A stretch of DNA of 42,470 nt. Origin: Lachnospiraceae bacterium (GTDB lineage Bacteria; Bacillota; Clostridia; Lachnospirales; Lachnospiraceae). Shown piece after piece: positions 1 through 42,470 of this stretch. The notes beneath the pieces are model-generated. The model searched no databases. It saw only the letters and a program-made list of their open reading frames with translations, and was not told the DNA's origin. The stretch lies in contig JAUNPZ010000013.1 of assembly GCA_030536455.1 (NCBI GenBank), positions 1,161-43,630 on the forward strand, in the 5' to 3' direction. Position 1 is the first letter of the stretch, and the number at the start of each line of letters is the position of its first letter. Position numbers and translations under genes: made by a program.

Positions 1-54
1 ATCCTCATCATACACATAATTCGCGCAGCTGTCACAACTGCTTTTTCCTGCCAT
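1..54 (-). CDS. Small Cys-rich protein, 5' fragment (DUF6472-like)
   Basis: Only the first 18 codons are inside the window; the gene runs off the left edge. Reading from an ATG at 54-52 gives a short peptide beginning MAGKSSCDSC, followed by NYVYDED. A Cys-x2-Cys pair followed by an acidic, aromatic stretch recalls the start of the small Cys-rich DUF6472 proteins of Lachnospiraceae; this is recognition from memory, not a search. A purine-rich GAGGAG lies upstream, though rather far from the start. It is on the same strand as the NUDIX gene, 82 nt downstream of it, so it could be the last gene of the same transcript. Function unknown. Confidence 0.5.
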   Translation of the reverse strand, partial: MAGKSSCDSCANYVYDED

Positions 55-136
55 ACAACCACCGTCTCCTCTCCCTATCTGAACGCTCCGGCTGTTCGAA
101 AAGCCGCCGCCCGCTCTGATTTCATGCATCCCGGCC

Positions 137-625
137 TCACCTCCGGAAATAGTTCTCCAAAAGCTGTATGGCCACGCTTCCCGGCCGCATCTGCCGGTGG
201 GCCTCCTCAAAGGTCAGCCATTCCGCCCGGTCCACTTCCCCGGAGATATGGAAGTCGGCCTTCTTCACATGGGCCTCAAAGGCCAGCATCAGCATATCCT
301 TCTTTTCAAAGTAATAGCTCCTGGTATAGTGGATTTCCTCCACATCCAGTCCCAGCTCCTCCTTGACCTCCCGTGCGGCGGTCTCCTCTGCCGTCTCCCC
401 GCATTTCACATATCCGGCAATGCACACATAAAACTGCTCCGAAACGTAGCCCTGGCGAATCAGCGCCGCCTCGTCAAACTCATTCACCACCAGCGTGATG
501 GTACAGGCATAGGGCATATCGAACCATGGCCGCCCGCAGTTCTCGCAGTAAGGCACCAGCCCCTCATCCCCGATTTCCCGCCTCTTAAGCTCCGCCCCGC
601 ACCGGGGGCAATGTATAAATTTCAT
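137..625 (-). CDS. NUDIX hydrolase with N-terminal zinc ribbon
   Basis: This 162-residue protein hydrolyses a nucleoside diphosphate linked to another group, by family. The N-terminus carries a four-cysteine zinc ribbon (C6, C9, C27, C30) as in NudC-like NADH pyrophosphatases. A complete NUDIX box occupies about residues 71-93 (G-x5-E-x7-REV-x-EE-x-GL), with the metal-binding REVKEE core intact. The protein is much shorter than E. coli NudC (about 257 aa) and lacks its N-terminal domain, so the substrate cannot be assigned; ADP-ribose, NADH or capped RNA are all possible. The ribosome site before the ATG at 625 is weak. The gene follows the TPR-protein gene after 59 nt on the same strand and may belong to that operon. 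Confidence 0.85.
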   Translation of the reverse strand: MKFIHCPRCGAELKRREIGDEGLVPYCENCGRPWFDMPYACTITLVVNEFDEAALIRQGYVSEQFYVCIAGYVKCGETAEETAAREVKEELGLDVEEIHYTRSYYFEKKDMLMLAFEAHVKKADFHISGEVDRAEWLTFEEAHRQMRPGSVAIQLLENYFRR

Positions 626-684
626 CTTCGTTCATGGCCTCTTTTCAATTTTTCATAAAGGATATAGGAACGCAGCGCTCAGTC

Positions 685-1500
685 CTACATCATCGACCGG
701 TATTCCTGCTTCCACTCTTTTACCAGTTCAGCCGCGCACTCCAGACGTTTTTCGGAATCCTGCTCGAACATCCGGTCAATCTTCTTTACCTCTTCCGACT
801 CCAGTCCCTTCTGTCTGGCCGCCGCTATCTTTTTCTCCCAGCTTCCCTGGCTGGTTCCGCTTAACAGGATCCGGTAGCGGTCCGATAGCGGAAGCGTGGG
901 GCAGAACGCCTTCAGACAGTAAATCCACTCCAGGATATCTTCATTTTTGCTGTCATAAAAATATGCCTTATCATAAGCGTGAAAGGCCTTCTCGAACTGG
1001 AACATCCTGGCATGACAGGCCCCCAGGCAGCACCAGATGCGGCTGAAAAAGCCGTCATCCACGGCCCCGTCCCTGGGCAGCTCCAGAAGCTTTTCATACA
1101 TGGGAATGGCCTTTCCATACTGCTTCTTTTCAAACAGATAATCCGCCCTGGCTTTTCGAAGCTCCGCCGGAGGCTTCTTCCGAAGCTGAATCAGCGTCTG
1201 GCGGTAGCGGTTCACCTCCGCCGCAGTGTAATAGCTGCATTCCGTCAGAAGCATCAGAAGCATGTTGTCAGGATTTTCCTCGCTCTTCTTCCAGTTTTCC
1301 AGTCTCCCGGCCAGGAATTCCATCCCCAAATCTTCCCGGATAAAATGAATCAGCCGCTCATCGATAAAATCATCCAGGGCCAGCAGCGGATTCTCATAGA
1401 TTACATAGCAAAGCTCCTGGGAGGAGTAAAGACGCACTCCCAGCTCCGGCACCTCAAAGGGATGCCTGACCGGTTCCATCCGGCACAATAGTAAACTCAT
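685..1500 (-). CDS. TPR-containing protein, partner of the Hsp70-like gene
   Basis: This 271-residue protein has no signal peptide or membrane segment and is probably cytosolic. The middle (about residues 115-195) shows two helix-turn-helix units with TPR-like spacing: an ALA/tyrosine pattern around YLFEKKQYGKAIPMYEKLL, then ACHARMFQFEKAFHAYDKA. The C-terminus is a charged helix. The start is taken at the ATG at 1500-1498, because it overlaps the TGA of the upstream gene (ATGA). This is a hallmark of translational coupling; a longer reading from 1527 would overlap that gene further. I do not recognise a named family. TPR proteins commonly bind Hsp70-type chaperones, and the gene just upstream looks Hsp70-like, so a co-chaperone role is an inference. 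Confidence 0.7.
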   Translation of the reverse strand: MSLLLCRMEPVRHPFEVPELGVRLYSSQELCYVIYENPLLALDDFIDERLIHFIREDLGMEFLAGRLENWKKSEENPDNMLLMLLTECSYYTAAEVNRYRQTLIQLRKKPPAELRKARADYLFEKKQYGKAIPMYEKLLELPRDGAVDDGFFSRIWCCLGACHARMFQFEKAFHAYDKAYFYDSKNEDILEWIYCLKAFCPTLPLSDRYRILLSGTSQGSWEKKIAAARQKGLESEEVKKIDRMFEQDSEKRLECAAELVKEWKQEYRSMM

Positions 1501-2720
1501 ATCGTTATCTCCCTGCGTATCACACAATCGGAGGCCGGAAACAGTTCTCCGAACCCTTTATCCTGAATCATCACCGCCATGGTATTTTCATTGACAAATC
1601 CCACCTTTAACTGAATCCGGGTGGTCTTATTGGGCCGCTCCGGGAATCCCTCCAGAGGCACGCGGACCTCCGTCCTTTTTCTGGAATCCAGCGGCTGAAT
1701 CTGAAAAACCAGCTCCTTCTGATTGTCCAGGATAAACTCCAGAGTGCTCTTTGCCTCGTACCAGCTGTCGCCGGATGCGGCAATCACAAGCTGGGTGGGC
1801 TTTTCATTATGCATCACTTCCAGGGAAACCGCGGATTTCAGCCTCCCCTCACAAATCATCACATAAGGGAATTCCGATTCCTCCGCCAGGTTGTCTTTGG
1901 CCTTGCAGGCCGCTCCCTTTACGAACAGATTGGATTCCCCGTACACCTTTCTCCGCCTGCAGATTAATTTCATAAAATCAACCGCCCAGGACGGCTTATC
2001 AAAGCCGCGTCCGGTCAGCAGGATGGAGGAAAACAGCTTTCTGGACAAAAGCCGCTCCCCGTGGGTGCACAGGATACCGTCCATCTTTCCGGCCCCGGTT
2101 TCCGTATCCAGGATATCCAGCCGGACCTTATCCTCCAGAATCTCATAGTCCGAAAGCACCGTGGACTGACGGATTCCTCTCTGAATCTTCATTTCATAGT
2201 AGCGCAGGCCGTTCTGGGACAATTCAAACAATCCCACCAGATTGGACCACACCTCTTTTTTCTGTCCCAGCACATAGTACAAAAAGCTTTCGCCATGGCT
2301 GATTACATGAAAATGGTTTCTGGGAATTCCCAGATAATCCGCGCAGTACAGCAGACAGTCCATGATCCGGCTGTCCACATCCGGCAGCGTCACCACCATC
2401 TGGCGGATCCGTTCGGTTCTGCATTCCTTCATCGGCTGCTGAAGCGCCAGCTTCAAAAAGCGCTCCAGAAGCTCCTGGCCGCTGTATGCGGTATCTCCTA
2501 TGGTGACTGCCCCATTCCTTCCGGCAAGGCTTACCAGCTTGTCCGCGATCACACCTTCTCCGGTCAGGTTCATGCCGTAGGCATCCTCGCCTGCGGCCCA
2601 CTGGTCCTCACTCTTCTTCCTGCAGATAACAGTCGGCAGGGACCATACCTTGTCATTTTCACTGCAGCTGATCTGTGTATAAGCATCACACAGGTCCAGC
2701 CCGATTACAAGTCCGTCCAT
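1497..2720 (-). CDS. Divergent Hsp70-like (ASKHA-fold) protein, DUF5716-like
   Basis: This 407-residue protein lines up by eye with an Hsp70 without its helical lid. Residues 4-14 (VIGLDLCDAYT) resemble the Hsp70 phosphate-1 loop. Residues 43-49 resemble the following GxxA segment. Residues 108-114 (QMVVTLP) with 130-150 resemble the strand and helix that read AVITVPA and INEPTAAALAYG in DnaK. Residues 234-246 with 262-272 resemble the adenosine loop and GAA motif. Residues 353-390 resemble the beta substrate-binding domain near its DKxxG end. The DLGGGT phosphate-2 loop is not kept (residues 162-170 read VGLFELSQN), so ATPase activity may be weak or lost. I believe this is the DUF5716 family, from memory. 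A good AGGGGG ribosome site precedes 2720. The gene lies 32 nt after the giant gene and overlaps the TPR gene. Confidence 0.7.
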   Translation of the reverse strand: MDGLVIGLDLCDAYTQISCSENDKVWSLPTVICRKKSEDQWAAGEDAYGMNLTGEGVIADKLVSLAGRNGAVTIGDTAYSGQELLERFLKLALQQPMKECRTERIRQMVVTLPDVDSRIMDCLLYCADYLGIPRNHFHVISHGESFLYYVLGQKKEVWSNLVGLFELSQNGLRYYEMKIQRGIRQSTVLSDYEILEDKVRLDILDTETGAGKMDGILCTHGERLLSRKLFSSILLTGRGFDKPSWAVDFMKLICRRRKVYGESNLFVKGAACKAKDNLAEESEFPYVMICEGRLKSAVSLEVMHNEKPTQLVIAASGDSWYEAKSTLEFILDNQKELVFQIQPLDSRKRTEVRVPLEGFPERPNKTTRIQLKVGFVNENTMAVMIQDKGFGELFPASDCVIRREITI

Positions 2721-2752
2721 AGACAGCCCCCTTACTCATTTGTTTCATATCA

Positions 2753-5700
2753 TTATGGCACCAGCGGGAATAATTCCTCCAGCGCCCCGTTCTTCATCAG
2801 GTAATCCTGCATACTCTTCTTTAATCCAGCTTCTTCTTTCATGCTCAGGCAGAGGCCCATGTCATTCAGGCTGGCAAAACGGCTTTCCTTCAGATTCTTT
2901 GAAAGCAGCTCGCAGCCAGCCGAACCTTCCTTCACAAGTACCGGCTCTCCCAGAGAGGTGCGGCAGTAAATCTGATATTCCAGAGTCTCCCCTTCAAACA
3001 ATACCTTCCGGCACACAAAGATTCCCTGGTAAATGCGGTGCAGCTCCTCCGGATGGAATTCCTCCTCGTCGGGAAGGATCCGGATCAGAAGCTCCGGCTT
3101 GGCATCCCGGCTGCCCTCATAGCAGACCATCGCCTTATCCAGCACATCCTGGGAAACCGGCACAAACCGGGACAGCTTTTTCGTATACGGAAAAATCAGC
3201 CCCTCCTCCGTCAGAAGATCCGTCATCCGCCCGCACAGGGCCGTCTGCTCTTCATCCAGATGACTGCACTCCGAATAATATTTGGTCAGCGCCAGCAGGT
3301 AGATCACCGGAACCTTTTCCAGCTCCTCTTCCTGATTCAAAAGCGCCTCCAGGTAGGCGAACACCTCTGCCTCCCCGGCCTCATGCTTCAGAAAATACCC
3401 CACTGTTTTCACAGTAAAATATGCCTTTATCACCGTCTCCCGCATCCGGTTTCTCCGGGAATAATGATGGAATACCTGGTCCAGATGGTCCAGGCTTCCG
3501 GAAAACATCATCTGGCACAGCAGCCGTTCATCTAAGTCGTAGGTTTCCACTCTGGCCGCCTTCCCCTGGGTCAGAAGCTTATACATCTGCTCCGAATTCC
3601 CATTGAAATGCTCGCACAGATAGTCCAGCAGCACGCTGTCCGCCTTTCCTCTGGCAAACACCTGCCAGGACAGCTTCAGAAGGAAATCATCCTCATCGAA
3701 AAGATTTTCCAGGATGGTCTTTCCGCACAGCTTCTGAAGCCTTAAGGTACTGATTCCCTCCCAGCCATAGGCCTTTAAGATGGCGTAGGCCTCCTCCAGA
3801 TAATTCCGGCTGATCAAGGTCTCACAGACATCCAGCCGCTCCTGGTGGTTCATCTCATCCACATCCAGCGTCAGAAGGTAGTCGCAGCCTCCCCGGTCGC
3901 CTTCCTCCTCTTCTGCCCTGGCCCGGTAATATTCAATCACTCTGGAAAGCAGCGCCTTCCGGTATAAGCCATTCAGCGGCAGCTCCTTCATGGCCCGCTC
4001 CAGAATCTGAACCTGGCCCTCCTCCAGCTCTTCTGACTGTCCGGCAATCCGGCGGCAGGCGGCAAGACACAGCTCCGGATGCTGCGGATACACCTCAAAG
4101 CAGCGCTTCTCCAGCTCCGATTTATCCATCACCGGTGTTTTCAGATACTGTACGTCCGCATAGCGGTTTCCAAATGCATCCTGGAACAGAATCACAGTCT
4201 TTTCTGAAAAAAGCGGCACATACGCCACACCGTCCGTCAGGAGGTATGCATCCTCCTTTGTCAGCTCTTCATATCGGACGATCACATACTTCATCTGCCG
4301 GTTCCGGCAGGAGATGCGATAGGAACGCAGCACAGCCGGCAGCACCCTGGCAATGGGCTGGTCAATCATTTCCTTAAAAATCATATGGTCATAAATCACC
4401 GCCAGACGGCTGTTGATTCTGGACTCAAAAAGCTGCTCCATGGCAAACTGCTCCATATCCCGCTCGTAAGCCTGGTAAAGCTTGGAGGAGGGATTCATAA
4501 ACAGCAGGATATTCTTATAAAGAACCGAACGGCTGTGGCGGTCCAGGTCATGCCCGTAGGAGAAATACAAAAGCACTTCCTTCGGCAGAAGGTGGCTGTA
4601 TTTCTTCGGAAGCGCATACAGATAATATTCATACAGTCTTGTCAGGCTGATTCCTTCCTCCAGGGCCGCTTCGTACCAGTGGAAATCCTCCGGCTTCCGG
4701 CATTCGCCCTTGATCATCATGCAGCAGACTGCTTCCAGGATCTCTTTTCTTGGATAGCTGTCATATAAGGCCGCTAAAATCCGGTGGAACAGGCGGCTGT
4801 AATGCTTCTCCAGGTTCGCCGCCGATGCGGTGCGCACGGCCATATCCTCTTCCATGATTTTATTTTTTGCGGCAAAATTTAAAACCTGAAGCAGGAATCC
4901 GTCCGTCTTCTGGAAAAATTCCGGGTGGTCCTTTACAATCTGATAGGCCTCCAGATACAGGAAGGGGCTGTGAAAGCCTTCCTCATAAAGCTTCTTCATA
5001 TCCATGAAAAGCGTTACCGGCGTTTCATATACGGTTTCATCCAGCTTCAGGCGGATGAAAAACAGCGCCGGATGGCGGCCTTCCGACATATATTTTCGAA
5101 CCAGACGAAGCAGAGATTCCTTCTGGCTGATATTCGGCTGGAGCTGCTGCTGCAGATACTGGTAAAAGCAGTATTCCTCAATCTGCTCTCTTCGTGACAT
5201 CAGGATGCTGTCCCGGCATTCATCCAGAACCAGAGCGGCCTGCTCCTTTTTGCCGGACTGAATCAGCGTCTCCGCCATCCACAGGGATGCCTTCACCTTA
5301 TCTCCGGCCGGAACATTTACCACATCCAGCTCCTTTACCATGCGGCTGCGCAGAAAGCTCATGTCAAGCTGGCCTTCGGCTCCATGCAGCCGAAGCTCCA
5401 TAAAACGGCCGAACGCCTTTCTGGCGCGGCGGGATTCCCTGCGGTTCTCATCCGTCTCCGGGTCACCGCTTACCTCAACCGGAATCCGGATGGATTCCTT
5501 GGCGGTGTTTAAGCAGATGCAGCCGAAATTTCTTCCCCGGTGCAGTCTGCCCGGAAGGATCCGGTACGGAATCCTTAAGACTCCGTCCTCGAAATCTCCG
5601 CTTCCGAAATGCCGCTTCGCCATCTCCAGAAACAGGCCGTCTGTCTGGACGTCCACGGTCACATAGCCCCAGCTCTGTTTCTTGATTTCAATCACATCTT

Positions 5701-6328
5701 CCACGGCCTGCTCCGGGCAGGCATAGGTTCTTAAGCCGGAGGCAATATCCAGGCTGACCGGTTTTTTTACATTTAAGGCCACCAGGAATTCTTCCAGCTG
5801 GTTTCCGCGGTCAGCATGCCCCTTCAGGCCATCGTAAAGGGCCCGCGGGTACATATCCTGCATGAATGGTGTTTCGGTAAAATCCTGATAATCAAACAGC
5901 CGCAGGGCGGTCTCCGGGTCGGCCTTGGCCAGCTTCGCAAAATCTTCGGCGGTTTTTAATCCGGCCAGGGTCTGACCGGAGATGCCAAGCTCTACGGTAA
6001 AGGAAAATGGGAGGGTCCTCTCCCCTCCGCTGGTTACCAGTTGGAATTCTCCCTGGATCTGGTCGCCGTTTTCCAGATGACTGGCATCCACCCGATAGGA
6101 AATCCGGTTCCGCAGGCCGCCGAAGGCGGGCGTGTCGATGGTAATTCTTGTATGATCGGTATAAACCAGGCCTTTGATGTGGAGATTATTTCCGCTGTTT
6201 ACCTGAAATTCACGGGAAATGGTTTTTCCGGCCTGGATTGTGTCTTGTATATTTTCTGGGAGCACCACGATTTGCGGGGTGTCCATGTCCAGAATGCCTC
6301 TGGCTAATCGATTGATTCGTTCCTTCAT
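2753..6328 (-). CDS. Very large solenoid protein with N-terminal beta domains, DUF5717-like
   Basis: The protein is 1191 residues long with no signal peptide and no clear membrane segment. About residues 20-110 are strand-rich and look like an Ig-like beta sandwich; a second such block lies near residues 215-285. The remainder, roughly 300-1150, is almost entirely amphipathic helices in pairs, rich in Leu, Tyr, Glu and Arg, as in TPR or other alpha-solenoid scaffolds. I believe it is the DUF5717 family, which I recall only as a family name. The start is the ATG at 6328, which has AGGTGA at a good distance. A longer in-frame reading to 6715 would translate the GC-rich repeat and is rejected. 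The gene is first in a row with the Hsp70-like and TPR genes. A scaffold or client-binding role is inference. Confidence 0.75.
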   Translation of the reverse strand: MKERINRLARGILDMDTPQIVVLPENIQDTIQAGKTISREFQVNSGNNLHIKGLVYTDHTRITIDTPAFGGLRNRISYRVDASHLENGDQIQGEFQLVTSGGERTLPFSFTVELGISGQTLAGLKTAEDFAKLAKADPETALRLFDYQDFTETPFMQDMYPRALYDGLKGHADRGNQLEEFLVALNVKKPVSLDIASGLRTYACPEQAVEDVIEIKKQSWGYVTVDVQTDGLFLEMAKRHFGSGDFEDGVLRIPYRILPGRLHRGRNFGCICLNTAKESIRIPVEVSGDPETDENRRESRRARKAFGRFMELRLHGAEGQLDMSFLRSRMVKELDVVNVPAGDKVKASLWMAETLIQSGKKEQAALVLDECRDSILMSRREQIEEYCFYQYLQQQLQPNISQKESLLRLVRKYMSEGRHPALFFIRLKLDETVYETPVTLFMDMKKLYEEGFHSPFLYLEAYQIVKDHPEFFQKTDGFLLQVLNFAAKNKIMEEDMAVRTASAANLEKHYSRLFHRILAALYDSYPRKEILEAVCCMMIKGECRKPEDFHWYEAALEEGISLTRLYEYYLYALPKKYSHLLPKEVLLYFSYGHDLDRHSRSVLYKNILLFMNPSSKLYQAYERDMEQFAMEQLFESRINSRLAVIYDHMIFKEMIDQPIARVLPAVLRSYRISCRNRQMKYVIVRYEELTKEDAYLLTDGVAYVPLFSEKTVILFQDAFGNRYADVQYLKTPVMDKSELEKRCFEVYPQHPELCLAACRRIAGQSEELEEGQVQILERAMKELPLNGLYRKALLSRVIEYYRARAEEEEGDRGGCDYLLTLDVDEMNHQERLDVCETLISRNYLEEAYAILKAYGWEGISTLRLQKLCGKTILENLFDEDDFLLKLSWQVFARGKADSVLLDYLCEHFNGNSEQMYKLLTQGKAARVETYDLDERLLCQMMFSGSLDHLDQVFHHYSRRNRMRETVIKAYFTVKTVGYFLKHEAGEAEVFAYLEALLNQEEELEKVPVIYLLALTKYYSECSHLDEEQTALCGRMTDLLTEEGLIFPYTKKLSRFVPVSQDVLDKAMVCYEGSRDAKPELLIRILPDEEEFHPEELHRIYQGIFVCRKVLFEGETLEYQIYCRTSLGEPVLVKEGSAGCELLSKNLKESRFASLNDMGLCLSMKEEAGLKKSMQDYLMKNGALEELFPLVP

Positions 6329-6365
6329 ATGTTTTTCACCTGAGATTTTTTTCTGTGTGGGGGAT

Positions 6366-6559
6366 GGGCTCGTGCGGGAGGATGGCTCGTGCGGAGCACT
6401 TCGCGGCAGGCTCGCGCCGGAGGGCGCATCGCGGAGGGCGGTGGGCTCGTGCGGAGCACTTCGCGGCAGGCTCGCGCCGGGGGCGCATCGCAGGGGGCGG
6501 TGGGCTCGTGCGGGGCACTTCGCGGCAGGCTCGCGCCGGGGGCGCATCGCAGGGGGCGG
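6366..6559. repeat. GC-rich tandem repeat, three units of about 57-60 bp
   Basis: Three near-identical units begin at 6384, 6444 and 6503, with a truncated copy of the unit start at 6367-6377. Each unit opens with GGCTCGTGCGG and ends near GCATCGC. Units differ by a few substitutions and single-base indels. The block is far richer in G+C than its surroundings (about three-quarters or more) and holds no stop codon for long stretches in several frames, which creates false open frames. Each unit contains short inverted repeats such as GCTC..GAGC and GCGCC..GGCGC. It lies inside the predicted untranslated leader of the giant gene. Confidence 0.9.
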
Positions 6560-6640
6560 ACTAGGGGACTGGCTCCTCGAATCCGCAGTGCGGCGCTCGA
6601 CTCCGCTTTGCTGCGTCTCGCTCACGGGCTTCGCCCTATG
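6560..6640. other. GC-rich flank of the tandem repeat, possible dispersed element
   Basis: This segment continues the GC-rich block but does not repeat the unit. It is studded with short repeats of CTCG and CGCT and ends abruptly at the A-rich stretch near 6640. Its wording recalls the intergenic GC-rich dispersed elements seen in some clostridial genomes, but that is an impression. No coding potential is supported. Confidence 0.4.
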
Positions 6641-6726
6641 AAAAAATACAAATTGAAATCTGCTTTTGTGCAAGCACAACGCATCTTTCATTTTGTCTTT
6701 TTTCGCACTGCTCATTGCTTTCGTGG

Positions 6727-6755
6727 ATTATACCACATTTTCCCTTGATTTAAAA
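6727..6755 (-). promoter_or_regulatory. Predicted promoter of the giant/Hsp70-like/TPR genes
   Basis: On the minus strand a perfect TATAAT sits at 6732-6727. With a 17-nt spacer the -35 position reads TTTTAA, a weak match. Transcription would start near 6720, giving a leader of about 390 nt that includes the tandem repeat before the ATG at 6328. Confidence 0.45.
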
Positions 6756-6773
6756 GGGTTAAGTTGTTATCAT
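6745..6773 (+). promoter_or_regulatory. Predicted promoter of the DUF4364 operon
   Basis: TTGATT at 6745-6750 and TATCAT at 6768-6773 are separated by exactly 17 nt. Transcription from about 6780 leaves a leader of some 50 nt for a start at 6830, but would leave none for an ATG at 6782. It overlaps the divergent minus-strand promoter. Confidence 0.5.
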
Positions 6774-6829
6774 ATAGGTGAATGGAAAAAATAGTTTCAT
6801 ATCAAAACTTTAGAAATCAGGTAGGGGAT

Positions 6830-7372
6830 ATGTTATCAGAGCCGATTACGCTTTATAAATTAATGAATCTTTACATGCTGAAGCAGGTGAATTTTCCGCT
6901 GACGAATGCGCAGCTTACGAATTTTTTTCTGGAGCATGATTATACGACGTATTTTACTTTGCAGCAGGCTCTGAATGAGCTTTTGGATACGGAATTGATC
7001 CGGAAGGAGTCGCATCATAATAGTACGCAGTATGAGATTACGGATGAGGGGATTAATACGCTCAGCTTCTTCGTGAATAAGATTCCTCCGGCGATTACGG
7101 AGGATATTGACCGGTATTTGAAGGAGAATAAGTTCCGGCTGCGGAATGAGGTGGGGACGATTGCGGATTTTTATAAATCCACGAATCAGGATTATGTCGT
7201 ACATTGTGAGGTGCGGGAGGATAAGGTGCCTTTGATTGAGCTGAATCTTTCGGTGCCGGATAAGGACCAGGCAGAGTATATGTGCAGCAACTGGCGAAAA
7301 CGGAGCCAGGAGATTTATGCATTTGCTATGAAAGCGCTGATGAGCGGGGAGGAGTATATCCATGAGAAATGA
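6830..7372 (+). CDS. DUF4364 family protein (winged-helix-like)
   Basis: This 180-residue protein is recognised from the opening EPITLYKLMNLYML and the segment NYFTLQQALNEL-like, typical of DUF4364. Its N-terminal half is predicted to fold as a winged helix, as in PadR/MarR-type regulators. The C-terminal half (about residues 90-180) is a mixed alpha/beta domain. It could be a transcription regulator, but no ligand or target is known to me. The start is placed at 6830 because family members begin close to the LYKL helix and because the predicted promoter at 6745-6773 makes an ATG at 6782 leaderless. The alternative start at 6782 adds 16 residues and has AGGTG only one base away. The stop overlaps the next gene by 11 nt. 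Confidence 0.8.
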   Translation: MLSEPITLYKLMNLYMLKQVNFPLTNAQLTNFFLEHDYTTYFTLQQALNELLDTELIRKESHHNSTQYEITDEGINTLSFFVNKIPPAITEDIDRYLKENKFRLRNEVGTIADFYKSTNQDYVVHCEVREDKVPLIELNLSVPDKDQAEYMCSNWRKRSQEIYAFAMKALMSGEEYIHEK

Positions 7373-7787
7373 AAAAATGAACAGGCAGTGCCCGTTAAAA
7401 GCCTTAAAAAAGAAGCTTTTCCATGGGAAGGAGCCGGTAAAAAGGAGTCCGCTTCAGGAAGCGGTTTTTACGATACAGCAAAAGGTGAATCGCCTGGAAA
7501 AGAAACAGAAGCACTGGAAGCTTTATTTTTATCTTACGGTGCTTCTGCCTGTTTTCATCGTGATTCTGACCATTCAGGCAGCGAGAACCTACGTCCGCAT
7601 CAAGCTGCGTGATGTGGGAACGAACGCACCGTCGGATTTTTCTGATGCATCGGTTAAAAAGATTCCGACAGCGGTTCCAGCCGAAAAAATCGAACTGGAA
7701 AAGGTGGAACCGGAAACCGTTATTCCGGAAACGGTATCAATCTCCTATTCTGCAGATAATACACGCGAACATGGAGACGCATCATGA
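7362..7787 (+). CDS. Unknown single-pass membrane protein
   Basis: This 141-residue protein is not recognised. Residues 1-50 are strongly basic (many Lys and Arg) and helical, about 51-73 form one hydrophobic membrane helix, and the C-terminal 65 residues are acidic, rich in Glu, Pro and Val, with a repeated pattern of the type EKVEPETVIPETV. The basic side should stay in the cytosol and the acidic tail outside. A clear GGGGAGGAG ribosome site lies 8 nt before the ATG at 7362, inside the end of the DUF4364 gene. The stop overlaps the next start as ATGA, so three genes are translationally linked. Confidence 0.6.
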   Translation: MRNEKMNRQCPLKALKKKLFHGKEPVKRSPLQEAVFTIQQKVNRLEKKQKHWKLYFYLTVLLPVFIVILTIQAARTYVRIKLRDVGTNAPSDFSDASVKKIPTAVPAEKIELEKVEPETVIPETVSISYSADNTREHGDAS

Positions 7788-8668
7788 AACAAAAAATAGC
7801 GGCCACCTGCTTTGCCATTCTGGCTGCAGCACTGTATGCCATTAATATCCCTTTATCCAAACAATTCACTATCTATGTAAAACCAACTATGTTGGCTGCG
7901 TTCTTATACCTTGGGGCTGGCTTTGGCATGCTTTTCTACTGTATACTCCGGAACATGCTTCACGTACAGACAGCAAAAGAGCCTCTGACCCGAAGGGAAC
8001 TGCCCTATACCATCGCCATGGTTCTGCTGGACATGATTGCACCGATTCTGCTGATGATGGGAATCACGCGGACCAATTCCGCCAACGTATCCCTGTTAAA
8101 TAATTTTGAAATCGTGGCAACCTCTCTTGCCGCACTGTTCATTTTTCGGGAGAAAATCTCGAAAAAGCTGTGGTCTGCCATCCTTCTGGTAACCCTGTCC
8201 AGTGCCATCTTAAGCTTTGAGGGAATGAATGGCTTTGTCTTTAACAGCGGTTCTCTTTTCGTTCTTGGAGCCTCTGTCTGCTGGGGATTTGAAAACAATA
8301 CCACCAAAATGATCAGCCATAAAAGCTCTGAGGAAATCGTCATCATCAAAGGCTGCGGTTCCGGAGCCGGAAGTCTCATTATTGCATTGTTCATCGGTGA
8401 ATCCCTGCCGGAGTTCCGGTTCATTCTGGCAGTCCTGCTGCTTGGCTTTGTGTCTTACGGACTGAGTATCAATCTTTATATCATGGCACAGAAGGAATTG
8501 GGAGCAGCAAAAACCAGTGCTTACTACTCCATCGCACCATTTTTAGGCGTTGCACTGAGTATGGTTTTACTTGGTGAACGGCCTGCCATGCAGTTTTATC
8601 TCGCATTGCTCCTGATGTTCCTCGCTGCAGTCGTAATGACAAAGGATACATTACAGCAATCGGATTGA
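7784..8668 (+). CDS. EamA/DMT-superfamily transporter
   Basis: The 294-residue protein has about ten hydrophobic helices arranged as two similar halves of five, the EamA (drug/metabolite transporter) pattern. The second half contains the usual SAYYSIAPFLGVALSMVLLGE-type end: a Pro in helix nine followed by a Glu at the loop. Such carriers export small metabolites such as amino acids or drugs; the substrate cannot be read from sequence. The ATG at 7784 overlaps the previous stop (ATGA). The operon position behind a possible regulator gives no clear hint of substrate. Confidence 0.9.
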   Translation: MKQKIAATCFAILAAALYAINIPLSKQFTIYVKPTMLAAFLYLGAGFGMLFYCILRNMLHVQTAKEPLTRRELPYTIAMVLLDMIAPILLMMGITRTNSANVSLLNNFEIVATSLAALFIFREKISKKLWSAILLVTLSSAILSFEGMNGFVFNSGSLFVLGASVCWGFENNTTKMISHKSSEEIVIIKGCGSGAGSLIIALFIGESLPEFRFILAVLLLGFVSYGLSINLYIMAQKELGAAKTSAYYSIAPFLGVALSMVLLGERPAMQFYLALLLMFLAAVVMTKDTLQQSD

Positions 8669-8718
8669 TGTTATCAAAGAATGCCAAAAAGCAACCATTG
8701 GCAGGAAAGGAACTCCTT

Positions 8719-9960
8719 ATGACCAAAATACCAGCTTCTCTCACTTCCGGCAGAGCATTAGGAATTGAACCGCTCAGCGTGGAACAAATCCGGAATTTCC
8801 GTCTCCGCTCCCACCACCTGGACGCTGCCTGTACCAAAGCAAATATCCAGGAAATCGTGGGAGCCTGTGGGATGCAGAATTCCCCTCCGGGGGCATGGGA
8901 AACAGCTCTGTTTAACCGGATTCCGACCTGTACGTTATCCGATATGGACTGCCTTCTGTACAAGGAAAAATCCCTGCTCCAGGCCTGGAGTTTCCGGGGC
9001 GCTCCCGTTATCTTTCCGGCAGAGGAACGCGATGTCTTCCTGTCCGCTCTGAAGGCAGAGGACGGGGAGCCTTGGATTTATACACAGGGAATCCAGCTTG
9101 CTCTGGACTTTCTGCAGATGACATATGACGAGGTATTTGACCGTCTCAGGCAGGTTCTTCCCAGGCTGGAGCAGTATACACTAATCAGCAAAACCACGCT
9201 GGACCAGACCCTGGCCGAATGGATGCTGCCTCTGATTCCCACAGACAAGCAGGAACGGTGGAACGCCCCTTCCATGTACGGAAGTCCGGATAAGCAGACC
9301 GTGGGCGGCGCTGCCGTGTCCTTTCTGCTCCGTCCTGCATCCTTTTACGGTCTGATCGTGTTCGGGGAAAGGAATGGCATCTCTCCTTCTTTTACCGCTT
9401 ATTCAAACTGGACCGGGCATCCGTTCCACGAGACGGATACCGCAGAGGACAACGGCATTCGGACTCTGGTACGAAAATTTCTTCACTGCTACGGCCCCGC
9501 CACTCTGGATTCCTTTGTCACCTGGCTTGGCTGCTCGAAACAGCAGGGACGGCGCATGTGGGATACCATCGCAGAAGAGATGGAGCCTGTCACGGTTCTG
9601 GGGAAAAAATCCTGGCTCCTTTCTTCCGACAAAGAATCCATTCTGAATCCGGTTCCACTGAAAAAAGAGCTGCTGCTCCTGGGAGGACACGATCCTTTTC
9701 TGGACCAGCGTGACCGCCTGATCTTACAGCCTGATAAAACCCGGCACAAACAAATCTGGAAACTGGTTTCGAATCCCGGAGCTATCGTATACCGCGGCGA
9801 AATCATCGGTGTCTGGACCAGCAGAAAGAAAAGCAGGGGAATCGAGATAAACGTGGATTTATGGAAAGAACTTTCCGGAAATGAGCAGAAAAAGCTGCAG
9901 GAGCTGGCTGAAGGATATGCGGAATTCAGACAAACTGCATTGTTGAGCCTGATATTATGA
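8719..9960 (+). CDS. Winged-helix DNA-binding protein of the AlkZ/YcaQ (HTH_42) family
   Basis: This 413-residue protein belongs by overall pattern to the HTH_42 family, whose studied members AlkZ and YcaQ are DNA glycosylases that open interstrand crosslinks. Matching segments are the N-terminal RSHHL helix, a CGMQ motif at 50-53, the LVRKFLHCYGPATLDSFVTWLG winged helix at about 250-272, and the GGHDPFLDQRDR-like segment near 325. In active members a Gln-x-Gln or Gln-x-Asp pair sits after CG; here it reads Q53-N-S55, so the second catalytic residue seems missing. The start at 8719 has AGGAAAGGA 7 nt upstream. A longer reading from 8665/8668 abutting the transporter stop is less likely. It could be a repair enzyme with altered activity or a non-catalytic DNA-binding protein. 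Confidence 0.75.
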   Translation: MTKIPASLTSGRALGIEPLSVEQIRNFRLRSHHLDAACTKANIQEIVGACGMQNSPPGAWETALFNRIPTCTLSDMDCLLYKEKSLLQAWSFRGAPVIFPAEERDVFLSALKAEDGEPWIYTQGIQLALDFLQMTYDEVFDRLRQVLPRLEQYTLISKTTLDQTLAEWMLPLIPTDKQERWNAPSMYGSPDKQTVGGAAVSFLLRPASFYGLIVFGERNGISPSFTAYSNWTGHPFHETDTAEDNGIRTLVRKFLHCYGPATLDSFVTWLGCSKQQGRRMWDTIAEEMEPVTVLGKKSWLLSSDKESILNPVPLKKELLLLGGHDPFLDQRDRLILQPDKTRHKQIWKLVSNPGAIVYRGEIIGVWTSRKKSRGIEINVDLWKELSGNEQKKLQELAEGYAEFRQTALLSLIL

Positions 9961-9969
9961 CTGGAAAAG

Positions 9970-9988
9970 GGGCTGTCACTGACAGCCC
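9970..9988 (+). terminator. Probable terminator after the AlkZ-like gene
   Basis: GGGCTGTC, a 3-nt loop and GACAGCCC form a perfect 8-bp stem 9 nt after the stop codon. A T-rich stretch begins only about 11 nt further on, so it is a weaker terminator than the others here. It also lies downstream of the convergent dehydrogenase gene. Confidence 0.5.
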
Positions 9989-10042
9989 TCCTGACGGCCT
10001 TCTTCTTTCTTTTCCAAATCCCTCATCAATAACGTCATGTAA

Positions 10043-11245
10043 TCACCTCTCCCACGACAAAATAAACCTCCTGAAATCCTCCCGGCTCCAGTTCACCGGT
10101 GTTGGATACATGGGATTGGCCTCCTTATACGCCCATTCGATAATCTGGTCAATATCCTTCTCCCTTAATACCGGCGGGTACTTCGGAATGTCCATCTTTT
10201 CTTTCATCTCTTCCATCCATCGGATAAATGCCTCAGCCTTGGCCTTCGGGGTGTCCTCCTCCGTCCGGATTCCGCAGACATCGCACAGGTCCGCCAGCTT
10301 GTCATAGACCGCCCCGCCGTAGGCCCGCATCACCAGCGGAAGCAGGATGGACATGGCCAGTCCGTGCGGGGTTCCGTATAAGCCGCCCAGCGTATGGCCG
10401 ATGGCGTGAACATAGCCCACGCAGCCTCTGGTAAAGGCCCGTCCTGCATAGAATGCCGCCCGCTGCATGTTCCATCTTGCCTGCAGATTGCTGCCGTCCT
10501 GATACACGGTATACAGGTTATCATATATCAGCTTGACCGCCTTCTTCGCCAGGTCCTTTTCCAGCCTGGAGTTATAGGTATTGTTGGTATAGGCCTCCAC
10601 AGCATGGCACAGCGCATCCATTCCGGTGGCAGCCGTTACCTTCGGCGGAAGTCCCACGGTCAGCTCCGGGTCCAGCACCGCATACCGCGGCATCAGGGAA
10701 AGGTCATTGATGGACGCCTTGTGATGGGTTTTGGAGTCAGTGATAACGGCCGCGATGGTCGTCTCCGAACCGGTTCCCGCTGTGGTCGGAACGGTAAATA
10801 TGGTGGGAATCCGCTTCAACACCCGGAAAAGGCCCTGCAGCTTATCCACCGTCCGACGCGGCCTGGCCGCTCTTGCGCCAATCGCCTTGGCACAGTCCAT
10901 AGGAGAACCGCCGCCGAATGCAATCATGGCATCGCAGTTCTTTTTCTGATACAGCCGGAATCCCGCTTCCACGTTCCGGTCCGTAGGATTGGGTTCCACC
11001 CCGTAATAAACCACATAATGCAGGCCCTCCTGCTTCATGGCCTCCAGAAGCGCATCCAGCAGATGCAGCTCCACCAGGGTTTTGTCGGTCACAATAAGGA
11101 TACGCCGATACCCCTTTTCCCGGATGAGGGCCGGAAGCTGCCGGACTGCACCAGGTCCCTCCAGCGTCTTCGGCATCCTCCACGGCAGGAAATACATTCC
11201 CACCTTAAAAACCGCCTGATAGGTGCGGCAAAATCGTTTTCCCAT
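10043..11245 (-). CDS. Iron-containing alcohol dehydrogenase
   Basis: The 400-residue protein is a group III (Fe-dependent) alcohol dehydrogenase that interconverts alcohols and aldehydes with NAD(P)H. It has the nucleotide-binding GGGSPMDCAKA motif near residue 100, TVPTTAGTGSE near 150, the GMDALCHAVEAYT motif with an Fe-ligand His near 215, and the HAIGHTLGGLYGTPHG motif with further His ligands near 285. The start at 11245 is preceded by GAAGGAGA at 7 nt; a longer reading to 11305 would overlap the ferredoxin gene. It is the last gene of the tungsten operon. Placed after aldehyde:ferredoxin oxidoreductase, it could reduce the aldehyde that enzyme makes, or oxidise an alcohol to feed it. 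The substrate is not known. Confidence 0.92.
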   Translation of the reverse strand: MGKRFCRTYQAVFKVGMYFLPWRMPKTLEGPGAVRQLPALIREKGYRRILIVTDKTLVELHLLDALLEAMKQEGLHYVVYYGVEPNPTDRNVEAGFRLYQKKNCDAMIAFGGGSPMDCAKAIGARAARPRRTVDKLQGLFRVLKRIPTIFTVPTTAGTGSETTIAAVITDSKTHHKASINDLSLMPRYAVLDPELTVGLPPKVTAATGMDALCHAVEAYTNNTYNSRLEKDLAKKAVKLIYDNLYTVYQDGSNLQARWNMQRAAFYAGRAFTRGCVGYVHAIGHTLGGLYGTPHGLAMSILLPLVMRAYGGAVYDKLADLCDVCGIRTEEDTPKAKAEAFIRWMEEMKEKMDIPKYPPVLREKDIDQIIEWAYKEANPMYPTPVNWSREDFRRFILSWER

Positions 11246-11282
11246 CCAAATTCTCCTTCCATCCAGCCTGTTTTCCAGGCTG

Positions 11283-11495
11283 CTAACGCATTGTAATCGC
11301 CGCAATCGGACATACCCGCCCGCAGATTCCGCATCCGATGCAGTCTTCCGGCCTTGCCAGCCGGATTACGGCCGAAATATCTCCGTGAAATCTTGGCGGC
11401 TCCATCTCCAGGCAGCCCATCGGGCAGTTTTCTGCACACACCGAGCATGCCCCGCAGGTTTTCCGGTTCACCCAGGGTCTCTTTTTCTCTCCCAT
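11283..11495 (-). CDS. Two-cluster 4Fe-4S ferredoxin
   Basis: The 70-residue protein carries two classical 4Fe-4S motifs: C14, C17, C20 and C24, then C52, C55, C58 and C62, each followed by Pro. It is a bacterial-type low-potential ferredoxin and the obvious electron carrier for the aldehyde oxidoreductase encoded two genes upstream. An unusual 27-residue segment separates the motifs, longer than in the classic 55-residue clostridial ferredoxin. The start is the ATG at 11495: its ribosome site AGGAGGT lies inside the last codons of the preceding MoaD-like gene. A GTG at 11504 would overlap that site and is rejected. Confidence 0.9.
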   Translation of the reverse strand: MGEKKRPWVNRKTCGACSVCAENCPMGCLEMEPPRFHGDISAVIRLARPEDCIGCGICGRVCPIAAITMR

Positions 11496-11496
11496 A

Positions 11497-11721
11497 TCAG
11501 CCACCTCCTGCCGGAGCCAGAAAGCTCACCTGGTCGCCATCCTGAAATCGGTAATGCTTCTTTACGGCTTTTTCATTTACAAATACCACCAGGTCATCCG
11601 CCTCTTTCCGCGTGATGCCCGGAAGAATTCCCTTCAGCTCCTCCAGCGTCTGCACATTCGTCTCGAAGGAGCCAACGCCCGCCTTTAGACGGGCCACTCC
11701 ATAGATATGTACCTGAATCAT
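11497..11721 (-). CDS. MoaD/ThiS-family sulfur carrier
   Basis: This 74-residue protein has the beta-grasp pattern of MoaD and ThiS, opening with MIQVHIYGVARLK and closing with a flexible Gly tail. In MoaD the C-terminal Gly-Gly becomes a thiocarboxylate that supplies the dithiolene sulfurs of molybdopterin. Here the end reads APAGGG, one Gly more than usual, which may matter for activation or may be tolerated. The start at 11721 has GAGGTG close by; a reading from 11760 adds 13 residues without family support. It sits between the tungstoenzyme and its ferredoxin, which suggests a dedicated carrier for the tungsten cofactor. No moaE or moeB is present in the window. Confidence 0.85.
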   Translation of the reverse strand: MIQVHIYGVARLKAGVGSFETNVQTLEELKGILPGITRKEADDLVVFVNEKAVKKHYRFQDGDQVSFLAPAGGG

Positions 11722-11770
11722 ATGCACCTCAATTCGTAACCGCTCAGACGGTTCCCTCAATCCTTTCCGG

Positions 11771-13693
11771 TCAGCCGATTTTCAGCTTCTTAAGCAGCTT
11801 CTCCGGCGGCAGTCCGTTCCGGTCCCAGCCTCTGGCCTGATAATAAATCTTCTTCATCTTCTTTAACGGCACTTTGGAATCCGGACTGTCCGGGTCCTGC
11901 AGCTCCGCCACCAGGCGCTTCGGAAGCACATCCCGGCTGGCATCCACGCCAAACCGGCGGTTTAACTCCCGCTCCAGATTATATCCGCGCTCACCGCATC
12001 GGATATAAGTGCCGAAGGTCATCTTCATCCCGGTTACATACTCAAAGGCCTTCGTATGATGGAAAACCGGCAGATGGAAGCAGGCAATCTCCGGATATTT
12101 ATTAATAAGACGGACAACCGGGCCGCAGTGGGGAAGCACCAGGTTGGCCAGCTTCGTGTACCAGCTGTTCGGGTGCTTTAAGAGCGGGGAAGGGAAGAAT
12201 GCATAGCTGGTAAACAGGCACTGTCCCGTTGCGGAAATCATCTCCATCAAATCCTGGAACAGCATCGTAAGGTCCGCTTTCCCGTGATAGGTCGTGGGAT
12301 TCACCGAAAGGCCCAGACCCTCCAGGATAACCAGATAACCGCCGTTCAGATGGCAGCCGCCCCGGTTGCTGACCGCATAACCCAGTCCCATCCCGGCAGC
12401 CTTTCTCGGCTCATAGGCGGCAAGCTCCATTCCCTTGACCTGGATGGCAAAATCCTTTCCACCGTATTTTTCTGAGAGCCGCCGGCTGCCCTGGCCAAGC
12501 TCTTTTCCGATTCCTCTTCCATAGGCAATCTCCTCAAACAGCCTGGACAGATTTTCCGTACTGGAGAACTCCAGTCCGTTTTTCCAGATTCCCTTCTCAT
12601 TTGCCTCCATCGCATAGGCAATGGTATTGGCACAGGATATGGTATCCATTCCCAGCTCATCCAGCTCATAGTTCCACCGAAAAACCGCCTCCAGGTCATG
12701 GTTCAGAATTCCGCTTCCAAGAAGCACCAGGGTTTCCAGCTCCGGTCCCTTTACCGGCTTTCCTTCCACCTCAACCGTCCGCGCGCACTTGATCGGGCAG
12801 GTCAGGCAGCCCTTGTTGACGATGTTATATTTTTCTGCCAGCACCTCTCCGCTGATTTTCTCAAAGTCCTCATACCGGCCTCCGGAATAATTTTTTGTAG
12901 CCAGAATGCCCCTCATCTGCATGGCGCTGACCAGCCCGGCTGTTCCAAATCTGGGAAGCTGGTTTCCGGTAAGCGGATGGCTTTTCAGATAGCGGAACCA
13001 CTTCTGGGTGTGCTTTACCATCTTCTCCTTCTCCATCACCTTCACTTCCTGGTTCCCGCTGGCCACCACGGCCTTCAGGTTCATCCAGCCCATCACCGCG
13101 CCGGTGCCGCCGCGCCCGGAGACACGTTCATTGGAGATGATGCAGGAATACAGGACCTGATGCTCTCCTGCCGGACCGATGCAGATTTTTCCGTTCTTCT
13201 GCAGCCTTCCGTTCGGCAGCTTCAGCTTCTCATCCAGGTATTCCTGTGTCTCGGACGTCTTCATCCCCCACAATTCTCCCGCCTCATGGAACAGCACCTT
13301 ATCCTTCTTAATCTCAATCCAGTGGGGCGTCTCAAAATGCCCCTGCAGGATCAGTCCGTCCAGCCCGGCCCTCTTCAGATAATATCCGAACTTTCCGCCG
13401 CAGTTGGAGGAGGTAATGTACCCGGTCTGCGGGGATAAGGTGGAGATATTAAATCGGCTGGAGCTTGGCGCCCCGGAACCGGTAAGCGGTCCCGTTGTCA
13501 CCACCAGCATGTTTTCATCGGAAAATGCAGTTTCATTTCCCTTCAGGTTGTCATACAGAATCTTTGCCGCCATGGTTTTTCCGCCGATAAACAGCCTCCG
13601 CTCTTCATCGGAAAACGGATACTCCTCTGCCTTCTGCTCCGTCAGGTTGATGCGCAGAACCTTTCCCATGTATCCGCCGTATCTGGTTGACAT
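11771..13693 (-). CDS. Aldehyde:ferredoxin oxidoreductase, tungsten-dependent
   Basis: The 640-residue protein has the length and motifs of the AOR family, which interconverts aldehydes and carboxylic acids using ferredoxin and a bis-pterin tungsten site. The N-terminal domain opens with YGGYMGKVLRINL and continues with FIGGKTMAAK and TGPLTGSGAPSSSRF. The pterin-binding loop GRGGTGAVMG lies at about 193-202. The 4Fe-4S cluster ligands are C296, C299, C303 and, by position, C492. DELGMDTIS at 345-353 is the second pterin contact. The ATG at 13693 follows GGGGTGA, which overlaps the stop of the upstream moeA-like gene, so translation is probably coupled. A GTG reading from 13702 is less likely. 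Family members act on small, aromatic or broad substrates; the natural one is unknown. Confidence 0.95.
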   Translation of the reverse strand: MSTRYGGYMGKVLRINLTEQKAEEYPFSDEERRLFIGGKTMAAKILYDNLKGNETAFSDENMLVVTTGPLTGSGAPSSSRFNISTLSPQTGYITSSNCGGKFGYYLKRAGLDGLILQGHFETPHWIEIKKDKVLFHEAGELWGMKTSETQEYLDEKLKLPNGRLQKNGKICIGPAGEHQVLYSCIISNERVSGRGGTGAVMGWMNLKAVVASGNQEVKVMEKEKMVKHTQKWFRYLKSHPLTGNQLPRFGTAGLVSAMQMRGILATKNYSGGRYEDFEKISGEVLAEKYNIVNKGCLTCPIKCARTVEVEGKPVKGPELETLVLLGSGILNHDLEAVFRWNYELDELGMDTISCANTIAYAMEANEKGIWKNGLEFSSTENLSRLFEEIAYGRGIGKELGQGSRRLSEKYGGKDFAIQVKGMELAAYEPRKAAGMGLGYAVSNRGGCHLNGGYLVILEGLGLSVNPTTYHGKADLTMLFQDLMEMISATGQCLFTSYAFFPSPLLKHPNSWYTKLANLVLPHCGPVVRLINKYPEIACFHLPVFHHTKAFEYVTGMKMTFGTYIRCGERGYNLERELNRRFGVDASRDVLPKRLVAELQDPDSPDSKVPLKKMKKIYYQARGWDRNGLPPEKLLKKLKIG

Positions 13694-13698
13694 GGTTC

Positions 13699-15714
13699 TC
13701 ACCCCATTTCTGTTTCTTTGATTCTTCGGATTTCCCCCAGATTCTCATAGGTATATCCGCCCAGCTCCTCCAGCTTCCTCCGGAATGCATCACTTTTCAA
13801 GACACGGAGAAAGATCTGCATCGCGGGAAGCTGCAGAAAATCTTCATAAGTAACAAAATCATACTCCTCGCAGGCAATATCGATAAAATCAAGCCCCAGC
13901 GCCTTTGCGCAGGAATACACACCCATCCCCGCATCTGCATTGTCCTGTTCTACCGCGACGGCCACTGCCATATGGGTTGCCGCCTCGTGGGAATAGCCGG
14001 TAATCGCTTCCGCCGGAATGCCAAGCTGCTTCCTCTTTGCGTCAAACAGCACCCTGGTTCCGGCTCCCCGCTGGCGGTTGATATAGCGGATTCCTCCCGC
14101 AAGGTCTTCTATGGTGCGGATGCCCAGCGGATTGCCTTTTTTCACAATCAGCCCCTGTCTGCGCCCCACTCCTTTTATCAGCACCACACCGCCGGACACG
14201 CCAAACAGTTCCCGGATGATTTCCACATTATAGGTTCCGGTCCGCTCATCCAGCAGATGAGCCGGCGCCAGGTGGGCTTCTCTTTTCTTCAGCGCAAGCA
14301 GACCGGACATGGAGCCCACATGGGTGGAGGACAGCCAGGCCGCCTCCCCCTGCTCCAGCATCAGGTCGTTCAGCACATCCAGGATCAGGTCATGGCTGCC
14401 GATGGAAACCAGGGTATTCTCCATCTGGTCCTCCTCCCGCATCAGGCGCACCGTTACCGGCTCATGGGCCGGAAGTCCTTCCACATTCTGCGGAATCACG
14501 CAGAATCCGTCCGCCTGCACCAGAGACATGGCGGCCCCGGCTCCCCGGCTTAACGGAGCGGCAGACCACCTTCCGTCCACCCTCCCAAGCTTTACCCGGA
14601 CATACTCCTCGTACTTTAAGCTGGACATCACGGTTTTCGTGAGAACCGCCTGCACCGTCTTCTCCGGCTTCTGCCTTAGGTGGGTATATCGGTTCATCAC
14701 CGGGACAACAAACTCCATAAAGGTCAGATAGGAGGCAACCGGATATCCCGGCAGACCGATGACCGGCTTTCCCTGAACGATGCCCAGGATCACCGGCTTT
14801 CCCGGCTTCACCGCCACCCCATGGACAACCACCCGGCCCAGAGCGGCGACTGCCTGCGCCGTGTAATCCTCCCGGCCCGCACTGGACCCGGCATTTACCA
14901 GGACCACATCGCATCTGCGGACCGCATCCAGAATGGTTTCCTGCAGGAGAGCCTGGTCATCCTTCACGATCGGATACCGGACCGGTATGCCGTCCTGCTC
15001 CGTCACCAGATTCTCAAACATCCGGGAGTTGGTTTCGATGATTTTTCCCTCCCCAGGACCGGACTCTGCCGCTGCCTCGTCCGCCATTTCCTCTGCCTCC
15101 ACCATCTCATCTCCGGTGGGCAGGATGGCGACGGACGGTCTTTTGAATACCGCGACCTCCTGCACGCCCACTGACAGCAGCACCGCCACATCGATGGCCG
15201 TAATCCGGTGCCTGGAGGGCAGAACCATCTCCTGGGTTACGATATCCTCCCCGACTGCCCTCACATGGGCAAACGGATGGGTCGGCGCGATAATCCGGTA
15301 CCCGTCCCCGTCTTCAATCAAATCCTCCGCCATGATAACGGCGTCAAATGGTTCCCGGATCGGGTCTCCAGTATCCACCTCGATATAATCGGTTCCCGGC
15401 TTCAGGTGCACCGGATGGATTTCCGAAGCCTCCCTTGTCCGGCTGCTTACAACTGCAATGCCGTCCATCGCGCAGGAATTATAAGAAGGGCTGGAATATC
15501 TGGCGCAGACCGCCTCACTGGTCACACGCCGGAAGCTTTCTGCCGTAGGAATCCGTTCACTCCGGTTCCAGGAACGGATGCCGCTGTCTGCATCCCGGTC
15601 CCCTCTCCGGTCTCCATCCGCTTCGCCGGATTCCTTTTCCAATTGTTCAAAAAACCGATGCAGCGCCTCTGCCTTCGGCTGAATATCCAGATATAAATTT
15701 CGTCTCGTCACCAT
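13699..15714 (-). CDS. MoeA-like molybdopterin metal transferase fused to a periplasmic-binding-protein-like domain
   Basis: The protein has 671 residues. About residues 1-415 are a MoeA fold: the YNSCAMDGIAV segment, PTGDEM, NAGSSAGREDYT and GLPGYPVASY are all present. MoeA inserts molybdate or tungstate into adenylylated molybdopterin. About 425-671 form a PBP-like domain (Pfam PBP_like, as I recall), with RYINRQRGAGTR and YSHEAATHMAVAVAV typical of the same domain found fused to ModE-type regulators. It has no signal peptide, so it would act in the cytosol, perhaps binding the oxyanion or cofactor. A charged Glu/Asp/Arg insert lies near residues 30-55. The gene overlaps the first moeA gene by 7 nt. 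Two moeA genes in one operon suggest metal specialisation, an inference. Confidence 0.9.
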   Translation of the reverse strand: MVTRRNLYLDIQPKAEALHRFFEQLEKESGEADGDRRGDRDADSGIRSWNRSERIPTAESFRRVTSEAVCARYSSPSYNSCAMDGIAVVSSRTREASEIHPVHLKPGTDYIEVDTGDPIREPFDAVIMAEDLIEDGDGYRIIAPTHPFAHVRAVGEDIVTQEMVLPSRHRITAIDVAVLLSVGVQEVAVFKRPSVAILPTGDEMVEAEEMADEAAAESGPGEGKIIETNSRMFENLVTEQDGIPVRYPIVKDDQALLQETILDAVRRCDVVLVNAGSSAGREDYTAQAVAALGRVVVHGVAVKPGKPVILGIVQGKPVIGLPGYPVASYLTFMEFVVPVMNRYTHLRQKPEKTVQAVLTKTVMSSLKYEEYVRVKLGRVDGRWSAAPLSRGAGAAMSLVQADGFCVIPQNVEGLPAHEPVTVRLMREEDQMENTLVSIGSHDLILDVLNDLMLEQGEAAWLSSTHVGSMSGLLALKKREAHLAPAHLLDERTGTYNVEIIRELFGVSGGVVLIKGVGRRQGLIVKKGNPLGIRTIEDLAGGIRYINRQRGAGTRVLFDAKRKQLGIPAEAITGYSHEAATHMAVAVAVEQDNADAGMGVYSCAKALGLDFIDIACEEYDFVTYEDFLQLPAMQIFLRVLKSDAFRRKLEELGGYTYENLGEIRRIKETEMG

Positions 15715-17015
15715 AGCTCCACATAAACCCTCTCGCCTTTTTTCAGTCCCTCCCGGTTTCTCGGAATCAGCAGAAATCCGTCTGCCCGGGACAGGGATGA
15801 GATGCTTCCGGATTTGGTATACACCGGACAGGCGCCATATAACACTCCGGCTCCCATCTCTTCCTCCTCTTCCCTTACCTCCTGCAGCCGCACCAGCAGG
15901 CAGGTTTCTCTTCCCTGATTGCTGGAAACGTTTTCCTGCATCACAGCAGGAAGCAGCCGTTTCTTTGGAAGCCCAAGCTTCTTTTCCTGCCAGTCACATA
16001 AAAGCAGCCGGAACATCAGCCAGGCAGCCAGAGGATGGCCCGGAAGCCCGGCAAGAATGGTCTGCCTCTTCTGGTCGCAGGCAAGAATCGTCGGCTTCCC
16101 CGGCTTGATGGAGATTCCATGGGTCAATATCGTTCCCGCAGCCTGCTCCAGCGCGGATAATGAATAATCCTTTTCCCCCTTCGAGCTTCCTCCGGACAGC
16201 ACCACGATGTCGCTCTGCTCACTGCCCCGAAGCACAGCCTGGCAAATGTCTGATTCCACATCGCCGGTACGGATGCATTCCCGGACCAGAAAGCCGTTCT
16301 CCTCCGCCAGTGCGGCCAGGGACCAGGAATTAATGTCCCGGATTCTGGATTCCGGCATGCTCCCATTTTCCTCCGTCTGCTCCTTTGTCGTCCCATCTTC
16401 TTCCATTCCGCCTTCCTCCGGGTCCGTCAGTTCATCCCCTGTCGAGATAATCGTAACGGTGAATGGTTCCGCCACCAGCACCTTTTTTATCCCCAGGGAA
16501 GCCAGCATCCCGATTTCCCGTGATGTAATCTTCTGGCCCCTTCGAATCAGGCGCTCCCCCTTCCGGATATCCTCTCCAATCTGCGCGATATTTTCTCCCG
16601 CGCTTACGCTTTTGTTTACAAGAATCTTATCCGCCGCATAAGCCTCACAGTATTCCGCCATCACCACCGCAGCTGCGCCCTCCGGAATCATGGAACCGGT
16701 CTGAACCTGGGCCGCCTGTCCGGACTCCAGCGGAATCCGGGCCTTTTTTTCGATGGGAATCCGCTCTGCCACCTCCAGAAAAACCGGATTGGACTCGCCT
16801 GCTCCAAAGCTGTCCTCTGCAAGAACAGCAAAGCCGTCCACCGTAGAACGGCGGAATGACGGCACATTTTCCCCGGCATATACATCACAGGCGCAGACCC
16901 GGTTCCGGGCCTCCCGGCTCTTCACCCACTTCACCTGTACAGGAAATGACTGCGTATGCCTTTCCAGCTTCTCCCGCGCCTCCTGCAGGGTATCGGTATG
17001 CAATAGCTTCATCAT
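15708..17015 (-). CDS. moeA: MoeA, molybdopterin molybdenum/tungsten transferase
   Basis: The 435-residue protein is a single-unit MoeA. Motifs are the VPSFRRSTVDGFAV segment near residue 50, TGSMIPEGAAAVV near 107, STGDEL near 190, SGGSSKGEKDYS near 272 and GLPGHPLAAW near 330. It catalyses metal insertion into MPT-AMP, the last step of cofactor formation. An acidic loop of about 30 residues rich in Glu interrupts the fold just after STGDEL. The start ATG at 17015 overlaps the stop of the ABC ATPase gene as ATGATG, so the two are coupled. Transcribed together with tungstate uptake genes, it probably serves the tungsten cofactor of the nearby oxidoreductase. Confidence 0.93.
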   Translation of the reverse strand: MMKLLHTDTLQEAREKLERHTQSFPVQVKWVKSREARNRVCACDVYAGENVPSFRRSTVDGFAVLAEDSFGAGESNPVFLEVAERIPIEKKARIPLESGQAAQVQTGSMIPEGAAAVVMAEYCEAYAADKILVNKSVSAGENIAQIGEDIRKGERLIRRGQKITSREIGMLASLGIKKVLVAEPFTVTIISTGDELTDPEEGGMEEDGTTKEQTEENGSMPESRIRDINSWSLAALAEENGFLVRECIRTGDVESDICQAVLRGSEQSDIVVLSGGSSKGEKDYSLSALEQAAGTILTHGISIKPGKPTILACDQKRQTILAGLPGHPLAAWLMFRLLLCDWQEKKLGLPKKRLLPAVMQENVSSNQGRETCLLVRLQEVREEEEEMGAGVLYGACPVYTKSGSISSLSRADGFLLIPRNREGLKKGERVYVELW

Positions 17016-17719
17016 TCTATCAGCAATTCTCCTTTTATAAATTTTCCGGCCAGCGGATGACCGGGACTTTCAAAAAATGCTTCCGTCTCCTGTCCTTCCA
17101 CGACCCGCCCCTCATGTAAAAGCACCACATAATCGGCAAGCCTTCTGGCCTGCGCCAGATTATGGGTCACCAGAAGAATCTTGGTCTGTCCTTCCCTTCG
17201 GATTTTTAACAGAAGCTTCTCAATCTCCTGGGTGGTATACGAGTCGATGCTGGCGCATGGTTCATCCAGAAGAAGCAGCTTCGGGCAAAAGGAAAGCGCT
17301 CTGGCCAGCGAAACCTTCTGAGCCTCGCCCAGAGAAAGCCGGTCCGCCCGCTTGTCCAGCAGCGGCTCCAGCCCTAATTCCCGGCTCAGCCGCTCCACCG
17401 TCTCCCGGATTTCCCCGGACGGCCATTTCCGGATTTTCAGCGGACAGGCAATATTCCTTCTCACCGTGGTATCCAGAAGATAGGGCTGCTGAAACACCAT
17501 GGTCACATCCTTCTGCGGAATCCTCCGGCTTTTGTCATACCAGATTTCTCCCTCCTCTGCCTCCAGAAGACCGGCCGCCACCTGCAGAAGCGTGGATTTC
17601 CCGGCTCCGTTCGGACCGACCACCGCCGTAACCGGATGCTCCGGAATGACCAGACGGCCGATGTCCAGCGCCAGACGGCCCTGGTAATATTTCTTCACCT
17701 GCTTGAATTCCAGCTGCAT
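17012..17719 (-). CDS. tupC: Tungstate ABC transporter ATP-binding protein
   Basis: The 235-residue ATPase has Walker A GPNGAGKST at 35-43, a Q-loop within VFQQPYLLD, signature LSLGEAQKVSLARA, Walker B LLLLDEP and the switch His in LLVTHN. It lacks the C-terminal TOBE/Mop domain usual in molybdate ModC, which fits Tup-type tungstate importers. It energises uptake through the permease encoded upstream. The 51-nt gap to tupB contains an 8-bp GC hairpin at 17736-17754 that could temper expression. Assignment to tungstate rests on the neighbouring binding protein and tungstoenzyme. Confidence 0.9.
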   Translation of the reverse strand: MQLEFKQVKKYYQGRLALDIGRLVIPEHPVTAVVGPNGAGKSTLLQVAAGLLEAEEGEIWYDKSRRIPQKDVTMVFQQPYLLDTTVRRNIACPLKIRKWPSGEIRETVERLSRELGLEPLLDKRADRLSLGEAQKVSLARALSFCPKLLLLDEPCASIDSYTTQEIEKLLLKIRREGQTKILLVTHNLAQARRLADYVVLLHEGRVVEGQETEAFFESPGHPLAGKFIKGELLIE

Positions 17720-17770
17720 CTTCTACCTCTTTTCCTGCGTGGCCGCGCCACGCACCCTTCCTGTCCGCAG

Positions 17771-18466
17771 TCAGTCCCGTCGGCCTCTCTGGCAGCCGTA
17801 GAGCAGCGTATTGATCAGGAATGACAGAGCCAGCAGGATCAGCCCCACTGCCACCGCCCGTTCAAAATTCCCCATTCCCTTTAGCTGGGAGATATAGGTG
17901 GTCATCACACGGGTTTTCCCTTCGATATTGCCGCCCACGATCATCACCGCTCCAACCTCGGAGATTCCTCTGGAAAACCCGGAAATCACCGCCGTCATCA
18001 GCCCATACCGCAGTTCAAACAGGAACAAAAGCGCCGTGTCCAGCCGCCCCGCTCCAAGGGTTCTGGCCAGACGGGAGATCTTCTCCTCCTTTTCCTGCGC
18101 CGCATTTATGGTAAGGCCAAGAAGAATCGGGAGAATCAACAGCGTCTGCGCGATTATCATCGCCGCCGGCGTATAATTCAGGCGGAGAAAGCCCAGCGGC
18201 CCCCGGCGCATCAGCACCACATAAACCAGAAGCCCTCCAAGAACCGGAGGCATGCCCATCAGCGTATAGATGACACGCATCAGCACATGCTTTCCCCGAA
18301 AGGAATGTCCTGCAATCCAGATTCCGGCGGGAACTGCCCCGGCTCCCGCCAGGAAAAGAGCGCTTAAGGAAACCCACAGCGACAGTCCTACTACTTCAAA
18401 CACCTCCGCATCCAGGGAAATGATCAGAAAAAATGCCTCCCGGATGCCCTTTCCTATCAGATCCAT
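17771..18466 (-). CDS. tupB: Tungstate ABC transporter permease
   Basis: The 231-residue protein has five or six membrane helices and a typical inner-membrane permease EAA loop: residues around 120-165 with SRLARTLGAGRLDTALLF, where the ATPase docks. The GMPPVLGGLLVYVVLMRRGPLG segment is characteristic of TupB/WtpB-like permeases. The short length matches TupB. It follows the binding-protein gene after 6 nt. It forms the membrane channel for tungstate taken from the lipoprotein. Confidence 0.92.
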   Translation of the reverse strand: MDLIGKGIREAFFLIISLDAEVFEVVGLSLWVSLSALFLAGAGAVPAGIWIAGHSFRGKHVLMRVIYTLMGMPPVLGGLLVYVVLMRRGPLGFLRLNYTPAAMIIAQTLLILPILLGLTINAAQEKEEKISRLARTLGAGRLDTALLFLFELRYGLMTAVISGFSRGISEVGAVMIVGGNIEGKTRVMTTYISQLKGMGNFERAVAVGLILLALSFLINTLLYGCQRGRRD

Positions 18467-18472
18467 ACGCCC

Positions 18473-19342
18473 CTATTTCCCTGCATTCGGCACGAACAGC
18501 GGCGCTCCGTACTGCTCCGCGCCGTACTCTCCAATCTGCTTCTGGGTCTCATCCGAAAGAATCCACTCCCGGAATGCCTTTGCGCCCTCGTGATGGATGC
18601 TTTCATTCTTATCCGGATTCACGCAGATTACACCGTACTGATTATATAAAATCCCGCTCTCATCCTTCTCGCAGACGACCGCCAGGTCGGTATCTCCTCC
18701 TGTATTCAGCCAGGTTGCACGGTCGCTTAATGTATAGGCCAGCTTCTCATTGGCCATCTCAATCACCGCCCCCATGCCGGTTCCGGCCTTCACATACCAG
18801 CCGCCCTCCGGATTTTTTCCGCATTTTTCCCAGATGGAGCACTCTTTTTTATGCGTACCGGAATCGTCACTTCTGGAAATGAACGTGGATTCGGTATCAT
18901 AAAGCGTCTCAAATGCCTTCAGCGCATCGTGACCGGCCGTCTGCCGGATTCCGGCCGGGTCCTCCTTCGGACCGATCAGCACATAATCGTTGTACATCAC
19001 ATCAAACCGGCCGTCCGCATCGGCATGTCCATGCTCCACGAACGCCCGCTCCGCAGCCGGAGAATGAACCAGCAGCACATCGGCCTCCCCATTCTCTCCC
19101 ATCTTCATGGCCTCGCCGGAGCCAACCGATACCACGCTCACCGAATATCCGGTCTTCGCTTCAAAATCCGGAAGGACCGCATCCAGAAGACCACTGTCCT
19201 TGGTGCTGGTGGTCGTGGCCAGAATCAGCGTCTTGGAGGCTTCCTCCTTCTTCTGTCCGCAGCCGGCCAGCAGTCCGCCAGACAAAGCCGCCGCCAATAA
19301 CATGCCTCCCAGTATCCCATATCTGCTTTTGATTTTTTTCAT
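18473..19342 (-). CDS. tupA: Tungstate-binding lipoprotein
   Basis: The 289-residue protein starts with a lipoprotein signal; lipobox LLAGC gives Cys28 as the mature end. The mature part opens with ILATTTSTKDSGLL: the TTTST stretch (residues 43-47) is the hallmark of TupA and lines the oxyanion pocket. Further family features are VSVGSGEAMKMGENGEADVLLVHS and FISRSDDSGTHKKE. TupA prefers tungstate over molybdate by orders of magnitude in characterised members. The start at 19342 is chosen because the ATG at 19351 has its ribosome site only one base away. It is the first gene of the operon behind a strong promoter with a palindrome. Confidence 0.94.
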   Translation of the reverse strand: MKKIKSRYGILGGMLLAAALSGGLLAGCGQKKEEASKTLILATTTSTKDSGLLDAVLPDFEAKTGYSVSVVSVGSGEAMKMGENGEADVLLVHSPAAERAFVEHGHADADGRFDVMYNDYVLIGPKEDPAGIRQTAGHDALKAFETLYDTESTFISRSDDSGTHKKECSIWEKCGKNPEGGWYVKAGTGMGAVIEMANEKLAYTLSDRATWLNTGGDTDLAVVCEKDESGILYNQYGVICVNPDKNESIHHEGAKAFREWILSDETQKQIGEYGAEQYGAPLFVPNAGK

Positions 19343-19420
19343 ATCCTGCATGCCTTCTTTTCTTTTGGTTTATTAACGAAATGCATCCGCCCCAGGTTTT
19401 CGGGAAACTGCACTATTTTT

Positions 19421-19449
19421 ATTATAGCATTTTACATTTTTTGTGTAAA
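19421..19449 (-). promoter_or_regulatory. Promoter of the tungsten operon
   Basis: On the minus strand TTTACA (19449-19444) and TATAAT (19426-19421) are separated by exactly 17 nt. Transcription should begin near 19413, about 70 nt before the tupA start. It is the only strong promoter seen ahead of the nine genes from tupA to the alcohol dehydrogenase. Confidence 0.75.
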
Positions 19450-19453
19450 GTGC
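19427..19453 (-). promoter_or_regulatory. Palindromic operator candidate in the tup promoter
   Basis: GCACTTTACA, 7 nt, then TGTAAAATGC: 9 of 10 positions in the arms are complementary. The left arm covers the -35 hexamer and the right arm ends directly at the -10, so a bound protein would block polymerase. The regulator is not encoded in the window in any obvious form. Confidence 0.55.
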
Positions 19454-19463
19454 AAAAATCCGG

Positions 19464-19508
19464 AATAAAAAAACGGTAAACTGCATGAACCTAAGCAATT
19501 TACCGTTT
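19464..19508 (-). terminator. Terminator after engB
   Basis: A 14-bp stem with one mismatch (arms at 19495-19508 and 19471-19484, core AAACGGTAAA) is followed on the minus strand by a run of T. It closes the lon-engB transcript just before the tup promoter. Confidence 0.85.
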
Positions 19509-19515
19509 CTTCGTT

Positions 19516-20130
19516 CTATTCTGCTTCTCCTTCGTCTGCCGCCGCAGGCGATGCCTCCCGCTCAATCAGGTCCAGGATTTCGTCCCGTCCCTGCTTCGTC
19601 TCCGCTGAGAATGGAATCAGGATATCCCCCTTCTCCATGCCAAGCCCCTCTCTTACAAGCTTCACCTGCCTGGCAATCTGGCTCCGCTTCAGCTTATCCA
19701 TCTTGGTCGCGATGATGACCGGACGGTAGCCGTTATAGATAATCCACTCGTACATGGTCTTATCGTTGGCAGACGGCTCGTGGCGGATATCCACCAGCAG
19801 GAATACCATCTTTAAGACCGGGGATTTCCTCAGATAATTTTCAATCATCTTTCCCCACTTGGCCTTGGCCTCCTGGGATACCTTGGCATAGCCGTAGCCC
19901 GGCAGGTCCACGAAATACAGCGCATCGTTGATGTTGTAGAAATTGATGGTCTGGGTCTTGCCAGGCTGGGAGGAGGTTCTGGCAAGAGATTTCCGGTTCA
20001 TCAGGGCATTGATCATCGAGGATTTGCCCACATTGGACTTTCCGGCAAATGCAAATTCCGGCAGGGTATTCGCCGGAAGCTTGCTGGTGATGCCGCATAC
20101 CGTCTCCAAATTTACATTTTTAATTATCAT
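19516..20130 (-). CDS. engB: Ribosome biogenesis GTPase EngB/YsxC
   Basis: The 204-residue protein is the TRAFAC-class GTPase needed for large-subunit assembly. G1 reads GKSNVGKSS near residue 30, G3 DLPGYG near 75, and G4 TKMDK near 142. The length matches the family. The start at 20130 has AGAAGGAG at a good distance and overlaps the end of lon by 11 nt. The lon-engB order is common in Firmicutes. A terminator follows. Confidence 0.97.
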   Translation of the reverse strand: MIIKNVNLETVCGITSKLPANTLPEFAFAGKSNVGKSSMINALMNRKSLARTSSQPGKTQTINFYNINDALYFVDLPGYGYAKVSQEAKAKWGKMIENYLRKSPVLKMVFLLVDIRHEPSANDKTMYEWIIYNGYRPVIIATKMDKLKRSQIARQVKLVREGLGMEKGDILIPFSAETKQGRDEILDLIEREASPAAADEGEAE

Positions 20131-22459
20131 GTTCTTCTCCTTCTGCAAAAGCTTCCGCAAGCACATCCTCCATGCTCTTCACATAGACAATCTCCAGGCC
20201 TTTGGTAATCTCTCTGGAGAGTTCACTGATGTCCGCCCGGTTCTTGTCCGGCACCAGCACCTTTTGGATGTGCGCCATCTTGGCCGCCAGAATCTTCTCC
20301 TTCAGTCCGCCGATTGGAAGGACACGGCCCCGGAGGGTAATCTCTCCGGTCATCGCCACCTTGGCATAAACCTTTCTTCCGGTCACGGCAGAAAGCATGG
20401 CCGTGGCCATGGTGATTCCGGCGGATGGTCCGTCCTTTGGAACGGCTCCTTCCGGGATATGGATATGGATGTCATGCTTTTCAAAATAGTCATCGGCAAT
20501 CCCATACTGCGGGCATACGCTTCTCACATAGGTAAGGGCCGTCTGCGCCGACTCCTTCATCACATCACCCATCTGACCGGTCAGCTGCAGGACGCCCCTT
20601 CCCGGCATCACATTTACCTCAATCTGCAGCGTGTCGCCGCCGACGCTGGTCCAGGCCAGTCCACGCACGATGCCCACCTGGTCCTCCTCGTTGGCATCCT
20701 CAAAGGTAACGCGCTCCTTGCCCAGATATTTTTCCAGATTGCCCTCCGTCACCCGGATTGCTTTCTTCTTATCCTCCAGGAACTCTCTGGCCGCCTTGCG
20801 GCAGATATCGCCAATCCGGCGTTCCAGGTTCCGGACGCCGGCCTCTCTGGTATAGTTGTGGATGATTTTTTCCAGCGCATGGTCGGAGATGGAGACCTGC
20901 TCGGCCTTCAGTCCGTTCTGCTCCAGTTGCTTTCCAATCAGATATTCTTTGGCAATATGGAATTTTTCATTCTCCGTATAGCTGTTTACCTCGATCAGCT
21001 CCATACGGTCCAGAAGCGGGCCGGGGATGGTCTGGGTGGTATTTGCCGTCGCGATGAACATCACCTGGGATAAATCAATGGGGACCTCCACATAATGGTC
21101 GCGGAAGCGTACATTCTGCTCTCCGTCCAGCACCTCCAGAAGGGCGGAGGAGGTATCCCCCTTATAATCGCTGCTCACCTTGTCAATCTCATCCAGAAGC
21201 ATCAGCGGATTCGCCACACCTGCCTGGCGCAGTCCCTCCACCAGACGTCCCGGCATGGCGCCCACATAGGTTTTCCGGTGTCCCCGGATTTCCGCCTCGT
21301 CACGGATTCCTCCCAGGCTGATGCGGACATACTTCTTGTTCAGCGCCTTGGCCATGGACCTTGCGATGGAGGTCTTTCCGGTTCCGGGAGGCCCCACCAG
21401 ACAGAGGATGGTCCCGCCGCCCTTATCCGTCAGGGAACGGACCGCCAGATACTCCAGAATCCGCTCCTTCACCTTATCCAGACCGTAATGGTCCTCATTT
21501 AAGATTTCCTCTGCGTGGTGAATGTCGTTGTTGTCCTTAGACGCCTTTTTCCACGGAAGCTCCAGAAGCGTCTCGATGTAGGTCCGGATTACATTGCCCT
21601 CCTGGCTTCCGCCCGGCATGGTTTTCAACCGGTCAATCTCCTTTAACAGCTTATCCTTGACTTCCTTATCCGCCTTCAGCGCCTTTAACTGCTTCTTGTA
21701 TTCATCCGCATCGGATAATGGGTTATCCTCCCCCAGCTCCTGGCGGATAATCCGCATCTGCTCCCGAAGGATATAATCCTTCTGGTTCTTATCGATCGCC
21801 GCCTTTACCTTCATCTGGAAATCCCGCTTGATCTTCGCCACATCAATCTCCGTCACCAGGCTTTGGATCACATGCTCATAGCGCACGGAGAGGAACAGGC
21901 TCTCTAAGACCTCCTGACGCAGCGTATAATCCCAGGGAAGCTGGATGGCCGTCTGGTCCAAAAGCTCCTCCAGGTCATGAATCATCAGAAGATTCGGCAG
22001 AATCTCCTTCACCATGCGCGGATTAATCTTGCCGTACTCCTCCAGCTTTTCCTTCACCAGACGCATCATGGCCTCCGAAGCCACATAATCCAGCGGCTCC
22101 AAGTCTGCCCCTGCAGGCACGGTTTCCACCTCCGCAATCAGGTAAGCGCCCTCTGCGTCTAAGTCCATCAGCTCAGCCCGCTCCAGTCCTTCTACCATAA
22201 CGCGGACAATATTATCCGGCATCTTCACCAGCTGCTTCACCGAAGCGATGCAGCCCACCAGGAATAAATCCTCCTGCCGCGGGTCCATCACCTCTGACTG
22301 CCGCTGGGTAATCAAAAATACCTTCTGGTCCTCCACCATAGCCTTCTCCACCGCTGCAATGGACTTCTCCCGGCTCACATCAAAATGAATCATCATCTTC
22401 GGAAGCACGGTCAGTCCACGGAGGGCGATCGCCGGCAATGTATATGTTTTCTGCTCCAT
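20120..22459 (-). CDS. lon: ATP-dependent protease Lon
   Basis: The 779-residue protein has all Lon parts: an N-terminal substrate-binding LON domain ([16 protein letters not shown] start), a central coiled region, an AAA+ module with Walker [10 protein letters not shown] and Walker B LLDEIDK, and a C-terminal Ser-Lys protease. S679 in GPSAG and a Lys about 41 residues later in GGLKEK form the dyad. It degrades misfolded and regulatory proteins. Several ATG codons cluster at the start; 22459 is chosen because TGGAGGAA lies 5 nt before it. The in-frame ATG at 22471 would itself contain that site. A perfect hairpin stands just upstream. Confidence 0.97.
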
Positions 22460-22472
22460 CATTTCCTCCATA

Positions 22473-22498
22473 CGATGTGCGGATGCTGCTGCACATCG
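22473..22498 (-). promoter_or_regulatory. Inverted repeat immediately before lon
   Basis: CGATGTGC, 10 nt, GCACATCG forms a perfect 8-bp stem ending just upstream of the lon ribosome site. It could be an operator or a hairpin in the leader that gates translation. No CIRCE or CtsR box was recognised nearby. Confidence 0.45.
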
Positions 22499-22543
22499 GT
22501 ATCTCTTTCTGTTCTCTATCTTAAAAAAATCCTGCTTTCTCAA

Positions 22544-22592
22544 GAAAAAAAAGGAGGCGTTGCTGTTCCGATCTCCTGCAACATCCTCCTTC
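22544..22592 (-). terminator. Terminator after clpX
   Basis: On the minus strand AAGGAGG..GTTGC pairs with GCAAC..CCTCCTT and runs into eight T residues. It lies 8 nt after the clpX stop and separates clpX from lon. Confidence 0.88.
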
Positions 22593-22599
22593 TAAATGT

Positions 22600-23907
22600 C
22601 TATGCGATTTCTCCGTCCTGTTCCTTCTTAAACCGTTTGGAGAAGCTGCTTCCAGGCACAGCGGTATCCCGGTAGGTAATCTCCGGTTCGCCGTCTCCTG
22701 TAATCACATCTCTGGTAATCTTCACGATTCCGATGGTATCATCCGATGGAATCTCATACATCAGGTCTGTCATCACCTTTTCCAGAATGGAACGAAGCCC
22801 TCTGGCGCCGGTCTTGCGCTCCGCAGCCAGCTCCGCCACTGCCATCAGGGCGTCCTCGGTAAACTCCAGCTTCACATCATCCAGCTCAAACAGCTTCTGA
22901 TACTGCTTGGTCAGAGCATTCTTCGGCTGTGACAGGATCTGAACCAGGGTGTGCTTATCCAGCAGGCTTAAAGCCACCGTTACCGGCACACGGCCGATAA
23001 ACTCCGGAATCAGGCCGAACTTGGTCAGGTCCTGAGGAAGCGCCTGGTGAAGCAGTTCATCGATATCTGCCTTATTCTTCTCCACGATCGGCGCGTTAAA
23101 GCCGATGGAGCCGGAATTTAAACGCTGCTCCACAATCTTTTCCAGGCCGTCAAAGGCGCCGCCGCAGATAAACAGGATGTTCGTGGTATCAATCTGAAGA
23201 AGCTCCTGGTGCGGATGCTTTCTTCCGCCCTGCGGAGGAACGCTTGCAACCGTGCCTTCCAATATCTTCAGAAGCGCCTGCTGCACGCCCTCGCCGGAGA
23301 CATCACGGGTAATGGAAACATTCTCGGATTTCTTCGTGATCTTATCAATCTCATCTATGTAGATGATGCCGTACTCTGCTCTGGCGATGTCGTAGTCCGC
23401 TGCCTGAATCAATTTCAGAAGGATGTTCTCCACATCTTCACCTACATAACCAGCTTCCGTAAGCGCTGTCGCATCCGCGATGGCAAACGGAACATTTAAA
23501 ATCTTCGCCAGGGTCTGCGCCAGATAGGTCTTACCGGAACCGGTCGGACCAAGCATCAGGATATTGCTCTTCGCAAGGTCCACATCGATATGCTTTGATG
23601 TGGTCACTCTTTTATAATGATTATAAACGGCTACCGAAAGAACCTTCTTCGCTTCATCCTGTCCGATTACATACTCGTCCAGGAATGCCTTGATCTCCTT
23701 CGGCTTCATCAGATTGATGTCGCTGAATTCTTCGGTTTCTTCCTCTTCCGGTGCGTTCGCAAATTCTTCTTCCAAAATCTCGGAACAAAGCTCAATGCAT
23801 TCATCACAGATAAATACGTTATTGGAACCGGCGATTAATTTTCTCACCTGGTCCTGGGTCTTTCCGCAAAAGGAGCATCTGACCTTATCATCTGTTCTGA
23901 TCGGCAT
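22600..23907 (-). CDS. clpX: ATP-dependent Clp protease ATPase subunit ClpX
   Basis: The 435-residue AAA+ unfoldase recognises substrates and threads them into ClpP. The N-terminal zinc-binding domain has C11, C14, C34 and C37. Walker A is GPTGSGKT, Walker [10 protein letters not shown], followed by the sensor-1 and arginine-finger region and the IGF-type ClpP-binding loop region near residue 270, here SIGFNAP. The length is normal. It lies 24 nt after clpP and ends at a strong terminator. Confidence 0.97.
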
Positions 23908-23931
23908 ACATCCACCTCGTTTCTACCAGCA

Positions 23932-24513
23932 TTAACGGCTGGTGATTACTTTATCAATGAGGCCGTAAGCCATCGCCTCATCTGCTGTCATATAGTTGTC
24001 TCTTTCGGTGTCTCTCTCGATAACCTCCAGCGGCTGTCCGGTGTTTGCCGCAAGAATTTCATTCAATTTCTTTCGGGTCTGCAGAATCTTTTCTGCCACG
24101 ATCTTGATTTCTGTCGCCTGTCCCTGTGCACCGCCGGATGGCTGATGAATCATCACTTCCGCGTTCGGAAGCGCCATACGCTTGCCCTTGGCACCGCCGG
24201 AAAGCAGGAATGCGCCCATGCTGGCTGCCATGCCGATGCAGATGGTCGATACATCGCATTTGATGTAATTCATGGTGTCATAGATTGCCAGTCCTGCCGA
24301 TACAGAACCTCCCGGACTGTTGATATACAGGGAAATGTCCTTGCTTGGGTCCTCAGACTCCAGGAAAAGGAGCTGCGCCACTACTAAGCTGGCAGTCACA
24401 TCATTTACCTCTTCCCCAAGGAAAATAATACGGTCCTTTAAAAGACGGGAATAAATATCATAAGTGCGCTCCCCGCGGCTGGTGGATTCTAATACATAAG
24501 GTACTAAACTCAT
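23932..24513 (-). CDS. clpP: ATP-dependent Clp protease proteolytic subunit ClpP
   Basis: The 193-residue serine protease has its complete triad: S98 in GMAASMG, H123 in MIHQPSGG and D172. It forms the barrel that works with ClpX. The start is at 24513 (MSLVPYV, the usual family start), with AGAGGT 6 nt before; a longer reading from 24546 adds a basic peptide that the family lacks. The gene follows tig after 165 nt that contain two RNA-type stems and no clear strong promoter. Confidence 0.97.
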
Positions 24514-24582
24514 GGAAACCTCTCCCTTCCACTTTTTTCTTTTCACTGCTTGTTAACGAAACTGTAACACAGCTTTCAAGAT

Positions 24583-24671
24583 AGGAAAGTTGCCGCCGGT
24601 CCCTGCCGGCTGACAGGGACTGCCGCAACCTTCCTGGTCCGGACTCCTTTGGGAATCCTTTATTTGATTTC
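24583..24671 (-). promoter_or_regulatory. Two stem-loops between tig and clpP
   Basis: On the minus strand GGATTCC-CAAA-GGAGTCC can pair fully as RNA, followed by a larger imperfect hairpin (about 24635-24583, arms AGGAAGGTTGC and GCAACTTTCCT with an inner GTCCCTG stem). No T-run follows the large hairpin, so it is not a standard terminator. It may stabilise or process the tig-clpP message. Confidence 0.5.
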
Positions 24672-24678
24672 TGAATAA

Positions 24679-25965
24679 TTAAGCTAACTTTGCCTCTGCA
24701 ACCAGGAAGTCAACTGCTGCCTGAACGGCTAAATCCTGCTTCATCTGTGCCTTCTCATAGTCGCCCATGTACTCTTTCAGCTTCTCAACTTCCATCTTGT
24801 AAGCGTCTGCCATCTTCTGAAGCTCTTCATCCAGTCTCTCGTCGGATACTTCGATGTTCTCCGCCTTCACGATTGCTTCCAGAACCAGTCTGGTCTCGAT
24901 TCTCTTAACAGCCTGCGGCTTCATCTGCTCTTTTAAGTTCTCTAAGGTCATACCGGTAAACTGCATGTACTGCTCCAGAGAGATGCCCTGGCTCTGCATA
25001 CGGCGTGCGTAATCCTGAACCATGTTCTCAACCTGACCGTCTACCATCGGGTCCGGAATCTCCATAGATGCATTTGCAACAACTGCCTCGATTACCTTAT
25101 CCTCATTCTGGCTTGCTGCTTCCTTCTTCTTCTTATCAACCAGCTTGGTCTTTAAGTCTGCCTTGTACTCGTCTAAGGTCTCAAACTCGGAAACCTCGCT
25201 TGCGAACTCGTCATTTAACTCAGGCAGCTCTTTCTTCTTGATTTCCTTTACGGTTACCTTGAAGGTAGCCGGCTTGCCTGCCAGATTCTCTGCATGATAC
25301 TCGGCCGGGAAGGTTACGTTCACTTCGCACTCCTCGCCGATGTTCTTGCCCACTAACTGCTCCTCGAAGGTGTCGATGAAGGAGTGGGAACCGATGGTCA
25401 GCGGATAATCCTCTGCCTTTCCGCCTTCGAATGACTCGCCGTCTACAAAGCCCTCGAAGTTGATCACGGTCTGGTCGCCGTCCTCTACTGCGCGGTCCTC
25501 TACGTTTACTAATCTGGAGTTCTGGTCCTGAACCTTCACTAACTCAGCAGCAACGTCCTCATCGGTTACTTCCTCAGAAGCCTTCTCTACCTCAACGCCC
25601 TTGTACTGGCCTAAGGTTACTTCCGGCTTAACGGCTACGGAAGCGGTATAGATAAACGCCTTGCCCTTCTCGATCTGCTCCACTCCGATTTCCGGTCTGG
25701 ATACAATCTCCAGTCCGCTTTCCTTCATCGCGTCTGCATAGGTCTCGTTGATTGCTTCATCGGCTGCGTCCTCGTAGAATACGCCAACGCCGTACATCTT
25801 CTCAATCATATTTAACGGTGCTTTTCCCTTACGGAAGCCCGGAAGAGCAAATTTGTTCTTATTCTTCTTGTATGCCTTCTTGATGCACTCTTCAAACTGC
25901 TCGGCAGAAACTTCTACAGTCAGCTTTGCCATGTTCTTCTCTAATTTTTCAACTTGTAAACTCAT
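24679..25965 (-). CDS. tig: Trigger factor, ribosome-associated chaperone
   Basis: The 428-residue protein has the three trigger-factor domains. The N-terminal ribosome-binding part includes the LPGFRKGKAP signature near residue 43 (GFRxGKxP). The FKBP-type prolyl isomerase occupies about 150-240, starting at ADGDQTVINFEGFVDGE-like sequence. The C-terminal helical chaperone domain follows. It binds nascent chains at the exit tunnel. TTAAGGAGGAA precedes the ATG. The order tig-clpP-clpX-lon is typical of Clostridia. Confidence 0.97.
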   Translation of the reverse strand: MSLQVEKLEKNMAKLTVEVSAEQFEECIKKAYKKNKNKFALPGFRKGKAPLNMIEKMYGVGVFYEDAADEAINETYADAMKESGLEIVSRPEIGVEQIEKGKAFIYTASVAVKPEVTLGQYKGVEVEKASEEVTDEDVAAELVKVQDQNSRLVNVEDRAVEDGDQTVINFEGFVDGESFEGGKAEDYPLTIGSHSFIDTFEEQLVGKNIGEECEVNVTFPAEYHAENLAGKPATFKVTVKEIKKKELPELNDEFASEVSEFETLDEYKADLKTKLVDKKKKEAASQNEDKVIEAVVANASMEIPDPMVDGQVENMVQDYARRMQSQGISLEQYMQFTGMTLENLKEQMKPQAVKRIETRLVLEAIVKAENIEVSDERLDEELQKMADAYKMEVEKLKEYMGDYEKAQMKQDLAVQAAVDFLVAEAKLA

Positions 25966-26030
25966 GTTATGGGTTCCTCCTTAAATGTATGTGAACCGCC
26001 TGTCCTCTGGGCGTTACACTTCAATTTAAT

Positions 26031-26039
26031 ACTATAGCA
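26031..26039 (-). promoter_or_regulatory. Possible extended -10 promoter of tig
   Basis: On the minus strand TGCTATAGT gives an extended -10 (TG-n-TATAGT) about 65 nt before the tig start. No good -35 is visible at 17 nt, which is compatible with an extended -10 promoter. Confidence 0.4.
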
Positions 26040-26144
26040 TATCCCGGCTTTAAATACCAGCCCCAAAAAGATAAAGTTTTAAAGAATTTTTGTTCTTTTC
26101 CGTGAAAAAACGGCATACCGCCTGCATGACGGCGGACTTGCATA

Positions 26145-26186
26145 ATAAAAACCGGGAGAGCGCCAGCTTTTTGGCATTCTCCCGGT
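26145..26186 (-). terminator. Terminator after the DJ-1 family gene
   Basis: ACCGGGAGA..GCC pairs with GGC..TCTCCCGGT, followed on the minus strand by TTTTTATT. It begins 9 nt after the stop codon and insulates tig from the upstream genes. Confidence 0.9.
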
Positions 26187-26195
26187 CAGATGTTT

Positions 26196-26747
26196 TTATC
26201 GGTCGTACTGGATGGCTTCCTTTACCTGCTTTGCCTTCTCCCGTCCCACCAGGAGACCGGCAAGCTCCAGACCAAGGTCCAGCGCATAGCCCAGGCCTCT
26301 GGCAGTGGTCACCAGGCCGTCCGTCACCACGCCCTGCTTCGTAAACTCCGCCCCCGTCAGGCAGTCCTCAAAGCCCGGATAACAGGTGGCCTTCTTTCCC
26401 TCCAGAAGCCCCAGCCCGCCGAGCACGCTGGGCGCGGCGCAGATGGCCGCCACTCTCCGGTCCTCGGAAACGGCCGTCTTCAGAGCCTCCGCCAGTCCCG
26501 GATGCTCTGCCAGATGCTTCGTTCCCGGCATGCCGCCCGGAAGGAAGATGCAGTCCGCCTCTCCCGGCTCCGCCTCCTCCCAGAGCATATCCGCCGTCAG
26601 ACGGATGCCGTGGGCTCCGGTTACCACCGGCTCCCCGGTCATGGAAACCAGCTTCACTTCGATTCCGCTCCGAATCATCACATCCACAGCCGCCAGGCAC
26701 TCGACCTCTTCCAGGCCCTCGGCAATACATGCATATACTTTTGCATT
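26196..26747 (-). CDS. DJ-1/PfpI family protein
   Basis: The 183-residue protein has the DJ-1 subfamily layout: EGLEEVECL with the conserved Glu near residue 16, LPGGMPG near 70, and the nucleophile Cys in AAICAAPSVL near 103, then KATCYPGFE. Family members act as glyoxalases, deglycases or redox-sensing chaperones; ThiJ-like clostridial members are poorly characterised. GGAGGAA lies 6 nt before the ATG at 26747. It follows the DUF975 gene by 16 nt, so the two are probably cotranscribed. Confidence 0.9.
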   Translation of the reverse strand, partial: NAKVYACIAEGLEEVECLAAVDVMIRSGIEVKLVSMTGEPVVTGAHGIRLTADMLWEEAEPGEADCIFLPGGMPGTKHLAEHPGLAEALKTAVSEDRRVAAICAAPSVLGGLGLLEGKKATCYPGFEDCLTGAEFTKQGVVTDGLVTTARGLGYALDLGLELAGLLVGREKAKQVKEAIQYDR

Positions 26748-26763
26748 CATCGCGTATTCCTCC

Positions 26764-27555
26764 TTAATTTTCCAGCTCCTGTGTATAGACTGCTCCGTCT
26801 GCATCCGGGGCATGGGTTCCTCCGAACCGGCTGATTCCCAGACGCTCCTCACGAAGCTTCAGATAAAGTTCCGCAAAGGTTGCTTCATAATACGGCTCCA
26901 CAAATATCATGCCGACGCAGCAGGCCAGAAGACCCAGCAGCTCCCAGCCGATAAAGGACAGCTCCAGCACCCAGGTGTTGAACTTATTCCCATCCATCAT
27001 CTGCCTGCTTAACTGGAAAATCTCCTTCCGGTCCATGTCCGGATACTCCGCCGCCAGATAGGGAACCATGTAATACTCATAATGCTTGATGATTCCGGGT
27101 ATGATAAGCAGCAGGGTCCATAAACCCTCAAACAATCCGCGGCAAAACTGAATCTTCACCAGATTCAGATATCTTCCCTTTTTAAACCCGCTGAACAGCT
27201 CTTCAAAGCCGGCGTTCTCCATATTCAGGGTGCTCATGGTAAAATAACGGCATTTACCAACTGCAACTACATTCGACACAAAGACCGTAAAGCAAAGCAC
27301 CACCGCAAATACCGCCAGCATGATGCTGAGCATCATGATAATCAGTCCGGCAGACAGCATCGGGTCCATAAACTGCTGATGCACCACGCTGTTCTCATCC
27401 AGCGTGTTCCGCACCGTCACACTGGGTCCTCCGGAAACCGCCCCGTTCGACCCCGCGCCCAAAAGCCCGGCCACAAAAACGACCAGCAGTCCATACCAAT
27501 AATACTTCCGCAGGCCAGCCTTCGCCTGCTCCTTAAGTTCTGCTCTTGTCCACAT
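26764..27555 (-). CDS. DUF975 family membrane protein
   Basis: The 263-residue protein starts with MWTRAELKEQAKAGLRKYYW, the signature opening of DUF975 proteins, and has about five to six hydrophobic helices with an amphipathic N-terminus. A central FSGFKKGRYLNLVKIQF segment is also typical. The function is unknown. AAAGGAGG precedes the ATG at 27555; a longer reading from 27624 adds a hydrophobic peptide without family support. The promoter is presumably in the 200-nt gap shared with the divergent CYTH gene. Confidence 0.88.
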   Translation of the reverse strand: MWTRAELKEQAKAGLRKYYWYGLLVVFVAGLLGAGSNGAVSGGPSVTVRNTLDENSVVHQQFMDPMLSAGLIIMMLSIMLAVFAVVLCFTVFVSNVVAVGKCRYFTMSTLNMENAGFEELFSGFKKGRYLNLVKIQFCRGLFEGLWTLLLIIPGIIKHYEYYMVPYLAAEYPDMDRKEIFQLSRQMMDGNKFNTWVLELSFIGWELLGLLACCVGMIFVEPYYEATFAELYLKLREERLGISRFGGTHAPDADGAVYTQELEN

Positions 27556-27675
27556 AGTAAACCTCCTTTGTTTGATACAGCAGCCTGTAACCGCAAAACA
27601 GATTACAATAATATCCATTTTCATTCAGTATATCACATCTAACCGCCATAAGAAAGAAGAAGATATCAAAAAACG

Positions 27676-27705
27676 CTTACATTTTTCTTTCAATTGTGGT
27701 AGTAT
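27676..27705 (+). promoter_or_regulatory. Weak promoter candidate for the CYTH gene
   Basis: CTTACA at 27676-27681 and TAGTAT at 27700-27705 are spaced by 18 nt. A short hairpin (CTGACAG..CCGTCAG) follows at about 27718-27737 in the leader. Matches to consensus are only fair. Confidence 0.3.
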
Positions 27706-27759
27706 GAAGCTGCTTATCTGACAGAACCTGCCGTCAGTTCAGAAAGGACCGAAAAGTAA

Positions 27760-28227
27760 ATGGAAATTGAACGCAAATATCTCATCGAAACACTGCCGGA
27801 AGGCTATGAGGCTTTCCCCTCCTGCCACATCGAGCAGGGCTACTTAAACACCGCGCCGGTTGTCCGTGTCCGCAGAGCCGATGACGATTACTACCTCACC
27901 TATAAGGGAAAGGGCCTGCTGGCCCGCGAGGAATACAATCTTCCTCTGACCGAGGAGGCCTACCGCCATCTGATTCAGAAGGCCGACGGCATCATCCTCA
28001 CCAAGCGCCGCTTCCGTATTCCTCTTTCCACCTATCAGAAGGATGCCGACCCTTCCCTGATCATCGAGCTGGATCTCTTTGAGGGGGCCTATCAGGGCCT
28101 TAAGCTGGCCGAGGTGGAGTTTCCTTCCCTGGAGGCCGCCGAAGCCTTCACGCCTCCCGCCTGGTTCGGCCGTGATGTGACCTTCAGCGGAGAATACCAG
28201 AACAGCCGTTTAAGCGCCGGCAGATAA
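27760..28227 (+). CDS. CYTH domain protein, probable triphosphatase
   Basis: The 155-residue protein opens with MEIERKYLI, the ExExK metal-triphosphate motif that defines CYTH/triphosphate tunnel proteins. Alternating charged strands follow (VVRVRRADD, YYLTYKGKG, LTKRRFRIPL, IIELDLFEG, AEVEFPS), each giving Arg, Lys or Glu to the tunnel. Small bacterial members hydrolyse tripolyphosphate or similar inorganic triphosphates. It is a single gene with its own terminator. Confidence 0.92.
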   Translation: MEIERKYLIETLPEGYEAFPSCHIEQGYLNTAPVVRVRRADDDYYLTYKGKGLLAREEYNLPLTEEAYRHLIQKADGIILTKRRFRIPLSTYQKDADPSLIIELDLFEGAYQGLKLAEVEFPSLEAAEAFTPPAWFGRDVTFSGEYQNSRLSAGR

Positions 28228-28250
28228 CCGCCGGCGCTCTTCTTTTGTTT
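28213..28250 (+). terminator. Terminator overlapping the end of the CYTH gene
   Basis: AGCGCCGGC, 8 nt, GCCGGCGCT forms a perfect 9-bp stem starting inside the last codons and followed by a T-rich run. On the other strand no T-run follows, so it does not clearly serve the convergent mglC. Confidence 0.88.
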
Positions 28251-28283
28251 TCCTGTTTCTCGTTTTTTCTAAGTCTTTTCTGT

Positions 28284-29282
28284 TTACTTCTTCGCAATAT
28301 ACTTCCGGATATCCAGGGCGATGGATACGATGATTACGATACCCTGTACAATATACTGGTAGTTGGTCTCAATACCTAAGAACTGCATCGCGGACTTTAA
28401 CAGCTCGAATACCAATACACCGATCAATACACCGGATACACGGCCTACGCCGCCGTTTACAGATACGCCGCCGATGGTACATGCCGCGATTGCTTCCAGC
28501 TCGTAGCCCTGGCCCATGTTTACGGAGGTACCGCCTGCCTTTGCGCCTAACAGGAAGCCTGCCAGCGCATACAGCGCTGCTGCCATAACGTAGATGATGA
28601 TCTTGGTTCTCTTAACGTTTACGCCGGAAACCTCTGCCGCCTGCTCATTGCCGCCGATCGCGTACATGTATTTGCCGTGAGGCATCATATTATATAAGAA
28701 CCACATGATGATGCCCACTGCCAGCGCAATCCAGAACAGGAACGGAACGCCCAGGAAGCCGCCGGTTGCCACATAGGTATAATCGTTGCGGTAGCCGCCG
28801 ATCGGGGTTGCGTTGGTATAAACCAGACAGATACCGTAAACCATAAGCTGCATGCCCAGGGTTCCGATGAAGGCCGGGACACTTAAATATGAAACAACCA
28901 CGCCGTTGATCAGACCAAAAAGCGCGCAGATTACCATCACGATGATCAGTACCACGAATACCCACCAGGAACCGAATGCAGGCAGGTTCTGGGTCAGCTC
29001 AAAACGTCCGGAGTAATCCGGCTTCTGCAGCAGGGTTCCTGCGATACAGGCCGCCAGACCTACGATACGTCCGGCAGAAAGGTCGGTACCTTTCGTGATC
29101 AGACAGCCGGATACGCCGACTGCGATGATGAAACGGGGCGCCACGTTCAGCGCGATACTGGTCAGGTTACGAGGGGTGAAAAACTTCGGTCTCATAATAC
29201 CGGTATAGATTACCAGGATACCCAGTACGCAGATAATTCCGTAATTGATAAGGAATTGCTTCCAATCCATTTTTTTACTCAT
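28284..29282 (-). CDS. mglC: Galactose/methyl-galactoside ABC transporter permease
   Basis: The 332-residue protein is a BPD_transp_2-type permease with eight to ten membrane helices. Family features are KGTDLSAGRIVGL near residue 65 and the C-terminal EAIAACTIGGVSVNGGVGRVSG segment. With MglA it forms the channel for galactose and glucose-type sugars. GGGAGGAT precedes the ATG at 29282, which is 13 nt after mglA. Sugar specificity is inferred from operon and similarity to Mgl, not shown directly. Confidence 0.93.
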   Translation of the reverse strand: MSKKMDWKQFLINYGIICVLGILVIYTGIMRPKFFTPRNLTSIALNVAPRFIIAVGVSGCLITKGTDLSAGRIVGLAACIAGTLLQKPDYSGRFELTQNLPAFGSWWVFVVLIIVMVICALFGLINGVVVSYLSVPAFIGTLGMQLMVYGICLVYTNATPIGGYRNDYTYVATGGFLGVPFLFWIALAVGIIMWFLYNMMPHGKYMYAIGGNEQAAEVSGVNVKRTKIIIYVMAAALYALAGFLLGAKAGGTSVNMGQGYELEAIAACTIGGVSVNGGVGRVSGVLIGVLVFELLKSAMQFLGIETNYQYIVQGIVIIVSIALDIRKYIAKK

Positions 29283-29295
29283 TCTCTTATCCTCC

Positions 29296-30810
29296 CTAAT
29301 TGTCAAATTGAGTTGCAAAACTCATAACCTTCTCCTGAGTTGCATCCTCGTCTTCCAGCTCTCCGGTAATGTGTCCGTTGCACATAACGATAACACGGTT
29401 GGACATACCTAAAAGCTCCGGCATTTCCGAAGAAATCATGATGATGGACTTGCCCTGCTTTACCAGGTCGATCATAATCTGGTAAATCTCATACTTGGCG
29501 CCTACGTCGATACCACGGGTCGGCTCGTCCATGATCAGAACATCCGGATTATTCGCCAGCCATCTTGCGATGATAACCTTCTGCTGGTTGCCGCCGGATA
29601 AGGACTGGATCAGGGTTTTGCTGCTCGGTGTCTTGATGCTCAGTTTTCCTACATTGTCCTGAACCAGCGCTTCAATCTTCTTATGGTTCAGCTTAAAGCC
29701 GGCATCCAGGTACTGATTTAAAGAGGAAATCGATACGTTGTCTGCAATGGACAGACAGCCAAGAATACCGGTTCCGCGGCGGTCCTCGGTAATCATGCCG
29801 ATGCCGTCCTTGATCGCGTCAGCCGGACGCTTGATATTCATCTTCTTTCCTTTGATGATGACCTCGCCGCTGGCGATTCCTCTCATGCCGAAGATGGCTT
29901 CCATAATCTCTGTTCTCTGCGCGCCTACCAGACCGCCAAAGCCCAGGATCTCGCCCTTTCTCAGCTTGAAGGAACAGTTCTGGAAGGAACGCTCATGGAT
30001 GGAGCATAAATCCTTCACCTCCAGCACAACCTCGTCGGTCCGGTAATCCTCCTTCGGAGGATATACGTTGGTCAGCTCACGGCCTACCATCTGACGCACG
30101 ATCTCGTCATCGGATATATCCTTTACTTCCCAGGAACCAACATAGGTACCATCCCGCATGATGGTGATGTCATCCGCGATCTGGCGGATTTCTGCCATCT
30201 TGTGGGAAATATATATCATAGCAACACCTCTGGATTTCAAATCCCGGATAATGCGGAACAGCGCATCTACCTCATTATCCGTCAGAGAAGAGGTCGGTTC
30301 GTCCAAAATCACAATCTGCGCCTTCTGTGAAACCGCTTTTGCAATTTCCACAGACTGCATCTGTCCGATGGACAAAGTTCCCAGCTTTGCCTTCGGGTCA
30401 AAATTCATCTTTACATCCTTCAGCCACTTCTCCGCCTCCTGGTTCATGGTCTTGTGGTCCACCATGCCGAAGGGGCCGATTTTCTTTAACGGATATCTTC
30501 CCAGATACATATTCTCTGCAATGGTCCGCTCCGGAATCGGCTGCAGTTCCTGATGCACCATGGCAAGGCCCTTATGAAGCGCATCGTCCGGGTCTGCAAT
30601 CGTCGTTTCTTTCCCGTCAATCTTAATGCTTCCGGTATCCATCTTGTATATGCCGAATAAACATTTCATCAGCGTGGATTTTCCTGCACCATTTTCTCCC
30701 ATCAGAGCGTGAACTGTGCCGGGGCGTACCTTCAAATGAACGCCGTCCAGGGCCTTTACACCTGGGAAGCTTTTCGATACATTATCCATTTCCAGCCTGT
30801 ACTCTGCCAT
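29296..30810 (-). CDS. mglA: Galactose/methyl-galactoside ABC transporter ATP-binding protein
   Basis: The 504-residue protein contains two fused ABC modules. The first has Walker A GENGAGKST, signature LSIGQMQSVEIAKA and Walker B VILDEPTSSL. The second has a degenerate Walker A (GGLVGAQRTEI), signature LSGGNQQKVIIARWL and Walker B LIMDEPTRGID, as in all Mgl/Rbs/Xyl-type ATPases. The GTP/ATP site asymmetry is normal for the family. AAAGGAG precedes the start at 30810 and abuts the T-run of an upstream hairpin. Confidence 0.95.
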   Translation of the reverse strand: MAEYRLEMDNVSKSFPGVKALDGVHLKVRPGTVHALMGENGAGKSTLMKCLFGIYKMDTGSIKIDGKETTIADPDDALHKGLAMVHQELQPIPERTIAENMYLGRYPLKKIGPFGMVDHKTMNQEAEKWLKDVKMNFDPKAKLGTLSIGQMQSVEIAKAVSQKAQIVILDEPTSSLTDNEVDALFRIIRDLKSRGVAMIYISHKMAEIRQIADDITIMRDGTYVGSWEVKDISDDEIVRQMVGRELTNVYPPKEDYRTDEVVLEVKDLCSIHERSFQNCSFKLRKGEILGFGGLVGAQRTEIMEAIFGMRGIASGEVIIKGKKMNIKRPADAIKDGIGMITEDRRGTGILGCLSIADNVSISSLNQYLDAGFKLNHKKIEALVQDNVGKLSIKTPSSKTLIQSLSGGNQQKVIIARWLANNPDVLIMDEPTRGIDVGAKYEIYQIMIDLVKQGKSIIMISSEMPELLGMSNRVIVMCNGHITGELEDEDATQEKVMSFATQFDN

Positions 30811-30825
30811 CCCCTTATCTCCTTT

Positions 30826-30859
30826 CAAAAAATAGGGTGTATCCTTAGATACACCCTAT
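30826..30859 (-). terminator. Hairpin with T-run between mglB and mglA
   Basis: ATAGGGTGTATC, a 4-nt loop and GATACACCCTAT make a perfect 12-bp stem followed on the minus strand by six T residues, directly before the mglA ribosome site. It should end most transcripts after mglB and let some continue, or protect the mglB message end. Confidence 0.85.
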
Positions 30860-30880
30860 ATAAGCAACTTCTGTCATCAA

Positions 30881-32026
30881 TTACTTAAGAGCGTCTAATA
30901 CTTCCTGAGCATTATCAGGAGTAACCTTACGGTAGTCAACCATGTTAACCGGCTCTACAGCCTCACCCTTTAAGTACTGAACCGCGATGTCGGCAGCAGC
31001 CTTAGCCTGAGCCATATGGTCATTAAATACCGTACCGGTCATCTTGCCGTCTAATACGTTCTGAACCGCCTCGGTTAATGCGTCAACGCCTACTAAGTAG
31101 ATGTCTTCATTTACCTTGCGTCCGGCAGCCTCGATTGCCTGTAATGCGCCAAGTGCCATTGCATCGTTGTTACAGAATACAACTTCTACTTCCTCACCGA
31201 ACTGGGTTAAAGCATCCTGGGTTAACTGCTGGCCCTTCGCCTGATCCCAGTCACCACGCTGCTTGAACAGCTCGTTTACTTCCATTCCTGCGTCCGTTAA
31301 TGCCTTTACAGAGAACTCGGTTCTGTACTGAGCATCTACGTTCTCCGGGTCGCCCTGAATCATAATATAGGAAACCTTGCCGTCGCCGTTGATATCGCCC
31401 TTGTTTGCGGTCTCCAGAATCTCTTCGCCCTGGAAGGTACCGGACTGTCTTGCGTCACAGCCTACATAGGTAGCCTGCAGACCTTCTGCCTTCCATCTCT
31501 CTTCCTCGTCTACGTCTGGCTCACGGTTAATGTAAACAACCGGGATTCCTGCATCCTTGCACTTGTCGGTAATCTGTGGTGCGGAGGAAGCCTGTACCAG
31601 GTTCAGGATCAGAACGTCAACACCGGAGGTGATGAAGTTATCAATCTGGTTGGACTGCTCAGCCTGGTCGCCCTTGCCATCCTGGATGGTAATATTCTCT
31701 TTCTTGAAGCCTAATTCTTCAACTAAGTATCTCTCTAATTCGGTACGGTATAAGGTCATGAAGTTATCATCGAACTTATAGATGGAAATACCAACGGTGG
31801 TATTGGAAGCATCGAAATCACCGGCTGCTGCTGCAACCTCTGCTGCGGTAGTCTCTGCTGCTTCTGCTGCAGTGGTTTCCTCAGCCTTGGTCTCTTCGGC
31901 CTTGGTTTCTGCTGCTGTGGTGGCAGGAGCTGCGGTTGTCTCCTTCTCTGCGCCGCCGCAGGCTGCCATGGAAAGTACCATCGTGGATGCTAAGCCGACT
32001 GCCATAACCTTCTTGAATAATTTCAT
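30881..32026 (-). CDS. mglB: Galactose-binding lipoprotein of the Mgl transporter
   Basis: The 381-residue protein has a lipoprotein signal (lipobox LSMAAC, Cys23). A low-complexity linker of Thr, Ala, Glu and Lys follows to about residue 67 (repeats of the type ETTAA and KAEET), then a periplasmic-binding-protein fold beginning near VGISIYKFDDNFM. DINGDGK near residue 225 is the calcium loop of MglB-type galactose/glucose-binding proteins. NREPD and NNDAMALGA are sugar-pocket segments of the same family. GGGAGGA precedes the ATG at 32026. The long leader carries repeats likely to be regulator sites. Confidence 0.93.
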   Translation of the reverse strand: MKLFKKVMAVGLASTMVLSMAACGGAEKETTAAPATTAAETKAEETKAEETTAAEAAETTAAEVAAAAGDFDASNTTVGISIYKFDDNFMTLYRTELERYLVEELGFKKENITIQDGKGDQAEQSNQIDNFITSGVDVLILNLVQASSAPQITDKCKDAGIPVVYINREPDVDEEERWKAEGLQATYVGCDARQSGTFQGEEILETANKGDINGDGKVSYIMIQGDPENVDAQYRTEFSVKALTDAGMEVNELFKQRGDWDQAKGQQLTQDALTQFGEEVEVVFCNNDAMALGALQAIEAAGRKVNEDIYLVGVDALTEAVQNVLDGKMTGTVFNDHMAQAKAAADIAVQYLKGEAVEPVNMVDYRKVTPDNAQEVLDALK

Positions 32027-32090
32027 AATGTAATCCTCCCTTTTTGGATATAGTTTTATCAAGTGGCACATTTACCACATCGACAAGCAC

Positions 32091-32120
32091 ATTATATCTC
32101 TGTTTTGTGCATTTTTCTAT
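32091..32120 (-). promoter_or_regulatory. mglB promoter lacking a good -35
   Basis: A perfect TATAAT lies at 32096-32091 on the minus strand. At 17 nt upstream the -35 position reads ATAGAA, a poor match that falls within a copy of an AT-x-GAAAAA box. This is the pattern of a promoter needing an activator. Transcription should start about 57 nt before mglB. Confidence 0.6.
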
Positions 32121-32203
32121 AAAATATTTTTCAATTCCATATGAAAATTCTTTGAGAATTATGTTTTTCGATATTTTTCGATATATTTTTTAAGTTTTTC
32201 GAT
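32112..32203 (-). repeat. Five AT(C/T/A)GAAAAA boxes upstream of mglB
   Basis: Read on the minus strand, ATCGAAAAA occurs exactly three times (32203-32195, 32182-32174, 32172-32164), with starts 21 and 10 nt apart, close to whole helix turns. Two one-mismatch copies follow toward the promoter: ATTGAAAAA (32135-32127) and ATAGAAAAA (32120-32112), the last over the -35. An AATTCT/AGAATT inverted repeat sits between at 32145-32159. They are candidate sites for the AraC-type response regulator encoded upstream. Confidence 0.6.
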
Positions 32204-32247
32204 ACAAATTGCACGAAGAAAAAACGAGATGTCTGCCGTTTCTTCTG

Positions 32248-33282
32248 CTATTCCCGCTTCACCGGGACCTGACGGCTCCAGTAATACTTTCCATCGGAAA
32301 GGGTCAGCTTCTCCTCCGGCTTTTCCTCCAGAGCCATAGCCGCCGCTATGGTAAAGATTGCATGGGCGTACTCGGTCCGGTCGCTCTGAACCGTACCCAA
32401 AAGGGCTCCTTCCTCCAAAGCCTGCATCCCGGCCGGCGTCCCGTCGATTCCCACCACATTAATCTTATCCATAATGTTCAGCCGCTCCATGGCATCCAGC
32501 GCGCCCAGCGCCATATCATCATTGTTGCTGATAATCAGCTCGATTTCACCGGGAAACTGCGTCAGCCACTGCTCCGTCAGCGCGGAGGCCTGATTCCGCT
32601 CCCAGTTTGCAATTCCGCCCGTCAGCTTTTCCAGAGGCACCCCGCCGTCCATCAGGGTCTGAATGGACCACTCCGTTCGGATCAGGGAATCCTGGTGGCT
32701 GGTCTCCCCCTCCAGCAGCACATAGTTCACCTTTCCATCCCCGTTTAAATCAATGGAGGAAGGGTCCTGCTGATACTTGTCCACCACCAGATTTCCCTGC
32801 AGGACCGCGGACTCCTTGGCATCCGCGCCCACATAATAAAGCTTCTCCCACAGCTGCAGATCCTCCTCCACCGGTTCCCGGTTGAAAAATACCACCGGCA
32901 CATCCGCCGCCATGGCATTGGCAATGATCGTGGATGCCATGGAGCGGTCCACGATATTCACGCACAGCGCATCATACCCCAGAGAAATCAGGCGCTCCGC
33001 CTGGGTGTTCTGGGTATTCTGGTTCTCCTTGGCGTCCTCGATATTTAAAACCACCTTGATTCCGGTTTCTTTCTCATACCGCTTGGCCTGCTCCTCCAGA
33101 GACTGGCGGAGCGTGCCTACAAAGGTATCATCCCCCCGGTACAAAAGAATCCCCAGGCGGATGGAGTTCTTCTCCGCCCGCTGTTCCCGGCTGCCGCACT
33201 GCCCCAGACCGAGCACGCACAGGGCTGCCAGCGCCAGCGCTGCCGCCAAGAACCATCCCGTCTGCATCTTCCTGTTCCCCAT
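32248..33282 (-). CDS. Second galactose-type sugar-binding protein, probably sensory
   Basis: The 344-residue protein resembles MglB: it has an N-terminal hydrophobic segment, then an opening LGILLYRGDDTFV, FFNREPV, the calcium loop DLNGDGK, and NNDDMALGAL, all in the order seen in mglB. The hydrophobic end with LGQC (Cys29) could be a nonstandard lipobox or an uncleaved anchor. It lacks the Thr/Ala/Glu linker of the neighbouring MglB. GGGAGGAA precedes the ATG. It follows the kinase and the other binding protein and lies before mglB. Either it feeds the transporter with another sugar or presents sugar to the kinase; position favours sensing. Confidence 0.85.
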   Translation of the reverse strand: MGNRKMQTGWFLAAALALAALCVLGLGQCGSREQRAEKNSIRLGILLYRGDDTFVGTLRQSLEEQAKRYEKETGIKVVLNIEDAKENQNTQNTQAERLISLGYDALCVNIVDRSMASTIIANAMAADVPVVFFNREPVEEDLQLWEKLYYVGADAKESAVLQGNLVVDKYQQDPSSIDLNGDGKVNYVLLEGETSHQDSLIRTEWSIQTLMDGGVPLEKLTGGIANWERNQASALTEQWLTQFPGEIELIISNNDDMALGALDAMERLNIMDKINVVGIDGTPAGMQALEEGALLGTVQSDRTEYAHAIFTIAAAMALEEKPEEKLTLSDGKYYWSRQVPVKRE

Positions 33283-33348
33283 ATCTGAATTCCTCCCAAT
33301 CGCAGCGGCCCTATCCGCTCCGCTTTCTTTCCGAAGCTGCTCCCTTCG

Positions 33349-34323
33349 TCAGTCAATCGGGTACAGCATCTTCTCATACGCCTCGTCCCGCAGATTTTCC
33401 TTCGTGATATAATAGGCGTCCATGGTAATCTGCTCCTTGATGCCGCCCACTCCCTGGATGGCCTCCACCGCTTTTTCAATACTTAAATATCCCTCATCGA
33501 ACCAGTTATGAACCACCATGCCCCGGATAATTCCCTGATCCATATCATTCAGTACCCTGGTCGTTCCGCCGATTCCGTAAAGACCGGCGATATGCTCCCC
33601 GTACACGCTGCTGTCCCGGATAATTCCTGCGGCAGTCTCCAGACTCTTCTCGTCCAGGGCAATCATCGCCGCACAGCCGCTCTCCGGATACACCGTGCTT
33701 TCGATCAGCCTTCTGCAGTCATCTGCCGACTCCAGCACCCGAAGATTCATCTGGTAATCCGTTTCCTCCAGGACGGACCGGATTCCGTCATAGATTTCCT
33801 GCGCATAGCCGTATTCCAGTCCTTCGGAAATCAGGTAAACGGGAATATCCGGCGGATTCTCCATCACCGCCTGTCCTAAAAGCTTTCCGGCCTCCGCATA
33901 ATCAATGGCGATTCCGGCCGTCACCTGCTCATTCGGGAACACCTCTCCCAGAACCACCATCGGACTGTTCAGAATCATATCGTCCAGCTGGATACCGGCC
34001 TCTCTGGGATTCGCAGGCATCAAAATCACCGCCCTGGCTCCGTCGGCAATCTCTCTGGCAACCAGACTGGTCTGCTGCTCCTGGTCATTGGCCTCATACA
34101 GCGTGATAAAGCTTAAATCCACATGGAACTCCTCTGCCGCCCGGTCCATTCCCTTTCTCAGCTTCTCATAATCCTCATCGGTAGACTCCGACACGATAAC
34201 TGAAACCGGATAAACCTCCACCTTTTTTTCATGGATGATCAGGTCCGTGGAGGACATCAGATAGAGCAGCACCAGAACGGCTGCAAATGACAGGAAAAAC
34301 CATTTATTCTTACCGATTTCCAT
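33349..34323 (-). CDS. Membrane-anchored periplasmic-binding-like protein of the sensor
   Basis: The 324-residue protein has one N-terminal membrane helix (about residues 8-26) without a lipobox, then a LacI/ribose-binding-type fold starting near YPVSVIVSESTDEDYEKL. Segments such as GARAVILMPAN and GIRGMVVHNWFDEGYLSIEKAVEA fit the Peripla_BP_4 pattern. The start at 34323 is favoured because GGGAG lies at a proper distance; the ATG at 34329 has none. It overlaps the end of the kinase gene. In clostridia such proteins (for example XylFII with LytS/YesN) bind sugar and control a histidine kinase; I infer the same here. Confidence 0.85.
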   Translation of the reverse strand: MEIGKNKWFFLSFAAVLVLLYLMSSTDLIIHEKKVEVYPVSVIVSESTDEDYEKLRKGMDRAAEEFHVDLSFITLYEANDQEQQTSLVAREIADGARAVILMPANPREAGIQLDDMILNSPMVVLGEVFPNEQVTAGIAIDYAEAGKLLGQAVMENPPDIPVYLISEGLEYGYAQEIYDGIRSVLEETDYQMNLRVLESADDCRRLIESTVYPESGCAAMIALDEKSLETAAGIIRDSSVYGEHIAGLYGIGGTTRVLNDMDQGIIRGMVVHNWFDEGYLSIEKAVEAIQGVGGIKEQITMDAYYITKENLRDEAYEKMLYPID

Positions 34324-36145
34324 TCCCATCTCTCCCTTCCCGTTTCTGTTTCTCCTGCTCCTGAACCTCCAGATATGAGACCGCCGGCAGATGAATCTTC
34401 ACCTTCGTCCCCTCATCCGGCTCGGAATCAATCTCCAGGCCGTAGGCTTCCCCAAAATACAGCTTGATCCGTTCATTTACATTCCGGACCCCGATGCCGG
34501 AGCCTCTTCCGGAGGACACATGAGTGGTATCAGAAAAAAGATTCTCCACCTGCTCCGGCGTCATGCCCAGACCATTGTCCCGGATGATAAAGTACAGCTC
34601 CTCCGCCTCCCGAAAGGCCCGGATTTCGATTTCTCCGTCTCCATCCATGAATTCCATCCCGTGATAGATGGCATTCTCCACCAGCGGCTGCAGCATCAGC
34701 TTCAGGCTGGCCAGCTCCGGCACCGCCTCGTCCGCCTCGATGGTATAAGTAAATTTGTTCTTAAACCGCATCTGCTGAATCATCAGATAGTTTCTCACAT
34801 GCTCCAGCTCATCCTTCACCGGGATGATGCTCCGCCCCTTGCTGAGACTGATCCGGAAGAACCGGGCCAGGGCCGTCACCACCTTCACTGCCTCCGATTT
34901 CTGCTCATTTTCAATCATCCACACGATGATATCCAGGGTATTATACAGAAAATGCGGGTTAATCTGAGACTGCAGGGTGTCGAACTCGCTCTTCCGCTTC
35001 GACTCGTGTTCCTTTACAATGTCCTGCATCAGCACCTGAATCTGGCCTGCCATGCTGCTGATGGAGCGGCCCAGATGCTGTATCTCATAGGAGCCTCCGA
35101 TTGAAACCTCCGCATCCAGGTTTCCCTCCTCCAGCTCTCCCACCGATTTCTCCAGCTCATGGATTGGATTGGTGATTCTGGAGGAAATATAATAATTAAT
35201 CAGGGAAAGGATGAACAGGATGAAGGCAATGATAAATACGATGAACAGCCGGGTCTTTAAGCCGCTGAAGGACATGCCCTTCATAGGCGTCACACCCACC
35301 AGCTTCCAGCCGGTATAGCCCACCGATTTCACCGTCACATACCGCTTCTCTCCCTGAAAGATTTCTTCATGGATTCCGTCCCGGTATCCGGCTGCCGCCA
35401 TATGATTCTCCTGCACTCTGCCGGAATCGATGAGCTGCGCCTTGGGATGGTAGATAATCTGTCCCTTCTTATCAATCAGATAGACATAGCCCCCGTTTCC
35501 CAGGGTCACGCTGTTTAAAAGCTGCTCTAAGCTGCTGTAGCGGATATCCAGAAGAAGCACGCCCTGGCTCACCGATGCGCCCTGGGTGATTTCCACCGCC
35601 CTGGATACCGAGATGACCCAGCGGTAGCGGTTTTCCATATCGTCAAAAATATACTGGACATGCGGACCGGAAAAATGCAGGTTTTCTGTCTTTTCCAGCG
35701 TCTCCTGAAACCAGCTCTCCTTCGTCACATCCACCGCCGGCTTAAGCCTGGCCGCCGGCATCGCCTCCAGCAGCTCCCCGTCACGGGACAGAAGGGCGAT
35801 ATTTTCCAGAGAATCCGCATTGTTGTCATACAGAAGCTTCATCTGGCTGTCGATGGATTCTCCGGAAATCTCCGCATTCTTCACCACCCCATAATAAAGG
35901 GCATCGGAAAGCTTCATGATGTTCCGCAGATATCCGTCCACGGACCGGTTGACCTGGGTCATCAGAATCTGGGTCTCCTCCTGAACCGCCTCCAGAAGCT
36001 GGCTGGAAAAACGTCCGTAAAGGGAGACGCCGATCAGCATGACTGCAATCAGCGCCGTCACGGTATAATAGATAAATATGGTATAGCGGATACTGTTCCC
36101 CTGGAATATCCTTCGTTTCCTGTTCTGCCCCTTCTTTTCCATCAT
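34310..36145 (-). CDS. YesM-type sensor histidine kinase
   Basis: The 611-residue protein has a membrane helix at about 22-44, an extracellular double-Cache-like domain (about 50-290), a second membrane helix at about 299-320, a HAMP domain (about 321-375), the His_kinase domain with H398 in QINPHFLYNTLD, and an HATPase with N-box LVENAIYHG, DNGLGM and GSGIGVRNVNER. It would sense an outside signal and phosphorylate the regulator encoded upstream. The ATG at 36145 overlaps the regulator stop (ATGA). The two downstream binding proteins may deliver the signal. Confidence 0.94.
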   Translation of the reverse strand: MMEKKGQNRKRRIFQGNSIRYTIFIYYTVTALIAVMLIGVSLYGRFSSQLLEAVQEETQILMTQVNRSVDGYLRNIMKLSDALYYGVVKNAEISGESIDSQMKLLYDNNADSLENIALLSRDGELLEAMPAARLKPAVDVTKESWFQETLEKTENLHFSGPHVQYIFDDMENRYRWVISVSRAVEITQGASVSQGVLLLDIRYSSLEQLLNSVTLGNGGYVYLIDKKGQIIYHPKAQLIDSGRVQENHMAAAGYRDGIHEEIFQGEKRYVTVKSVGYTGWKLVGVTPMKGMSFSGLKTRLFIVFIIAFILFILSLINYYISSRITNPIHELEKSVGELEEGNLDAEVSIGGSYEIQHLGRSISSMAGQIQVLMQDIVKEHESKRKSEFDTLQSQINPHFLYNTLDIIVWMIENEQKSEAVKVVTALARFFRISLSKGRSIIPVKDELEHVRNYLMIQQMRFKNKFTYTIEADEAVPELASLKLMLQPLVENAIYHGMEFMDGDGEIEIRAFREAEELYFIIRDNGLGMTPEQVENLFSDTTHVSSGRGSGIGVRNVNERIKLYFGEAYGLEIDSEPDEGTKVKIHLPAVSYLEVQEQEKQKREGRDGNGNR

Positions 36146-37764
36146 TTTGCTCCCCGGTATTTGGTCGGTGACATACCGAATTTCTTCTTAAATACATAGC
36201 TGAAATAATTCTGCTCCTGATATCCCACCTTGGATGCAATCACATAGGTTTTGTCATCCGTCTTATTCAACAGCTCCACCGCTTTGTTGAGCCGCACATC
36301 CGTCAGATAGGTGGTGTAGGCCTCGCCGGTCTCCTTCTTAAACATCGTGGAGAAATACGCCGGACTCATATGCAGATGGCGGCAGATTTTTTCCACGGAA
36401 AGGTCCGGGTCCGGATAATTTTCCAGAATATAGCGCTTGGCCTCCTGCATCACATGCTTCATGGAGCTTTCCCGCTCCCGGTTCATGGCCTGATTCATCT
36501 TAAGGCCGGTCTGCAAAAGCCATTCTCCGAATTCCTCCTGGTTAAGCCCCTTCCCGGCTCCTTCCAGATACCGGTTTTCAGCTCCGAACACCTCTGTGAA
36601 ATCCATATCGTACTGCTGCATCATCTGAACCACACTGTTGGTGATGCTGAGCATATAAGCCTGGTACTGTCTTGCATGGACCCTGGCCTGCTCCATCCGG
36701 TTTAAGATATCCCGCACTGCTTCCCTTATCTTTTCTTCCGGCCCGAACTTCACTGCAGTAAAAAGAGCCGCCTCGTCCCGGCTTTCCCAGATGAGCTTTC
36801 CGGTGCTGACCGGCTCCACATCATTGATATAGATGGTCCCTCCGGTCCCCACGATAGCCTTATAGCCCAGGGCATCCTTGGCCGACTGATAGGACTGGGC
36901 AATATCCGAAAGGCTGCCGCAGCCGTGGCCGATGCCCACCGTCACCGGCACCTCCAGGACCCGCCTGATTTCCTTGCACACATCCCCCATCACCGTGATA
37001 AAGCCGGTCTGGCTGTTGTCCGCATCAATGGCCGCGATCAATACCAGCTCCTGCTCCATGGAGGAAGGGAAGGAAGCAATCCGCCAGTCTCCCTCCAGCA
37101 TCTCCGTCACCATCTGACGGACCGAGATCGGGATCAGCTCCTGCTCCCGATGGAAGGAAAGACGCCCTTCCCGGCTGATTTTTCCACTTTCCACATCGAT
37201 GACGGCCGCCACCCATTTCTTCGCGCCCAGAATATCTACTCCATAGTCCTTCAGCTTTCCGCAGATAATCTCATCCGGAATCTGGCGGTGGATCATGTCA
37301 TTTAAAAACTGCGCCCGGAACACCGGAAGGCTTCTGCGGTAATTCTCCCGAAGAAGGTCCACATTCCGCCGCTGGGCAATTTCCTCATCCAGGGAATTCT
37401 TGATCTTCTTCAGGATTGCCGTCAGCTCCTCCCCGTTTACCGGCTTCAGGATATACTCGATCACATTCAGCCGGATGGCCTGCTTTGCATACTCAAACTC
37501 ATCAAACCCGGAGAAGATCACCATCTTGATGGAGGGATACTTCTGGCGGACCCGCTGGGCCAGCGTCAGACCGTCCATGTAGGGCATCCGGATATCCGTC
37601 AGCACCACATCCGGGTCCAGCGCCTCGATTTTCTCCAGGGCATCCTCCCCGTTTTCCGCATCGCCTACCACCTCAAACCCAGCTTCTGCCCAGTTAATCT
37701 TTCGGATAATGCCCTTGCGGACCTCCTCCTCGTCATCTACTAATATAATCCGGTATAAATTCAC
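36142..37764 (-). CDS. YesN-type response regulator, REC plus AraC DNA-binding domain
   Basis: The 540-residue regulator has an N-terminal receiver domain: acidic D10-D11, phosphorylated D57 in LTDIRMP, and K107-type Lys in ILKPVN. A long middle domain (about 130-430) includes a GGDEF-like-looking but not catalytic region, as usual in YesN proteins. A C-terminal AraC-type double helix-turn-helix (about 440-540) has the MSPAYFSTMFKKETGEAYTTYL and FGMSPTKYR signature. It starts with GTG; AAGGGGAG lies about 10 nt before. It probably activates mglB through the repeated boxes, an inference from gene order. Confidence 0.94.
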   Translation of the reverse strand: MNLYRIILVDDEEEVRKGIIRKINWAEAGFEVVGDAENGEDALEKIEALDPDVVLTDIRMPYMDGLTLAQRVRQKYPSIKMVIFSGFDEFEYAKQAIRLNVIEYILKPVNGEELTAILKKIKNSLDEEIAQRRNVDLLRENYRRSLPVFRAQFLNDMIHRQIPDEIICGKLKDYGVDILGAKKWVAAVIDVESGKISREGRLSFHREQELIPISVRQMVTEMLEGDWRIASFPSSMEQELVLIAAIDADNSQTGFITVMGDVCKEIRRVLEVPVTVGIGHGCGSLSDIAQSYQSAKDALGYKAIVGTGGTIYINDVEPVSTGKLIWESRDEAALFTAVKFGPEEKIREAVRDILNRMEQARVHARQYQAYMLSITNSVVQMMQQYDMDFTEVFGAENRYLEGAGKGLNQEEFGEWLLQTGLKMNQAMNRERESSMKHVMQEAKRYILENYPDPDLSVEKICRHLHMSPAYFSTMFKKETGEAYTTYLTDVRLNKAVELLNKTDDKTYVIASKVGYQEQNYFSYVFKKKFGMSPTKYRGAK

Positions 37765-37786
37765 GATTTCTGTCTCCCCTTCTCGT

Positions 37787-38728
37787 CTATGCGTTCTGTG
37801 AACTGTCTTTTACCTTGTTTTCCTTAAAATCCGCTGCCGGGTGCCTGCCGCTTTTTAAGGCTTCCACCAGGATTCCGGCAATCCCCTCCCGGTCAAATAA
37901 GCCATGTACCTCCGTGCCGTACACATTCCCCCGGCTCCATCCATTCTCATACATCCGCTTGGAGCCGCTCCCGGTTTCCAGAAGGTAGGACAGCGGACGG
38001 CAGATTTCCAGCCTGCCCAAGACCAGTCTGGCGGTATCCGCCGGACCGTTCTCCCGGTCAATGAAGGTCTGCCCGGCGCGGACCGCCCGCCCGGAAAATG
38101 GTTTTCCGGATAACGGTTCAAAGATTCCTTCCACTTCGGAAAAGGCCCCTTCTACCGGTATTTCGGACGCTGCCGATTCCGGATTGCCGCAGTCCAATAC
38201 CGTCCTGGTCGGAAGAAGCCCCAGTCCGTCCATTATCGTCGGAAGTCCGCTTTCTTCCGGAGTTCCGGCTGCCTTCGGGGTTCCGCTTCCTTCCGGCGTC
38301 CCGGCTGCTTCCGGTGTCCTGGCATCTTCCTCTTCCGCCCGGTTTTGAAGTTCCAGCCGTTCCCCCATCATCTGATAGCCGCCGCAGATTCCCCAGACCG
38401 GAATCTGATTCTCCCACAGCTTCCGGACTGCTTCCGCAAGTCCCGTCTGCCGCATCCAGTCCAGGTCCCCGATGACATCTTCCGTTCCCGGAAGCACCAC
38501 CATATCCGGTTTTCCAAGTGCCTCTGCATCCGACGCGTAATGGACGCGGACTCCCGGAATACGGGAAAACACATCCAGGTCAGCATCCCCCGTCCGGTGG
38601 GGAAACGCAGCCGCCGCAATCGTAATTTCCGCCCCGGCTGCCCCTGTCTCTGCCCCTTCCCCGGTTCCCGTCTCTATCGTTTTCTTGATTTGTTTTTCCA
38701 TCCGTTTTTCCATTTTTTTCTCAATCAT
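37787..38728 (-). CDS. Isolated cobyric-acid-synthase (CobQ) glutamine amidotransferase domain
   Basis: The 313-residue protein matches only the C-terminal half of CobQ/CbiP (about 500 aa). The core reads LPGTEDVIGDLDWMRQTGL, then the nucleophile loop GICGGYQMMG with its Cys, GLGLLPTRT, and the His motif YGTEVHGLFD. The N-terminal ATP-binding domain that activates the corrin carboxylates is absent, replaced by a basic-acidic linker. A Gly-Thr-Pro-Glu-rich insert of four short repeats sits after the nucleophile loop. AAAGGA precedes the ATG at 38728; a reading from 38752 has no such site. Only 132 nt separate it from the next gene upstream, so no room remains for the missing half. It may be a remnant or a repurposed amidotransferase. 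Confidence 0.75.
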   Translation of the reverse strand: MIEKKMEKRMEKQIKKTIETGTGEGAETGAAGAEITIAAAAFPHRTGDADLDVFSRIPGVRVHYASDAEALGKPDMVVLPGTEDVIGDLDWMRQTGLAEAVRKLWENQIPVWGICGGYQMMGERLELQNRAEEEDARTPEAAGTPEGSGTPKAAGTPEESGLPTIMDGLGLLPTRTVLDCGNPESAASEIPVEGAFSEVEGIFEPLSGKPFSGRAVRAGQTFIDRENGPADTARLVLGRLEICRPLSYLLETGSGSKRMYENGWSRGNVYGTEVHGLFDREGIAGILVEALKSGRHPAADFKENKVKDSSQNA

Positions 38729-38823
38729 TCTGCCTATCCTTTCGCCGGTCATAACATTACCGTACCTTCACCGTCAATTTTCACTAATTTTCTGTGTCAA
38801 TATGTTGAAGTATACCACATATT

Positions 38824-38862
38824 GTAAAAAAGGGAAAGCACCCTTTCGAATGCTTTCCCTTT
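38824..38862 (-). terminator. Terminator after the DHHW gene
   Basis: AAAGGGAAAGCA and TGCTTTCCCTTT form a perfect 12-bp stem with a 10-nt loop, followed on the minus strand by T residues. It lies about 22 nt after the stop at 38885. Confidence 0.92.
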
Positions 38863-38884
38863 CATGTTTTTCCGGCTCTGCCTC

Positions 38885-40081
38885 TCACCGCAGGTTCGCC
38901 ACGCTTTTTTCTTTTGCAAACCCCGGAATCTGGTAGAGGACCAGCACATCGGTAATCTGGCTCTCCTCCATAAAACGGCTGACCGGCATATTAAAATACC
39001 GCAAATCCACCATATACACCGTTTCAAAATGGTTTGCCAGAAACGGGGCCATGCTGTGGGCAAAGGAATCCTTTATGATTAAAAGCCGTTTTCCCTTCCC
39101 CTCCGGGCAGAGCGTTCCCTGCCGGATGCTGTTGTTCCGAATTTCTGTCAGTCCGTGATTTCCGTCCAGGAAAACCGAATACTTATCCTTCTTATCCAGA
39201 TAGCTCCAGGAATACAGCTCCGAATGACCTTCCGCCCCGCCGTCATAGAACACTTCATATTCCACCGGCCGCTTCGGCTGATAGATGGAAATCGGCTCCG
39301 CAGAATTTTGGCCCAGGCTCAGCTTGGAGGCAATCGTCCCCAGGAAATTCTCCGTCACCGGAGCCACATCGAACGCCCCCGGCTCCCACGGCTTCAGCCC
39401 CAGAGACTCTGCCCAGGCCTGATAACCATAATAAGCTCCCAGAGAGGTCCAGTGATGGTCCGTCCGATAGTAGATGGGTTCCCGGCTATGCCTGCTCAGC
39501 ATTTCCTCCACCGGAACCCAAACCGCCGTCTGTTCTGTTTCCGGAACGGATTGCTCCGGGTCCGATGCCCCTGCGGAAAACAGTTCTCCGAATACCCGCC
39601 CCTGGTCGTAAGGCGCCGCAGCAAATGGCAGCTTATCCTTCAAAATCTCCGAGGCCGACGGCACCAGCATCATCCGTACATGATTTTCCCCCAGCTTCTG
39701 CGCCGCATCCAGAGCAAACGCCCTTATCTTCTCAAGATTGGCATAAAGCACCGGTCCATCCAGGTCCTCCGTGTCAAACTTCTCGATGTAATATCCGTCT
39801 TTTCCCAGATAAACACCATTGATATCCTTCTTTCCGAAAAGCTTCTCGCTCTCCGCCTGAACCCGCACCCAGCCATCCCGGCCCGGAAACTGGTCGCTTA
39901 AATACTTATCATACTCGCTTCCCAGCTTTCCTGATACCAGCTTCTCCCAGGTCACCTTGGGCCGTTTCGCCAGATACCGGTTTTCCGTCTCCGAAAATGC
40001 CCGGTCCGGCAGAATCGTACCCAGAAGCCCCAGCCCGGCAAGAAGCCCGATAAACGCGAAGGTTTGTGTCTTACTGTTCAT
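38885..40081 (-). CDS. DHHW family protein, AlgX/AlgJ-like
   Basis: The 398-residue protein has one N-terminal membrane or signal segment (about residues 6-24), then an SGNH-hydrolase-like fold. The TDHHWTSLGAYYGY motif near residue 205 gives the family its name, and LIIKDSFAHSM near 340 supplies the likely Ser. Such proteins act outside the cell with an MBOAT partner to O-acetylate polysaccharides. The ATG at 40081 is chosen for its GGAAGGCGGG region and hydrophobic start. It lies 80 nt after the MBOAT gene. Confidence 0.9.
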   Translation of the reverse strand: MNSKTQTFAFIGLLAGLGLLGTILPDRAFSETENRYLAKRPKVTWEKLVSGKLGSEYDKYLSDQFPGRDGWVRVQAESEKLFGKKDINGVYLGKDGYYIEKFDTEDLDGPVLYANLEKIRAFALDAAQKLGENHVRMMLVPSASEILKDKLPFAAAPYDQGRVFGELFSAGASDPEQSVPETEQTAVWVPVEEMLSRHSREPIYYRTDHHWTSLGAYYGYQAWAESLGLKPWEPGAFDVAPVTENFLGTIASKLSLGQNSAEPISIYQPKRPVEYEVFYDGGAEGHSELYSWSYLDKKDKYSVFLDGNHGLTEIRNNSIRQGTLCPEGKGKRLLIIKDSFAHSMAPFLANHFETVYMVDLRYFNMPVSRFMEESQITDVLVLYQIPGFAKEKSVANLR

Positions 40082-40161
40082 GTTTTTCCCGCCTTCCCAA
40101 TATTCTGTAAAAATCCGCCGGACGCAGAAAGGTCTGGCCGAAAGCAATTTTCATACACACG

Positions 40162-41643
40162 CTAAAAACGGAAATATAAAAATGGATTGTAGCTGTCATT
40201 CACCAGGTAAGCCGTGCACAGCAGAATCCCCGCCAGAAGAAGAACGGTTTCCGCCAGCCCGGTCCATCTGGCTGCAGAGCCCGTCTGCAGCCTTCCATTT
40301 ACCGCCGCAATTCCGGCCGCCTGCACGTTTTCCTCTGCCGGCATACCGCCGAATATCCGGTTTCCAATCCGTTTCGGAATCTCCGTGGAGCCAATCACTG
40401 CCAGGACAAACAGCGGCAGGCAGGAAACCAGCAGATACACGCTTCTCGGCGACGTCACTGCGATTCCGCCAAGCCCGATCATCTCTTTTCCGAACCGCAG
40501 GCCCGCGCCCAGATCCTCATGCGCAAACAGCACCCAGCCGAACAGCACCAGAAGCATGGCATACATATGCTGAAACCAAGCCGGAAGCTTTTCCAGATAT
40601 TTTTTTAAACAGAACTTTTCCACCAGCAGAAGCACACCAAAATACAATCCCCAAAGGCAGAAATTTGCCGCCGCTCCGTGCCAGATGCCGGTCAGAATCC
40701 AGACAATCAGGATATTCCGAAGCTGCTTTCCCCTGCCCTTCCGGTTTCCGCCCAGCGGGATATATACATATTCCTTAAACCAGGTTCCCAGGGAAATATG
40801 CCATCTCCTCCAGAAATCCGTAATGCTCTTCGCCAGATAAGGATAATGGAAATTCTCCGGGAAATGAAAACCAAACATACTTCCCAGTCCCACTGCCATG
40901 TCCGAATACCCGGAAAAATCATAGTAAATCTGCATGGCAAATGCCAGAATCCCCATCCAGACCAGAAGAACGCTTCTCTCGTCCCCTCCGATTCCCTGAA
41001 CCTCCGTCCACAGCGCCCCCATCGGATTCGCAATCAGCACCTTCTTCATCAGGCCAATCACAAACATACGGACTCCATAGGAAAATAAGGGAAAGCTCTC
41101 CCTTCTCTCATCCAGCTCCTCCGCGATGGTCTGATAGCGGACAATCGGCCCTGCAATCAGTTGAGGGAACATCGCTACATAAGCTCCAAAGGAAATGATA
41201 TTTTTCTGGATTTTCGCCTCGTTCCGGTACACATCAATGGTGTAGGACATGGTCTGGAAGGTATAAAAGGAGATGCCGATGGGAAGCGCCAGCCCCGGAA
41301 GAGGAATCTGGCTTCCCGCTGTCTCATTGACCAGGCCAATGAAAAAATCCGCATATTTAAACACCCCCAAAAGGGCCAGGTTGATGCAGGCCGAGGAAGC
41401 CACCAGCCACTTTCCAAGCTCCGGCCTTCCCTTCTCCCGCACATATCCAATCAGCCGCCCATGCGCATAATCCACCACCGTGGAAAAAAGCAGGAGCGAT
41501 ACATACACCGGTTCGCCCCATCCATAAAAAATAAGGCTCCCAAGGAACAGAATTCCATTGCGGAGCCCCTTCGGAGCCGCAAAATACAGAATCATCATCA
41601 CCGGCAGAAACCGGAATAAAAACAACAGACTGCTGAATACCAT
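40162..41643 (-). CDS. MBOAT family O-acyltransferase, AlgI-like
   Basis: The 493-residue protein has about ten to twelve membrane helices. The catalytic His sits in ILTGIWHGAAANFCLWG near residue 320, and the FPQLIAGPIVRY segment near 165 and FSGYSDMAVGLG near 245 are AlgI/DltB-type signatures. It moves acetyl groups across the membrane to a surface glycan, with the DHHW protein completing transfer. The polymer is unknown: alginate is unlikely in this organism, so wall or capsule glycan is more plausible. GGAGAG precedes the ATG. Confidence 0.95.
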   Translation of the reverse strand: MVFSSLLFLFRFLPVMMILYFAAPKGLRNGILFLGSLIFYGWGEPVYVSLLLFSTVVDYAHGRLIGYVREKGRPELGKWLVASSACINLALLGVFKYADFFIGLVNETAGSQIPLPGLALPIGISFYTFQTMSYTIDVYRNEAKIQKNIISFGAYVAMFPQLIAGPIVRYQTIAEELDERRESFPLFSYGVRMFVIGLMKKVLIANPMGALWTEVQGIGGDERSVLLVWMGILAFAMQIYYDFSGYSDMAVGLGSMFGFHFPENFHYPYLAKSITDFWRRWHISLGTWFKEYVYIPLGGNRKGRGKQLRNILIVWILTGIWHGAAANFCLWGLYFGVLLLVEKFCLKKYLEKLPAWFQHMYAMLLVLFGWVLFAHEDLGAGLRFGKEMIGLGGIAVTSPRSVYLLVSCLPLFVLAVIGSTEIPKRIGNRIFGGMPAEENVQAAGIAAVNGRLQTGSAARWTGLAETVLLLAGILLCTAYLVNDSYNPFLYFRF

Positions 41644-41675
41644 ACGCTCTCCAAATAAATGTTTTTAACTTATTT

Positions 41676-42248
41676 TTATTGGTACATATCCTCTACGATC
41701 TTTACTGCCTTCGCGTTATTTTCCTTCGCAGATTCCAGCGCCTTTTCCTCGCTCTCCTCGAATGCCGCGTCATCTGCCCTGCCCAGCATGATGAAATATA
41801 CGTCATCTCCCATGCGAAGTACCTGGGATGCCTCGATGGTCGGCATGTTCATCGGATACTGCATGGAATTCTCTACCAGATTGTCCCGGTAAGCATTCAG
41901 CGCCTTCTCCACCTCTTCGCCTTTGCCTTCCTTCGCCTTAACTCCCACAAACTGCTCCACATGAACGGAAATCATCGGTCCCTCTGCCAGGAAGCTGTCA
42001 TAAAGCTCCGCGTCTACACCGAAGGTGTTCTGGAACATCTCCGCATCAAACTCCATGCTCGGAATGTACTGCTCGCCCAGAGCCTCCTTTAAAGCAGCCT
42101 GTACGTCTGCAAGCTCTACCTTCTTTGCTTCTGTCTCCGGAACCGTTGTTTCTGCTGCGGTGGTTTCCTTTACCTCTGTATTCTGACAGGCCGATAAGCC
42201 CAGAGCAGCCGCCATCAGCGCAGCCGCCATTAATGTTCTTTTCTTCAT
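41676..42248 (-). CDS. DUF4358 domain lipoprotein
   Basis: The 190-residue protein has a lipoprotein signal (lipobox LSAC, Cys21), a short Thr/Glu linker, then a domain with the DUF4358 pattern: YDSFLAEGPMISVHVEQFVGVKA near 85-108 and YFIMLGRADDAA near 155. Members are common in Lachnospiraceae and their role is unknown. AAGGAGG precedes the ATG at 42248 at a somewhat long distance. It is the first gene behind a perfect promoter, with the MBOAT gene 32 nt downstream, so a role in surface-glycan modification is possible. Confidence 0.88.
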   Translation of the reverse strand: MKKRTLMAAALMAAALGLSACQNTEVKETTAAETTVPETEAKKVELADVQAALKEALGEQYIPSMEFDAEMFQNTFGVDAELYDSFLAEGPMISVHVEQFVGVKAKEGKGEEVEKALNAYRDNLVENSMQYPMNMPTIEASQVLRMGDDVYFIMLGRADDAAFEESEEKALESAKENNAKAVKIVEDMYQ

Positions 42249-42322
42249 GATTTCGTAATCCTCCTTCTCGTCGATTCTTTTGGGAAATCCGTACCTCCGG
42301 ATTCCCTGAACCAACGATACTC

Positions 42323-42351
42323 ATTATAAGCGCCCCTGCCATTTCTGTCAA
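42323..42351 (-). promoter_or_regulatory. Consensus promoter of the DUF4358-MBOAT-DHHW genes
   Basis: On the minus strand TTGACA (42351-42346), a spacer of exactly 17 nt and TATAAT (42328-42323) match the sigma-70/SigA consensus completely. Transcription should start about 70 nt before the lipoprotein gene. Confidence 0.9.
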
Positions 42352-42408
42352 TTTACGAAAAGCTTAACACTCTTTACGAAATTATAGAGACAGATTTGTT
42401 TCAAGCAT

Positions 42409-42444
42409 CAAAAACCCCCGGAAACACTGGGTTTCCGGGGGTAA
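42409..42444 (-). terminator. Terminator of a gene beyond the right edge
   Basis: ACCCCCGGAAAC and GTTTCCGGGGGT form a 12-bp stem with a short loop, followed on the minus strand by TTTT. A minus-strand gene probably ends within the last 25 bases or just outside the window; the frame cannot be fixed. Confidence 0.85.
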
Positions 42445-42470
42445 ATATTATCACTATGCTAATTTGCTCT

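Follow-up and report, generated by a model that had tools for sequence, protein, structure and literature searches.

A three-gene unit of Lachnospiraceae encodes a remote Hsp70 relative, perhaps a non-cycling subunit held by a TPR partner on a giant scaffold

What might an Hsp70-like protein do when its gene lies between those for a TPR protein and a protein of 1191 residues? The window considered here, a stretch of 42,470 nucleotides from a Lachnospiraceae genome, contains such an arrangement, about 5.6 kb long. The open reading frames of all three genes lie on the minus strand where the initial annotation had placed them, and the spacing of 32 nt between the DUF5717 and DUF5716 genes and the ATGA shared by the DUF5716 and TPR genes are likewise as it described.

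685-1500, minus strand: TPR protein, 271 residues (PF07719, 5.3e-7; alignment of 47 members)
1497-1500, minus strand: ATGA in which the DUF5716 stop codon overlaps the TPR start codon (from the sequence)
1497-2720, minus strand: DUF5716 protein, 407 residues (PF18980, 2e-98)
2753-6328, minus strand: DUF5717 protein, 1191 residues (PF18984, 5.7e-274, residues 1-877; PF18983, 2e-80, residues 880-1187)
6384-6559, no strand assigned: repeat in the leader of the three genes, 3.0 copies of a 59-bp unit (from the sequence)
6727-6754, minus strand: promoter-like site ahead of the unit, with an extended -10 (consensus match only)

The DUF5717 frame is nested in an open frame extending to 6715, and the TPR frame has a possible alternative TTG start at 1527. 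Promoter-like sites number 7 in window positions 1-7400, where 6.1 are expected, and the 59-bp repeat has no second site in this genome, which is 84 percent complete. Two of the three proteins are described in Pfam under DUF names only, as had been suggested: they score far above the cut-offs (DUF5717, 911.6 bits for PF18984 and 270.7 for PF18983, gathering score 25; DUF5716, 329.5 bits for PF18980, gathering score 34.7), and the entries carry no function. In the open literature we found neither a functional study of DUF5716 or DUF5717 nor work linking Lachnospiraceae, Hsp70-like and tetratricopeptide.

Is the middle protein a true relative of Hsp70? By profile it is a remote one, as the initial annotation had proposed from its motifs. 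Comparison with DnaK by hhalign gave a probability of 97, which refers to one profile pair and not to a database search, with E 8.3e-11 over 386 columns, the homology spanning 378-386 columns. The profile score was 86.6 for the real DnaK, against 23.4 for DnaK reversed and 22.8 or less for 40 copies with shuffled columns. A profile search of the PDB returned DnaK as the top match (E 2.4e-7 for the whole chain, the best single stretch reaching only E 0.0018); chain 4gni, a 'Putative heat shock protein' that we take to be Ssz1, was matched only at E 0.24. None of 52 DUF5716 members matched the Pfam Hsp70 models, including PF00012, at E 0.01. PF18980 covers only residues 107-407, so that the phosphate-1 half of the protein falls outside it. 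The AlphaFold2 model is confident (pLDDT 94.9, pTM 0.91), and its order of strands and helices fits Hsp70 by eye. The likeness to DnaK extends to motif order, most segment lengths, the adenosine loop, GAA and the beta substrate-binding part.

Hsp70 shares a fold superfamily with FtsA, PilM and MreB, and it is conceivable, if improbable, that DUF5716 is an actin-like anchor of that kind, a cytoskeletal or cell-division adaptor tethered to the membrane by a fourth protein. A gene for such a membrane protein joins the unit in 30 of 63 loci, and an MreB model is weakly matched (E 0.19), the likeness lying in the phosphate-1 region. However, in a comparison that covered MreB among the actin-like proteins, only 97 columns aligned with a probability of 30 (profile of 6 rows), far from the values for DnaK (13 rows), and the beta substrate-binding part aligns with its counterpart in DnaK through the DxGxG motif and has the same length (118 vs 118).

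Which parts of an Hsp70 have then been kept, and which have been lost? The following elements can be placed in the window:

1503-1862, minus strand: beta substrate-binding-like part, about residues 287-406 (model strands; DnaK alignment through 469)
1908-1916, minus strand: GAA motif, residues 269-271 (G269 in 52/52, A270 in 50/52)
2001-2027, minus strand: adenosine-loop-like strand, residues 232-240 (placed by hand; hhalign has a gap at the DnaK loop)
2193-2231, minus strand: degenerate phosphate-2 position, residues 164-176 (alignment)
2670-2714, minus strand: phosphate-1-like loop, residues 3-17 (alignment)

Conservation was read from 52 of 62 listed DUF5716 frames (alignment A1), with four fusion proteins omitted, and also L054, L065, L069, L080, L081 and L087 as near-duplicates or long-start frames; the DUF5716 gene of L077, masked by an opposite frame in gene calling, is also absent. 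The Hsp70-like segments are where they had been claimed, with TVPA/connect-1 at residues 108-150 and the beta part reaching to about residue 391. The phosphate-1-like loop retains G7 (52/52) and D9 (45/52), the adenosine-loop-like strand G237 (52/52) and F240 (48/52), and the DxGFG motif of the beta part D387 (51/52), G389 (52/52) and G391 (51/52); E144, close to where Hsp70 has its NEPT glutamate, is conserved in 45. The absence of DLGGGT and of a lid, also noted at the outset, is borne out: at any GGGT column the DnaK residue occurs in at most 7 of the 52 members, whereas D, GGG and T of this motif are invariant in 13/13 DnaK-family rows, and a median of 20 residues (19-33) follows DxGxG, against 157 (32-168) in the DnaK family, some rows of which are likewise short-tailed (minimum 32). 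The GTT of the phosphate-1 loop is replaced, its Gly being retained in 12 members; the phosphate-2 position holds Asp in 30 and Glu in 7; and the column aligned with the catalytic lysine, K70 of E. coli, holds L, F, V, Y or I in 46 and a gap in 4. From phosphate 2 to the adenosine loop the distance is 71 residues (60-78, n=52) in DUF5716 and 143 (134-143, n=13) in the DnaK family, leaving about 72 residues absent where subdomain IIB should sit, a place where the model shows few elements; other segment lengths are similar to those of DnaK. As judged from these alignments, DUF5716 has lost a subdomain-IIB-sized stretch, catalytic elements, the lid and the tail. It would be devoid of ATP hydrolysis; conservation of D9 and of the GxGF loop might point to residual nucleotide binding.

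Might DUF5716 nevertheless still work as an ATP-driven chaperone, its active site remodelled and the TPR protein serving as co-chaperone? The retained phosphate-1 aspartate, adenosine-loop glycine and GAA point in this direction, as does strong purifying selection, found on all three genes (dN/dS 0.10-0.17 in comparisons with L002 and L089, values that are approximate because dS exceeds 1). The missing GGGT, GTT, K70, IIB-sized stretch and lid, together with a phosphate-2 Asp in little more than half of the members, make this quite unlikely, and Pfam detects no J domain in any of the three window proteins or in four proteins encoded by the fourth gene.

How might the TPR protein be connected with DUF5716? 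The initial annotation had invoked the docking of TPR proteins on Hsp70, which in eukaryotic Hsp70s depends on an EEVD tail at the C terminus. DUF5716 has neither lid nor tail, and as stated this link is unsupported. The TPR protein (A3, 47 of 62 frames) consists of a conserved N-terminal domain with a YSxEELCY motif and TPR repeats at about residues 113-187, which reach 29.7 bits for PF07719 (gathering score 27). Its profile matches TPR structures through the repeats only and not the N-terminal domain; a resemblance of that domain to DUF5717 residues 115-188 was not significant (probability 1.6). It therefore shares profile-matched repeats with co-chaperones such as Sti1/Hop and FKBP51 and differs from them in its unmatched N-terminal domain and in a partner that has no EEVD-type tail.

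The giant protein had been described as beta domains followed by an alpha-solenoid. Two homologous N-terminal domains were found (probability 95.5, E 1.6e-8, 84 columns, profile against profile), which we infer to be beta domains:

5453-5719, minus strand: beta domain 2, residues 204-292 (profile-profile match to domain 1)
5981-6235, minus strand: beta domain 1, residues 32-116 (profile-profile match to domain 2)

The long region that follows gave weak TPR-like matches only; tandem TPR repeats were considered, and self-alignment returned the two N-terminal domains instead. This part is probably helical, and the C-terminal domain is conserved. DUF5717 is probably cytosolic, given that a 19-mer of transmembrane hydropathy is absent from 49/49 aligned members (A2, 49 of 62 frames). 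The 52 DUF5716 and 47 TPR members likewise have no membrane segment, whereas one is present in 29/29 members of the fourth family (A4, 29 of 30 loci); by its central membrane segment the fourth protein probably ties the assembly to the membrane in about half of the loci.

Do the three proteins act together? The 63 loci were picked from the best-scoring matches, a class sample plus mixed matches, and the weakest matches, and are partly non-independent (the window and L089 are from the same genus, as are L062, L080 and L081). The order and strand of the three genes are kept in 62 of them, the sole exception being at a contig end, and the genes were thus not found apart, as the initial annotation had predicted for one unit. 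The median gaps, measured from the first possible start codon, are 16 nt (n=61) and -4 nt (n=57), and in four loci DUF5716 and the TPR protein are a single natural fusion protein, which is better evidence for their partnership than the docking link. These features suggest that the three proteins form one complex. Co-transcription of three proteins that do not form one complex appears very improbable: their trees have no more than 15 to 19 of 35 splits in common, but this comparison had no control gene and involves large distances (mean 2.7-3.0 changes per site), and the fusions, the stop/start overlap and a gene order that persists while the flanking genes vary argue against it. Mirror-tree distance correlations of 0.68-0.80 (38 loci) were set aside as evidence, because they too had no control gene.

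Both DUFs are present in 247 of the 250 genomes sampled from the Lachnospiraceae, which rank among the commonest gut bacteria, including one genome of about 1.5 Mb (G466). Outside the family, neither DUF was found above the cut-off in the class sample, nor DUF5716 in the phylum sample, which upholds, for the samples made, the proposed restriction to Lachnospiraceae. A sub-cut-off DUF5716 match in G275 is probably due to chance, since its frame resembles, by eye, a MarR-like regulator with an acetyltransferase-like part; one sub-cut-off DUF5717 match, in G101, was accompanied by no match to the TPR-protein alignment. The occurrence inside the family, even in so small a genome, and the absence from genomes sampled outside it indicate a core process peculiar to Lachnospiraceae. 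That the unit is a mobile or defence system is close to refuted: four unannotated faecal records named 'Bacteriophage sp.', possibly bacterial DNA, contain a DUF5717 relative, and there are weak PADLOC matches for the TPR protein (E 0.0024, the best) and the fourth protein (E 0.015) and one PHROGs match (E 0.028), whereas DUF5716 and DUF5717 have no PADLOC or PHROG match at E 0.1, DUF5717 has no plasmid match, the unit occurs in nearly all genomes of a single family, with few exceptions as one copy, and valS and similar housekeeping genes adjoin it in some loci (by eye).

Of the initial interpretation, then, the Hsp70 ancestry, the lost hydrolysis elements and lid, the single unit and, for the samples made, the family restriction stand, and the docking link as stated does not. 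With modest confidence, we favour a scenario whereby DUF5716 is a non-cycling, Hsp70-derived subunit that resembles Ssz1 of the yeast ribosome-associated complex and sits with a TPR adaptor on the DUF5717 scaffold, in one cytosolic complex that is part of the Lachnospiraceae core. Ssz1 is described as binding ATP with little or no hydrolysis, as having SBD-beta but no SBD-alpha, and as non-cycling and stably held by a partner, a J-domain protein (PMC8476630, PMC7083937). By its sequence, DUF5716 is likewise a lidless Hsp70 derivative with an SBD-beta, and the same mode of action may be proposed for it. Unlike Ssz1, it is bacterial, has no IIB-sized stretch and is paired with a TPR protein, as judged from gene order and fusion. 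We envision that an Hsp70 descendant lost its ATP-driven cycle together with the gamma-phosphate loops and side chains, the IIB-sized stretch and the lid, and was retained as a module of fixed shape. The TPR protein would hold it permanently, as the partner of Ssz1 does, to the point of fusion in some genera, and the pair would ride on a scaffold of about 1200 residues, in which two beta domains precede a long stretch that is probably helical. Weak, reversible binding of a peptide, or of a segment of the scaffold, may be the task of the lidless beta part of DUF5716. The assembly would then act as adaptor or holdase for some housekeeping process, and the fourth protein may anchor it at the membrane where present.

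What would such an assembly mean for the family? Tentatively, the unit may be a family-defining Lachnospiraceae machine, present in almost every genus sampled within the family and in nothing sampled beyond it, built on an Hsp70 shorn of IIB, catalytic loops and lid that now serves as a fixed subunit. If so, its role would lie in a core process that is missing from other Clostridia or accomplished there in another way, and it would illustrate the reduction of an Hsp70 to a nucleotide-free scaffold. The unit could act as a marker of Lachnospiraceae, and it amounts to a natural test for the parts that an Hsp70 can shed while the remainder stays under selection.

On the minus strand of the window, the genes for DUF5717, DUF5716 and the TPR protein follow one another in this order:

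2753-6328, minus strand: DUF5717 gene, 1191 aa, matching the Pfam models PF18984 (5.7e-274) and PF18983 (2e-80)
1497-2720, minus strand: DUF5716 gene, 407 aa, matching PF18980 (2e-98) over residues 107-407
685-1500, minus strand: TPR protein gene, 271 aa, matching the Pfam model TPR_2 (5.3e-7)

The layout described in the initial annotation was recovered in full: all three open reading frames were located, the end of DUF5717 is spaced 32 nt from the start of DUF5716, and the DUF5716 and TPR genes overlap at ATGA. Compared with two relatives, all three genes have dN/dS ratios of 0.10-0.17, which are approximate given dS above 1. The proposal that they form one unit was borne out by a survey of 63 loci, comprising 59 usable neighbourhoods, each spanning about 11-20 kb, together with L002-L004 and the window. 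A six-frame profile search found the order DUF5717-DUF5716-TPR on one strand in 62 of the 63; the exception, L103, stops short of DUF5717. Measured from first possible starts, the gap between DUF5717 and DUF5716 has a median of 16 nt (61 pairs, range -20 to 142) and that between DUF5716 and TPR a median of -4 nt (57 pairs, range -85 to 38). Four loci (L097, L099, L101 and L109) encode DUF5716 and TPR as one open frame of 684-723 aa, and in every fusion the DxGFG end of the former and the start motif of the latter can be seen. The flanks vary by lineage (valS, purine genes, an ABC transporter, a cobD/hisC-like gene and rarA, as named by reading the sequences) while the order holds; the unit thus stays together and its surroundings do not. 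It is real and conserved.

Several other features of the window were recorded. A GC-rich 59-bp unit is repeated 3.0 times (96 percent match) at 6384-6559, between a promoter-like site and the start of DUF5717, and no second site was found in the window's genome, which is incomplete. A NUDIX hydrolase gene resembling NAD(+) diphosphatase (137-625, minus strand) follows TPR here and in L002, L003 and L089 (4 of 63 loci), and 14 of 63 loci have a DUF4364 gene close to the unit, in the window divergent from it (6782-7372, plus strand). Positions 11771-18466 look like a tungsten/molybdenum enzyme cluster: an aldehyde ferredoxin oxidoreductase gene is lined up there with two genes of the MoeA type, one of which includes a PBP-like domain, and with ABC transporter components, the transporter ATPase being read by eye. 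Lon protease and ClpX genes are adjacent at 20120-23907.

How widely is the unit distributed? Among 293 genomes sampled across the class, DUF5716 scored above cut-off in 13 and DUF5717 in the identical 13, all of them Lachnospiraceae, the window's family; a phylum sample searched for DUF5716 gave 5 matches in 348 genomes, again all Lachnospiraceae, and 14 named control genomes gave none. Within the family, 250 genomes from 249 genera were sampled, and DUF5716 was present in 247 and DUF5717 in 248. Neither was found in G312 and G365, and G371 has two DUF5717 matches and no DUF5716. The TPR alignment retrieved generic TPR matches alone from G312 (best E 2.4e-4) and nothing from G365 or G371. A single DUF5716 match was seen in 244 of the 247 genomes and two in the other three, both being partial in G523. 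In the samples taken, the unit is confined to one family. DUF5717 relatives are also encoded in unannotated faecal 'Bacteriophage sp.' records (MT835988.1, MT835486.1, MT837190.1 and MT835719.1), which are possibly bacterial DNA filed as phage.

Another gene, some 395 codons long, comes directly after TPR in 30 of the 63 loci, for example:

L052, 7651-8847: fourth gene, encoding a membrane protein

All 29 aligned products have a strongly hydrophobic central stretch with probable coiled coils, as read from the sequences, on both sides, and the four tested against Pfam gave no match above cut-off. Among 38 genomes, mostly picked for a locus lacking this gene, 5 gave a strong match, each located at its operon, 2 gave matches near E 1e-4 and nothing stronger, and 31, the window's included, had none. 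Hence only the three genes make up the core, with the membrane protein as an accessory. No membrane segment was detected in the aligned members of the core families themselves (0/52 DUF5716, 0/49 DUF5717, 0/47 TPR).

A PDB search with a 52-member DUF5716 profile placed DnaK chains on top (whole-chain E 2.4e-7, best single stretch 0.0018). Profile-profile alignment with DnaK covered 386 columns, starting at the phosphate-1 loop and taking in the whole beta substrate-binding part (probability 97, E 8.3e-11), versus 97 columns at probability 30 for MreB and a probability of 0.1 percent for another operon family used as null. The real DnaK alignment scored 86.6, reversed DnaK 23.4 and 40 column shuffles at most 22.8. 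In an AlphaFold2 model of the window protein with 52 aligned rows (mean pLDDT 94.9, pTM 0.91), strands and helices appear, by eye against Hsp70 topology, to succeed one another as in the nucleotide-binding domain of an Hsp70 with a beta sandwich behind it. Kept positions include G7 (52/52), D9 (45/52), G237 (52/52), G269 and A270 of the GAA region (52/52 and 50/52), and D387, G389 and G391 of the C-terminal motif (51/52, 52/52 and 51/52). GTT is lost, its glycine remaining in 12/52; the K70 position holds L, F, V, Y or I in 46/52; GGGT is lost, the phosphate-2 Asp being Asp in 30/52 and Glu in 7/52; and the NEPT glutamate aligns to no glutamate, a nearby residue, E144, being Glu in 45/52. Three landmark distances resemble those of DnaK (168.5 versus 163, 31 versus 33, 118 versus 118), the first falling to 104 in some members that lack part of the N-terminal half. 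Two stretches are shortened. From the phosphate-2 Asp to the adenosine Gly, DUF5716 has 71 residues (60-78) versus 143 (134-143) in DnaK, a difference that, going by Hsp70 anatomy, matches subdomain IIB in position and size. The tail past DxGxG measures 20 (19-33) versus 157 (32-168), a short tail also occurring in at least one DnaK-family row; this second deletion is that of lid and tail. Judged from its sequence, DUF5716 is a reduced Hsp70, and the initial structural inference was largely right as to the Hsp70 resemblance, the lost GGGT and the lost lid. Elsewhere in the family, the locus L128 contains a 953-aa open frame with Hsp70 matches at profile positions 58-267 and 306-388, and L125 and L126 encode further divergent DnaK paralogs.

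As for the other two proteins, the DUF5717 N-terminal domains (residues 32-116 and 204-292) are homologous to each other (probability 95.5, E 1.6e-8) and, by pattern, probably immunoglobulin-like; DUF5717 matched helical-repeat chains, TPR proteins among them, weakly (best E 0.003). In the TPR protein, the repeats lie at about 113-187, and the N-terminal domain, marked by the motif YSxEELCY, is conserved.

As far as the open literature could be searched, the unit is unstudied. DUF5717 went unmentioned there, most subscription journals and preprints lying outside the search, and DUF5716 appeared solely in an unrelated motif call on human MAX. Nothing was found for Lachnospiraceae with Hsp70-like and tetratricopeptide, or for lidless or pseudo-ATPase Hsp70-like proteins. 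The unit was absent from the titles and abstract beginnings of the best 15 of 20 records on signature proteins and 10 of 240 on conserved signatures, and from those of the one record that combined essential genes and a transposon mutant library.

How might such a unit act? In the best-supported scenario, DUF5716 would be an Hsp70 derivative operating outside the ATP-driven cycle, the TPR protein would hold it, and the pair would sit on DUF5717 as a large scaffold. The nearest precedent for this mode is Ssz1, although DUF5716 is reduced further, because an IIB-sized stretch is gone, and its unit lacks a Pfam J domain. Ssz1 is described as binding ATP with little or no hydrolysis, as having SBD-beta without SBD-alpha and as stably associated with Zuo1 (PMC8476630), its lidless SBD binding nascent chains weakly (PMC7083937). 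The presence of the unit in nearly all sampled genera, and in the roughly 1.5-Mb genome G466, argues that the process it serves is a basic one.
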